In this document: positions 1-64,000 of the stretch, piece after piece
How positions within the stretch are numbered: the first letter of the stretch is position 1
Layout of the letters: each line of letters starts with the position of its first letter
Assembly (NCBI GenBank): GCA_001600455.1
Contig: BCKC01000005.1
Span: 1,116,001 to 1,180,000 of the forward strand
Length of the DNA: 64,000 nt
Direction: 5' to 3'
Source of the DNA: Endocalyx cinctus
Lineage: Eukaryota > Ascomycota > Sordariomycetes > Amphisphaeriales > Apiosporaceae
Notes under the pieces: generated by a model
The model's database searches: none
Told to the model about the DNA's origin: nothing
What the model saw: only the letters and a program-made list of their open reading frames with translations
Position numbers and translations under genes: made by a program

Positions 1-215
1 GAGTCCATATCATAAGTATCGTCAATTAATTCGTCATTTGATAGTTTTGTTTTCTTTTTTCCTTTTCCAGTCTTTTCACTATCATCATCTTCCATCGTGC
101 TCCGCGTCCAATTTTGAGAATTTGGAGAGTTTGGACAAGGGGCCGGGCTAATTTCCGGACCGGCCGCCGTAGGTGATTTATTATCTAATCTGCCAACATT
201 CCACTCTCCAGCCAT
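1..215 (-). CDS. Partial hypothetical protein, 5' end only, running off the left edge
   Basis: Reading the minus strand from an ATG at 215, the frame stays open to the edge of the window, giving about 71 residues. It begins MAGEWNVGRLDNKSPTAA. It is rich in Ser, Pro and Asn, followed by an acidic stretch (EDDD) and then a lysine cluster (KGKKKTK). That composition suits an intracellular or nuclear protein with a disordered N terminus. I recognise no domain and the rest lies outside the window. The open frame and plausible composition support a gene, but a chance open frame at an edge cannot be excluded. Confidence 0.45.
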   Translation of the reverse strand, partial: MAGEWNVGRLDNKSPTAAGPEISPAPCPNSPNSQNWTRSTMEDDDSEKTGKGKKKTKLSNDELIDDTYDMD

Positions 216-1144
216 ACTCGTCTCGTGGACTTTTAAAAATATTCTTAGTAACATTCTTCATGAACTGTTGGATCTTTTTCTTATGGTTCAATGTATGAGG
301 GGCGCGCGTATCGTACGAACAACACCTGAAAACCCGATCTCATCCAAGCTAAGCTAGCATTGCCCATGCTCAATCTGAGACTTCGCTCATCGTTATGTTC
401 TTACTAATGATGACATGATATGATGAGTAAGTTCTCTGATGAAAGGAACCTTCAAACAAGTTATGTGCTTGGTATTGTCTACCTACCTGTCTGCTAGTAT
501 CTAGGCAGCTAGGTTAGGCTTTGACATGTTACATCCCAGTCTATCGGTCAGTCCGTTTGGTTAGTTCGAGTGTGGCGTTAGTGCGTCTGATTAGCAACGG
601 TAAGAAGAATCTCGAGTTACCAAGGGTTCGACATCAACCATACACAGTACACTATCTATCACAAGGATTACTACTATATGATCAGACGATATCCAGGTTC
701 CCTTCGTAGGTACATTTCCCCACCAATTAGAACTTCGCCCTGATGCCCTGCACCCCAAAGCCCATCCCTATCATCTTATCCTTTAATGCTGCCGGCAAAA
801 GTAATTGTACATACATCAGTTCCACGCTCTAGCTGCATGATTTAGAAGTAACTAGCCGTAGGTTAATACGAATGGATGCGACAGTAACATATTTCTCCAC
901 ATGTCACCTACGCAATTGATCGGCGTAGTGTGGATCAAGCACCCGGGAAGGGCTGCAGGCTTGATTATAATTAGGTCTTATGCGGGGTTAATTAAGGGGT
1001 ATGGGGAATAATAAGTGCCACTCGGTGAAAGATTCAATCGAGAGAACTTAACTTACAAATTAATAAAACTTATTGCTTTAAATTGTCTCATGTCAGCTGC
1101 CCATTTCTTCGCTACGGATTGGCTTTGTGGCTGATGCTGAGGAT
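216..1144. other. Intergenic region upstream of the Zn2Cys6 regulator
   Basis: This spacer lies between the partial left-edge gene and the transcription factor and should hold promoters for both. It is AT-rich, has no coding-like frame and no obvious repeat. A GCGGGG half-site occurs near 983, but the AGTACCGG motif found before the cluster enzymes is absent. Confidence 0.5.
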
Positions 1145-3826
1145 ATGGCGGACTCTATCGAAGTCATGGATAATGATGGTTCTGTCAGAGAAGAGGAGGA
1201 CGGCTTGGAAGTACCCGACCAACAGACAGGAAAGCCGAAGAACTCATGTAAAGATGAAGGTCCAGCGTAGGTAGTATCTATCATCTTATTATTATTTATT
1301 TTCACATTTCAGACCCCCACATGATGAGCCAAAATACGCCCCGGCTCTGTTGTGCTGATTAACTTCGTACCTAGGTGTCACTCTTGTCGGAAGAAGAAAG
1401 CCAGGTGCTCGAGAGAGCAGCCATGTTTTCACTGTGAAAAAAATAGTATGTTCTCCTAACTTTATACGAGCTCCTAGCTAGGCATTAAATACTTCAAGAT
1501 ATACAGTGCGTTTACGATGACAGAAGAGCCAAACCGGGTGTGAGAGCAGGAGCAATTGATAGTCTCAGCAACCGAATCTGTAAGGATACACGACCATAAG
1601 CTCATAAATTCTATGCTTTACGCTTACCAAAAAATAGCTTCGCTCGAGAACATGTTCCTAGGCCAAGGTTTGCTTTGGCAACAAGTGTGGCGCTGCATAG
1701 AGGCATTGGAGAACAGAAATACATCGGGGGCTCCCGAATTCCCCGAAAATGTGATCTCCGAAGACCCTGAGAAGAGCCTTTCAAACTATGCGCAGCAACT
1801 TAGGAACACCCTTTCCTCCCTTGGAGATAGTGGACAAAATGGGAGAATTGATGCTGCGGAAAACTTCAGACCGAAAAAGAGGCGACGGCAAGAAACTCCG
1901 ATAATGGATACCAATCCATCCGCAGCGTATAATTATGATATGACCGAATTTCAGAACAATGAATGCCAGCTACCACCTCGTGACTTGGTAGATGACTTAG
2001 TCGAGATATTCTTTGCCCGGATACACCCGTGGATACCGATGCTCCACGTCCGCCGGTTCCGCGACCGGCTTGCCTCTCCTCTCGAGCGCGACCGCCAAAC
2101 GACTATTTTATACGCAATTACCTCCGTATGCGCACAACTCTCCGAAGACCCCCGTCTGGGTAATTCGCTATCGAGATCTAACTTGTCTCGACGATGTCAC
2201 CAAGTTGTGATCATCCGTTGCATGGACTCGTTCTCGGTGCAGAATTTACAAGCGCTCATAATCTGCAGCTTTAATACAGTAGGCACCTCGCTCCAATTCA
2301 CCGCGAGTTTTACTAACTTTTAGCAAAGATAGGGAATGGTCATGGTCCGTCATCTTGGGTATGTTGTCTACGGTTGTTCTACCCTTCTCTACGTGATATG
2401 ACGTCTGGCTAACTGGCCTAGTCGATAATTGGATCGATGGCTAGAACTGTAGAGCAGTTGCAACTAAGCGTGGAAGAGGACGATAAACCCCAATTTTTAA
2501 GAGGTAAAAATGTGCTGATCAAGCGGATGGCTTTCTTACCGCCATCCCAGGACTGGATAGAGACGGAAGAACGAAGACGCGTGTTTTGGAACATATTCCT
2601 CATGGATCGGTTCTGCAGCATCGCGACCGGTTGGAACCTTTGTCTGACCAGTGTTGATGTGAAACGACGCTTGCCCTGTGAAGGTGCTCTATGGGAAAAG
2701 GGGGATCCACTCAAGACCCCAACCCCGTACTTTGGCGTATCGGATCAGTCGAGTCAGTCGGCCAACACGCTTCCCAGTCCAAGACCAGAGACGGATGATC
2801 CCGAGTATCTCGGGGGATTCGCGTGGTGCATAGAGGCGACCGAAAGCTTGAGCTTAGTCACGTCTTTCTTCCTCCAACAAGCCGTCGATGTCACTCGTAT
2901 GCACGAGGTTCAAGTGTGGTTAATGAGGTTCAAGCAGTTGGATCTCCGTCTCATTCAGTGCGTTACTGAGTTACTCGAGAGTATCTATATATATACTGAT
3001 ACATTGTTCTAGATGGAAGTTATACCTCCCGGAGCAATGGCGCGAAGCTTGTGTATTGAATATTGACGGCAATATGGACCCGAACTTGACCCTGGCACAC
3101 ATGACTCATAATACCGCAGCAGTTCTCTTACATCAGGGTATCGCTTACCCTTCAGAAAAATGGAAGACGGTACCGGTGATGCTACCATCCGTATCGAGCG
3201 CCGAAACATGTCTTTCGGCTTCCACAGAAGTAGCAATTATTGCCGAAAAGTTTATCCAGGACACGATATGCCTAACCAATCCTCAGTTCGCCTTCTGTCT
3301 ATTCATATGCGGACGCATGTTCCTGGCCCACGCATCCTACTACGGCGTGATCTTATCGCCGAGCTTCCATTCCATCGTCAACAGTTTACTGGAAGTATCG
3401 CGAAGATGGAACGGTCCGCACAGCGTCTCCGACACGTCGGGGAATCTGGCCGCCAAGTTCGCCTCCCGCTTGATGCAGGCGCAGCAGCGCGGTCCGGATT
3501 CCCTGGATATCCGACAAGCGGCGTACTACGAGGCTCCCGAGTTTTCCTCGGATGTAGAAGCCGGCGCTGGAGAGATTCTGACCGAACACGACACCTCGCC
3601 GGACAGCATGACCTTGGCGTTCCCTCCCTTGCCGCCATCTTTCCAAGCCCCTGTTCTGACGTCCAAGAACGGGCAGGTTGACGTGAATGTGCCTATGCTC
3701 CACACGCAGGGCATGTACGGGAACCATAGCCCTGATTGTAATGATACCCTGGAGAATCTGAACTCGTTATTTGATTATAGCATGATGCCAAATCAACGGA
3801 TTAGTCAATTTTCTAATATTATTTGA
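1145..3826 (+). CDS. Zn2Cys6 fungal-specific transcription factor, 764 aa, seven exons
   Basis: Exons by my splicing are 1145-1266, 1375-1445, 1499-1579, 1638-2278, 2329-2358, 2422-2957 and 3013-3826; all phases agree. Residues about 42-68 form a Zn2Cys6 cluster with spacing C-x2-C-x6-C-x5-C-x2-C-x6-C, beginning CHSCRKKKARC. The linker KPGVRAGAIDSLSNRI and a short coiled segment (SSLENMFLGQG) follow, as in many fungal DNA-binding regulators. The middle carries the fungal-specific factor domain (DDLVEIFFARIHPWIPMLH, then ARTVEQLQLSVEEDD). Exon 5 is a 30-nt microexon needed to join the domain in frame. It is the first gene of the polysaccharide cluster, so a pathway-specific activator role is likely by position. 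I cannot assign it to a named regulator such as XlnR or RhaR. Confidence 0.88.
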
Positions 3827-4605
3827 TGAGGGAAAATAGGGCACATACCTGAAGGAGTCGTTTCATGAGAAGCTTGGGTATTGATTGATATTTATCTTAC
3901 TTTTAATTAACGTGACATACGGGTCCAGGTCATGGATATTTTGAGGGGTAAATAGACTTGAAAATTGGCAAGTCGATTAAAGGTTAAACCTGCAAATGTA
4001 CTATCAGTGGAAAAGCGATGATTTTCGGCAAGTTATTTGGGTATCGGAACGGCAGATTGTAAGCATCCTGATAGAAGATGTAGAGTTGGTAAAATGTATA
4101 TATACAGACCATTTACGGTATAGACGAACTACTGTATTGGTGAAAGAAAGCTCCCACTCGGCCAGTCACTTCCACCAGCATAGGTGTCAACATCATGCAC
4201 ATTAATCAGTATACTATTTTTCGAAAGAAAAGGAAACTAATCCACGATCATGTTTACTCTGAATAGAAGACCATTTCGCAGCTCTCGAGGTTATATCGAT
4301 TGCCCAGTTCCTGTCACGTAGGCTGGTAGGTGGATGGGGCTCCCTTAATGATCGTATGTACTGTGTACATATACTGTATACATACTGTGATTGTCTCTTC
4401 TAACCTGCCCCTTTTACTATATTACGATATGCCTATAGCCATATTTTTCATATTAATGAATCGAAATTTTCAAAAAAAAGGGGGACGAATGAGGTGGCAG
4501 TGGTGGACGTACTTTACTGTGCGTATTATTGACTTTACATGATTTTGAGATTTGATACTTTCTTATTAATAGATTATAGATAAAAGATTTCTCCGAGCAG
4601 GTCCA
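3827..4605. other. Convergent intergenic region
   Basis: This spacer separates the 3' ends of the transcription factor and the beta-helix hydrolase, so it should hold two 3' UTRs. It is AT-rich and I see no repeat or coding frame with protein-like content. Confidence 0.5.
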
Positions 4606-6096
4606 TTACGATGAAAACGTGAGGTTATTCACATGTTCTCCGGATATCATGGGAATATAATCCGAGGTGAGATAATACCCCGGCTTTACCATACCGTCCC
4701 AAATGTGGTTGCCGTTTATTGTCAGGTTTTGAAAATCGATCAAGTCAATGGACCTATCTTCCGCGTAGCCGCCTATGAACGCCGTGTTTGATCCCGACCC
4801 ATTGTAGATTAGATTCTTAATAGTGACGTTCTGAATGCCGCGACCCGGCGCCGTGTTGTAATCAGTGTTGTAGACGACACGCATGCTCAGAAGCATCCCC
4901 AACCGAAAGTCTTCGACTCTTATATCATCAAACATGACATTTTTTATTAAGTTGTCATCTCCAACTGTGAAGGCGATGCATCCTTGGTAGTTGATTTGTG
5001 GCTCTCTTTGGTCCAGAATATCGACATTCTGAACGAGGACGCCATCCATGGTCTCGGGGTCTTCTGGGTTGCCATGAGTGCCTATATTGATCGGATGCGC
5101 CACATCGGCCCAAAGAGATGAATCGCGGATCGTTATGTTGGATGAGTTGCCGTAGAATTCGTTCCGGTGTTGGTATAAGGCGATGCAGTCGTCTGACGTT
5201 CGAAGGAAAACCCTCTCCACCAATACATCCTGACAACAAAAGAAGTCTAGCCCATCTCCATATGTGACAGCACTGACGCTCTTAAGACCTCTGACAGTAA
5301 TACCCTTGGATGACCCCGCGGTGATGGTGAAAGCCCCTGGGTTCATAACGGCGATTCCGTCTACTGATACGTTTTCTGAAAAGCTGATGCGGATCGCACC
5401 GTCCGATGGCTTGTAGATGATTCCACGACCACGGATCGCTACGTTACTCGCGTTTGATACGGAAACACTTCCGGATACTACGGCCCCGGACGCGAGGTAT
5501 AGCGTCTGGCCGGAAACAAGGCTCACGCCATCCGGAACTGAGTGATATCCGGCGCCATAGTAGACGATACTGCTATCATTGCCAGCTTGCTCAGCCGTGA
5601 TGGGATCCGTTTCTATTGAATTGGTCCATAAATGGAGAACATTGAAGACGTCGTCATTTATCTCCAATAAAATATCGCGGAATGGCTGAGACAAAGTAAA
5701 CGTGATATTTCCATCTATCACCTCTGTCTCTATTCCATAAGAAAGCGGTCTGATAATCGCCGAAGAAATAGACGGGAAAGCAGTCGCATTGGGCGTGATC
5801 ATGAATTCGACTGTTTCATCGAAATCTAACATCCCTACAGTGGATGAGTGTGTGACTGCATTTCCGGTACTGGAATTGATTTCGTGGAGGTTGACTTCAT
5901 ATAAAGGTATCTGCTCCCAAGCGGCCTCGGCTACACCTGATGGACGGGCTAGTGCAGAATATGCTGTAGAACCGGTTGCTTCGTCGGGCTTTGAGGGGAC
6001 TGATAGCTGCGCCGCCGCTGACACTGCCGTGAAGATATACAAAATCCAGAGAAGGATTCCATAGTTAGTCCTCAATAAACGGGATGAACAAGCCAT
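4606..6096 (-). CDS. Secreted GH28/GH49-like right-handed beta-helix glycoside hydrolase, 496 aa
   Basis: A single-exon gene. I start it at the ATG at 6096 because it puts a signal-peptide core (ILLWILYIFTAVSAAAQ) near the N terminus. Residues about 35-170 resemble the N-terminal beta-sandwich found before the helix in GH49 and some GH28 enzymes (IIRPLSYGIE, ITFTLSQPFRDILLEIND). The rest is a parallel beta-helix with repeated SNVAIRGRG, NITIRDSS and NVTIKNLI coils. Acidic candidates for catalysis are TYGDGLDFF and TSDDCIALY; NIGTHG resembles the GHG strip of polygalacturonases. The classical NTD and RIK motifs are not obvious, so the substrate is uncertain. It is divergently transcribed from the lyase-like gene at 6681 and shares its promoter. 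Many N-glycosylation sequons fit a secreted enzyme. Confidence 0.85.
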   Translation of the reverse strand: MACSSRLLRTNYGILLWILYIFTAVSAAAQLSVPSKPDEATGSTAYSALARPSGVAEAAWEQIPLYEVNLHEINSSTGNAVTHSSTVGMLDFDETVEFMITPNATAFPSISSAIIRPLSYGIETEVIDGNITFTLSQPFRDILLEINDDVFNVLHLWTNSIETDPITAEQAGNDSSIVYYGAGYHSVPDGVSLVSGQTLYLASGAVVSGSVSVSNASNVAIRGRGIIYKPSDGAIRISFSENVSVDGIAVMNPGAFTITAGSSKGITVRGLKSVSAVTYGDGLDFFCCQDVLVERVFLRTSDDCIALYQHRNEFYGNSSNITIRDSSLWADVAHPINIGTHGNPEDPETMDGVLVQNVDILDQREPQINYQGCIAFTVGDDNLIKNVMFDDIRVEDFRLGMLLSMRVVYNTDYNTAPGRGIQNVTIKNLIYNGSGSNTAFIGGYAEDRSIDLIDFQNLTINGNHIWDGMVKPGYYLTSDYIPMISGEHVNNLTFSS

Positions 6097-6680
6097 GTTG
6101 ATCAAGGTTGAGCATAGACCTAGAATAATCTCAGCTTTAATTAACTAGGCACGACGCTGTTTGGGCTTTTTGTTTTAGTGCGTATATCTATATATAAGCT
6201 TCCCAGCCAAAATTATACGAAATATGACGCAACACTTCCTACTCCATGTAATTACACCATTGCTTCTATTTTCGGAATACTATGCTATTCTAATTACCGT
6301 ATCTCCGTACCAAATTTTTCGACTATATGATTCGTGGAAGTAAACTCATCTAAGCCGGGCGTGGCGGTCTGGAGCGCGGAGTAATCGCCGGCCCAAGTGC
6401 CGAGTACCGGCTCTTATAGTATCTGTCCCCCGCAACCGAGCCGGGGGTCTTTATGATAGACCGGAATTTTTCGAGTTTTCGGAGTCCGTTTATAATGTTA
6501 TGTAATGTAGGTCCTATATGTACCGAATAATTAATATTTTCCGTACGATGTAGGAAAGAGAGTAATGTGGAAGAGGGAATAAAGGGTAGGGAAATATATG
6601 GTATTTCGGCCATTCGTCTACACGGTCGCGCTATCTTCTTTGATATTTCGAGAAAATTGTGCAGATACTCTTTTTCAGCT
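6097..6680. promoter_or_regulatory. Divergent promoter shared by beta-helix hydrolase and lyase A
   Basis: This 584-bp spacer drives both flanking starts. It contains the composite motif at 6377-6410 and a CGGAGTCCG inverted triplet at about 6480, a typical layout for Zn2Cys6 binding. A TATATATAAG run near 6190 is a possible TATA element for the hydrolase. Confidence 0.55.
6377..6410 (+). promoter_or_regulatory. Putative cluster regulatory module, copy 1
   Basis: CGGAGTAATC at 6377-6386 is followed 13 nt later by CCGAGTACCGG at 6400-6410. The same pair, with similar spacing, lies before the transporter at 8534. It ends 271 bp before lyase A and begins 281 bp from the hydrolase start. CGG triplets are the usual half-sites of Zn2Cys6 proteins. 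Confidence 0.5.
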
Positions 6681-8322
6681 ATGACTCTACAGGTGGTTGG
6701 GTTCCTAGGGATCTTGATAAGTCTTACGCTAGTCCCTCGCGTTTCGTCGACGGGTCCTCTGAGTGGCTTACCAATACTCAACGGTCCTATCCCCCTAGTC
6801 CCAGACTTTGAAGGAAGAAAGAGCCGCGTGGGAGAGTTCATACATCCAGGAATATGGCATACGCACGACGATCTCGAGCGCATAAGGCTGGGTGTTGAGA
6901 ACGAGTTGGAACCATGGGCATCTGCCTACGTGAATTTTAGCACAAATTCATTTTCACAAGCTAGTGTACGTAGTTCTCTTCCTTATGAATCATCAGTAAC
7001 CAAAAAGAACAATACGATGATGCTTTGAAAATATTCCACTGATTGGATACAGTACTCTAATCTGCCTTAATAGTATGAAATGAAAGGGCCCGCAAGCGTT
7101 CTCTGTCGCGGAACCTGCAGTAACTTCACCAGTTTCACGGAAGATGCCCGCGCCGCCTACCAAAACGCGCTTCAATGGTATATCACCCGGGACCAAGGCC
7201 ACTGGGACCGAGCTACGAGCATCCTGGATGCCTGGGGTACGAACCTCACGAGCATAATAGGAACCGATATCTCCCTTCTTGTTGCCCTCGAAGGCGACCT
7301 ATTCGTCAACGCTGCCGAAATCATGAGATGGGAAGGCGGTTGGGTAGAAGCTGGCGCGGCGGCGGCGGGCGGGACGGGGTTTTCGAATCAGTTGTACTGG
7401 CTGTTTGCGAGGCAGTCGTTGATTATTGGTCAAGCTAACTACGGCATGGCTAGCATCAAGGCGTTGCTCTCGTTTGCTGTTTACCTCGATGACGTTTCCA
7501 TGGTATTACTACCCTTGACAAGATGCATCTGTGAATAATTAATGACGATAGCGCTGATATAATTTCTCTAGTATAATTATGCTCTATACTCCTACCTAAA
7601 CGACCCCTGTGCAGGTATATACGGCAATTTTGATCCCAATACAGGACAGAGTGCGGAGGTGGGTCGAGATCAAGGTCATACGCTGACCGGACTTGGCTGG
7701 GCGGCCGAAGCAGCTCGGACAATACAGTCTCAGGGAACAGACGTTTATTCCCTTCAGGATAACTTGTTACTCAAAGCGGCAGAATACGCAGCCAAATATA
7801 ATTTGGGATATGAAGTTGCATATGATCGAAAGTTCTATCGCTGCGAAGCCATCTTGGTCAACGGGCCATGGTCAGCACCATCGAATATCAGTCGAGGAAT
7901 TAATCCAAGTACCCGTATATGGGATGTAAGTTCTTCTTTTATCCGTCAAGCCTAGTGAATCATTTTCATTATGTGTGCTGACTTGGCAAAGATTCTTTAT
8001 CATCAGTACGTTGTTAAAAGAAACCTGTCCGCCACCTATTTGCCGGAAATGAAAGCCGCGATCGATGCAGCAGGCGGAGAAGAGATTAGTAAGTTATCTG
8101 ATATGATTCAATGCTAGCTATAACCACGTTGTATGTTTTATAATTTAATCTCTAACATCTGTTATGAAAGCTACGGACTCAAGTGCGGATGACCATCCCG
8201 GTTGGGGGGAACTCATTTGGTCCTACCCATCAGAGGGCACTTTTATGAATAATAACAACAGAACCATATGGGGTGGAGGGGCAATTGGACCGGAGGGACT
8301 TGGAAACTTGAATTCTCAATAG
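6681..8322 (+). CDS. Secreted alginate-lyase-fold (PL38/PL5-like) protein A, 438 aa
   Basis: Exons are 6681-6965, 7074-7502, 7572-7925, 7992-8088 and 8171-8322. The ATG at 6681 is chosen because a signal peptide follows (VVGFLGILISLTLVPRVSS). The mature part starts with the family block FIHPGIWHTHDDLERI, then AYQNALQWYI, FVNAAEIMR, SAEVGRDQGHTL and EYAAKYNLGYEV. These match the alginate_lyase Pfam fold (alpha/alpha toroid). The R-D-Q-G-H block and the Tyr-rich YAAKYNLGY block are probably active-site elements. Known relatives cleave uronic acid polymers such as alginate or glucuronan. It is a distant paralogue of the gene at 14303-15626. It lacks the Trp/Cys-containing SNWDFCN segment of that copy, having QANYGMASI instead, so its specificity may differ. 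Confidence 0.83.
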
Positions 8323-8886
8323 TTGTATGCAGATTGAGATTTCGATTCTATGGCGTCCGTAAATCTATCTACCCTACTCATGACCGTAAATCTAAATTTA
8401 ATGACTGCTCCATATAATAACTTTTCATACCTTAACATGAAAGTCCGTATGTGTACATAGCCTAGATCAGCGTTGCACGTAGTTTTGTTGGTAATTATGT
8501 GCCAAGGTCAGGAAATATACGAACAGCGGCCACCGGAGTAATCACTGGGCAGTCCCCGAGTACGCGGCATTACATCCATGTACCCGCATAATTGCAAATG
8601 ACATCAAGCACCAGACGTCCTTAATTATGAAAAGACATAATCTATACTCGTATCGTATCGAGTTGTCTACCAATGGAACATCTATCGCCGCGAAAATATC
8701 CAAGCGCCCTAGTAGGCGTGTTCGTGAGCCGTGATTTATCTGAAGGGAGATTTTGGATCGGTCGTCGAGTACTTCAAATGTCCCGTTCTTGAAAGATAAA
8801 CCTTAACCAACCGTATCTTTACCAAACTAATTATTATTCATAACTCCTTCCGTGGTTCCTACTATTGTATCATACATATCTAAGAA
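8323..8886. promoter_or_regulatory. Promoter region of the Dal5-type transporter
   Basis: This 564-bp spacer lies between tandem genes and holds the 3' UTR of lyase A and the transporter promoter. It carries the second copy of the two-part module. No repeat or coding frame is evident. Confidence 0.5.
8534..8567 (+). promoter_or_regulatory. Putative cluster regulatory module, copy 2
   Basis: CGGAGTAATC at 8534-8543 is identical to the copy at 6377. CCGAGTACGCGG at 8556-8567 follows at nearly the same distance (22 versus 23 nt start to start). It ends 320 bp before the transporter start. Confidence 0.5.
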
Positions 8887-10762
8887 ATGGCGAACACCAA
8901 AACGAACGATCAGGAGGTATCATTGGGCAATGAGGGGAGCGCCGTCAATTCGAGCCATAAACAAGATGCTGAGGTCAGCTCAATCCCTCTTGCCGAGCAG
9001 TGCTTCATATTTAACGTATTTTAAATCCAGACCGCTGCGTATGCAAGCAATCATCCCATCCAAATCGATGAGGAGACAAACAAGAAATTGTTCTGGACCA
9101 TCAACAGACGCATCCTCGCGACTATGTTGGGAACCTATTTCTGTCAGAGTCTAGACAAGGGCACTCTCGGATTCTCGAGTATCATGGGAATTCGCGAGGA
9201 TGCGCATCTAGTCGGAAGTCAATTCAATTTGCTTGGCACGATTTTTTACCTAGGAGTTTTGGTTGCTGAGTATCCGACCAATTTTCTGCTGCAGAAATTT
9301 CCTGTGGCGAAGTACTTGGCAGTTAATGTTTTCTTATGGGGAGTCGTTATCACGTTTTCTGCTATAGCCAAAGACTTCGGCGGTCTCTTGGTTGTACGTT
9401 TCTTACTGGGGATATTCGAGTCTTGCGTCCAACCTTCCTTCACTATTATTACTTCTATGTGGGTGGGTAGAATTCATCTCGTCTGTGCTCCCCGTGGAAA
9501 CATTTAATATACTGATTGAAGTTTTCAGTACACCAAACAGGAGCAGTCACTGCTCACAAGCCTCTGGTATTCCATGACTGGAGTCCAATTAATGGTAGAG
9601 TTTCAACACCTTCCCCCTTCTTAAATCATTATCGATGACTCTAATATCCCACAGATTGGCGGTATTATTGCTTGGGGCGTCTCGCATTACGAAGGTCGAG
9701 TTCTTTTCCCGTGGCAACTGCTTTTCCTGGTGCTGGGATTGGCGACTGTCGTCTGGTCGTTTTTCATCGGCTGGTGGCTCCCAGACTCGCCCATGAAAGC
9801 TAAATGCTTTGACGAAGATCAAAAACGTCTCATGATCGAACGAGTCAGGGTCAACGAAACAGGTATCCAAAACAAATTTTACAAGAAGTATCAGGCTGTA
9901 GAGGCTTTGAAAGATCCCGTCATCTGGTGCTACGTCTTCCTCCAAGTCACTTCGACGCTAGTGATAGGCGGGTTGGGAGTGTTTTCAAATATTATAATTG
10001 CCTCCTTCGGATTCACCTATTTACAGACTCAGCTTCTTAATATTGCTCAAGGCGCCGTGACCGTCATGATCATGGTTGGGGGCGCTTGGTTAGCCACTTC
10101 AACAAAACAAACAGCTATAGTTATGCATGTCAGTTAACACAAGAAACATTTTCATAAGTCACTTGCTGATTATCTACAGATATGGACTTTACCACCGATC
10201 GTGGGGACTGCTATTATTTATTGTATCCCACCATCCCAGTCGACACGCATTGGGCTGTTGATTGCCTTCTACGCAACGCAATTCTATCTCGCGGAGGGAA
10301 ATTTAATTATTTCTCTTATTTCTAGGAATGTCGCCGGTCAGACAAAGAAGTCGACAACGTTATCCCTGACGTTTGTGGGTTGGGCCTTGGGAAATGTTAT
10401 AAGTCCTCAGGTAAGTACTCCCAACTTAATTATCGGACAAAATAGATGCACGACATCACAAGCTTACGCTGAGATGGCAACAGGTATTTCAATCATCCGA
10501 TGCGCCACGCTACAAGAAAGGATTCGCCGTTCATTTTACATTATACGTCCTATTTAATATTATTTTGATCATTCTTCGTATTCTCTTAAGTCGTCGAAAT
10601 ACGGCTAAAGTGGTTGGTGGAATCGAGACATCATCCCCTTCTCCTTCCTATGGGGAAAAGGGGTTGGCTTCTCCTGAGAACGGAGAGCCTGTCGTGGCAC
10701 ATGCACATGCGTTTGAAGATCTGACTGATATGGAGAATCCGGACTTCCGCTATGATATCTGA
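8887..10762 (+). CDS. MFS transporter, anion:cation symporter (Dal5-like), 522 aa
   Basis: Exons are 8887-8973, 9031-9462, 9529-9594, 9655-10128, 10180-10410 and 10484-10762, all joined in phase 0. The protein has a short polar N terminus, then KLFWTINRRILATMLGTYF leading into helix 1. About twelve membrane segments follow, with features of the Dal5/allantoate permease family (LDKGTLGFSSIMGI, EYPTNFLLQKFP, and LPDSPMKAKCF before the central loop). Members import organic anions such as allantoate, nicotinate or hexuronate-type acids with protons at the plasma membrane. Lying between two uronate-lyase-like genes and a GH35 gene, it plausibly takes up the released unsaturated uronic acids or small acidic oligosaccharides. 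That substrate is inference. Confidence 0.88.
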
Positions 10763-11437
10763 AATACATAGAGTGATATAACAGTCGGAATTGTTGATTG
10801 TATCCCATCAACTTATTTTGGGCATAATAATAATTGTATCGTGCTTAAGACCGAGGTGCATGAATAGCTATTTTAGTACTGTAGCGGGAATTTGTACAGG
10901 GCCACAAGCGTTGTAACACTTTTAAAATAGCAACAAGCGTTGTGAAATCCACAACGCTTAAAATTGAATTAGGAGTTTTTTTTTTTTTTTTTTTTTTTTA
11001 CAACTATTCTAAAATTTAGAGCGCTTGTGAACGCCCTGTAACTCACGGTACAGTAGTTATGTTAGGTACTTAAACACTGCTAATACTACCTGGAATAGCG
11101 TCGTTGATACTGTTAATTATAGCGAGTTTAGTGTTATTATATTCCTTATTCGTCGTCGCGATAGGGCAATAGATTTACAGTGAGAGTAGTGAGTACCCCC
11201 CCCTGTAATTTGGCGCATGCACCTTGCAACAGCAGTATTAATAACGGTCAGTAATAATTGGCAGTGGTAATTCCCTATTAGGAGATCTCCTAGGCTGCTA
11301 GGTTAAGTAAGTACTTAATACTTTGGTTTAGTATAAGTTTTTAATTGACTGAACTTGACTCACAGCTACAGATCAAGTAACTGAAAACCAATGTGTAAAT
11401 AAGATATAAAGGAACCCCGATGCGTAAATATCATAAC
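10763..11437. other. Convergent intergenic region containing a MITE-like element
   Basis: This spacer lies between the 3' ends of the transporter and the GH35 gene. Apart from the 175-bp inverted-repeat element at 10879-11053 I see no feature; the rest is AT-rich. Confidence 0.5.
10879..11053. mobile_element. MITE-like non-autonomous DNA element with TA target duplication
   Basis: The ends form imperfect terminal inverted repeats of about 50 bp. The left arm starts CTGTAGCGGG and includes TACAGGGC and CACAAGCG. The right arm, read in reverse, starts CTGTACCGTGAG and includes TACAGGGC and CACAAGCG. TA dinucleotides flank both ends, as expected for Tc1/mariner-type insertion. Inside are a perfect 10-bp hairpin (10935-10944 with 10950-10959) and a run of 24 T at 10976-10999. 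It has no coding capacity. Confidence 0.55.
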
Positions 11438-13375
11438 TCATGTGGAAGTTGGAGCATCAGGATCATACATGTTGCCCCATACCCTTACGGAGTGTCCCTG
11501 TGCTACGAGAGCCCCAGTCCCGGGCGTGGGTTCAAGTTCCAAAACCAAGAGCTCGTTATCTTCATCTTTCTTTAGAAAACATCCAGGAACATACAAGCTC
11601 TGCTGAGGACCGATATTCCAATACCTTCCGAGTTGAAATCCATTCACCCATGCGACCCCTTTCAAACCACCTTTGATTTCAAGGTAGGTATCCCTCGCCG
11701 AATCGGCATCTCCTGTAACGGTGGGTCGTAGAATACCTTGGTAAAGCGTTGGCGTGTCCGTGACGTTGATCGACTCACTCTCACTCGACCAGTTAGGAGC
11801 CGACAGAAGCGGTAGCGAGTACATGGACCAGTCCGTAAGCAACCTCCCATCGCCTATCGTGACGTTGCCTACAATCCCTTTCTTCTGCTCGTCCATCTCG
11901 TGTTGAAAGCTGATGCGACCGAGATTCTCTACGAGTAGTTGTAGATTGTCCCCGGGGGTTAAATCTACCGTGATTGGATCCCAGTAAGCGTAAGTCTTGC
12001 TCTGAACTCCTACGCGCTGTCCGTTGACGTAGGCGAGAACTCTGTCACGAGGGCCGTCTCCGATTTCAAGGTCTCCGCTGATCGCCGACTGGACGATATG
12101 TTCGTAGAGTACGAAGCCGAGGGATTGATTGAGCGCCTCCATGTGCAATGGGAAAGACTCCTCTGCAGTCGGTTCTGCCAGATTGTCGAAAAGAGTTGTA
12201 ATTGCACTAAGTTCGATTTCGGGGGTGCTCATAAGCGGTACGTTTTCCGGGACCGAAGGCAGTTCTTGCGGTAATGCGTAAGACTCGATATAACTGCGCA
12301 ACGTGTTGAATAAAGGCGTGACGCGGCCACTTTCGTCCAATGGTGCGCCATAATCATAGCTCGTAGTAACTGGATCTAAGTACTGATTTCCGTCCCATAG
12401 ACATGACGAACTGAAGTTCCAATTCGTGCCTCCGTGAAACATGTAGAAATTGATAGAGTGGTTCCCCCCAAGCATGACCTGGATATCATCCTTGGCGTAC
12501 AGCCCCTGAAAGTACGTTCCTCCCGTGAATATGTGAGATGCGTTGGAACCCCAGCTGTCGAACCACGTTGTGTAGTACTCGCCGTTGAGGAGGGGTCCGA
12601 GGCTCGAAGGGTCGGTGACTGTTTCTCGCGCCGCAATTCCGGGCACTGCCTGTCCATCGAACACAGATAATGCACCCGGGACTTGTCCATTCGCCAGATT
12701 TTCTTGGTTCCCACTGTCTGTCGTATAAAAGGAAATATCAAAGTTGGACCGCAGACCATCCGAGAGTGCTTGAGTGTATTCGTGGTCATCTCCATAGCTC
12801 CCATACTCATTCTCAATTTGGAGCATCAACAGCGGTCCTCCTTGAGTTACTTGTAAGGGTGCAATCTCTTCAGCCAGTCTATCGAAATATGTACGCACGG
12901 CAGAAAGAAATGGTTCATTATTGCTTCGTATCGTCATGTCCGGAATTTCCAGTAGCCAAGATGGGAGCCCTCCCCATTCGTGTTCAGCCCCGATGAATGG
13001 ACCAGGGCGTAACACCGCTGTCATATTCTCTTGTGCGATAAGCTCTAACCAGCTCGCCACATCATTTCTATCCTCAAAGCTCCATTGGCCGGGAGTTGGT
13101 TCAAGTTCGTTCCAGAAGACATACGAGAAAATCGTGTTCAAGCCCATGGCGCGAGCCTTGGCTATTCTGTCACTCCAATACGGTCGCGGAACACGTTGGA
13201 ATTCCATTTCACCTCCGATAATCTGATATTGCTCTCCATAAAGATAGAACAAGGTATCGTCGTATGTAAAGGGAGCCGAGGCATTCTGTGCGGCCACAGA
13301 AGCCAGCATCATAGCAGAGAAAATGGCCGTGGATAGAATGGTCCGGCTAGACCAAATGAAATTACTTAGATGCAT
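11438..13375 (-). CDS. Secreted GH35 beta-galactosidase, 645 aa
   Basis: A single-exon gene with a signal peptide at residues 1 to about 29 (ILSTAIFSAMMLASVAAQ). The catalytic GH35 TIM barrel follows: IIGGEMEFQRVPRPYWSDRI, SYVFWNELEPTPGQW, RPGPFIGAEHEWGGLPSWLL. QIENEYGSYG holds the acid/base Glu at about 190 and NGEYYTTWFDSWG the nucleophile Glu at about 266. MFHGGTNWNFSSS is the family's substrate-site strand. The C terminus holds the usual jelly-roll domains (GVAWVNGFQLGRYWNIGPQ). At 645 residues it is shorter than the ~1000-residue Aspergillus LacA type and closer to the compact plant/animal/bacterial form. It probably removes terminal beta-galactose from side chains of the cluster's substrate. 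A motif shared with lyase B lies about 300 bp upstream. Confidence 0.95.
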   Translation of the reverse strand: MHLSNFIWSSRTILSTAIFSAMMLASVAAQNASAPFTYDDTLFYLYGEQYQIIGGEMEFQRVPRPYWSDRIAKARAMGLNTIFSYVFWNELEPTPGQWSFEDRNDVASWLELIAQENMTAVLRPGPFIGAEHEWGGLPSWLLEIPDMTIRSNNEPFLSAVRTYFDRLAEEIAPLQVTQGGPLLMLQIENEYGSYGDDHEYTQALSDGLRSNFDISFYTTDSGNQENLANGQVPGALSVFDGQAVPGIAARETVTDPSSLGPLLNGEYYTTWFDSWGSNASHIFTGGTYFQGLYAKDDIQVMLGGNHSINFYMFHGGTNWNFSSSCLWDGNQYLDPVTTSYDYGAPLDESGRVTPLFNTLRSYIESYALPQELPSVPENVPLMSTPEIELSAITTLFDNLAEPTAEESFPLHMEALNQSLGFVLYEHIVQSAISGDLEIGDGPRDRVLAYVNGQRVGVQSKTYAYWDPITVDLTPGDNLQLLVENLGRISFQHEMDEQKKGIVGNVTIGDGRLLTDWSMYSLPLLSAPNWSSESESINVTDTPTLYQGILRPTVTGDADSARDTYLEIKGGLKGVAWVNGFQLGRYWNIGPQQSLYVPGCFLKKDEDNELLVLELEPTPGTGALVAQGHSVRVWGNMYDPDAPTST

Positions 13376-14302
13376 CTTAGAAATGGTAGATGACTTATCA
13401 GATCAAGCTGAAACGATATAAAATAAAGTATATAGTATGATCAGTCTAAAGACAATCTCCCCCATTGATGATGAAATAATGCCAGGTCTTTCACAATAAC
13501 CCGTATTTCATATGGCTTGCCTTGAAAAGTACAGAAAAGATATAGATCTCCAGGTCCATTTTCGACGGTAAACTGTCTGGTTTCATTCAATATATGGTAT
13601 CAGTTATTGATTTAGAAATAAAGATTTCATGAGCCTGTATCATTCAGCTCCGCCCTGGTCCGTGGATTGATTCCCGGTACTAATACCCCGCGGAGCGACG
13701 TCGTATTTGTTTGGAGAGCGGCACGGCCCGAGACATACCCCGGTGGCTCGAAAGGCAAATATGACGTATGGTCCTCATTACCGATACCACAATAACACGA
13801 TATCGAGACGTGTTTATGATGGTTAGGAAGTAGTTCTCTTCGTTTTTCTATACTAGTATCATGAGCGAGAAAAGTCCCAAATAACGTTTATATGAAATCC
13901 CTACGAGCTCGCTATAACTGCACACACGAATATGAAAATAGTATTCATATGAATTACCATATTTATCGAAGATTATATCCGAAAGTTAGGGAAAGGAAAA
14001 TATGAGATAAGTCCTTGAGAAAGAATCTAATCATAGGAAATTGTACATGGCGCTACCTCCCACACTATGGTGTGATTCTGTACCTCCGTATCAATTCATG
14101 GTTAATTCGAGGGAGAGATCATTTACAAGCAGAAGAATAGGATAAATTTAATGCAATAACTACATATAATAATTCGAATAGCAATTTTGTAACCAAGCAA
14201 TTTAGTTCCTCGTCGAAAAGACTCGCCCCTTTTTAACAATAATTATAGGCGATGCCAGAGCACGACCATGCCCTATAGTCATTACCGATAAAGACCAGGT
14301 GT
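13376..14302. promoter_or_regulatory. GH35 promoter region and 3' UTR of lyase B
   Basis: Both flanking genes are on the minus strand, so this 927-bp spacer contains the GH35 promoter. It carries the motif at 13674-13691. The remainder is AT-rich with no coding signal. Confidence 0.5.
13674..13691 (-). promoter_or_regulatory. Putative cluster regulatory motif before GH35
   Basis: On the coding strand of GH35 this reads GCGGGGTATTAGTACCGG. It lies 299 bp before the start codon. The same AGTACCGG core with an upstream GCGGGG occurs before lyase B, and the core also occurs in copy 1 at 6403-6410. Confidence 0.5.
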
Positions 14303-15626
14303 TCACAGACGATACAGAAGTGTACCATAACCTAAATCGTCGAACCCACCACTGGTATCACCATAATTTCCTCCGCCGCCTTCGACGCCATCGGTGCTGT
14401 TTCCGTTGGTCTCGTCGATATAGAGTTTTGTCCATGAAGCATCAAGGCCTTTCACGCCCGCGTAATGGGCATAAACAAGCTCGTACCCTGGCCTGTGAGT
14501 GTATCTGCTACTGGTCGAAATCTCGGTCTCATTTCCCAGGTAGCTGTTGTACCAGGTGTAAGGGACGTCGTAACCGGTATTATACTTAGCAGTGTATTCA
14601 GAAGCAGCCAAGCCTGAGTTGTCCAGAACAGACCATAGGTCGTCTCCTTGGTTATAACCCTGCTGCATAATGACTCCCATAAGCGTGATATCCAGTGTCG
14701 CATGGCCCTGGTCTCTACCCGCTTCTTGACCTTGGGACAGTGGTTTTCCAGTGCCCTCTTCAGTGTAGTTCTTGTAGATAAAGTTCCCAATTGCTCCTCG
14801 GCCGTCTCCAGACAAGAAATAGTTCTTGGCGTAGTCGTACATCGTTTGGTTGTCGCTATACACACCAATAGCCATAATACTTGCAACATTACAGAAGTCC
14901 CACTACAATAAAAGGCATTAGCAATTAATATTTCGGTCGAAAGCAATGAGTGATGAATCATGTCTTAAAACTCCTGTCCTTTAACAAGAATGGATTGAAA
15001 AGCCATTTTTGTAACACCCTAAACCGCAGAAAAGAATGACTCTGGTTCTCACTCACATTTGACCAATAGTGGTATTCATCTTGACCATTATGCGTCGTCA
15101 AGAATCTATAGTTCTCGTGGTAGAACGTATTGAGGAGCATCGTCTTGAACTGGGTCTGCGAGGCCTCATCCCAGCCCTCGTAGGAGCGTACGAGCTCGGC
15201 CGCGTTTACCATCTGGTACCCGTAGATACCGGCCGCCAGGAAGAGATCGGAGTTGCCGGCGATCGCGACAAGGGTAGATCCCCACGCGTTCAAGATGTTG
15301 ACGGCGGCATCGGCGTACTCCGCGACTCCCTCGATGCTCCACCGAAGAGCGAGCTGATACGCCGCGTGCGCGTCGTTGTACAGGACGCCGTAGTTTTCCC
15401 CGTGCTCGCCGTCGTCACCCCGGTAGACTGTGGGCTGCGGGTTGGGCTCGTAAGTTGGCTGGGCGCGCGCGTTACTGATAAGCAGTTGCCAGTCGGTGTT
15501 CCATGGCTCCTCGGCCGCGTTGACGTGCCCTTTGATGCGAGTTAGGTCATCAGCGGTGTGAAGCAAGCCCGGATGAACGAAAGCTGCGCTGGTTGACAGC
15601 GCGGTGAACCAGATGAGAAGTTTCAT
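14303..15626 (-). CDS. Secreted alginate-lyase-fold (PL38/PL5-like) protein B, 389 aa
   Basis: Two exons, 15626-15057 and 14902-14303, joined in phase 0 to give HYWSNWDFCNVAS across the junction. A short signal peptide (MKLLIWFTALSTSAA) precedes FVHPGLLHTADDLTRIKGHV, the same opening block as lyase A. Further family blocks are AAYQLALRWSIEG, MVNAAELVRSYEGW, YHENYRFLTTHNGQDEYHYW, GQEAGRDQGHATLD and EYTAKYNTGYDVPYTW. The protein should act outside the cell on a uronic acid polymer by beta-elimination. The family is known for alginate and glucuronan lyases; the exact substrate is not decided by sequence. The His/Tyr/Arg blocks are intact, so it looks active. Confidence 0.86.
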
Positions 15627-15877
15627 TTTGTTGGCATTGATGAATTTTTGCCGACGGTGTTGAATGATTAGTATTTTCGGACTATGACGCTGACTTGGCT
15701 AGGTTTATATACCATCTTTCTTATCGACGTATATTTCCACCTAGAGCTACTGTGCATGGAACCTTGAAATCATAAAACCATCATCACTCTCTACGACTTG
15801 CAAATTGACGGGTGCGTCCCCTGTCTTGACAGGGGACGACCTTGGGAGCGATCCACATAGCAGTAGCGGCGCAATTT

Positions 15878-15893
15878 CCGGTACTTTCCCCGC
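15878..15893 (-). promoter_or_regulatory. Putative cluster regulatory motif before lyase B
   Basis: On the coding strand of lyase B this reads GCGGGGAAAGTACCGG, 252 bp before the start codon. It matches the GH35 motif in both the GCGGGG half and the AGTACCGG half. Confidence 0.5.
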
Positions 15894-16481
15894 CTCTCCA
15901 TACTTTCTTTTCCTTCTAAGTATTTCCACGAATACACATTTTTTCCCCCGAAATTTAGTACGTAAGTGATCGGCGGGCCCGGTCAAACTTGGTCTCATAA
16001 AGCTTTTATCCGGGAGCCATCGTCACGTCCGGGTTAGCTGTTCTCATGGCCGTAATATATGGCATTAAATATTATCACGGTAGTTATCATTGGCTACGTC
16101 CATTTTCTTCCATCGTTCTATCTAGATATCACCTACCCGGAAGACGGCAAATCTTCGAAAGTCACTTGTGTGATATTATTGTCTAGATATATTATGATAT
16201 ATTCTAGGTTCAACTACACTAGACTTACTTGTGCCCTTCATATGCGCGAGCATATCACTGTGTCGACATATGGTTCATTGTGTAGTGAGTCGTAGGCCTT
16301 AGGGTTCTACAATGGGCGCCCCACCAAAAGGAGCACTCCCATGGGAGCTCCCGGAAAAAAAAAAGAAAACTCTCATAAATTTCCCACGAGATATTTCAGA
16401 CTTTATTATATAAGCACAAAAGCTTATATTCAAGAACAATGATTCTTTAATATCGACTGTTTCTCTTTCTCTCTCTCTCTC

Positions 16482-16590
16482 TCATGTCAGGTCTGTAAGC
16501 CCCATTGGACTCCCACCGGAGTATGGTAGCTTGGGGTGGGATGGGAGTGTGAAGCCTTAGTAGGTCTCGTATTAATTTTTGCATACGCTC
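16482..16590. repeat. Dispersed degenerate repeat, copy 1
   Basis: The stretch starting GGTCTGTAAGCCCC aligns imperfectly with 25027-25130 over about 100 bp. Shared blocks are GTAAGCCC, GGACT, CCAC, and a later CGCT..ACAAG..CTTAA. It is probably an old interspersed repeat; its class is unknown. Confidence 0.35.
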
Positions 16591-16942
16591 ACAAGACCTT
16601 AAAAGAGTTAGAAACTTCTGGTGAGTGATTGGACTAACTAGCAAGACCATACTAATTACATCATATACATCGAGATATAGCAGAAGAGAAAAATATCATT
16701 AACTTGCTTTATTTTAACCTTACTAATTCTAACCACTATCTATGAAGAAGCTCAAAGCCAGTTCCCAGCTTAATTGACGTGGAATAATAATTCTTAGAAT
16801 GATTGGAATATGGATGAAAAGAATAATGGCTCCTGGGATATAGGAAACTTTATTTGAGATATCTAGGCGTAGTTCAAATCTTGCTCGGTTCAGCGGTCGG
16901 TCAAATAGCAGCTAGATGGAGTAGATATCGACACCATACAGC

Positions 16943-19010
16943 TTAGAACACTGTACCTCTGGTCTCCTTCTCTTCCTTTTCTGTATCCTTTACGTTGATA
17001 TTCTTCCATACCAGGACAGCAACGGCAACAAGAGGAATCAAGGAAGCACCAACGATGACCATCTTCCTAGCTACATAGGCATACGCCATGATGACCGCAT
17101 CACGTACGGGGTGTCCGATTGGGTATTTCAATTGCTCCGTTATGTCTTCAAAGATCTCGAATGACTGCGACTTGTACTCATCAGGGAGGAAATCATAGAG
17201 CTTGTAGGGCAGAATGTTGTTCCATAGGCCTCCAGCGACGGCGTAGCCAACCGAGGATCCGATGGAGCCGAAAAGACCGTAGAGGGCGATGGCAACGGCT
17301 ACGTTCTGATGCCCCACAACAGCCATCAGAGCTAGTTGAGACATGGTGGTTAAAACACCGACTCCGAAACCTGTGATGATCTGACACATGGTAATGTAGC
17401 CTACATATGCCGAAGGTGTTCGAAAGTGGACAATCAGGGCTGTCCCGAGAGCATAAATTGGGACAGCGACTAACGCTGGGTATTTGACACGGCCGGTCCA
17501 TCGAATGTAGCTATGATATCAATTAGTTTTCTTCTTGTATGGTATTAATCAACTTCAATGAAACATACAGGGCAACGAAGGGACCGGTAAAATATGAGGT
17601 AAGCGAATATCCGTTCAAGACATAGTTGGAGTTGCTGATGCTTAACCCGTGAACCACTTGAAGATAGGAACTGTAGTATCCATTCCAAATACTACGATGA
17701 CTTGTTAGCATTGGAAAAGTCTTGAGCGAGTAATCCACTTACAAAGTAGTCAGGAATACGAGGCAGTATGTCGTCACAGCTCCCATAACAGTCCTGTCTT
17801 TCAGAAGTTCGAATGGGAAAAACATGACAGGGGCCATGAACTTCTCCCACGCAAGGAAGCCAGCCAGGAGAAGAACTCCTAAGACGATCATTACGATGAG
17901 ACCGGCGCTAGCCCATCCATTCGCCGAACGGGACGTAAGACTGAAAGGTAGAAGAAGGAGCGTGAAACCCGCCGAGATGAGGATCATTCCAATTACTAGA
18001 TACAACCAAGACATGTATCAGTGTCACATTAACCCAAATTTTCGGGGGTGTCAATCTATCACTAACCATCAAACTGGATAAAATAATGCTTCAGCGATTG
18101 CAACGTTGTGCGGCCTGATCCTTTGCGAATCATCCCAGCTTTCTTAGCTTTGCGCTCGTGGAAGTATAAGATGGCGATCACGGGCAAGGAAAAGCCGACC
18201 AAGATGATAGCGAAAGCGCCATAAGCCCATCTAAAGTTAGACTTGTAGTAGAAGAGTTCGGCGATTCGGGGGCCAGCAAAGGTGGTGATAAGAAAAGGTG
18301 TCGAATTCAGGGCAAACATAATCATTCGGTTTCTCAACGTGGTAATGTCGGCGACGAAGACGTCAAGAACGAAGTTGATGGCGACGTTGCCAACCCAATA
18401 GAAAACCTGGGCGGCGGCATAGGTCTCAACGTTGCGCGAAATTGCCATCACAATCATGCCGAGAACGACCAAGAAGACGGCCCCAACGAATCCTTCCAGA
18501 CGACCCCGGATATCGATGGTCTTGGCGATGGCGAGCACGATAACCCCGCCGATGATCCTGGCGGCGATGTTGATAATGGCTAGCAATCCGTGAGAAGAGA
18601 ATGCGGACGTGATGTAGGGGGTAAGGGCACCGGAAATGGACGAAATCATGGCTAAGATGAAGCATACGAGCCAAATACTAAAATAAAACCCATTGCGTGA
18701 GCGATTTCTGTCTTCTTCAAACACGCTGTTTTGCGCACGTTACTTGTGCCGAATTATTTTGTAGCACGTTGGAATTTTAAAGGAAATCAAAAGGACACAC
18801 TTACAGAATGAACGTCGTCCACAGCATCTTGGGAGTCCAGACCTTGGTAATGGCCTCGACTTGCTTGACGCCATCTTGCTTGAACTCCGACTCCGAATCG
18901 GTATTCGCAGTTGTTTCGTTCACATTGTGAATTGCCTGTTTCTCCAGGTTCTGTTCTTCCTGGGCCGGGTCGACGGCGACCGGTGCATTGGCGGGAGTGA
19001 TGGCGGCCAT
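16943..19010 (-). CDS. Siderophore-iron transporter, MFS (ARN/SIT type), 586 aa
   Basis: Exons are 19010-18805, 18677-18067, 17995-17743, 17691-17569 and 17510-16943; phases agree. A polar N-terminal tail of about 65 residues precedes fourteen or so membrane helices. Family signatures include SSISGALTPYITSAFSSHG, YYKSNFRWAYGAFAI, the cytoplasmic loop YFHERKAKKAGMIRK, QFDVIGMILISAG, IWNGYYSSYLQVVHG and the large extracellular loop before the last helix. These proteins import ferric siderophores at the plasma or endosomal membrane. The gene is divergent from a ferric reductase, with iron-type GATA sites between them, which supports an iron role. The particular siderophore cannot be told. Confidence 0.92.
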
Positions 19011-19365
19011 TTTAATCGAAGGATTTCAGAATTAAGAGATTGCAATGTAAACTAATTGGTACCTTCTCTAGGCACTCAACAAATTGATGCTGAGGTAGAA
19101 AGAAAGGAATGCGAAGGAAGAAGGGGAAGTCAGCCGCAGATTGATCAAACTCACGCACCAGCTAATCACGCAACTACCCATCTATTAAGTAGGTATGTCT
19201 CGGCACGATGTATTATATACCACAAACTGCATACGAGACCCGGGAAGTTACCTACCTGCCCTACCTAGCTGCCTAGCTGCCTAGCTGCCTAGGAAGTTAC
19301 TGTGGGTCAGCTCACCTACCGTAAGCATTAGGATAGTAAATTGCAGAAAATTTTTTATCTCGATC

Positions 19366-19374
19366 ATCTGATAA
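19366..19374 (+). promoter_or_regulatory. Iron-responsive GATA site (ATCTGATAA)
   Basis: An exact match to the ATCWGATAA consensus of fungal iron-sensing GATA repressors, 356 bp from the transporter start and 376 bp from the reductase start. Confidence 0.65.
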
Positions 19375-19579
19375 AAACTATGTCTGGTAGGTAGCTCGCC
19401 GAAACGGGGCCGATGGCAGGGTCCATTGCATATCACGTTGCATTTATGCGAAGGGATTAAGTCCTTTATTCTTGGCCATGTTCGAGATTTACGTATAATT
19501 AACCATAATCCTGGCCGAAGAAGGATGTGCAATTCTCGTAGTGTTTCTTGGCCCGGAATGAAGGTGGACCATCATTCGG

Positions 19580-19620
19580 ATCTGATAAGATCAAGATTAT
19601 CAGATAAGATGATCAGATAA
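19580..19620 (+). promoter_or_regulatory. Cluster of three iron-responsive GATA sites
   Basis: ATCTGATAA at 19580-19588, ATCAGATAA at 19599-19607 and ATCAGATAA at 19612-19620 lie within 41 bp, 130-170 bp before the ferric reductase start. Three exact nine-base matches at this density are very unlikely by chance. Confidence 0.75.
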
Positions 19621-19749
19621 AATTCCTCGATTATCTAATCCTGTTACCTCTATTGAACAACCTCAAAAATCTCAACATTTTCAGTCGCCCGTTATTAAGG
19701 GGTTTGACATATTATAGTACTTTTTCAGCAGTATAAATAATTATTTGAA

Positions 19750-22361
19750 ATGCGCTTTCCCTTCATCCCCTCCGCCCTCACGCTCGGATTAACCCTATGG
19801 ATGACAGACACGGTTGGCGCTGATGAGCTACGCAGCGCACCATGTTTCAAGGCGTGCCAAATGACGTTTCGGCCTCTGAAATTTACCGATCAGTTTGAAG
19901 TATCCCCATCGCCTGAAATTAGGTCGTGCCAGAGCCATCTTGCGATTACATCACTGTACTTGTGCACCGCCATCTATTGCACGGCAGAAGAGCGAACTGC
20001 TGGTCTTCATGAACTTAATTCCACCTGCCAAAATATGCACATTCCTCCGTTTAATATCATTTCCAACTATACGGACGATGATATTTCGGAAATTCCCAGA
20101 TTCGAAAGATCGGAGTGGAGTGATGCGGCGACTTTTGACGAAGTCGTCATTCCCTCCGAAATTATGTTCGGCTTGGCTTTTGACACTTTAGTGGGTGTAT
20201 TTATTTCGTGCTCTACAAAATTTTTACTAATAATCCTTAGGATACATGGCATTACGTGAGTAGTCATCATATGCTTTACGGGTATGTTTCTGCTGCGTAT
20301 TTCTAGATTAATCTGCGCTAATTACATAAAAATACCAAGACGTACAATGTATATTTTCTGGGGCGCTGTGATAGCCATTGGGATGCTTAATCGTTCCTTC
20401 GCAGTTCTTAGGTATAAGAAATCGAAATATCGAGGATCGCAATTTGTATCACTTGATATGCCACGGGATGGCAGCATTTCCACCACCACTTGTTTAAGTG
20501 GTATAAACCTTTGTCGCAAGTGGGTACATCGCCATATCATAACGCCTGCGTCATTTGGGTATCGAAATGCACAACCATTTGGATGGTACACGGTCCCTAC
20601 TAGGGTTCAAACCCTTACTATCTTGGCCTTTGTCATTATGAACATTTTCTTCTGCATTCATGGATACTACGTGTTTCCAGGTAACTTGTAGTAAGTAAAC
20701 TCACAAAAAAAGAGAAAAAAGAAATAGTTGAATTCTTTTAGTAGTTAATCTCTCTTACGCCCCTGTTCCCATGTAGTTTCCCCAAACCTTTCACTCAGAC
20801 GTGGCGTTACCTATCAGATCGCACGGGCATCATCTCATTAGCCAACTTTCCACTTATTTGGCTTTTCGGTATGCGCAACAATCTCCTCATGTGGCTGACC
20901 GGATGGGATTTCGGCACATACAACAACTTTCACCGCTGGGTTGCTAGGGTTGCGACCGTAGAAGCAGTTGTCCACTCAGTTGGTTATACCGTCTTGGTGT
21001 TTGACGGTACGTATGTTCTACTTTTACCATGACTACAATATACTGATATTCATGTTAGGAGTTGGGTGGGATGGATTTTTGAAGTGGTGGGAAGTGCGTT
21101 GGTGGGTTACTGGTGAACTAGTACGTGTCTTTAATGTCTTCAACTACCTCCTCTCATTACCGACTAACAAGCTCCCATGCAACTGTATTCATGTGTCTCA
21201 TGTTACCGCTCTCACTTTACTGGATGCGAAGAAGAATTTATGAGGCATTTCTTATCATTCACATCCTCTTTTCAATTATTGTCCTTGTCACGATGTGGTT
21301 GTAAGTAATTATTTTACACTCTATCATTTCATTACTAATAATATTCGTTTAGCCATATCTATGAGTTTAATGTCATCTACTCCAGGATTATTTGGGCATG
21401 TTGCATTATATGGATTCTGGATCGTGTGGCAAGAGTCTCGCGTACCCTAGCATTCAACCCCCAATTTTGGAATATCCGTGCAAAGGCTTCCTATAACCCC
21501 GAAGCCGATATCGTACGGGTCGAAATACCTTGCGGAAGGAGTTTTTATCGTCCAAAACCCGGTAAATTTTATTATTTGCATTTTTTAAACGATAGGTTCT
21601 TCTGGCAAAGCCACCCGTTCACAATGGCCTCGTTAATACGGTCTCCTAGAGGTGATACTTACGGTGATCATTTAAGTATTGCGGAAAACGAAGATACCTC
21701 GCCACTTCTTCCCGGAGACACAGACTATTTTTTGGTAAATGGGCAAAATCGGCCTAAGATTGATAGTGAAACAATGATATTCCTAATCCGACCTTGCAAT
21801 AGCGCGACACGTCGCCTTCAACAAGCTGCATCGAACACGTGGCCTCGACCCTTGTCTCTAAGAGTTCTTGTTGAGGGCCCTTACGGCCATTCCCAACCCT
21901 TGCACCGCTTTGAAAGTATCTTGTTCATAGCGGGCGGTACTGGCATCGTGGCTTCTCTAGCCTACGCCGAAATGCTTAGCGCGGCCACCTCCGAGACGAG
22001 AACGAGACGAATACACATAGTATGGGTAGTGAGGCAGGCTGCCTTCGCTTCTTGTCTCCTAAAGCGAGATTTTCGGGATGCTTACGACGGCTTTTCAATA
22101 TCCGTGGACATTTATATCACCAAGAAAGAAGATTCGCAGGAAATTGGCGACGCGCCTAAATATGCCCACGTACTCGCCGGTCGGCCTTATATCCAGGATA
22201 TAGTCAACGACGAGGCACGAAAAATGATGGCGCATGAGAGTCTCGCCGTGGTAGCTTGCGGGCCACCTCGATTGATGGATGATACCAGGATGGCAGTAGT
22301 CGGGGCTATGGGGAATGTGGCATCATCTATTGAGTATTTTGAAGAAAGTTTCAACTGGTAA
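19750..22361 (+). CDS. Ferric reductase (FRE/NOX family), about 751 aa, with one irregular intron
   Basis: Exons by my model are 19750-20190, 20241-20281 (a 41-nt microexon), 20340-20690, 20777-21006, 21059-21120, 21179-21300 and 21353-22361. A signal peptide and a Cys-containing extracellular domain come first. The ferric-reductase transmembrane domain follows, with paired haem histidines (HRWVARVATVEAVVHS and IIHILFSIIVLVTMWFH). The FAD motif HPFTMAS, the NADPH motif GGTGIVAS and CGPPRLMDDTR end the protein. It reduces ferric iron or ferric siderophores at the cell surface. The fifth intron (21121-21178) ends CCCAT, not AG; family conservation (ELATVFMCLML) places the junction there. All other junctions are canonical. 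The gene may therefore be damaged at this site, mis-sequenced, or spliced unusually. Confidence 0.85.
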
Positions 22362-23445
22362 ATTAGAATGTTTTCTCAAAATGTATATTAACACACTATT
22401 TAGAATCCACTATGTAGAAACTCTACTATGAAGTGGAAAGGACACAAAGCCATTCATAAACAAAGAGAAATAGTAATTAGTGATTTATACATCGCCCCTA
22501 TTGACCATAATTGGATGTAGAACCATGGCTCTAGGCCACTGCCTAAGTAATAAACTTAATGATACAATGTATTTATCCTACTATTTCTGCAAAATACTGT
22601 TTTAACACTTTTAACACACTTCTAAATCTTCTGTTAGGGTTGGGACAAAATACACTCGGCTAAGTATTAGCAAGAATAAAAATTATTGAAAATGTTATCG
22701 ACTAGCTGAGCTAGGGTTTAACTATATAGATCTATTATCTGAGTGATTCACGGTTTTTTTTTTTTTTTTTTTTTTTTTCAACGAGTCCTCTGGTGCCCCT
22801 TTTCCCCCCCTTTGTCGAAGAAGTGGCTCGAATAATTTGAGGCTTGGAGAAAGATTCACGTCAGCCTTCCGGTTGTGAAAAAGCTGGATATTTAAATAGA
22901 TTATGAACGATTCAACCTAGAGACATTAGGGGATGATGGAATATAGGTGCTGTCTGAGGCTCAAGCTTGGTCTTATTTAGATACTTAATCAACCGACTAG
23001 ACTGCAGTTTTAAACTACGAAGTCTAGACGGAACTTTTACCACAAAAGCTACTGAAGTTTATGAAGCATGATCTACATTTCTATTTTCGAGAGCCGCAAA
23101 AGCTAAAAATTAGTCGTAGAAATGAGCTTTCTCCCTAAACTACCTTCTTCCTATTATAAATAAGTCTACATCCCGCGTCCAAGAGAAATCCTGGATTTCA
23201 ATTTATCTAATCACAAAACAAACATATCTGTCCAACTGATACCCAGTCAACATCTAGTTCATATAAAACCATCTTTTCTACTGGTATTTGCTCAACCTCA
23301 ACCTCTCTCTCAAAAAGAATTCCAGCTTTTCAACTGACACTCAATCAGCATCAACTTCCAACCACACAATTCAGAATTTTCACACAAAATCCACTACTAA
23401 AAGATTCTTCTCTTCTTATACACTACACAAACATATCAATTCACA
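22362..23445. other. Intergenic region with a 25-T tract
   Basis: AT-rich spacer. A run of 25 T lies at 22754-22778. The last 200 bp before 23446 are rich in CT and CAA (for example ACACTACACAAACATATC), typical of a fungal promoter and 5' UTR for the next gene. Confidence 0.5.
22754..22778. repeat. Poly-T tract (25 T)
   Basis: An uninterrupted run of 25 T in non-coding DNA. It is one of several tracts of 15-26 bases in this window. Confidence 0.9.
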
Positions 23446-24156
23446 ATGTCTTCTCTAGAAGATAATCTTTCTCCTACTCACCATAAATTACATAACGACC
23501 GTGGTCGCACCCGCCATATCGAGTACTCACCATCGGTTCATTTTCAATCTCGTCATAGACGAGTACGTACGCCGTCTCCATATCCCTGTCCTTGCTTTAA
23601 GAATCATCAACCAGGAGAATGTACGGACCCTCAGCTCTGCCGTCATTCGGATGCCCCGCTTATTAAGTCAAAAGCCGAAAAGGACCCTTTATTATCAGTT
23701 CTCAGATCAAAACGCACATTAGGACTTTCCCGACAGAACATATCTCCGGATCTATCACTGAAGTTGCATATGTTCGGGTCTCTCGAAGATATCTACCCGG
23801 AGTACCTTGAAAGTCTTCTATCAATCAGCTCAACCGCTGCTACTATAGACCACGACGACGCCGCAAAGTGCAACCATGACGATGATACGAACAACAACAA
23901 CAACAGCGACGAAAAGGACACCGAGGAAATCGTTAAAAACGGCGACAATGATAGTAACGATACCGACGGTACGCAGGAAGACTTCGTGGTGCTGGCTCAA
24001 CCTCGCAGCCGCCCCCGCTCCCATTCAACTTCCAGTATCGATTCGTGGAATGAAGTATATGTCGACCCATTAACCTACAGCAACGACAGAGAGGATATAG
24101 ATCCGACTATGTGGTCTTTTATTCAAAGGGGCTTTCGCAAGTTGACTAGCAATTAG
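23446..24156 (+). CDS. Hypothetical low-complexity protein, 236 aa
   Basis: An intronless frame with ATG in a good fungal context (TCACAATGTC). The N-terminal third is basic and His/Arg/Pro-rich. It includes a small cysteine patch, PCPCFKNHQPGECTDPQLC, that could bind a metal or form disulfides. The centre is disordered and acidic (runs of Asn and Asp around residues 140-175). The C terminus has an SWNEVYVDPLTY segment and ends FIQRGFRKLTSN. I recognise no family. The long pyrimidine-rich leader and steady coding composition argue that it is expressed. No signal peptide or membrane helix is seen. Confidence 0.65.
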   Translation: MSSLEDNLSPTHHKLHNDRGRTRHIEYSPSVHFQSRHRRVRTPSPYPCPCFKNHQPGECTDPQLCRHSDAPLIKSKAEKDPLLSVLRSKRTLGLSRQNISPDLSLKLHMFGSLEDIYPEYLESLLSISSTAATIDHDDAAKCNHDDDTNNNNNSDEKDTEEIVKNGDNDSNDTDGTQEDFVVLAQPRSRPRSHSTSSIDSWNEVYVDPLTYSNDREDIDPTMWSFIQRGFRKLTSN

Positions 24157-24868
24157 GCGGTAATTGAGATTCTGTTTATTATTTTGTCTCGAATTTGATT
24201 ACTCAAAAGTAAAGGATTCAGGGATATTTCTTCGGGGATAATAATGTTACGTATAACTTAGCTGGAGCGATTTGATTTGAAAATCTGGTCATTTATATCG
24301 GAGTTCATCTCAGAGCGGTATTATATGGGAAAATGGTTTTATTACGAAAGAATTCCATGTTGTGATACAATCATGGTTATTCAAAAGCGGGTTCGTGGAT
24401 ATCATTACAAACTTTGTTGGGATAATTTTCGTACAGATATCACCAGAGCGTGGGAGTTATAATTGTTAATACATGTACGTATTGATAAATCAGTTTCTTA
24501 ATTCTAGGAGTTTTCAATACAAATATATTTGACGGGCTCCCATTTTACTTAGCTTCCTTATTGAAACATACCGTGGTTTAGTATAGAAGTTATAATTATT
24601 ACATCAAAAAGTAAGAAGATATGTTTTTCATTATTGATGAAAGTGATGAGGTGTAGTAGAGTGCTAATAATTAATGCTTACATGATTGCTTTGAGACATT
24701 ATCTCTAACAGTTTTTATACGGAGCTCAAAGTCTTTTCTCATAAATAGATAACACTCATCCTTTACTATAAACTTTTCATATTTTCTTGTTAAGAAGCAA
24801 GATAAAGGTCGTCATGCCATACTAAGGATCACATTAGGTGGCTAGGTTTCACATTGTGGCTCCATCAA

Positions 24869-24892
24869 TTTCGCGTGATTTCTCACGCGAAA
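24869..24892. repeat. Perfect 10-bp inverted repeat with 4-nt loop
   Basis: TTTCGCGTGA at 24869-24878 and TCACGCGAAA at 24883-24892 are exact reverse complements. It is GC-rich within AT-rich DNA and unconnected to any gene I can see. Confidence 0.8.
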
Positions 24893-25026
24893 CTTTTCTA
24901 GGAAAAGAAACTTACTTTGAAGAATAAAATATAAGTATGTCAATTTATATCTAAAGAGGACGGTTTTTTTTTTCCGGTATCAATTATTTCCTTCTTTCTT
25001 TCTTTTTTTTTTCTACTCCTATGGGG

Positions 25027-25130
25027 CCCCGTGGGGGGTCCGTAAGCCCTGTAGGACTACCACGAGGGCATGGGGGCTTAACATGGGTTGGAAGCGATAC
25101 CCAGTAAGCGCTACAAGTCTTAAGTCATCC
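25027..25130. repeat. Dispersed degenerate repeat, copy 2
   Basis: The stretch starting GGGTCCGTAAGCCC aligns imperfectly with 16482-16590. A pyrimidine tract precedes both copies. The class is unknown. Confidence 0.35.
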
Positions 25131-26583
25131 ACCTTTTTTATCGACGTCTTAGATAGAACACGCCAGAAGTCATTATCTTCTCTCGAGGTTTCTTCGCTGG
25201 CGTAGTTGGCTTTTTTTATCGTTAGTAGTCGATGTGACATCTACATTCTGGAAAATATGTGTCAGTCAAGTTTCGAAAGGCTCTATGAGATCGATATAGC
25301 CAGCCTTCTAGCCGACCCTTATTTTTCTCCACACAAACTTCAATCAGAATCGGATGCGCCCAGTACGAACCTCTTCGAATCCTTCTGTCAATACAGGCCG
25401 GCGCCCAGCTCAAACTTGGCCGTTTTCATCGTTCTCTCGTACCGACAAAGTCCGCGTGCAGCGCTTAATAGTATCAACTCTGGCTCCAGGGTTACGAGAA
25501 GTTGATTTATAAAGAATGGCTCGATTTTCCTGTAAACGTGTCTGCAGGTGCGCAAAATGTCTGGTTTAACGTATTTTCTACAGTATTTTTCTTTGTGTTT
25601 GACGCAGTGAAGGAGTTTTATTTGGCGGATCTCTTGCATGCTGCCCTTGGCAAGAAATTTTCATCGTATACATTGTACGTCTTGATTAAGACGCGAGAAA
25701 ATGATGGACGCTCCCTGTATATAATTTGTAGACGATCCTGTTTTTTTTTTTTTTTGTCTTATTGTAGTCATACGGGGAATCAACGGATGACAGGGGTAAG
25801 AAGTGCTTGAACCCTAAATTTCAAAATTATATTCAATCATAGTAGTCATCAGTAACAGAAAATATATTAACTATAGATTCGGTGGACAGCTTAAGAATAT
25901 CTGATAAAATACTGATATTCTAAGAGAAACAGGGGTGGGATAAACTCAGGTAGGAAAGAAATATACGCAGCAATCCTTTCTCAGATGGTTCTACTTATCC
26001 TCATCACAAAAAAAGAAATAATACTGGTGTACCTAGATGGAAATTTTGATGATATTAATGTCCTATAATAACTAGAAGAGTATGTTGAAGCTTTTACTTT
26101 TAATTACTTAAGTGACGCCGGAGATGCGTGTGTCCATACGAGAAGTGACAAGATTTGTAAAGGAAGAAACACCTCACTGCTACGAATAAGTTACTTTGCC
26201 TAAGTAATCATCTTTCTAAGTTACGCGTAGTACCAACTAATTTTTCCTTTATTTATTTCTTTTTAATTCAATAATCAACGTCGGAGGTGAGATTTTATGC
26301 GAAGCCGCTGGGTGACACATTGTGAATATTAAGTGGACGAATCTGATTCATAATTACCAATGCCCAGGCTTACTACTAACATCCTGAATCTCAATAATTA
26401 TCTAAGAGGATACCAGGCTGATGCTGAAACTGTATGGAGAACTCGATATTAAAGTCACATGAAATTCGCGAGTAGTCAAGTATGGGTATGTATTGCTAAT
26501 TACAAGCTAGGAGTTCCATGTTCGCCGGGTCCAATCCTCTCCTATCTCTATACGTCTTAAAGAACCCGATTTTAAGGGATGGA

Positions 26584-26615
<32 letters not shown>
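26584..26615. repeat. T18/A14 palindromic tract
   Basis: Eighteen T followed directly by fourteen A. The tract can fold on itself and is likely length-variable. Confidence 0.85.
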
Positions 26616-28859
26616 CCAATTTACTCGTGGATGTATTAATTACTGAGGAGGAAACTTTCCGGAGGGAAATTTTTATTTTAACTGTATTATTGTATTCATT
26701 CATGGCCGCTTTCTTACGTAACTTTTAACAATCCTAATTATTCTTCACCCGGCTTTCTCCTTTAAACGTTCCCGATCCCTTCATCTGCAGTATCCTTGTC
26801 TAGTATAATGCCACCGCAGATCATGAGGCGACATTCATTGTAAAGGATTGGAGGTAACTCAAGATCCACACTTACCATTCGCCGTCTTCAAACCAACCTT
26901 CTTGCAGCAACGCTAATGTTGAACAGACGGAAAATATTTCATTATGGCTTACTTAAGTGGGATCCAATATTGAAAAATGGTTTCTGTAGGGTCTCGTGTA
27001 TCATAATATTCTTCATGTTGTAACCGAAAACCATGGCACTAAGTAGTTGCCTGTACTTTTGCTATAACAACAGTAAAGGTATGTATCGGATATACGCCAT
27101 GAAGGGATCCGAAGTTTTATCAGCCTTTTATAGGCCTCTATACCTAGATATTGTCTTGGTCGGCGGTGGTCGGCGGTGTGATAGCAGTTGGTTGTCCAAC
27201 ATATAATAGTCACGCCGAAGGAGACCCTCCGGTACCAGAAAGCTCGTGAAAGTTGAACATGATTGTTCAATACGTGCAAGACGTAAATTCCCCGATTTGC
27301 TAGTCAATATGCACATAGGTAACGTGCATGACCGATATATATACAGGCTTGATTGCGAATGAGGAACTGCTTAGGCTTTTTCGGCAGTCTTATGATAACG
27401 CGCACACGGAAGTTGCCTCTGATACTATGTTCGCTTCCTTTGTCCATGGCGTAAATATCGGCCTTCTTATTTGAAAGGGAGTTTTGATATCAGGATAGGT
27501 TCAGTATCTGTCACAGTATTCCCCCGAGCGGGAATCTTTCTGAGACAATCGGCACCATCACAGTCCAAAATCGAAGCCATTGCGGCAATATCGTAGAGCA
27601 TATATAATAGTAGAGATAATATTGGACACGAATAACTAGTTAGTGGTTGAGGTTGTATTATTCCATGGTCATTAGTTCATTAATTAGTCAGGCAGGAGAT
27701 TCAGGAGCAGCTGTTTAGATCATCACACGGTCCGTTCCCAGCTCCCTACGTATGTAACATACGGCATTCAAACTGCTTCGCCGATAGCATCCACGAATCC
27801 ATACATATATCTGTGATATATCTTAGTTGTGTCAGCCCTCTGCTAGAATGCAAGGTTATGATCTAGGTCCAGCGGCGCAGGGCTTAAATATTTTAATAGA
27901 TACGGCGATCTCAAGATCAAATTAAAACCCAACGGTGAAACCATTCAAATACGTGCCACGACATCGGGTACCCAACGCGAGTATCCCAAGGTTCAGGTAA
28001 ATGTACTAGATTTCTAAACATAGTGCAATATTGATGCAAGCTAGACTTATATTCGAACTATACGAAGAAGCCTTCTTTTTGATAATATATATGATATAAT
28101 CTCGCGAACAAGGTGAGATGGTGAGAAGCTGACTTCGTTTTATAATATCGGGGTCAAGCCTTCTTGACTTTTACCTATAATGTGTTGAAATATAGGTACG
28201 CGTTTCAGACGCCATTAAAATAGCCTCCTATTTGCGTAATACTTTCTTTGACGAATAAACATTCAGAAGCCTTGATCTTGGTATTGGGGGCAGCTCTACG
28301 TGGGTGGTACAAGATGTCAGCTTAAATTTTGGCGAGATCAAACTCATTCTATCAATCTTTCCTCATGACAATGCATGTGCCACAAAGACGTGATAAATAA
28401 ATTAACCTAGATCGTATTGGACCACTCGCCAAACTCCCCGCAGTCATCAATATCTGCGCTGCAAGCTGACGATCATCAGCATCATCTCAATATACTAGGC
28501 CGATAATGGCGTATCGGGCACTTTTGGCACACCACAAAACATAGTTTTCCATTTTCTTCGAAGCAGGTTTTTCACCCTCCCTATATCTTATTTAAATACG
28601 TCGTTAAATCCGGGAGTGGCAACTCAATCAGATATTATGACCAGTTATATTCACCGTCCAAGGAATAAGCAGCCGGCGTCTTGTATTGCGTGCGGCCCTG
28701 GAACGTTAACTTGTGTTCCGACCCCTAATCACATAATTATTTTTATTAAGCTCCTTCCCTACTATCTAGATCTTAAACCCGTTACTCACTTCTTCGAGAA
28801 TTTAACGTACTATTCGATATTAAGCTAGTACATTTCTACAAGTTGTTTTGCGAGTCAAG

Positions 28860-30021
28860 ATGCCTGCGTCACGCCGACTAGCTAGCAGAGACCGCCAAAA
28901 GTGGACGGCGGAGCAAGATGTTATACTAGTTTCTGCAGTAAACAAAGGTATTTTTTCTTATAGGATGCATCATATTCTACAAATTAGTGACCTCATATAT
29001 ACAGAAACTTCTCAGTCGGGCGATATTCGATGGCATCACGTAGCTGAATATCTCCCCGGTAGGACTAACAAGGACTGCAGGAAGCGATGGCATTACAAGA
29101 TCGCCCATAACTTCCGGAAAGGCCCTTGGTCTACCGATGAAGATCAGAAATTGAGGGAAGCTATCGATAAATATGGCACAAAATGGAATAAAGTATCCGG
29201 AGCAGTGGGGACCAGGAACGGAGACCAGTGTTGGAAGCGGTGGAACGATAGTTTAGATCCCAGAATCGACCATAGTCCCTGGGACTCCAGCGAGGTTAGT
29301 CGGAACCAAAACATATTCTTTCCATAAAATACTTACTCACACTTGGATTTTATAGGACTTAATTCTTCTTGAAGCCGTCGAGAAGATGGGTAGGAACTGG
29401 AGCGATATCGTCAATTGCCATTTTACAGGCCGCACCGCTCTATCGGCTAAAAACCGGTTCTCTCTTTTGAGTCGACGTTTAGAAAATTCTCAATCAGAAG
29501 CGATGGCTGCAGAGAGTTTCAACGCCTTTCCCATCGCAAACTCGACACCGCCTACGCCATTAGATGCGCCGAACGAAGGGGTGTTTGAATTCGCTGATTT
29601 TGGTGTGCCGTTCCACTTGGAACGCTCGAGAGAGATAGCATCATGCATGGGTTTCTCGGACTTTGACTTCAATGCTATGGGTTGCTTAACTACGCCTCAC
29701 GGCTCAGGGAGCCTTGAAACTTCGGCCTATCCGACACCCCCCTCTATCATCACCTCTGCGTCACACGCAGAGCCAAGAATATCCGATACTCCACGCTACG
29801 AACTAGATAGGGAAGAGATATGCAGGCCCATTGTACACTTGAATGGTGCATTTCAAGACGTTAAGATGGAAAATATGGAAGGAAATTCAACCAAGGAGCT
29901 TGTGATTCGGGCAAGATGCCCTGAAAACAGGACTCAAAGGGTCATAGAGGGGCTAGCAAGGTTCGCCAATACTATGATGATGCAAGGGGATATCAATGAC
30001 ATTAACCTCACCATTCTCTAA
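28860..30021 (+). CDS. MYB-domain DNA-binding protein with three repeats, 347 aa
   Basis: Exons are 28860-28947, 29005-29294 and 29356-30021. The first intron preserves the frame, so intron retention would add residues without a stop. Three SANT/MYB repeats occupy residues 10 to about 155: QKWTAEQDVILVSAV to GRTNKDCRKRWHYKI, then KGPWSTDEDQKLREAIDKYG to RNGDQCWKRWNDSL, then HSPWDSSEDLILLEAVEKMG to GRTALSAKNRFSLLSRRL. The C-terminal half is Ser/Thr/Pro-rich and probably disordered or activating. It should act in the nucleus as a transcription factor. Fungal relatives include FlbD-like conidiation regulators, but FlbD has two repeats, so this is not simply its orthologue. It stands alone between two gene-poor stretches. 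Confidence 0.85.
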
Positions 30022-32502
30022 TGAGAGGGGTATGTCTTACTTTTTTAGAGTGGGGGTCATGTTTATGCCAGATTTCTAACAAGCATACACTAGATAATTA
30101 AATATCTCATTTCAGATTGCAGTGCCCGGCATATGTCTCCCAGGGAGGGTACCACAACGTAATACGTAATCCTCCGCTTCTCGGTTATGGACACAATCTA
30201 GAATTTCACTGCCTCATAGAGAAGAATGTTATACACTTCTGTTTGAGATCTTATCCAATTCCTTTTGAAATAGCTTATTAAGAAGACGCATGAGTAAAAT
30301 AGAATATTTGAAGACAATTAACACTCACACTCGCGCACTCATAAAAATGAAACAAAATCTTTTCATGAACGGCAACGTGACATGTCGCAGCGTCTTACTT
30401 CCGCTCCGAACTCTTCATCGGGATGTAGTTATGTGCGGATAGGTACGCATTTCAAGATCTACATCCGCCCCTATATCTGCAAGCTTGATGCAAGCCACAT
30501 GCGTAACATAAGCGGGATTACCCACACCATGGTGATATTTTTTTCAGTGATGGTCGATAGCTTTTACATGGGAAATTATTCAATACCACTGGTTAAAAGA
30601 TTCAACTAGTTTGATCCTTGAGGTGAGCACTAAGTTACGTGGGGTTGCTCAGTGATGGCTTGTTTCCTATCGTTGACCAGAGACTGGTATTTCTACCCTA
30701 CTTGCTTATTACCCCTGAGAAGGTAGACGTATAATTTTGTCTTTTAACATCTACGTGGTTATGTATCACGGGATGTATAACAGTATAATTGGCTTACAGC
30801 TAATATACCTTTACATGGCTTATATTATTTCATCAGACCAAGGAAAGGGCATCCCAACACAAGATAAGGGGGGTATGGAGGCTCTATATACAAGTCGGAC
30901 CCAGCCTAGATTTATGATGGCTAGTGCCGTGATGAACAGTATATCGGCTGGGCTGAAAAGGGGCGCATCGCATGACTTCAGAGTGGCGCAAGAACGCACT
31001 CGGATCCCGAAGTTACATATAGATAATTGAATTTTTTCATATAACCGTCTTATAACCGGTGGGGAAGTGGAATATCTGCCTTACGTATCTAGGTTATAAT
31101 TGACTGAGGGAGGAATATTATTCGTTGATGAGAGTTATTGGAAGTCCACCTTCTAATATTCTGAAACCGCCAAATACATCGCCACTAAACTCACCAAGAG
31201 CCATTAATTCCGCCACGCGTTCTAAGCAGCGCATCGAATGTCTTTTTGACGATGAACCCGACTAACCACAGCATATAACGATCCGCATCTCAACCGCGGC
31301 GTTCTCTAGAATGCATTTATTGAGTTTCTCCCCCGAACCAACGTGTTGCGTGCAAGAACTCACAGCTCGGCTCGGCGCGCTATCTAAGCCAAGCGCGTGA
31401 TAATAATAGGGACCTCATCGTCGTGTTCATCATCCTCTTAAGTGCGAATTAAACCCGGACCCCGCCTTTATTGATTTCAACCCAATGAAAACAAAACTCA
31501 TAAGCCAATATGACTTCGTTACGTTCTCTTCTAGTATCTGCTGGCCCAGCTACCGAGAATGGTTCAGTGGACCCGGGATTCAATCTACTTGCCATGCTGG
31601 ACCACTTCCGCCCTCGGCGAAGACTTTTCCGCTGTTGAGTCGGGCTGTCGGGCACCCTTTCGCGTACTGCCTGCACTTAATAATGATAATCTTTGTCCTC
31701 GCCTAGATTGCATTATGCAGTGAGCCAAGGGCTATCTTCAAGCATTCCAGCTCATGCCGGTTCCGTACTAACACCATCACCATCAGGGCGGCGAACACTT
31801 CACATACGGCAATGCGACCATATGCATTTCCAGCAGATATGCCACTATGGTGACGATGTCCTGTTCGCTACCTACTCGCGTATTAAACACGTCGGCGTAT
31901 AATTAGACTTCCATCGGGGCCTTTGAGTGGAGCCCGGGCATGAGATGAATTTCAATCGTGATATCTAGATTTAATTCATCCTATCAAGTTCTAACTCATA
32001 CCTGTGGTGCGTGTTGGAGCTTCTAGGGATTCAGTATTGGTTATTGATCATTTCGCAATGAAAATGCGCAGTTTTCGGCTCGTCTTTCCACGAGGAAAAT
32101 CTTAATTGACAGGTTACAGCTACCTGAATATCAAAACGATCGGACGGTGGATACCTCTAATCTACTTAATAAGGAATAGCTTGGTCTTTTCTGCTCTTCT
32201 TTGGGGTCAAATTATGGAGCTGCCGACCGTCCCCACGATGACACCGCCTGACCGCATGACGGATAGCTACATATGTCTATTGTAAGTAAAGTACCACTTA
32301 AGTGAACGCTTAGTAACTCATTTGATTTGTCGGCCGCATCCCCGCGCCAACTACTCCGTACTTTAGTAGTGTTCACATGTCTAACGGCTGTCACAGTCCT
32401 CAGTATCCAGATAATTCCGTAACTGTCTGAAGATTTGGTATTTCGCTTATTATTCGATTTATTCATTTGATAGCATCACATTTATTATCGCTCTTTAGCA
32501 TA
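30022..32502. other. 2.5-kb gene-poor region
   Basis: I see no supported gene or RNA. Short open frames on both strands between 30.4 and 32.4 kb have random-looking translations and no family resemblance. The last 200 bp should include the promoter of the PLP enzyme. Confidence 0.4.
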
Positions 32503-33962
32503 ATGACTCAAATGAAAGTTACTGAGAGATCTGCGCATAACGCCGCCAAGACAAGCACTTCTGACAATGGAAAAAAAACTCCACTTGTCCCCTTTGGCGC
32601 TCCCATGCGCTTCGCCCACTTCGCCTTTGCACCGGGATATACACCCATCAATCATGGTTCTTTTGGCACATATCCGGTATCGGTAAGAGCGTCGCACGCT
32701 GCCCTGCACGCCGAGATTGAGTCTGCGCCCGACCCGTTCATCACCCGCTTTTTCCCGCGTCGGTTAGAGGCGGCGCGGGCAGTGGCCGCCGACGTCCTAA
32801 ACTGCGACGTCGACGAACTCGTCTTCACGACCAACGCGACTACGGGCATAGACACCGTCTTCAAGACGCTCGACTGGCAACCGGGCGACGTGGTGCTCTG
32901 TTACGAGGTCATATACGACGCCGTGCGCAAGGGGCTGGCTTGGATCGAGGAGACGCGCGGCGTGGAAGTGCACACGGTGGGCCTCGCCTGGCCCCTCTCG
33001 GACGCGGACCTCGTGGAGGCCTGCGTGAGCGCCGCGCGGGAAATCAACGCCCGTCCCGGGAAGCGGCTGCGCCTTGCCGTCGTGGACACTATCGTGAGCA
33101 TGCCGGGGATGCGGTCCCCCTTCGAGAAGCTGGTTCCCGCCTTGCAGGCCGAGGGCGCTCTCGTTCTCGTCGACGGCGCGCACGGCATCGGTCATATCCC
33201 CATCGATATCTCGACCTTAAAACCCGATTTCTTCGTGACTAACCTGCACAAGTGGTTCTTCGTCCCCCGCGGCTGCGCGGCCCTATACGTGCCCAAGAAA
33301 TATCAGCCGGCCATCAGAACGACGCTGCCAACAAGCCACGTCTTCGTGGAAAAGGACGAGTTGGAGAAACGGCCTGAGAAGGCGATTGAGTGCTTCGCTG
33401 AAATGTTTTCGTACACGGGAACGGCTGACACTGTGAATTGGCTTTGCGTGCATGGTAAGTTTTTTTTTTTTTTTTTTTTTTTTTTACGTCCGCTCCTTCA
33501 TCTCTATTTTCTTTTATTCCAACGCCTAATGCTTTTATCAAAGCCGCACAAAACTTCCGGAATGAGGTGTGTGGCGGTGAAGCGACTATCCGCGAGTACT
33601 GCTATTCAGTAGTGCAACGAGGCGCTTCAGTCGCCGCTTCTATCCTGGGTACAGAGATTATGGATTGCGAAGGTTCGTGCGTGCGGGACTGCGCGTTCGC
33701 CAACGTGCGAGTGCCGCTAGAACTGGGCTCGGACGAAGGACAAGTCGATCCCGTACATGCGGATAAGGTCGAACAATGGTTCAAAGTCACAGGAGTCGAG
33801 GAAAGCGGCGTCTATTTCCAAACCACATTATATAGAGGTGTCTGGTGGTGGCGACTTAGCGGGATGATATACATAGAAGAGGAGGATTTCGCCATGGCCG
33901 CTCGCGTCTTGAAAGGGTTATGCGAGAGAGTTAGGAAAGGCGAACATTTTGAAGGTGAATGA
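32503..33962 (+). CDS. Class V aminotransferase-fold PLP enzyme (isopenicillin-N-epimerase/Egt2-like), 456 aa
   Basis: Two exons, 32503-33454 and 33544-33962, joined in phase 1 to give CVHAAQNFRNEVCGG. The N-terminal region has INHGSFGTYPVSV, the usual opening of class V enzymes. TTNATTGIDTVF binds the PLP phosphate and DGAHGIGHIPIDIS holds the Asp that pairs with the pyridine nitrogen. TNLHKWFFVPRGCA has the Schiff-base Lys in HKW. Related fungal proteins are annotated as isopenicillin-N epimerase-like or as the ergothioneine C-S lyase Egt2. The reaction here cannot be fixed. There is no signal peptide, so it is probably cytosolic. Exon 1 is markedly GC-rich compared with the flanking DNA. 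Its intron begins GTAAG and runs straight into 26 T. Confidence 0.85.
33460..33485. repeat. Poly-T tract (26 T) inside an intron
   Basis: The tract starts at the sixth base of the PLP-gene intron, immediately after the 5' splice site. Confidence 0.9.
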
Positions 33963-34356
33963 AATGTATATAGTAGCTATCGCTTCTTATACCAGATACT
34001 CTGGCATTTTGATTCTAACTGATCCGTTGGACGGGGATAATTAGCCTTGGAATGACGTTTGGAGAGTTTACGCGGTGATATGATGATCACTGATTAAGTG
34101 CATTGCACGGCATACACTAGCAAACGCTACTTCACGTACGTTATACTAGGGCTTTTACAATATTACGAAATTACCTTGAAGGCTTCCTTCTGTTCATTTG
34201 ATGAATTCTTAATCTATAGCTTCTTGCGCGCATGCATATACCCCTTTCTTCAATGAACGGATCAGAATTTTCTATCTAGTTCTAGAATAAACGATAAAGA
34301 CTGAGAAATAATGCATCCTCGATGCTGTCAATCATGCCCAAGTATGCTTTTCTGAT
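33963..34356. other. Convergent intergenic region
   Basis: AT-rich 3' flank of the PLP enzyme and the AAA ATPase. Nothing further is seen. Confidence 0.5.
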
Positions 34357-37300
34357 TTACTTCAGATGCTTTTGAAATTCGAGATATTCCTGCAGTTCTT
34401 CCTGCTCTCGTTTCTTTTGCTTAAAAGCCAAGAAATCAGCACTAGTCGCGATGTCTTGTACTTTCTTATCCGACAACAGCGCAGCCGCTTTTCTTTTACC
34501 AGTTGTCTTCTTTGATCTCTGGTCGTCGGTTTCGCTGTCTTCCTCTTCTGTTCCGCTCTCACTTTCGCTCTCGCTATCACTATCCGTGTCTCTTGCACCA
34601 TGTACACCCTTGCGCGTCGACCGGTACGCAAGCTTTGCCGAGGGTGGAGCCGAGGTCGTAGGCATCCGCTCGCTGACTTGGAATCTATCTGTCCTCCATC
34701 CCTCGGTTCTCGCCATATCCGAGTCGCCAGAGCCAAGGGTTGATATCATATACATCTCAAACTCTTTTGAGCTCTCAGCTACAACCTCAAATTGTTCTTT
34801 TCCTAGCGTGGGAATTTGACCTGAGCCGGATTCTTGAGCTTGTTGGTACGCGTGCTCAGCCAGAGCTATTGCAGTTTGGAAGGCATTCCGTATTTGTCTA
34901 TATCAATTTCACCGTCAGTAGCCATTATCACCGAGCATATCACAACAGTAATTCAGATGAAAAGGGGAAATACCTTCCATTCCAGGTCCCCAGACCCTCC
35001 TTCTCGAGTTGCTTAAAATGTTTCTTCGCGAACCGCATAATCTCTTTCTCTTTGGTTTTAAATAGGAAGGAATCGTTCTGTTTCTGTTCATTCTTTACCC
35101 GGTCTATGAACATTCCGTACAAAGTGAGTGTAGAATCCATGTCAAACTTAGGATAGAACAAACTCAAGTGGATTCTCGACTTAAACGCTGGGTCGATACT
35201 GCCAACCCGGTTCGTGGTTAGGAACAGTATCCCAGCGTAGTATTCGAGACTGCGCAAAAAGACGCTGACAACCGCGTTTCTTCTCAAGTCTGTCTTGTTG
35301 CGCTTCGCCAAGAAGACGTCGGCCTCGTCCAGGAGAAGCACACATCCCCACTTGTGAGCAAGCCCAAAGTTGGTGTGGAGATTGCTTTCCACCTCCATGG
35401 CTGTCTCGCCGATATCTCCACAGGTGACAGGAAATAGTGGCCTCATAGTGTCGTCCGCAACACACTCCGCCGTCGAGGTCTTACCCACCCCTTTTCATCG
35501 TTAGAAATATATCAGTTCACTATAAACGGTACTATTACTTACCAGGTTCGCCATGAAGTAAGAATATCAAGCCCGTCCCTTTCCCTTTGACGACGTCAAT
35601 AGTACTCGCTATCGACAGTTGGCCTTCACCAGATCCTTTACGAGCACTCTCGTGAGTTTTTACCATAGCTTGAATGGCATCTTTATGCTTCTGAGGTAAG
35701 ATAAGGGCATTGAAGTCGTTAGAAAAGTTGACGGGACTTAGGTCTGCCGTCTTCAGCATTATCCAACGTCGATTTCTCAGGACGAATCCGTAGACCCAGT
35801 CAGGCAGAAGTATCAAATCATCCGCCGTAAGTTCTTCGGCTTTTCGGGGTGTGAATATATAGCTGTTCTCTTTCAGATAGTTCCCATGAGCCGACTCGTC
35901 TATTTGTAAGTCCTTGAAGAGAATATCGCCGCCACAATGACCTTCCGTATATTTCGAATGGGAGCAAAATGATGCTTCTTTCGTTTCTCTTTTGTCTTGT
36001 TCTGTCAGTTCCTCTTCAGTTACGTTCACTCTTGGTTGCACATTCGGCGCTTGAGTGAAAGCAAGAGTCATATCAACGATAACTTGCGCATGGACTTCTT
36101 GGGGAGGCTCGTCGAGAGTTCTGCCATTCAACATCTTGTGTGCGAATGGAGAGCGTGTCAACTCAATATATGTTCGACCCTGCTCAAGAAACTGTTGGCC
36201 TATGACTTCGGCTTGCTTATCAAATCGCAGAGGATAGACAGGTAATGAGGTGATTTTCCGGAAACCTAGATATGGTCGGATGGTAAATTTCCGGTACTCC
36301 GATACATAATTGGACCCATCATATACAATACTGATGCAGTCTACGACAAAACCATCGAGATGTGGGCGAGGAGCTTCGTTCTCGGAACGTTCAAGCTTTT
36401 GGACGAGAAGCTCACGTCCTCCGGCAAAATTAATAGCCCGGTAGGCGTGTGATCGGCTCACACTGCTTATGACAGTATCTCCTCTCCGGAAAAGATGCCA
36501 CAGATCCGCATACTCAATTTCATCAGCCGTGCCATTTTCGATCTTCTTTCTTAAATCAAAAACCGGTTTTAGATCGTGATCCAGAATGGCGATTAGAAGT
36601 TTCAAATCCTGTACAAGGTCTTCAACTTCAAACTTCCCCCTAACCCCCAATCTTTTATAATGCCAGTCTTCATTATCGTCGTTTGGCTTGTTTTGTACTA
36701 ACATTTCTAGCTCGACTAGGCTTTTTCGGATTTCTCTCTTTTTGGTAACAAAAAGCTTGAAAGGGCGTAGAAACACGGTGGCAGATTGCTCTTCTGCATA
36801 CCTGAATTCGTAAATTTCTGTGTGGGAAATTTCTGATCCGGTAATACGCTTGATATAATTAAGAAGTGGTAAATACCTAACTCTGAGCCTTTCGGGAGAT
36901 CTGGGCCTCATAGAGCTGGCATCTTCAGTTTCAGAAGGTTGCTTGAGAACCATGGTAAGCTCGCCGCGGGATTCTTCATTATGAATTGACTCAGCAATCA
37001 TAACCTCCAGCGCCGGTCGTTCTGGGATGGGTATCTCCTTGGACTTTTGAGTAAGACGAAATTCGGCAGGAGTCGATCGTCGAACTTTATGTTGATACAC
37101 AAAAAAAGTGTCTTTCTTTGAATATTTCTCTATCTCTGGTTCGCCGTAATAATCTTTTTTTAGTTTTTCAAGAAATTCCTCGATAACTTGGATTCTATGA
37201 TCATTCATTGCGATGTGTAACATGGATTGCTTTGCTCGCTGTTCCAGAGTTCCTTCCGACCTTTCTTTGTCCAACATTGCTTTGCAAGAACCTCTCCATC

Positions 37301-37511
37301 TGCTTTCAACGATCTTTCTTCTTATTTCATCCAGACCTTCCGGTTGAGAGGCCGAGACTTTTTCCACGGCGCCTAAAATGGCATCGTGATGTGAATCTCG
37401 GCTATCGGAATGAGGCGAGCTGAGGGTCTGAATCCCGCCTTCTGTGCCTCGCTTAGTATTATCCATCGTCTCTTTGCCTCTAGAGTCAGGCTCTGTAATA
37501 TTATCTGTCAT
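34357..37511 (-). CDS. AAA-family ATPase with N-terminal DUF7025-type domain, 1008 aa
   Basis: Exons are 37511-35543, 35490-34974 and 34897-34357, with phases agreeing. A disordered N terminus of about 100 residues precedes a domain of roughly 400 residues typical of fungal DUF7025 proteins (RYLPLLNYIKRITG, DLWHLFRRGDTVIS, DGFVVDCISIVYDG, FRKITSLPVYPLRF). The single AAA module has Walker A HGEPGVGKTSTAE, split by intron 1, and Walker B VLLLDEADVFLAKR. A sensor region follows, GILFLTTNRVGSIDPAFKSR with an arginine-finger-like end. The tail is Ser/Asp/Glu-rich (DTDSDSESESESGTEEE) then basic. It is probably a cytosolic or nuclear ATPase remodelling an unknown partner. It is divergent, 444 bp away, from a STAND-like protein. 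Confidence 0.88.
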
Positions 37512-37955
37512 TCCGGATGAAATAATGAGAAGCTATTTTCAGCTCCTCTGGAATATGGTTTATCTCACAGTGAAAAAAGGAGGTTGGGGGAAGGCGAGGG
37601 AGGGAGGAAGAAGCGTCTTAGAGCAATGATCTATTTTTTTCACATCAGTTTATGAGGTACTTTATGTACCAAGTACTGTGCTGATCTCAATATCTTAACC
37701 GCGAGCCTTGCATAAATACATCAGCATTTCCCATCATTGTTCGATTTGATTTGTTGACGATGACTGAGAATGGGGGCCAAAAACGTGGGAAAGGTAGCAT
37801 TGCACATTAACTACCCCTCTTTTTATGTTACTGTTATTGCTGCCTAGAAAGTTATGTAGAGCCGATAAGCAACGCATATTATTGCACATTCTCTCTTGAA
37901 ATGAATTTTTGTCAGTTGAGGTAGTTTCGAGAAAAGTAGTTATTATGGCAAAGCT
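37512..37955. promoter_or_regulatory. Divergent promoter of the AAA ATPase and DUF7708 genes
   Basis: This 444-bp spacer separates the two starts. It includes a purine-rich stretch near 37575-37615 and no repeat that I recognise. An additional 5' exon of the DUF7708 gene could lie here. Confidence 0.45.
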
Positions 37956-40080
37956 ATGGATTCCATCGATAGAGAAATATTTCCAAGATCACGGCCAAAT
38001 CATCCAACCAATATACCCGCGCAATTTGTCGAGAGAAGGATTGCTGTGGCGGGACAAGAGAATGACGTTTATAGTCAACAGCTGGATAGGTTTGTTGGTC
38101 TAGAGAGAGCCGTTAGGGAGAATGAGATCAGGTAAGAATTCTGAACAGAGGAAGTCAGTTTTGCGAAAGAAAAAAACTCTGAACAATTTACAGTAGAGAG
38201 ATGTGGAAGCAGGCCGAGGAAGAAATGGAGCAGTTGTTCGCTATGATGGATAAAGCGAGAGCGCATGTCAACCGGAAGACCAATTCACAAGATTCAAGTC
38301 TTATTAATGTAAGACATTGTAAATGGGATGAGGTTATGCAAGAAATTGAGAAAACATCTTCCCGATGGAGAAATTCGACAAAAACAGTATCCAAGACAAT
38401 TCTTTACGTTGATAAGATCGGACAAAGTTCAGATGCTTTCAGGGATTGGCTACAACTTCTGCCAGGGGGAGACTACGGAGCTAGGTTATCATTCCCATTA
38501 ACTCATTATCTTGATTCCCTCTTAAGCTAATCGAAATATCAGTATTTGCGGAGTGTTTAAACTGGCTATCGGTGTACGTGATCCATCAAACTCATCCGCC
38601 GTTGATCAGCTTCCCCCTCCCCCTTTCCCTACTATCACACCTTCACCAATTAGCATTTAATTCTGCTGTATAATATGTCACTAGTTAGTATATGTTAACT
38701 CAATTGACTTCGTAGGCAGCTGGTCAGTATTCCAAAGTGGAGGAGATGATCTTCATGGCGCTGTCGGACATACCGGAGTCAATTCAAAATGCTCAACGGT
38801 ACATTCAGATCTACTCTAACATGCGCGAGTCTTCTCTCGAGAAGATGACTTTCAACCTGTTTCGATCCATTCTCCGAACTCTAACTCATGTCATGAAATT
38901 CTTCGCCGATAGCGCGTTACGTAAGCATGCTTCGAGCAACGTCGTCGAAATCCAGTTAATAGGTATACTTACATGTATCACAGGCAAGGTGTTCGAGTCT
39001 TTAGCGAAACAATCCCTATACAAGAAAGATCTTTCTGACAGCATTGAAGAAGTGAAAAAAAATGTGGCTAGGATAAAAGAGGAGGCCAGTCAATGCTTTC
39101 AACGGCGGACCTACGAGCAGGGAGAATTCATAAAGGTTTTGAACGAGCAAATGAACGAGCAAATGAACGAGAAAATGAACGAGCACGGGAATATCTTACA
39201 AGCCATATATGAGTTTCTGCGTGTTCGAACGATCACTAATCCCACCCTCCTATCTTCGGCCCAGTATCAAATCCAAGAGAAGGCATCGGAAACCCGGCCT
39301 AACCTCGTGCCTGATCTCCTTCGCCTGATTGAATACGACGCAGAAGTTTCTACCAGAGATATCGCGACAGTTCTCCAGAGTGGAAATAGACTAGACGATA
39401 AGCCTAAAGCCAAGGCAGCATCAATGATCCTGCACGCTCGGTTTGAGGCCTTTATGCGGCAGAATTCGAAGTCTTCAGCTCTACTTGTCAATGGGCACGA
39501 TGATCTCGCATCCGCAGAGGGACCATCTCCCCTCAGTCTTGTGGCCGCACAACTTGTCAAAATATCAGAAGCGACTGATTCCGTATTCGTTATCAAGTTC
39601 TTCTGCAGCCAGCACCGGCCGCACATCGATATTGCTCCGTCAGCTGCACTGGTAAATATGATGTCAAGTCTGGTTGGCCAGTTGTTGACCCAAATGATAG
39701 AAAAGGGGGTTCAAGTGAGTCTCTCTTTTCCCCAAAGAGCGCAGTGGCAGCAGATCAAGAAGAAAAGGCTACGAACGCTGTCTAGTCTTTTCCGAGATCT
39801 TACGAAACAGCTGCCCAGGAAAAGTGTACTGCTCTGCGTTATCGATGAGCTCAGCCTATACGAAACGGCCTCACTCGCGGACGACACGGAAGCGGTGATG
39901 AGAAAACTAGTTCGTCTTCTTAAGAGAGAAGATGATGATGTCCTCATCAAACTTTTAGTTACCTGCAGAGATCGCGCATTGGGAATATCGACATGCTTTC
40001 ATGATAACATTCTGGATTTAGACGAGTCCATCGAACCGCTGGACTCGTCTCAGTGGATTATTTCTACAATGCATGTATGA
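37956..40080 (+). CDS. DUF7708/STAND-like fungal protein, 620 aa
   Basis: Exons are 37956-38131, 38194-38484, 38543-38573 (31-nt microexon) and 38716-40080; phases agree. The splice across exons 2-4 restores GDYGASICGVFKLAIGAAGQ, the characteristic opening of the N-terminal domain that precedes NACHT/STAND modules in fungi (DUF7708). A coiled segment with repeated NEQM units lies near residue 300. The C-terminal half looks like a nucleotide-binding domain. It has SSALLVNGHDD where a P-loop would be expected, and SVLLCVIDELSLYE and LLVTCRDRALGI as Walker B and sensor-like strands. A GxxxxGKT P-loop is absent, so ATP binding is doubtful. It ends shortly after the nucleotide-binding-like region, with no WD, ankyrin or TPR repeats. 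The exact start is my choice and may be further upstream. Confidence 0.78.
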
Positions 40081-41576
40081 TAAAATATAATGTAATGACA
40101 TATGGTTATTTTTTTTTTTTTAAATAAATTTGTCACCCTATAGTTTCTAGCCTATATATAAGGTTCTGTTATTGTACACTATGGCAGATTGAAGCAAGGG
40201 GTTCCGGTTGCAGAATTACCAAAGCGAGGCTCCGCTATGGATAGGCCCATACGGAGTATAGTGGGATAGATATTGCGACAGAGCCTCAACTCGCTCCACA
40301 GAGCTTGGTTTGAAAACTGTAAAGCTCGCAGGCAGAGAGCGGTGACAGGTTCTAATAATAAGCACGTAAATTAATGCGTACGCAGGTTTCAAGCACAAGC
40401 CTCCAGTGTAGTATGACGGTTGACCAACCTGCCAACGGCGCTATCCGATCTAGTTAAGCCCTAATTCACAATTTTATTTCCCTATTTTATATGACTTATA
40501 TGTAAATAATCCTGGGACAATCGTATATATTCACTTCCTTTCAGTGCGATACACTAGCCTCAAGGAAGATACCGACCGGTGGGTACACACTTTTCTCTTC
40601 TTTTACACCTTTGTTGTTTCATGATTCTTCTTTTTCTTCCGAAAATCTGGAGTCAGAAAATGGCACGATACAAGGGGAATGGGTGAGCAGGGGTCACGTT
40701 TCGGCTTGGCCGGGTTGGCGTCTTTTTAAACCCTCCGTAAGATCCTAATCTAAGGGGCCAATTGGCCCAGCTTTAGTTGGCAGGTTGGGTTGATGGCAGT
40801 ATATTTAGAAACTTGTCATGATTACGGAGTACTGCTTAGTGTAAACTACGGATGAAGGCACGAATCCAAATACCTACAGCCTTGATAATATATATTATAA
40901 GGTCCCTGTTTCATACTCTAATTCACCTTCTTACTACGTGAAAGGCTAAATAGCTGGTACTGCAATAGCTCAGGTGGTTGGTCCCATACATGTCAAACTC
41001 GCAGCACGCATACCTTCGGACTGAAAACTTCCGTCCAGAAACTTGTTTGTTCAGCATAACCTATCAGCTATGTAAGGGTCCATTCAGCTCTCAAGTTTAT
41101 TTCAACCAGAACTGCCAGACTAGATATTGTATAACAGAGCTTCACGTAGACGTCATCTATTTTGTCACCAGTGGCTTTCAATATGTATATATATATTTAT
41201 TATATTTATTAAAATAGGCGAACTACCAAAAAAAAAAAAAAAAAAAAAGTTGGTTCGCCCAAATGTAACAGTAAGATGCGTAGGGTGTATTAAATAGTTC
41301 TATCGGTTTTTAAAATGGTAAAATATGAACTGCACCTCCTTCATAACAGGCCGGTGTAGACACATAGAAACAAATGATGGGGTATATGATAGGCATTATT
41401 AATGTGAGGAAGTATGATCAAGCTCCCGTCCAAACCACCGACGACAAACAAAACACAATATCTCAAAATGAAGGTATATTTCCAAAAAACCCGCTAAATG
41501 TCTGACCTAAACAAATAAATGAAAAAAAAAACAATTACACACAAATCCCGGTTCGCCATTTTTTATCTCCCCCTTT
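40081..41576. other. 1.5-kb intergenic region with a possible SINE-like element
   Basis: Convergent spacer, mostly AT-rich. A tRNA A-box-like sequence (TAGCTCAGGTGGTTGG) near 40967 and a run of 21 A at 41228-41248, flanked by GGCGAAC/GTTCGCC, are noted separately. No gene is supported. Confidence 0.45.
40955..41259 (+). repeat. Possible tRNA-derived SINE-like sequence with A tail
   Basis: It starts with a match to the RNA polymerase III A box (TAGCTCAGGTGG) and ends about 260 bp later in a run of 21 A. GGCGAAC at 41217-41223 and GTTCGCC at 41253-41259 bracket the A run as a short inverted repeat. A convincing B box is missing, and the sequence does not fold as a tRNA. Only one copy is visible here. 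Confidence 0.25.
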
Positions 41577-42871
41577 TTAACCCATGATCGCGATAACCAA
41601 AGCAAGGAAACCTAAGGTGTAAGCCGTATACATGTTGATGGATTGCGTGCTGGCAGCAGCCGATGGGGCATCGGTCGTGGCAGCGGCGGCGGTACCACTG
41701 CCAATTGATGTAGCTTCTGTCGAGGTGGTTGACACGGAGACTGCTTCAGTGATTTCACTAGTTTTAGCAGTCGATGTCTTCGAGGCACTAGATGTGCTGG
41801 TTGTAGTCGATTCTGCGACGGTCATTATCGTGGTCGCAGCGAGTACGACTGTTCCCGTAGTAATAGGAGTGGCCGTGCTGTAACCCTGTATTTCGGGAAA
41901 AATCGACAGTTAGTAACCCCATATTATTCTAATATTATGTTGAGGGGGGCTAAGATAAGATACATACCTGTACCGTCCCAGAAATGCTCGTGACTAGAGC
42001 CCAGGTCGAAGCGGTTGTGTCGTCCGTAATGGAAGCCACCGACTTAACCCAGCTAGCAGCTTCTTCCGATATATCATCGTAGTAGCTGAGATGGTCTGCA
42101 ACATTCGAATCATCCTGGTTGGCGGCACATATCGGGTCCGTGTCGCGACACCAGTCGCGCATGATCGAACTGTAGTTGGTGAGAGCTTGAAGCTGGGTCG
42201 TGGTCCTCGGGTATTCGCCGTTGAGGTCGGAACCGGTACCATAATTATACTCCATATCTTCGGTGTGACGGACATTTCCGGCAACGATGACGGCAGCAAC
42301 TAGAGAAGCAAATCACGTTAGCATTAATATTGAGACCAAGAACGTCTTCCTTATTCGTTCGTCAGGAATATCAATCGCTCATGTTAGACTTACTTTGGCT
42401 ACCAGGGCTGGTAGTCCGATCCATCGCAGCTACGGTCGGCTGCACGCAACCATTGAATAATGTTCCGCCAGCACCGCCGAGGATATCGGTCATGATCTGT
42501 GCTCCCTGAGAATAACCTCCTAAGACTAACTTCGCGTCCGGACACCGTGCGGCGTACTCGGCGATCTGTGCGTGTCCGGCTATTGTTCCATCGTAGACGG
42601 TCTGGCAGTAAAGGTCGCTGTAGAGCGCGGAGTAGATGAGATCTTCGTAGTCACAGCTCTTCAATCCATCACATATGGCATTCACCAGCTTTCCTTGCCG
42701 TCCGGGATAAGGCTCATTGTTACCGCGTGCCAAGAATATGTGTACGTCCGTGCAGGCCGAGTCGGCGCGGGCCTTAAGGGCTTCGAGGGGAAGTCGACTG
42801 CATGTTCCCGTAGCGGCAAGAGCGAGTAGGACGCTTCCGGTGGCCCTTGAGAGGGACACGTGGGAAACCAT
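41577..42871 (-). CDS. Cutinase-family (CE5) esterase with Ser/Thr tail and predicted GPI anchor, 372 aa
   Basis: Exons are 42871-42394, 42299-41968 and 41885-41577. A signal peptide (residues 1 to about 24) precedes the CE5 alpha/beta-hydrolase domain. CTDVHIFLARGNNEPYPG opens the domain. VLGGYSQGAQIM holds the nucleophile Ser121. RDTDPICA carries the likely catalytic Asp, and DHLSYYDD the likely His. Cysteines are placed as in cutinases and acetylxylan esterases. After about residue 260 comes a Ser/Thr/Ala-rich, probably O-glycosylated stretch, ending in a hydrophobic tail (AYTLGFLALVIAIMG) typical of GPI-anchored proteins. Most CE5 enzymes are short and freely secreted. It probably hydrolyses cutin-like polyesters or acetyl groups at the cell surface. 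Confidence 0.9.
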
Positions 42872-45800
42872 AGGGAATATGTTAATTTTTGCTTTTTTTA
42901 ATTTTTGTGTAAGGAAATAAATCGAAATGGAAAAAAATAAATAATTATAATAATAATAATAACAACAGAATAAAAGATCTAAGAAAACCCAAGAAGCTGA
43001 TATTATTAAAACGAGAGACTTGACGATATTAAACTAAACATTCTAGACGTTCCCTCCATCTATACTTAAAATAAATAATAATAATAATAAAAAAAGGAGA
43101 ACATAAAAAACATGGATGAGGGTTGCCAAGCCACACTGGAAAACCGGGATTATGTCTCCATAGGTAGTATTTTAACAGGGGTCTTATCGCCAAGTTGGCC
43201 TGTCATAGCCGTCGTCGCCAAACCCACTGTCTCCATCCTCGACGTAAGATTCAAGAACGATTAGGGAGGTGGTCAGGGTACCCAGCCAAGCTTTTACGGC
43301 GCGTTTGCCTGGGCAGTCGTCAGCTGCACAAAGATTTACTAATGTAACGTGTAATGAAGATCATGTCGGATCTTTCACGAAGAATTGTTTCATATTTTCA
43401 AATGTATCTGAGAATATTGTTGGTAACTTGTTTTTCCCATTACTATCTAACATGTCCATATTTCTTAGACATAGTAGTGTGGCATTTTCCCGGTGATAGC
43501 GAAGTTGTTATTTTCTTTTTATCTACTCGTAGTTTGACATTTCTATGCTCCGTACGGAGTAGACAGGTAGACGGGATAGAAATACCCGTACACGTGTAGG
43601 AAAGCTATTGAACTGAAAAGGGAATAGTGCAGAAAAGAAATACGAGATGTTGGCTGTCCTATCAGGTAGCTATCAGGTAATTTACTATGTACAATATTCT
43701 CTAATGATGACATGAGAAAAAAAATTTGAAGAAAATTATATGATGTTTACGCTATTTCCTTACGCTGATAACAATACGAATCGGTGAGGTGTTAGCTTCG
43801 CAACTAAGATAAAAAAACGCATCGTTCTAGATGATCCTAAAGCACAAAAAGGTATAGTGTACTGGTAGCCGAGTACGTATCGAGTGTCGATTGATAATGG
43901 ATATTAGGCTCGATTCCTAATAGCCCTAAGTGGTTCTTCCTTTGTCTTTCTCTGGTATTATTCCACGAAGATCTACGGTTTCTTTTTCGTTCTTTACTGT
44001 GCTAGTAGCTGTCGGAACAATGGTTCATTGCGTACACCCGACTAACTTATGCGGAAGCCGAAATAAACGCGGCCTTTTGTGTGGGTGTTTTTTTTCCCCC
44101 GGTAATAGTATACATACACGTACACCTATACGAGACTCTACTACGGTAAGTGTGGATTGTGAATGTGGCTACTATGTTTACCTCCCGAAGAGGCTTGGAG
44201 GGGCTTAGAGGGTCAGATCGTTAGAGATCTCAAGCTCGCAGTAAATACCGGTGAGCCTACCAAGCTTCGAGATATTGGTACACTACGAATCAGATCATGA
44301 TTCTAACGCGTACACGTACATAACATGTCGGTCCAGTGATTGTTTCCATGAGGGAAAAAGCAAGCTATGGAGCCATCAGGTAAGCCTTCAGGTTCGGTGG
44401 AAAACTTGGGGCCAGTAATTTTTACTGCAGTAGTGTGCAGAAGAGAACTCCAAACGTCATCATATTGTGCATATCTGTGGATCCACATTGATTTTGATAG
44501 TCGGTTTAGTTCGAATCCCTCAATTGATCATTTGAGATTCGCTCCACATTCGTAAATTAATTAATGAATAGTAGGTAGTTCAGCAGTTACTAAGGACCCT
44601 TTAGATAGATAAGAAATTCCGAATTCAGCAAATCACCCAGTGGTCTACTATGCACAGTAAGATCAATTGTGTTTATTAGGTAATTGAGGACAATTAATTG
44701 TATTAAAACTTCAAGACGCTTCTTAATATAGGTTGTACTATTGTGCATATAGAAAAAATGAAGGAGAAAAGTCTTGGGGTTACTGCGCAAAGACCGAAAG
44801 ACCGCGCCTAACCAGGTCTGGCGCATAGCATAGCACTATTTTTACCAGCCTACCCCGGATTAAAATCTCCTAACTTTCCAGGAAATTTTTGAACAATTAA
44901 TTACAATTAAGTGGTTACTGGTATCTATATCAGCAGAGTTCTATCGGTGAGGCAACGAAAGACTGCGGGGTTAAGAGAGGGTACGGTACGGCTCAATAAA
45001 TCAACATAGATTAGACATCAGCATTTGCGAATTCTCATTTGAATTGTGTGAGAAGCAATTAATTCTATAGCATAATATATATATATATATATATATTTAT
45101 CTACGTATATTAGAAATAAAAGTAGAAAATGTAAATATTTTTCGCACTTTAGGTTAACATCGTATGTGAGGGGTATGAATAATGACGGAATAGAAAATTG
45201 TGAAAATGGTTGGTGTTGGGATAAAATCTAGTTTATTTCATCCATTAGTTCCAGAAAGTTGGCTATCAAGCTTTACAGGCTGAGCTTGTTATGCTATTTC
45301 AAGAAACTTTAACAAGAAGTCAGATCTGTTTTGTGTAGATATCGGTAAACTTCTTAATGCGTATAACAGCTCCGACTAATATAACGGTAACTCCAAAATT
45401 CTGAGGCTGGATCGACTCAAGGATACGTGCATTTTCTGGCGTCATCGTCATACCAGGTTTGCCACGCATCTCAAAGCCTTTCTAGATTGATCCTTACACA
45501 ACCTACACTTCTTACTACTGCCGGCATGTAGTGTACAGAGCTTTCGGTAGACCGAGATGATTCAAAGTCAAGACATAAACGTCATCTCGTACTCTGATAG
45601 AGTATCTACGCCACCGGTAAGGCCAGCTGCAGGATAGATCAAATAACTATTATCATCTCGTATGATCGGTCTTACTACCTACGGATCGTGCTTCATATAT
45701 CCCAGATTCAGAGCGATTCAAATAGAGTGATCGCTATTGTGATGCACGCGGGTCGGGCTGGTCGGGTAGCTAGTCACGTACATCACGGCTAAGAGATATC

Positions 45801-46336
45801 GATCTCTCTCTCTTGGCATCAGGGGTCGTGAATCTCCGACCTATCAATAGATTTATGGAAACGGCCGATTTGTTGTCTATAATAAGTGGGAAGTCGCCGA
45901 TAAAGAGATGGATTCAGCAAAACTTCTTCCGCCTCTAATGAAAAGAAATGGGCAACCATGAGGATGGAAAATCCGCAATTTTCGGGGTAAGGATTATCCC
46001 ACACTCATTCCTAGGTAGCTACACGAGATGGATTGAACGGCGGGAGATCGACTAGTTGAAGTTTATTGAAATGATGCACTTATTAACCATATCAAGAATA
46101 ACAATCTTGAAATGTAAATCACATTGCCCGTGGCTTCTTTCTCACTTCGTAAAATTATATGCCAATTCGTAGCATTGGAAATAGCATCCATATTTGTCAG
46201 ACCGATCCGGCCGATGTACCAGGGCTTCGATGCTTGGGAATTTCACCTTATGTGCGAGTGTATTACCCTGGCATAGGAATCATCGATCTTGATTTATTTC
46301 TTTTCAAGCCGTTTCTCGATTCATTTTAAGGATCCA
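42872..46336. other. 3.5-kb gene-poor region
   Basis: No gene is supported. Present are an AAT/AAC-rich stretch (42935-43090), a perfect palindrome CTCCGTACGGAG at 43548-43559, and an AT dinucleotide repeat at about 45076-45096. A tRNA-like but non-folding stretch lies near 43849-43928. The first part should include the promoter of the cutinase. Confidence 0.45.
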
Positions 46337-46897
46337 TCAGTAAGTACCAGTCGGCTGCCTGGAGACTGCAAGGTTAAGTTCTTCCCCTAAAAGCTCTTGA
46401 GTTCTGCGGAAGATGCTTTCGAGCGAACTCTTGAATCCCCAATACGGATGGCCAGGCTCGCCTTGAAGTACCACTTCCTGCTGCCTCTTGCCATCAATTT
46501 CACGAGCATGCACGACACATGCATAGACCTGCCCATCTTTGCCCTTAGCCGTGACGATACTGGTTGGAAGATCTCGATATAGCACCCGTATATTTGCTAG
46601 TCGATTAGCGGCACAGTCTCTTGATGTTGCGAAGACGGGCAGTTTACCTTCAATCAATACATGTAGCGCCGCAGCCTCTTCAAGGTACTTTGGTGCCATG
46701 AACTCATACAGCCTTCGCTTCTCCTAAAAGTGCTTGGATAAGAAGTAGATTGACTCAGACTAATTCGCGAAGGAATGGTATTCGTTAGACTATAGCAAGA
46801 CGAAAAATTGATGCGAGGTTATATTTAGATTATATAAAATGCTTACAAGATAGGAATTATTTGTCCGGATTGATATGGTGTCTCGAAACTCCGTCAT
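46337..46897 (-). CDS. Small conserved-looking hypothetical protein, 145 aa
   Basis: Two exons, 46897-46847 and 46723-46337, joined in phase 0 by a 123-nt intron with canonical GTAAGC and TTTTAG ends. The protein reads MTEFRDTISIRTNNSYL, then EKRRLYEFMAPKYLEEAAA, with a mixed alpha/beta pattern to the end (VTAKGKDGQVYACVVHAREI, SIFRRTQELLGEELN). There is no signal peptide or membrane helix. I do not recognise the family. The good splice sites and protein-like composition in both exons support a real gene. The first exon is short and could be wrong; a start at the second-exon Met (46699) is the alternative. Confidence 0.6.
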
Positions 46898-48268
46898 CGG
46901 CGATGGCACGGGGTGATCACTAACGGCGCGCCGCGTTTCTTATGTTCCGCTTCAAACCACGAAAACGCAGACCACAGATGGTAAATTATATCTTGACTCA
47001 CTTACATTCTTACATTGCTTTTTCTACTTAATTGTTTCTAGCTGCTACGTTTTATCTGAGAGCATACAGGCAGCATGGGAGACTCCAAGCTCCGAGCCAG
47101 GACCCTTCTCCCCAAATCATCTCAGGTGATGTTGGAATCTACTTGCTGGCGGTGTTTGTTTACTATGTAAACCAACTGGGATAAGAACTGCACGGTACCT
47201 TGTCAGCGCCATTGGAAGTTGACTTTAGCACCATCCTGATCAAGCTCTGGAGGAGGTCGAGTTTCTCAACGCATAAAACAGCGTCTTGAAAGTCAAATGA
47301 CAATTTTACCATAAAATACATAGTTATGAATTCTTGGAAATACTCACAGCAACGAAAGTTAATGGACATGACATATGAATCTGCATGTCGAAATAACCAT
47401 TGTTCTTACGGCTTCATAGCATTATAGGAAGCCAGTTAATTCCAAGAGCTCGAAAGAAACAACGTGGAGATGAGTTTTAACCCCACCATAAGATTGGGAT
47501 GTCATCGTGGATCTCGTTTCCAGCAGAGTCACATTACCACTCGCCATGTGCTTGAATTACGACCATAGTTTTGAATGGGCAATGATAGTCGCCATGTACA
47601 CCTCGAACTGCACAGCATGGTTTGTTTCAAGCCCTCCAAGATGTGTTGAAACTTCCTTCCGTTTCTGGTGCGGCCCCTTTTCTGCGTCCTCGACGGATGT
47701 AACGTGTCGGGTATTGGCGCCACGCCGTCCTTTAGTAGGACGGGAATCGAGTTATGTAGCACCTAAGATGCAGTTTCATTTGAAACATTTAATTGAATGA
47801 TAATTTCTAATTGAGTAAGATGGCGTTCGGTTTGGACGTGCATTTAAAGTTTTCCCTCTCGAAGAAGCTCTTAGACGGGCCGTGATTTTCGGTTGAGGAT
47901 TAAGTGAATATAATGATTTACAGGCTTAATCAACAGTAACGTAATCTACGAGATGAGGTTCATGATATATAGGTACTAGGCTTAATATATACTACATAGT
48001 AAATATAATTTCATCATGAAAGCTAGATACATTTACTATCAGATAATTTCTTTTGTCGGAGTAAGCATTCTTGCTACACCGTGTCTATATACAGTATTTT
48101 GTACTATACGCACCCATCTTGTAATCTAAAAATAATTTCATCTTACTATGTAAGTACTCAACTATCATATCATCGTCTTACTTTCATCTTGACGCCCTCA
48201 TTCGCGTACGCATTTCTTCTCACCCAATTCCAATTGACTCCTCACTTCCTAATATATCCATATTCGCT
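46898..48268. other. 1.4-kb intergenic region
   Basis: AT-rich spacer between divergent genes. An open frame at 47507-47800 has no family resemblance and I do not call it. The last 250 bp are pyrimidine-rich, fitting the promoter and leader of the EXPERA-type gene. Confidence 0.45.
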
Positions 48269-48918
48269 ATGACTTCTTCCACCCTCCGTTCCGTCCTAGA
48301 CAAAGTCTACCTCATCTATTTCGCCATCCACATCCCCGTGCTCTTCTGCGTGGATCTCGTCCCTCTCTACCCGCACTTCCTCTGGGTTCCGGACGCCGCC
48401 CCCTTACACTTCCTGCACGATCTGAGGGCCTGGTACATCAAGACGTACAATGACCAGTTCTTCCTGTCCCCTCCGGCGTCCGTGCCCTCCTTCTTCCCCT
48501 TCTTCGCCCTCCTGGAGCTCCTGATGCACCTGCCCGTCTCCGTCTGGGCCGTGCGCGCCCTCGCCCCCGGAAAGAAGCTTTCCGGGAAGGGCGAGGTCCT
48601 CCTTCTGGTCTACGCCGTCGAGACGGCGCTCACGACCGCTACCTGCATCTACGAGGCTATTTCTTGGGATCCCGCCGTGGTTACGACCGAGCAGAAGATC
48701 TCGCTGCTGGGTGGCCTTTATGGACCTTATCTGGTTGTCGGTAAGTCTTTTTACGCTCTTTCATTCTTTCAATCCTTTATCTTTCCGTAATGAAGACTCG
48801 ATGTGACTGACTGAGGGGGGTTACAATAGCTGTCATCTTAACAGCAGATATGTGGGTTCGTCTGGTAGATCGTGTGGAATCTGCGGAAGCAAAGAATGCC
48901 GTTAAGAAAGGGCAATGA
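48269..48918 (+). CDS. EXPERA-domain (TMEM97/sigma-2 receptor-like) membrane protein, 186 aa
   Basis: Exons are 48269-48740 and 48830-48918, phase 1, giving VVAVILTADMWVRL across the junction. The protein has four predicted membrane helices. The first is VYLIYFAIHIPVLFCVDLVPLYP, where the family's acidic residue lies in FCVDL. Then come SFFPFFALLELLMHLPVSVWAV, the third helix around LLLVYAVETALTTATCIYEA, and YGPYLVVAVILTADMWVRL. Animal and yeast relatives sit in the endoplasmic reticulum or vacuolar/lysosomal membrane and bind sterols or act in sterol handling. Length (about 170-190) fits the family. It ends with a short basic tail, KNAVKKGQ. Confidence 0.87.
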
Positions 48919-49306
48919 TTCAACAAACCCGGCATCTTCGCTATTCAGTTTATCCTCAACGAACGAAAGTGCACGTAATGTTCGTGCATCCTCGTAGGTC
49001 AAAATCGTATCAGGGGGCATATTCCCTGTTGTACAAATATTTGTTGTATAATGGACTTACATAGTAAGTACCTACCTACTTAGTACATATAGCTCTGGAA
49101 CGGAACATCAAGCATATTCATCGCAATATCGATCATCTCATATTCATAAAAAAGGATGTAGAAGAAGTATGTACAAGAAGAGGGCATTAATAGAAGTACA
49201 ATTTTTTTATTTTATTTCCTTTGCTCCAAACAATCCTATACATTTCACTGCGGCTCAAAAATTACAACAATATTAGAACAAGTTTCTTAAACAAGGGAAA
49301 ATATAT
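48919..49306. other. Convergent intergenic region
   Basis: 3' flanks of the EXPERA gene and the type I membrane protein gene. AT-rich, nothing further seen. Confidence 0.5.
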
Positions 49307-50315
49307 TTAATCCATTCGCTTTCCCTTCGCGTACCCCCATCCGTTGCCGACACCGACACCCATGCCGTTCAACCCGTATCCCAAGGGGGTTGCACCGCCC
49401 AGTCCGCGACCCTTCAGCCGCTTCGGTAGGATAATGCCGAAGAAATAGGTGCCGCTGACGAGGACGCCGGCGAAGAAGGAGACGAGCGCGTAGAAGACGG
49501 TGCTAGCGTAGACGTGCCCGCCCATGCCGGCCCACTCGACCTTGCCCTCCGTCTTGGGCAGGGCCGGGGTCGGGAACCACCTGACGCTGAAGGAGAGCGG
49601 GAGGGGGTCGCCGATGACGAGCCGCCGCGTCTGCGAACCCTCCATGTGCGAGAGCGGGCTCGTGCTGTAGGCCGCGCCCGAGTCGAGCACGCCCGAGTCG
49701 TGCGGGTGCAGGTGGTGCTTGGGCGTCGAGTGCAGCAGGATGTTGAGGTGCGTGCTGATGTGCAGGTGGCTCTTCTGCAGGGTCCCGGCTAGGGCGAACA
49801 CCAACGGGATGTACTCCTGCTCGTGCGGCTTCTCGCCCATCGTCTCGACGTGGGCGGGCGGTCGGGCGGGTAACCGACAGGATAGCGGCGCGTCCGAGTG
49901 GATGTAAAACTCGAGGAGGTGGAAAAAGGGGTCGTCGATCATAGGGATGGTGCAGTTTTGCTCCGTTTCGATCCCGTAGTGAAATTCGAGAGGTTTGGAC
50001 GTTTCGTTGCATACGGGGAATGGCATCCATTGGATCTCATTTTTTGCATCTTCTATATGTTCACCGGTTTCTCTGTGATTTTGAACTTGTTAACCTTGTT
50101 CAATCGTTGGGAGCTGTGGTGGGAACTGGCATGAGAAGATACACTTACACACTCCTCTGCATACACTCGACACCGATGGGAGCTCCATAATGATAAGATG
50201 GTAATACTGCCTCCTCCAGACTCGACTTTGCCGTTACAGAAGGGATAATCGAAGACGCGCCTAAGAGGAGTAGTGGTATATGGGTTAAGGTGGACGAAGA
50301 ATGCATTATTATCAT
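49307..50315 (-). CDS. Type I membrane protein of unknown function, 310 aa
   Basis: Exons are 50315-50149 and 50072-49307; a phase-2 junction joins RSV to ETGEHIEDAKNEIQWMPF. A signal peptide (LTHIPLLLLGASSIIPSVTA) precedes a lumenal or extracellular domain of about 200 residues with NETS and NCT sequons. A single membrane helix (VFYALVSFFAGVLVSGTYFFG) is followed by a short basic and Gly-rich cytosolic tail. The layout suits a secretory-pathway or cell-surface protein. I do not recognise the family. The coding DNA is clearly more GC-rich than its surroundings, especially between 49.5 and 49.9 kb. Confidence 0.8.
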
Positions 50316-51484
50316 TATGTGTTTGTTCGTTTGTATTTGTTTATACGAAAGAGGAAAAAGAAAAACAACGATAAATAAAATGCACAATGCTACTCTCGCG
50401 TTTATATCGATGATAAAATTTGGTGATAGATAAGCATTTCGAAGCCACTTAATGAATTCCCTCTCTTTTCTTTTTATTTACTCCTCTGGTGTGGCTATAA
50501 TCTTTCTCGTCGCAAAGTGAATTTAAGAATGATGGACCAGATACGTTATCGACACTTGTCAAGACTTAGCAAAAGATGAAAGGAAAAAAAAAAAAGGTTA
50601 ATCGATTTGGTCCCCAATTTTCTCCGCATTTACTGATTGCTACGCTAAGGGATATAGGCAGGACAGGGGCTTAACGGCACCTAGCAAAGAGTTTGTAGGG
50701 GTCATCCTGAGCAAAATCAGCACTGTAACTCTACTATGTATGCTATACTAGCTGCCTAAGCTGGCAAGCTGGTAGGTTCTAACAGTCTAACAGTGTAGTA
50801 CAACGCATCAATGCTCTTCACATGCTTTTGTCTTTCTTTTCTAATTCAACATTTTTCTCTCGCTTCTCCCATTTCATCTCTCGAAAGTCAGTACCGGAAT
50901 CATCTAAAGCAGCCAGGACTATCCAGAGCTCTGGATAATGGACAACCACAAATACTTCAAAGATAATTTTCTCATATTATTGAATGGACTATATCTTTGA
51001 TTGAGAGTGTTTCTGAGTATAGCCAAAAACTAAATCTAACCTAGCAACTTCAAATATTCAAGTATTCTCTAATTGATTTTTAGTTGCGATCTACGACAAG
51101 TGGCGGCGGACGTTGAAAATAATGATATATAACCTGTAGCGTCTCGTTCGCTGTTTGACTATTTCTTTATTTTATTGAATGCTGCAGCTACAAAACGACA
51201 GAAAAAATGCATTGTGATATCCTTCCTGTCCTATATCCCAATTGATTACACCCCAACTCCATTCGAACGCTCCAACACCGTCCCAATGCATCAATGAACT
51301 TGAAAAAGAAGAAAAAAATTATAGGAGAGGAGAAAAAGAAAAAGAAAGGAAAAGTCGTACAACATAGTCAGACAGCTTATTTCCGACGAACCATCCTACA
51401 ATATCTATCGTGAACCTCTTACCAATACAGATGGTGTGATTCGTATCTCGGATGCGATGGAGACAACCAAGTTCTCCTGGTTGT
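50316..51484. other. 1.2-kb intergenic region
   Basis: AT-rich spacer holding the promoter of the type I membrane protein and the 3' flank of the CHIP-like gene. One AGTACCGG octamer occurs at 50890, without the GC-rich partner half found in the polysaccharide cluster. No gene is supported. Confidence 0.45.
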
Positions 51485-52469
51485 TCAATAATCCGCTGCC
51501 CAACCGTTCTTCTCGAGAAATTCCATGCAAGCTTCCTTGAGCGCAAGATTGGGACGCAGATCACTCGGTAGCATGGGTTCTCGCGTGAGCGGATCCGATT
51601 TATGTCGACGCAGATGCTCTAGGATCGATGATCGATCGTATGATTTACCACTTTTGGTCTATTCAATTCAACAACATAGGTTAGATTATTGAATATTGGG
51701 GAAGTATGAAGGAAAAAGAAGACCTACCACTACGGGATCGATCATAATATTGAACGAGATGTCGCAAGTTGCCCAGTCTGGGACCTCGCGCTTCTTCTCG
51801 CTCTCCGATCTAGCTCTTTCGAACGTGTCACGCATCATGTTGATCTTGGACTCCCAGTCTTCACGGATGAATTTATGTTCAGACTCATCGCAGGCCGCGA
51901 GCTCTTCGTCGCGCTCCTTTTCCAAACGGGCAATCGTCTCGTTCTCGAGCTCTTGATTCTGCCGACGACGTGCCTTTTCCAATAGGTCCCAACGTTCCTT
52001 CTTGCATTTAAGCACCTGCTCTGTCACGCTGCCGAGTGATTTGTCGTTAGTCTCAACGCAGATCTTATGCGCCGCTAGGCCGCACTTGAGCGCTTCTTCG
52101 GGGTCGCCCAGCGCAGATAAGCACTGCGACGACAGGAACTTGGCCTTCATGCTGTCGGGACTGATGTGCAGGCATGCCTCGCAGTCCGATAAAGCCGAGT
52201 CGAAGAGACCTAGTCGGATGCGTGCCATAGCACGATTAGTGTAAAGCGACGGGTTTGTCGAGTCTGCTATGATGCTGTTGTTTCGTGAATTATTCTGATT
52301 AGTAATTTTCGACTCGAAAGATCGACGTTGTATCAAACTAACGATCAAGGAACAATGAAACTTACGCCTTGGAATACAAGCTCTCGGCGCCTACGTAGTC
52401 ACGAAAGGCGAAGCACTTATTCCCTTCATCCTTGAGCTGGCGAGCTCTCTCCTCGTCTCCTTGAGCCAT
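51485..52469 (-). CDS. STUB1-like: CHIP (STUB1)-like E3 ubiquitin ligase, TPR plus U-box, 274 aa
   Basis: Exons are 52469-52366, 52274-51728 and 51658-51485; phases agree. Residues 1 to about 110 form three TPR motifs (ERARQLKDEGNKCFAFRDY, NPSLYTNRAMARIRLG, KFLSSQCLSALGDPEEAL). A charged helical linker with many Glu, Lys and Arg follows. The C-terminal U-box (about 200-274) begins VPDWATCDISFNIMIDPVV and continues TKSGKSYDRSSILEHLRR and DPLTREPMLPSDLRPN. This order and length match animal CHIP, which binds Hsp70/Hsp90 tails and ubiquitinates misfolded clients in the cytosol. The TPR basic clamp looks plausible but was not checked residue by residue. Confidence 0.92.
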
Positions 52470-54212
52470 ATTAAGAACAAATGGGGCAAAAAGAGTCGTA
52501 AATTAAACAGACGATGGCTAACAGTACGGTATTCGATATCGAAAATAAGCAATCAGTTTTGGAAAAGAAAATGTTGTGATTATCTTCGAACGTATTATCT
52601 ATTAGACAGGCACAGAAGTATGTATATCTGTCGCAATGCGAAGAATATACGGAGTAACAATGAATGGGCTATTCCAAGGGTTCCAATGCATGAGCTGGCC
52701 AAGGAATGATTAGTCTAGCGAAGCTAGCACCGGCGATGGTTGGTCTGCACAGGAATGGTGGGGTGACAAGGTGGTCAGGTTGATTGAATTAAATTAATTA
52801 TCGTTCTCTTTAAGCCAGTGCTTGTTTTTGAAGAGGCGGGGCAACGCAGGAGGGCCAAAGTAGCAAATTAGAGGTAGAGGTTATCAACAAAGGGCGAGAA
52901 GGTTATCAAAGAAATATGGATGACGATGAAGATATCAGCAAAACAAAACAAAAACAAAAAAAAATCGATATATTAAGCTCTCTTTTCTCTATTCCTCGAT
53001 GATATGATATATATTCGATAAAAACAAAGTCAAAAGAGGAGTGAATGAGAATAAGAATAGAAAAAATAAGTATATATAAATAAGTATATATTCGATTATA
53101 GAAGAAGAAAAAGTGAAATGGAGATAGTAAGTGCAGTAATGAACCGGCTTGTTTTTTAAGGGTTGCTGCTGCTATACCTCTGTTGGCGCACTTCGCCCTA
53201 CGCAAATATATGGTAAGGGCTGGATAGAGTTGAAGAATATAAAGAAATTGAGTAAATCCAGCCCTATTCTTGTCCTTCTCTTACCGCGTGTATATATTCA
53301 CTTCGAAGTTTGATCGCGTGGTAAAGATTAGTGATTCGCTGCTCCAGTCAGAGCGTGGAGAGTAGAGGGGCGGCAGCCGTTAGAAACTTCGAGAACCTTT
53401 TGTATTGTGTATTATGATAAACCACTAATCTTTGCGGCTGAGTCTCGTACTGTACGTAGTATCGTAAAAATAATACAGAGTATATCCATATAATACTCAT
53501 TCCGAAATTACCGAGCTCGGCACAGTGCTGAACGAAACGATATGATTACAATCGATTATGATTATGAATGTGCAGACATGGAATATTTTCTATTGTATCA
53601 TGAAATACCAGACACTCTCTTTTCTTTGGTGACTGTTCAAATAAAAGTAACCAACCAACCAACTTGCCAATCTGCTAGGTTGAGACAGTGAGTGGGTTTT
53701 AGTGTACGCCGTATTAGAGCTGAACCGCCCTGTATTAGACACTGCTGAACATCGGCACTTTACATAAACCGTTCCCGTTGCGCGGATAGACGCTACAACA
53801 CAATGGCATTGTTAACGGGGAAAAAAAAAGAAGGAAAAAACAAGAGAGACTTCCATATAAGTGGATATCGTATTTTATTTATTGAATATATGATATGAGT
53901 ATATACTATCACGTCTTCATGCACGAATCTGTCAAAACTTTAATAAACTATCTACAGGAATTTCTTTCATTCTCTCGCCCTCCCCGGGGGATTGAGCAAT
54001 CGACCAAGTTTAGAAAACAAATAACTACTACTCTCAAGTAGCAAAATCTCCCCAACAGGGAAGAAAAGAAGGGGAGAAAGCAAAGGTAACGATGAACAAA
54101 ATTGATAAATATTCCTACTATCAATCGTAGCAAAAATATGTCCACATTGAGTACTCGGCGCAGACGAGTACTCACTCATCCCAACAAAAAGAAAAAAAGA
54201 AAATCTACAAGA
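52470..54212. other. 1.7-kb intergenic region
   Basis: It holds the promoter of the CHIP-like gene and a long AT-rich stretch with TATATA and AAAC runs at 52.9-53.1 kb. The 3' flank of the CFEM gene is at the right end. I see no gene. Open frames here translate to low-complexity Phe/Ile/Ser strings. Confidence 0.45.
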
Positions 54213-55078
54213 TTAAGCGAATCCAGCAACCAGCAAGGCGGCGCCCAAAACGGCGCCCGAGCCAACCCGGATCGCGGCACCGGCTCCCTCTTCCACGGGT
54301 ATGGTCGGGCTCGCGCTCGTCGACGAAGAAGAGGAAGAAGACGAAGCGGTGGCGCTTTCGCTACCCGAGGTGGGTAGAGCCGAGGTCGACATGGTGCTGT
54401 CGGTGGGGACCGGCTCCGTCGCCGTGGGCGAGCCGGCGGATGAAGAGTCGGTCCCCGACGGCGCGGGGACGCCGGCGGTGCTGCTGCTGCTGTCCGTGCC
54501 GGCGGGCGTCGAGGCCGGGACGGATTCAGTGGGATACCCGCCGACGGTGCTGCTGGGTCCGGGGGTGGTAGGAGCTGGGTCCTGGTTGGTTACCGTGGTG
54601 CTACCTTCCGGAGTGGTGGTGGGAGTCTCGGTTGGGGTATCGGTGGGCGTATCCGTAGGGGTGCTAGTAGCGCTGGTGGTGCTGGTGGTGGTAGTCGACG
54701 TGTCGCCGCCGCCAGACGTGACGTCTTTGCAGAAGTTGTCGTAACCCAAGTTCACGGCGCCTAGAAGTTTTCTTTAGTCAGCTTGATTTATAAAACCTCT
54801 ATATATAGGAAGGTAGAAATGGGAGAAGGAAAATCAATACCGTAATCAGAGTCGCTGCAGGAATCCCTCAAGCAGACCTCACCGTCGCGCTTCACCGTGT
54901 ATATCGACCGGCAGATGCATATGTTGTCGTCGGCGGCACAGGTGGTGTGGTCCGCGACGGCGGGAAAGATACAGGGTGGTCCACAGGACGGTACGTAGTC
55001 GGTGATGTTCAGCGCTGCGACCATGTTGGTGGCGGCGAAGAGGGCCGGTAACACAACAGCGCGAAGCGAAGGTGCCAT
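54213..55078 (-). CDS. CFEM-domain protein with Ser/Thr-rich tail and predicted GPI anchor, 261 aa
   Basis: Two exons, 55078-54841 and 54760-54213, phase 1. A signal peptide (VVLPALFAATNMVAA) is followed by the eight-cysteine CFEM domain, roughly residues 25-95: SCGPPC, TTCAADDNICIC, GEVCLRDSC, then FCKDV after the splice. The Asp in AADDNICIC is where the haem-iron ligand lies in characterised CFEM proteins. The next 140 residues are Thr/Ser/Pro-rich with PTDTPTDTPTETP repeats, likely O-glycosylated wall spacer. The protein ends in a hydrophobic stretch (VLGAALLVAGFA) typical for GPI attachment. Relatives act in haem/iron capture or at the plant-fungus interface. A run of 25 A lies in its leader 15 bp before the start. 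Confidence 0.92.
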
Positions 55079-56876
55079 TTTGTTTAATCACAGTTTTTTT
55101 TTTTTTTTTTTTTTTTTTCTCTTCCTATACAAATCCTCTCTTTTTTATTTTGACTTTGGTGTTTTGATGTCTCTCAATTTTACTCTGAGGAGACTTTTTG
55201 AAATCTTTATCTTTCTTTTTTTATATTTAACGAATGACGAAGAGAATGGGGAAAGGTAGAGATGAGGAGAAAGTTGGTTTGATTAAGGTAAGATTTCACA
55301 GAACCAACGCTACGTGTGACAAAACGAGGGAAGGGGGAAGCAAAGGCAAAAAGTAAGGTAAGGCGAAAGGAGGCGAAGAGGGAATATCCAATATAAGTAA
55401 AGGATGTTCAGATGAAAAAAGGTAGGTGCCTTGTACCCTTAACGTCGATCACTTATGAAACTTTTCTGGTGATAATAATAAAAAGCTTCCTTATTATTCG
55501 TCAGAAAAAGGAAGGAAGAAAGTTTTAGGTAAAATAAGTCATCAGCCCAGGTCAAGAATATGACTGATCGACGCGGGAAAGCTCACATGGGTAGATTTTA
55601 CAGCATCCATGGATATTACCAACATTAACTACCTATTATATTTGTACATATAGTACGATCCTACGAGGGGGGAGGAATGTTTTTTTGGGGGGTTTTGGGT
55701 AGCGGTATTTGCCCGAGATCTCGGTCCACTACCCCGTATTTAACGTCGTTCCCCCTCTGCCCTTGTCAAACCCCCCGAGAATAAAACAATAGGATATGCA
55801 TGCAGTCTGGCAGCCTGGTAGTGTTAAAAGTACGTACATATGTAGGTACTATGCGTGACATGAGTTTAAGTTAAACTTAATACAGCAATTATGAGGAAGA
55901 AAGACGCCGAGTTGACCGAGGTGACAACGATAATACAACAAGGTCCAGCGGGAAAATGGGCCAATGAATCTGTCAAATACTCACCAACATATTATCTTGG
56001 CGGTTTCATGAAATGGGTGAATTCATCCTTTTCCATTATTATCCTATCCTATCTCAATTTAAGAGGTTAACGTAGATGAACCAATCGAATCATTAATTCA
56101 ACCATATTAGTCATTGTTTTATCTCTGAATTAGGAAGGTGGAGTACTTGAAACATAGGATCATGCATCGCTCTCCAGTGGATTTACCATATTTAACTTTA
56201 GTGTATACTACGCTATCGTATCTGCTGTTCATATACCTAACTTAAAGTACTTAAGTACCTAAAATACACTACATTTCAGCTGTAACGTGCCATAATTTAT
56301 TTTATAGGGACCTGTAGAGACCTGTCAACCTATATACACTAGTCCGTTAATGTAATAGCATATAATGCACTACCCCGGAATTTGTAAGTCTTGTTTCTGT
56401 TCTTTGTTTGTCGATCAAAGAAATGAAATACATCGTTGACTTTTGCTGGGCCGTAATCATTGTCATGTAATGTTGTATACACTATACTAGAAAGGAAAAC
56501 TCATCCTTCATGGGGAATGAAACATCTTTTAAATTATCGAAAATCACGCCTTCTCAATTTTAACTAGCTTCGTGATAACTTGTCAGCCGTGTCTCTTCTT
56601 TTGACCCTTTTTGTATTACATCATATTAATCATCAAGTGGAACGTAACCTTAGAACGTGGATACTGTTTTGAGTGTACATGCAGAGTATACTAGCAGGAT
56701 TCAATATTTGGTTGGTTAAGATACCTATCGCCCGTCACATTACCTCAAGACGCCGTCGTCGCATATACATACCATCCCTTCACCTCAACCCCACCGAACT
56801 GCCCCGCACTTCCCGACGCCGTTAGAATCGCCTTGACTGATATCGTATTGACCGGCCTAAATCCTACTTCGGCCGG
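55079..56876. other. 1.8-kb intergenic region
   Basis: It contains the CFEM promoter and leader, G- and A-rich stretches at 55.25-55.4 kb, and AT-rich DNA. No gene or further repeat is supported. Confidence 0.45.
55094..55118. repeat. Poly-T tract (poly-A on the CFEM sense strand)
   Basis: Twenty-five T, lying 15 bp upstream of the CFEM start codon, so the CFEM leader RNA would carry A25. Confidence 0.9.
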
Positions 56877-57500
56877 TTAATCACCTTCCAAGAGTGGCAC
56901 TTCGGTCCACACTTCTTCGTCGCTCAAATATTCAAGTCTCCACTCCGCCGGCGGCGGTATCCCTATGCTAGACCCCGCCGGCTGATCGGCGAAAAACGCC
57001 ATGGCCGTGCCGTCGACTTCGACCGTCGCTTTCCAGACGTACATCAAGACGTTCGTCCGCGGCGACTTCTCCGCCGCGTACAAGCACCAATAATCTGGGG
57101 GTAAAGGGTTCGCCTCGACCCCTCGTCGTTTGGCGCGGCCGTCCAGTATTGGATAGCCGTCTCGTTCTCGGATAAAATTTCGGCGGCCGCGGGCGCGATG
57201 TTTCGCTTCGGCGTCTCCGGCTCATCGTCGTTATCCTCCGGTCGATGCGTCTTCTCGACTTTGAGAATGCGCGGCGGGCGAGGACTCGTCGTCCCATTCG
57301 AGCTCGGCGAACGCCACACTCCGACGGAAATGCGTGCCCCCTTTCGGCGTCGCGCGTGCGGTACGTGAGGTACTAACCCTCGCCTACCGAGAAGGTGCCC
57401 GGGTGCGATGTCGTCGAGCTGGCGATGTCGAGGATGACGTCACCGAAAGTCCAGTGCCCCGGCGGACTCGAGGCCGTTCCGTACGCGATGTCACGGCATG
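56877..57500 (-). pseudogene. Decayed gene, C-terminal galactose-binding-like domain still readable
   Basis: On the minus strand, the last 68 codons (57083-56877) read like the terminal beta-sandwich of secreted glycoside hydrolases. Clear pieces are LMYVWKATVEVDGTAMAFF, QPAGSSIGIPPPAEWRLEYL and EVWTEVPLLEG before a stop. Upstream, protein-like pieces in other frames (GHWTFGDVILDIAS near 57450 and RRSVAFAELEWDDESS near 57300) are separated by stops and frameshifts with no clean splice sites. The block is GC-rich against AT-rich flanks. I read it as the 3' end of an enzyme gene that has been truncated and frameshifted. A badly understood multi-exon gene is the alternative. Confidence 0.45.
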
Positions 57501-58062
57501 GCACAGTGCATGCATCGTATTTTGGTAAATATACTGATTACTTCGAGCCTTTGCCTTGATATATCGTATGTGCCATCACAGTAAACTTGCCCCTATGGGA
57601 AGGTCGTGGGAACCTATGGGAACCCACTGGAAAGCCCTATTGCCAATATTCCGACGGTATACTTTGCGCCTTGCCCTAATCCTCGTAACTCTCCAATAAA
57701 CCAAGAAAACTAATAAGTACACAAGGCAATTATTTGCGGTTAGGTTAGGTAAGGCCACTGATTCCCACATATTCGCGGACTAAAACTAGTTTCTGTGAGG
57801 AAATAGGGGGTACGATGGAGTATAGTGTCGCACAGTTACGTAGCCGGAGCTTAGCAGTGCAATTCTAAGAGCCTAATAAATAACTTAATTGATTCTTGAC
57901 CTTCTTATCTCTCTCGTGGGGCGGAAGCCCTTCCTTATATAGACTTGTTCTACGTGGGCTACCCTCCGGGTAGCCGTAGCCACGCTTCTAACAACTGCTC
58001 CACCTGATATCCCTGAAAGTTTCCATTTGCGATGTGCTCAGATACCATCATTGATTATACCG
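57501..58062. other. Intergenic region with an LTR-like remnant
   Basis: AT-rich apart from the hairpin-containing segment at 57866-57993, described separately. No gene is seen. Confidence 0.45.
57866..57993 (-). mobile_element. Ty1/copia-like LTR remnant
   Basis: Read on the minus strand it starts TGTTAGAAGCG, then contains a strong hairpin (GGCTACCC, loop, GGGTAGCC), CTATATAAGGAAGGGC as a TATA-like promoter and GGGCTTCCGCCCC. It runs to about TTGCA at 57866. This order strongly resembles LTRs of fungal copia elements that I know. TG...CA ends are present, but the flanking five-base duplications do not match exactly. It may therefore be truncated or old. No internal element genes are nearby. 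Confidence 0.5.
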
Positions 58063-58413
58063 TCAAGTAACGCTAACCAACGTCACCAGCAGCGCCGCCA
58101 GCACGCACCCAACGACGCTGACCCTCTTCGGTGCCCCATTAGTAGGGCGTCCCACAACGACTGCCGAAGCCGGACCTCCGTGTTCTTCAATACAATCGGC
58201 GAACTGGTCCGCGTTGGAGCTGTTGTATCCGTAAGCCTCTGGTACCTGGCACCAAAGGAAGCAGTCGTCGCGTATGAAATGTACCGGACTCGGAGCGCAG
58301 CACGCTGTGACGGCTGGAACTGTGTTGTTGAAGTTCGAGACCAGGAACCAGTCCGTATCGACTACGGGACTTTTGCCAAAGTCGGCGACATTAGGCTTTG
58401 GACAGTTTGACAT
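58063..58413 (-). CDS. Small cysteine-rich protein with C-terminal membrane segment, 116 aa
   Basis: A single exon starting MSNCPKPNVADFGKSPV. The middle carries the pattern VTACCAPSPV, DDCFLWCQVPEAYG and QFADCIEEHGG, a spacing I know from a family of uncharacterised Pezizomycotina proteins. The C terminus is hydrophobic (VVGCVLAALLVTLVSV), so it may be tail-anchored or GPI-anchored. No N-terminal signal peptide is evident. The function is unknown. Confidence 0.7.
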   Translation of the reverse strand: MSNCPKPNVADFGKSPVVDTDWFLVSNFNNTVPAVTACCAPSPVHFIRDDCFLWCQVPEAYGYNSSNADQFADCIEEHGGPASAVVVGRPTNGAPKRVSVVGCVLAALLVTLVSVT

Positions 58414-60333
58414 GGTGTCTTGAATTCTGCTCTTTCTTCTAACTGTTTTTTTGTAGAGATATAAAATAGATTAATACGTGTGGTGCATATATATATATAG
58501 GTGTGTGTCTTTAATATTCTCAGTATTGCATCTCCATGGAGCTGTTTAAAGAGGATAATTGTATGCATACTAAGTGAAGTGGGCAAAGTTTGAAGTTTTA
58601 GAAGAGATACCACCGAGACAACTGCAGTATATATAAGTAGACTTCACTTTCGAGGCGTGCATTTAATTATGTTGGTGACGATAGCCAAGACAATGATCAA
58701 GTTAAGCGAGCTGAAATGTAAGCGTAACTATCGAAACCAAGGTGCAGAATCATTTTAGGATTCCGATAGAAGCAGTTTTGTTCACCGGTTTGGAGGAATA
58801 ACGAGGGCATTAAAGGAAGGTCTTGGCCTTCAGTCCCGCCAATCAGTTTTTCTGATATCTGATGTTCCATGTAGATCTCCAGCCGCATAATGGCTACAAG
58901 GAGAACCAACAGCTATAATGTGGAAATGTTGGTTGATAGTAACATTCCTAATTCTAACATCTTATGTAGAAGGGGAAAGATTCAAGAACTTTGTATTAGT
59001 TTTTGCTAGCCAATATTGTCACTTGGCACTGTAGGAGATAAGAGTAACTGAGATGTACCACTTCTCCACGTTTCGACCGCATATGAGTTATAAAGCTTTG
59101 AATCGCCAGAAATACCACCAGAGAAATGGTATTGCGACCTATTCTTTGTTTATCAGTTTTAATTGTTATTAATATTAGATCTGATACCTGATATATTGGA
59201 TACCTTAGATGAGATATACATAATCACTAAACCTAGCTTATAGGTTACTAGTCTACTACATTGTAACTAGCCTATACTTATATACTTGGATCTAGAAGAA
59301 CGTTCAAGAGAGATTCGAGAAAAACAGTTAAAAAAGGAAAGGGGGAGGGGGAGGGGGGAGGGGGGGACTTTGCAACATCAGTTTGCCTTAGATTTCCGAT
59401 GATTAATTAGAGCTTTCTATTTGGTAGAGCGACATTACGATACAAAGCCCGCTCGAAATATGGGGGCTTCTACAATCTTATGTCTGTAGTTAATTATATA
59501 GGGGTTTCAAGAGATGTAAGATCAAAGAGCAGATGCGTAACAGTAAATCCTTCCTGGGCTCTCTTCCGTCATCTGAATCTCACTCAGCTAAGGTTCTGTA
59601 GTTATGATACTATCATGCTAATATTAGAAGCTATTGCCACTTTTCCTATGCAGCACCGTAACCTACCCTCAAGATATCATGATGTAGAAATGTTGCTTTA
59701 TCCTTATCATTCTAGCTTAAGTAACCTGGACTAACATTCTAAAACGTTATCAGATCCTCCCCCCCTCCCCCTAACTATTATGATATTATCTTTTATTTAG
59801 CTTTTTATGCCTAAATATTTAAACTTTTCTTAGAAAGCGTAGATATTCTCTTGCTCTCTCTGGAATGACTTCATCAGATGTTCAAGTATCATGCGTGCTG
59901 ATGATGCAGTTGTTATAATCCTTCAACCGGCCATACATAGACAACCCCTCTCAAACGAAAAAAAAAACAACGACACCAACCAGTATTAGGAGCTATGCGA
60001 GATACTCAGCCAAAAATAGTGCCATGATAGTAAAAAACTACAAAATCCAAAAACTTGGCAACGACGTCAAGTTCGCTGTATTCTTAGGGAAAAAAGACCA
60101 CAAAAGACCACGTTTAAACAAGAGGTAACTATGAACGATCTTAACTTTGGAGAAAAAGTACAATCTGCATAGCACTCAGTGGGTTCTAATATAAAATACC
60201 CCTTATGTTCTCTTGTTATCGAAAGTCTGTCTTCATCTCTAATACCTCGTTGTCTTCATATCTATCACCACTCCTCTCCGCTATTTCACAAAGCCACTAA
60301 TACATTAGTGAACCACCCGTCTAACTTGTCGAA
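58414..60333. other. 1.9-kb gene-poor region with G-rich and C-rich tracts
   Basis: No gene is supported. A G-rich run at 59341-59366 (four G blocks of 5-7, a G-quadruplex pattern) is mirrored by a C-rich run at 59756-59771. The rest is AT-rich. An open frame at 59480-59734 has no family resemblance. Confidence 0.45.
59341..59366 (+). repeat. G-quadruplex-type G tract
   Basis: G5-A-G5-A-G6-A-G7, in 26 bases, fits the canonical G4 pattern. A complementary C tract (CC-T-C7-T-C5) lies 390 bp downstream at 59756-59771. Confidence 0.8.
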
Positions 60334-61079
60334 ATGGGGCTTAAATTGGGGTTTAAAACGTCAGTATAAAATGAAAGACTTAAATTTCCATTAAAAACTA
60401 TTGGAACAACTTTTAGTAACAAGTGGATCTAGTATTGCAATTGGTCTGCTGTTGCACCTAGCGAATTCTGCCCCAACGATGGACGTTGAGGTCATTGGTA
60501 ACAACACTGTCGAACTCCGCGAAATTGTTCCCCCTTGCCGTAGTACTACAGTGTTAGTTGGGGACGGTACCCCGATCCAGCACTACTTACACAGACAAGT
60601 GACGGAGCCCATCAAATGTAAAAGTGCTCAAGAGTGCTCGGCTCAGTTTGGTAAAGAGGTATCCACGACATTCGAGTGGTCCTTAGGAGTTGAAGGAGTG
60701 AAAGACTTTGAGTTCATCACTGGCGGATTTTCAGTTTCTAAGTCTTACACTGATTCTGCTACGTATACTGTACGTAAACCCTAATGATGATGCCCCTCGT
60801 AGTTAGGTGCTGAAGAACTGTTTTTTTTTTTACTATCTTGTGTAGTGCACCGATGGAACCGCCAATAAAGTATGTGTATGGTACACCAAGGCATATACTG
60901 GTTACACGGTCATGAATCGGTATACGGGTCAATGTCTTTATCCTCATCAAGAACCCTACGTTATCTTCGCCCCGAACGACAATAACAAAGGAGGAGGTTT
61001 CGAGTGTAGGACTGATGATGGCTGTGGTAATCGGAACGACCAGAACTGGGAATATGGCGTAAGGGATGGTCCTCCGTGA
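60334..61079 (+). CDS. Small secreted cysteine-containing protein, about 198 aa
   Basis: Exons in my model are 60334-60350, 60424-60769 and 60846-61079. The 60769/60846 junction is canonical and joins ATYT to CTDGTANKVCVWYTKAYTGY. The first junction uses a weak GTTTAA donor. I propose it because it yields a start Met and a good signal peptide (GGSSIAIGLLLHLANSAP). Without it no ATG precedes the signal-like segment; the next is at 60478. The mature protein has Cys pairs around residues 60-80 and 120-180, FEFITGGFSVSKSYTDSATY, and a Gly/Asn-rich C terminus. It resembles a family of small secreted proteins of unknown role in plant-associated ascomycetes. Confidence 0.6.
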
Positions 61080-61279
61080 TAGTCGTTTGGCAAGGTATTT
61101 ATTCGGCAGCACGCTAGCTTCCCACAAGATCACCAATGAAGCTACAGTTTGGGGTGTTGGATATTTTTCTAAAGACCACACGGGCTTTCACTTATTGTTT
61201 TTCATTTCTTTTTTATTCATGCAGTTTCCGTAATTGAACTTCCTTTTATGGTGTGAATTTAACAATGTTGTTTTCTAAC

Positions 61280-61723
61280 CTACCCTAAACCAATTTTCGT
61301 TTGCTTCTGTAGGTATGGATTCGCTTTAACCGAACCATCTCCACGCTCTCGAGTTGACATGATTAAGTAGCCATAAATTGTAGTGGGTGTATTCGAGATG
61401 AGTCTCCAGTCGATATTAACTTCTTCTTCACTCAGAAAATCAACTGTAAAATAGGCTGATGCGGTTTCAGGCAAGGCAGACGGATACCTATCTAGATTTG
61501 TTCCCATTGGCTCTTGAAAGGTGTTGAACAAGCCATCGTGTAAATGCCTCATCCTGTTTCTTAAAGGCCCGTCGTCATTCTGACAGTCGTGGTGATTATT
61601 CGGTGTTATCGTAATACTTCTATCTTTGTCTTTGGAATGCACTTGTTTCGGGAAACATAGACCGATCTCCGAATGTAACGATCTGTGACTAAGGAAAGGT
61701 GAGGTCGTATATACCATATGCAT
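61280..61723 (-). CDS. Possible hypothetical protein, 147 aa
   Basis: An uninterrupted frame from an ATG. The second half looks protein-like (RYPSALPETASAYFTVDFLS, EEEVNIDWRLISNTPTTIYG). The first half is His/Asn/Arg-rich and less convincing. There is no recognised domain, signal peptide or clear promoter. It could be the last exon of a decayed gene. It lies tail to tail with the secreted protein gene. Low confidence. Confidence 0.3.
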   Translation of the reverse strand: MHMVYTTSPFLSHRSLHSEIGLCFPKQVHSKDKDRSITITPNNHHDCQNDDGPLRNRMRHLHDGLFNTFQEPMGTNLDRYPSALPETASAYFTVDFLSEEEVNIDWRLISNTPTTIYGYLIMSTRERGDGSVKANPYLQKQTKIGLG

Positions 61724-62072
61724 GTGTTTGGTGGGGTGGACAAAGTGGTAAATAAAGCTTTAATGCGTTTTAATCTATCGTGAGCTAGGTGAGAGAAACT
61801 TAGCAATTTTTTATGAGTGTAACCATATGGCCTCAAATTAGTCGTCATATTATATTTTAGTTTTATATATAGATATTCATATGCGGCAGGCTTAATCTAC
61901 TACGGCTTTGGAGATACGAACCCTATCTAAGCGCCTTCAAAAATATCGTAGACATTGGCAAATTGATTCTTCCCTTCCTTTATCGATCTTCGGATCTTTT
62001 CTTCTACATAGTCGCGTGGAATTACCTATCACTTCACCAAACTTGCCCACTATTCCGGGGTAGGTTACCAGC
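61724..62072. other. Intergenic region
   Basis: AT-rich 3' flank of the HAD hydrolase gene. Nothing else is seen. Confidence 0.45.
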
Positions 62073-62924
62073 CTAAGCATCGGAAAAAGCTGTATCCACA
62101 GCGCTGGCAATCTCTCCCATAGTGTCGAACTTCCAAGTAAATTCAACCTTCCCCTCGTAGTCGCCCAATTGGCTCTCTGTAGTGAAGTCATCCTCGCTCC
62201 TCACGATCCACGCGCTATTTATACCCATCACCTTAGACGTAACGTGATCCGCCCGCAAGCTATGGGCCGTATGCAGCAATTCATCCTTCTCGACGCCGAA
62301 ATCGCCCTTCACGTGCTCGAGGAGGTACTCGAAGTTGCGACGGTCGGGCTTGTAGGAGCCGATATCCTCGGCCGTGTACACGGCGTCGAACTCGACGCCG
62401 GACAGAGGGCCCGCGAGAACCCGCGCGATGCTCGCCCGGTCGACGTTCGATAGGATCACGAGCTTGTAACGCTTCTTGAGCGATCGCAGCGCCTCTACCG
62501 TGTCCGGGAAGGCGGGCCATTCGCCAATCGAGGCCGCGAATGTGTTCGCTTCCGCTTCGGGTGGCGGGGGGAGGGAGAGTAATGCTGCAAGCTGGGTGTA
62601 TGCTCGGCTTAGAGCGATCGAGTAAAGCATGGTGGGGTTCGAGGTGATTATGGACACCTCGATGGAGGTGAATAAGGATAGCATGGCTCCTCGGTTTGAG
62701 GACATGGGATCGGATTTGGGAAGTCGGGAGCGTAATGGCTCCAATGCTTTGTATACCCCCTCTGAAAATAGCACGGTTAACATTGCTCTATGTAGGAGAT
62801 ATTGCAGTCTTTTTTTTCTTTTTGCCCTATGCTCACCATTCCAGTCAATTAAAGTCCCAAAACAGTCAAATGAGTTGACCTTGAAGTCAGTGAAAGACTT
62901 GGGATTCTCGGGGCGAACCTTCAT
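62073..62924 (-). CDS. HAD-superfamily hydrolase (2-haloacid dehalogenase-like), 258 aa
   Basis: Two exons, 62924-62837 and 62761-62073, joined in phase 1. The intron (GTGAGC to TTTCAG) is in frame without stops, so an unspliced reading would be longer. Removing it gives LIDWNEGVYKALEPL, as expected for the family. Motif I is NSFDCFGTLIDW with the nucleophile Asp. Motif II is VILSNVDRAS. Motif III is the Lys in GSYKPDRRNFEYLL. Motif IV would lie in LHTAHSLRADHVTSK, where the usual acidic pair is less clear than in bacterial enzymes. A long cap region separates motifs I and II. It is probably a cytosolic hydrolase of small organic acids or phosphates. No neighbour suggests a pathway. Confidence 0.88.
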   Translation of the reverse strand: MKVRPENPKSFTDFKVNSFDCFGTLIDWNGEHRAKRKKRLQYLLHRAMLTVLFSEGVYKALEPLRSRLPKSDPMSSNRGAMLSLFTSIEVSIITSNPTMLYSIALSRAYTQLAALLSLPPPPEAEANTFAASIGEWPAFPDTVEALRSLKKRYKLVILSNVDRASIARVLAGPLSGVEFDAVYTAEDIGSYKPDRRNFEYLLEHVKGDFGVEKDELLHTAHSLRADHVTSKVMGINSAWIVRSEDDFTTESQLGDYEGKVEFTWKFDTMGEIASAVDTAFSDA

Positions 62925-64000
62925 GGTTTTTGATAATTGATACCTCCACGTCACGAAAGCTGACTTGTTTTGATTCGATTATTTCAATAAAAAATACTGA
63001 GAACTTAGAGATGCAAGATTCCAGCGAACTAATTAAGATTTAGTCACAATCCGGGCGTTCATCTGGAAATATATATTCCCCGTACGCTCACCCACACCTC
63101 CGCACGGTATCTGCCGACGCCTTTCAATTGACATGCTCGGCATGCCGGACCCCTCCATGATTGTCATCAATGCGGGTAAAATATGCAGTATTTATGTTAA
63201 GAGTACCACCCCGTAAGATTTATGCGAGTCCAACTCGTGACCCGGATTTTATACGCCGAATATCGGGAAACGCACTACTTAAAAGTATTTCATTGATCCG
63301 TTTTGGATGACTTGCCTGTCCGCATCATGCTGTAAACAAGATAGGCAATGGTAAGATGCTCAAATAGTATTGATTTATATATTTAAAAGTTCATATTTCA
63401 AAGTCATTTTGATCTCATTCCACTGAGCAGAGATCATCAACGCGACAGCACGTCCGATGCATACTTGGAGCCTTTCTGTTGGAATACTGGTAATAGGGGT
63501 CAAGCATATTATCGTACAGCTATTTTAGTACAGTATGTACGAGTCAGGTTATATTCCCCCTTAAGGGGAATATCTCCTAATCGTACGGAAATACTTTGAA
63601 CTTAAGAATAAGAACAAGAGTCTACAGAATAATAATATATTGCATAGTGAACAATACGATCGTATACAGCCAATTCAACGCTTTCCATGGCATATAGGAA
63701 CCATCGAACGTTGTTCTCTATCACAAGCCGTGTCACATCCAACTACCCGTATGCGGTGTATTTTAAGTAACTATATCCTCGATCGCGATTCCAGGCAAGT
63801 CTCCCTAAAGAGGTATCGTTACCATTTTTAGGGATGACACACTTGGTATAGAACTGTCGTATATATCCGCATTTCTCAGGATGGGGCCAAAGATCTCCCT
63901 ATCCGTATCTAAAGCCATCAGATAATAGTAATATGATGAGTCTCGTCAGTGCCCGTAAGCTTCAGTGTTCATACTTGATATGCAAAGACTTATGTTACTC
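62925..64000. other. Promoter of the HAD gene and right-end spacer
   Basis: No gene is seen to the right edge. A perfect 9-bp inverted repeat (ATATTCCCC/GGGGAATAT) lies at 63551-63573. Just before it, AGCTATTTTAGTACAGTA near 63519 resembles the outer border of the MITE-like element at 10.87 kb. Confidence 0.45.

What the first reader, a model, noticed from the sequence alone, without database searches (positions are those of the whole stretch)
1145..15626. Candidate fungal gene cluster for breakdown and uptake of a uronic-acid polysaccharide
A Zn2Cys6 regulator, a beta-helix GH28/GH49-like hydrolase, two alginate-lyase-fold proteins, a Dal5-type anion transporter and a secreted GH35 beta-galactosidase sit together with nothing unrelated between them. 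Four are secreted enzymes, one is a transporter for acidic products and one is a regulator. That is the fungal counterpart of a bacterial polysaccharide utilisation locus, and such tight CAZyme clusters are uncommon in fungi. The substrate could be a galactose-decorated glucuronan, alginate-like or pectic polymer.
Basis: partly seen in the sequence, partly recalled or inferred. Interest (0 to 1): 0.78.

Follow-up and report, generated by a model that had tools for sequence, protein, structure and literature searches.

The report
Fungal acidic-polysaccharide utilisation gene cluster
A fungus carries side by side a regulator, secreted enzymes that probably cut an acid-sugar polymer, a likely importer and, just outside the window, the internal enzyme that would finish the job; part of the set is also kept together by soil bacteria, so it looks like a fungal version of a bacterial sugar-polymer utilisation locus.

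Summary
Four further lines favour a functional unit. (1) The next gene to the left, outside the window, encodes a GH88 unsaturated glucuronyl hydrolase, the enzyme expected after a uronate lyase. (2) Hydrolase, PL_A and PL_B were each found once in the 44.8-Mb genome. (3) In an even draw of 101 Streptomyces genomes, 17 carry a full-length relative of the hydrolase (18 copies); 18 of 18 have a lyase of this family directly downstream. (4) Two promoter patterns, chosen by eye from these promoters, each match only twice in the genome, together upstream of five cluster genes. Against: linkage in other fungi is partial (4 of 12, 6 of 14, 5 of 16 named organisms per gene pair); in the two nearest relatives PL_B lies on another contig; the full set was not traced elsewhere. 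Substrate unsettled: probably a polymer with 4-linked uronic acid and beta-galactose; nothing singles out alginate. CAZy families of lyases and hydrolase are not shown. Expression was not testable.

The parts
1145..3826 (+). Zn2Cys6 regulator, 764 aa; exons 1145-1266, 1375-1445, 1499-1579, 1638-2278, 2329-2358, 2422-2957, 3013-3826. Its divergent left neighbour, the GH88 gene, lies outside the window (genome C5:1114109-1115827, minus strand) and so cannot be listed as a part.
   Evidence: model; PF00172, PF04082; GH88:
4606..6096 (-). GH28/GH49-like beta-helix hydrolase, intronless, 496 aa
   Evidence: PF00295 35 bits; model and fold
6681..8322 (+). PL_A, alginate-lyase-fold protein, 438 aa; exons 6681-6965, 7074-7502, 7572-7925, 7992-8088, 8171-8322
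8887..10762 (+). MFS transporter of the anion type, 522 aa; exons 8887-8973, 9031-9462, 9529-9594, 9655-10128, 10180-10410, 10484-10762
   Evidence: TIGR00893 188.2 bits, under cut-off 395; sialin nearest solved relative
11438..13375 (-). GH35 beta-galactosidase, intronless, 645 aa
14303..15626 (-). PL_B, alginate-lyase-fold protein, 389 aa; exons 15626-15057 and 14902-14303
   Evidence: relative P0121 modelled, fold
6377..6407 (+). promoter pattern CGGAGTAATC-N-CGAGTAC in the region shared by hydrolase and PL_A
   Evidence: one of 2 matches in the genome, reversed control 0
8534..8563 (+). the same pattern before the transporter gene
   Evidence: the other of 2 matches
13670..13691 (-). promoter pattern GCGGGG-N-AGTACCGGRAAT before GH35
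   Evidence: one of 2 matches in the genome, reversed control 0
15874..15893 (-). the same pattern before PL_B
   Evidence: the other of 2 matches

Best explanation
It is a seven-gene catabolic cluster of about 17.5 kb (GH88, regulator, hydrolase, PL_A, transporter, GH35, PL_B) that works like a bacterial polysaccharide utilisation locus. Inferred scheme: the Zn2Cys6 regulator, on an acidic-sugar signal, switches on four promoter regions that carry AGTAC(N)CGG elements; two secreted lyases cut 4-linked uronosyl bonds by beta-elimination; the secreted GH28/GH49-like enzyme and the GH35 remove other units, the latter beta-galactose; the anion-type MFS carries small acidic, partly unsaturated sugars into the cell; the cytosolic GH88 splits off the unsaturated uronic acid. 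Shown by calls: gene content, no second copy found of three genes, shared promoter words, bacterial hydrolase-lyase linkage, predicted folds. Inferred: activities, secretion, induction, transport specificity, substrate.
For: Gene content. GH88 next door, matching 8 distinct solved sequences of that class at E 1.5e-38 to 2.4e-34. Hydrolase, PL_A, PL_B found once each in the genome. Patterns CGGAGTAATCN{8,18}CGAGTAC and GCGGGGN{1,6}AGTACCGGRAAT at 2 places each, all four in cluster promoters, control 0 each; distances to five start codons 248-324 bp. Bacterial linkage: 18 of 18 full-length hydrolase copies in 17 of 101 Streptomyces genomes have a lyase directly downstream. Fungal linkage of gene pairs, with neighbouring locus tags in three organisms. 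Lyase-type fold. Transporter nearest to sialin.
Against: Named fungi in which both genes of a pair are listed have them on one contig in only 4 of 12 (PL_A and hydrolase), 6 of 14 (PL_B and hydrolase) and 5 of 16 (PL_A and PL_B) cases; in FL0016 and FL0641 PL_B is on another contig. The promoter patterns were picked from the same promoters that they are counted in, and a blind 34-base comparison of two of the promoters was within its null (108 of 300). The stretch between GH88 and regulator has no AGTAC(N)CGG. The 80 bacterial loci hold no relative of the fungal GH88 or GH35, and 6 of the 80 hold no lyase within 8 kb. PL_A scores under the Pfam cut-off. No expression or activity data.
Confidence: 0.75

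Rival explanations
1. The cluster is real, but its target is plant arabinogalactan or gum: the lyases act at 4-substituted glucuronic acid in side chains, GH88 splits the unsaturated uronyl-galactose and GH35 takes the galactose. This differs from the best explanation only in the substrate, where a glucuronan-like main chain is the alternative.
For: GH88 together with GH35 in one cluster. That glucuronic acid in such gums is 4-substituted and linked to galactose is recalled.
Against: The lyase fold is closest to main-chain lyases of PL5, PL17 and PL38 and to a chondroitinase. No arabinofuranosidase or other arabinogalactan enzyme was seen in the cluster.
Confidence: 0.3
2. The polymer is pectic or alginate, as the first reader also allowed.
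For: The hydrolase reaches the Pfam GH28 cut-off and its profile matches exo-polygalacturonase. PF05426 is named Alginate_lyase, and the best fold match is a PL5 alginate lyase.
Against: The hydrolase lacks the strings GHG and RIK that mark polygalacturonases (their role is recalled) and over its whole length it is closest to GH49 isopullulanase. Sequence searches find no solved alginate lyase for PL_A or PL_B. Enzymes of the PL38 fold relatives act on several polymers, so the fold does not point to alginate.
Confidence: 0.12
3. Only part is a unit: hydrolase and lyases form an enzyme set, while GH35, transporter, regulator and GH88 are neighbours by chance or serve other tasks.
For: In FL0016 and FL0641 hydrolase and PL_A share a contig, PL_B does not. 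In bacteria only hydrolase and lyases are linked, without GH88 or GH35 relatives. Own-genome GH35 and GH88 families have further members.
Against: The transporter shares a promoter pattern with hydrolase and PL_A, and GH35 shares one with PL_B, each at only 2 places in the genome. GH88 is the expected partner of a uronate lyase. Genes without an evident link begin directly outside.
Confidence: 0.18

Closest known systems
N-acetylglucosamine catabolic gene cluster of Trichoderma reesei with regulator RON1 (PMC4950302, passages read)
   Same: Filamentous fungus; clustered catabolic genes with an own regulator and a glycoside hydrolase; regulator and transporter needed for growth on the sugar, per the passages
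   Different: Different sugar and enzymes; regulator of the Ndt80 kind, not Zn2Cys6; no lyases or GH88 named in the passages seen
Bacterial polysaccharide utilisation loci and lyase-GH88 systems (general knowledge; Akkermansia PL38 plus GH105 pair in PMC11790493, passages read)
   Same: Lyase, unsaturated uronyl hydrolase, uptake and regulation brought together
   Different: No SusC/SusD pair here; fungal MFS and Zn2Cys6 regulator instead
Streptomyces operon of hydrolase, long lyase and short lyase found here
   Same: Hydrolase relative at 40-47% identity next to one or two lyases of the same family; fungal PL_B is sister to the short lyase (100/99)
   Different: ABC sugar uptake and LacI regulators nearby; no GH88 or GH35 relative in 80 loci; PL_A does not group with the long lyase
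Glucuronan lyases of Trichoderma parareesei, one in PL38 (Pilgaard 2022; paper not held; known from citing passages)
   Same: Ascomycete lyases for a uronic-acid polymer
   Different: Sequence relation to PL_A or PL_B not tested; whether those genes are clustered was not seen

Membership tests
Fungal catabolic gene cluster | Enzymes, transporter and a regulator encoded side by side | tested here: met
   GH88
Fungal catabolic gene cluster | Shared control of the genes | tested here: inconclusive
   Promoter patterns unique to the cluster, but chosen from the same promoters; no expression data
Fungal catabolic gene cluster | Genes needed for growth on one substrate | not testable with these tools
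   needs knock-outs
Bacterial polysaccharide utilisation locus (Bacteroidetes type) | SusC/SusD pair | tested here: not met
   No such domain in the Pfam results for the cluster genes. Works like one, is not one.
CAZy PL38 | Sequence relation to characterised members | tested here: inconclusive
   No solved relative found for PL_A or PL_B by sequence or profile; another Streptomyces relative touches a Bacteroides ovatus alginate lyase only at E 0.45; no PL38 model was on hand
CAZy PL38 | Alpha/alpha toroid fold | tested here: met
Pfam PF05426 Alginate_lyase | Score over the curated cut-off | tested here: inconclusive
   PL_B 52.2 bits met, PL_A 17.5 bits not met, cut-off 22.2
GH28 | Pfam PF00295 over cut-off | tested here: met
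   35 bits, cut-off 22.9
GH28 | GHG and RIK strings beside the catalytic acids (recalled) | tested here: not met
   Neither string occurs in the protein; D281, D284, D302, D303 are invariant in 77 aligned sequences. Hence called GH28/GH49-like, not GH28.
GH49 | Two-domain architecture of isopullulanase and dextranase | tested here: met
GH49 | Sequence family match | tested here: inconclusive
   No GH49 model among Pfam matches to E 0.1; weak profile match to dextranase 1ogm, E 0.03
GH35 | PF01301 over cut-off and solved relatives | tested here: met
   289.3 bits, cut-off 27; 27 solved sequences at E 0.001 or better, best 2e-112
GH88 | PF07470 over cut-off and unsaturated glucuronyl hydrolase relatives | tested here: met
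   28.7 bits, cut-off 26.6; best solved relative E 1.5e-38
Anion:cation symporter (Dal5) type MFS | Match to a specific member model | tested here: inconclusive
   TIGR00893 188.2 bits, cut-off 395; sialin E 1.3e-6

The most novel reading that the evidence does not exclude
A GH28/GH49-like hydrolase and PF05426-fold lyases, both without a shown activity, form an enzyme set shared by fungi, Actinobacteria and planctomycete-type bacteria for one widespread acidic polymer that is still unnamed; in this fungus the set has grown into a complete locus with its own regulator, importer and internal GH88, controlled through promoter elements found nowhere else in the genome.
Probability: 0.45. Interest if true: 0.75.

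Novelty: new variant of a known kind. Interest (0 to 1): 0.62.

Why it matters
Genes for polymer breakdown are mostly scattered in fungi (general knowledge). A compact locus that runs from secreted lyases to an internal GH88, with its own regulator and shared promoter words, gives a small testable model of substrate sensing in fungi. The same enzyme pair in soil bacteria suggests a common acidic polymer whose identity can be sought from either side, and hydrolase and lyase families whose activity is not known.

Tried and rejected
Family of the lyases by PDB sequence search, single and profile: no relative. As a bridge to PL38 I took another Streptomyces protein (L081); it met a Bacteroides ovatus alginate lyase structure only at E 0.45, so PL38 stays open. 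PF08787 (Alginate_lyase2) in the genome: no hit, but the control rang in none of 14 genomes, so nothing follows. NCBIfam gave no family for the lyases. A blind 34-base ungapped comparison of the hydrolase/PL_A and transporter promoters was no better than its null, 108 of 300 resampled pairs reached it; the shared words differ by one base in spacing, which that test cannot see. PL_A groups with a lone Streptomyces protein (96/91), not with the bacterial long lyase.

Literature searches showed no fungal locus of this kind among the rows listed (titles and starts of abstracts; several lists show 10 to 20 rows of hundreds). Most subscription papers are not held, so absence from print is not shown.

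Limits of counts: the homologue tables show the best 120 of 258, 2942 and 2289 matches; one PL_A row without a contig was left out. One search undercounted organisms with the two genes on different contigs because I had typed some names in two forms; one search is the corrected count, with named organisms only (the 2 unnamed metagenome contigs that join PL_A and hydrolase are). Adjacent locus tags were seen for Fusarium falciforme, Neonectria punicea and Plenodomus lindquistii, and tags three apart for Penicillium pulvis. In one search, 20 of 101 genomes had a match; I counted the 17 with a full-length one (E below 1e-190) and left out 3 with weak partial matches only.
Full report
What is there. 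The window is a 64-kb piece of contig C5 of a 44.76-Mb genome in 15 contigs. The best protein matches for three cluster genes are from Xylariales-type fungi, so the fungus is probably of that kind; it is not named. Between 1145 and 15626 lie six intact genes, modelled by hand: a Zn2Cys6 regulator, a GH28/GH49-like hydrolase, lyase-fold protein PL_A, an MFS transporter, a GH35 beta-galactosidase and lyase-fold protein PL_B. Hydrolase and PL_A are divergent and share one 584-base region.

The edge of the window cuts the cluster. I fetched the 20 kb to the left. The first gene there, on the minus strand (genome C5:1114109-1115827), reads as a complete GH88 enzyme without a hydrophobic N-terminus. 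It matches 8 distinct solved sequences of that class, E 1.5e-38 to 2.4e-34, and Pfam GH88 just over the cut-off. Its first intron is unsettled. Beyond it lie a nucleoporin gene and hydantoinase-type genes. To the right of PL_B are an MFS gene and a ferric reductase gene. The set is thus bounded by genes without an evident link to it.

Is it more than chance? Searches of the whole genome find hydrolase, PL_A and PL_B once each; the only other matches of the two lyases are each other. Members of the GH35 and GH88 families occur elsewhere too: GH35 at 4 places in all, GH88 at 4 places in all. Two promoter patterns were noticed by eye and then counted genome-wide: CGGAGTAATCN{8,18}CGAGTAC at 2 places, in the hydrolase/PL_A region and before the transporter, reversed control 0; GCGGGGN{1,6}AGTACCGGRAAT at 2 places, before GH35 and before PL_B, reversed control 0. 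All four sites contain or adjoin AGTAC(N)CGG and lie 248-324 bp from five start codons. In 84 kb that core occurs 10 times, 4 of them in the promoters (binomial 0.0016, not corrected for choosing the pattern). Since the patterns come from these very promoters, this is suggestive and not independent. The stretch between GH88 and regulator has no such site, and a blind comparison of two promoters was within its null.

Relatives in fungi. In the listed homologues, named fungi that have both genes of a pair hold them on one contig in 4 of 12 cases (PL_A and hydrolase, among them the two nearest relatives FL0016 and FL0641), 6 of 14 (PL_B and hydrolase) and 5 of 16 (PL_A and PL_B); two unnamed metagenome contigs also join PL_A and hydrolase. 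In FL0016 and FL0641 PL_B lies on another contig. Neighbouring locus tags were seen in Fusarium falciforme, Neonectria punicea and Plenodomus lindquistii. So linkage recurs but is not general. Regulator, transporter, GH35 and GH88 were not traced in these genomes.

Relatives in bacteria. A profile of the hydrolase brought 80 loci (the best 80 of 571), 78 from Actinobacteria and 2 from planctomycete-type genomes, at 40-47% identity; 74 of 80 have a lyase-family match within 8 kb, 6 have none. An even draw of 101 Streptomyces genomes avoids that choice: 17 carry 18 full-length hydrolase genes, and 18 of 18 have a lyase gene downstream on the same strand, 129-458 bp away by matched ends. The long-type lyase occurs 17 times, 17 of them there; the short type (over 540 bits) 19 times, 16 of them there; a third, middle-scoring type 24 times, 1 of them there; six genomes have lyases without the hydrolase. 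Recurrent neighbours in the 80 loci are ABC sugar uptake genes, LacI regulators, a hydroxyacid dehydrogenase and an esterase. One Phycisphaerae locus adds GH97, GH3 and a heparinase-type lyase, one Glycomyces locus a GH2. No relative of the fungal GH88 or GH35 lies in the 80 loci. In trees the fungal PL_B rows are sister to the bacterial short lyase (100/99) and PL_A is a separate clade; bacterial hydrolases form one clade among fungal and environmental rows.

Reading. The set makes sense as one pathway: lyases outside, uptake of acidic fragments, GH88 inside, GH35 and hydrolase trimming, one regulator. I give 0.75 that it is a functional, co-regulated cluster for a polymer with 4-linked uronic acid. 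Among substrates I favour a glucuronan-like polymer or a galactan that bears glucuronic acid; pectin and alginate are less likely. Missing are expression, activity and a seven-gene survey of fungal genomes.

Novelty. Catabolic clusters are known in fungi (GlcNAc cluster, PMC4950302, passages), and lyase systems with an unsaturated uronyl hydrolase in bacteria. The combination in a fungus, with an enzyme pair shared with Actinobacteria, is a new variant as far as the listed rows of nine searches in an open-access library show.

Noticed in passing
16943-22361: An MFS transporter gene (minus strand, siderophore-type by recall) next to a ferric reductase gene (plus strand): a likely iron-uptake pair to the right of the cluster.
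   Followed up: partly
10976-10999: A run of 24 T between the transporter and GH35 genes, beside a short near-repeat around CACAAGCGTTGTAA and ACAAGCGTTGTGA (seen).
   Followed up: no
41950-43033: A cutinase-family gene on the minus strand (PF01083), away from the cluster.
   Followed up: no
38716-40080: A reading frame with a weak NPHP3_N (NACHT-like) match, 25.3 bits; and a HET-domain frame left of the window in L088 268-1041.
   Followed up: no
L053, 2179-17144: In a Phycisphaerae genome the hydrolase relative lies with a 1524-aa lyase, GH97, a heparinase II/III-type lyase and GH3: a possible larger bacterial locus for the same polymer.
   Followed up: partly
L083, 354-1502: A lone Streptomyces lyase-family protein that groups with the fungal PL_A clade (96/91) and not with the paired bacterial lyases.
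   Followed up: partly
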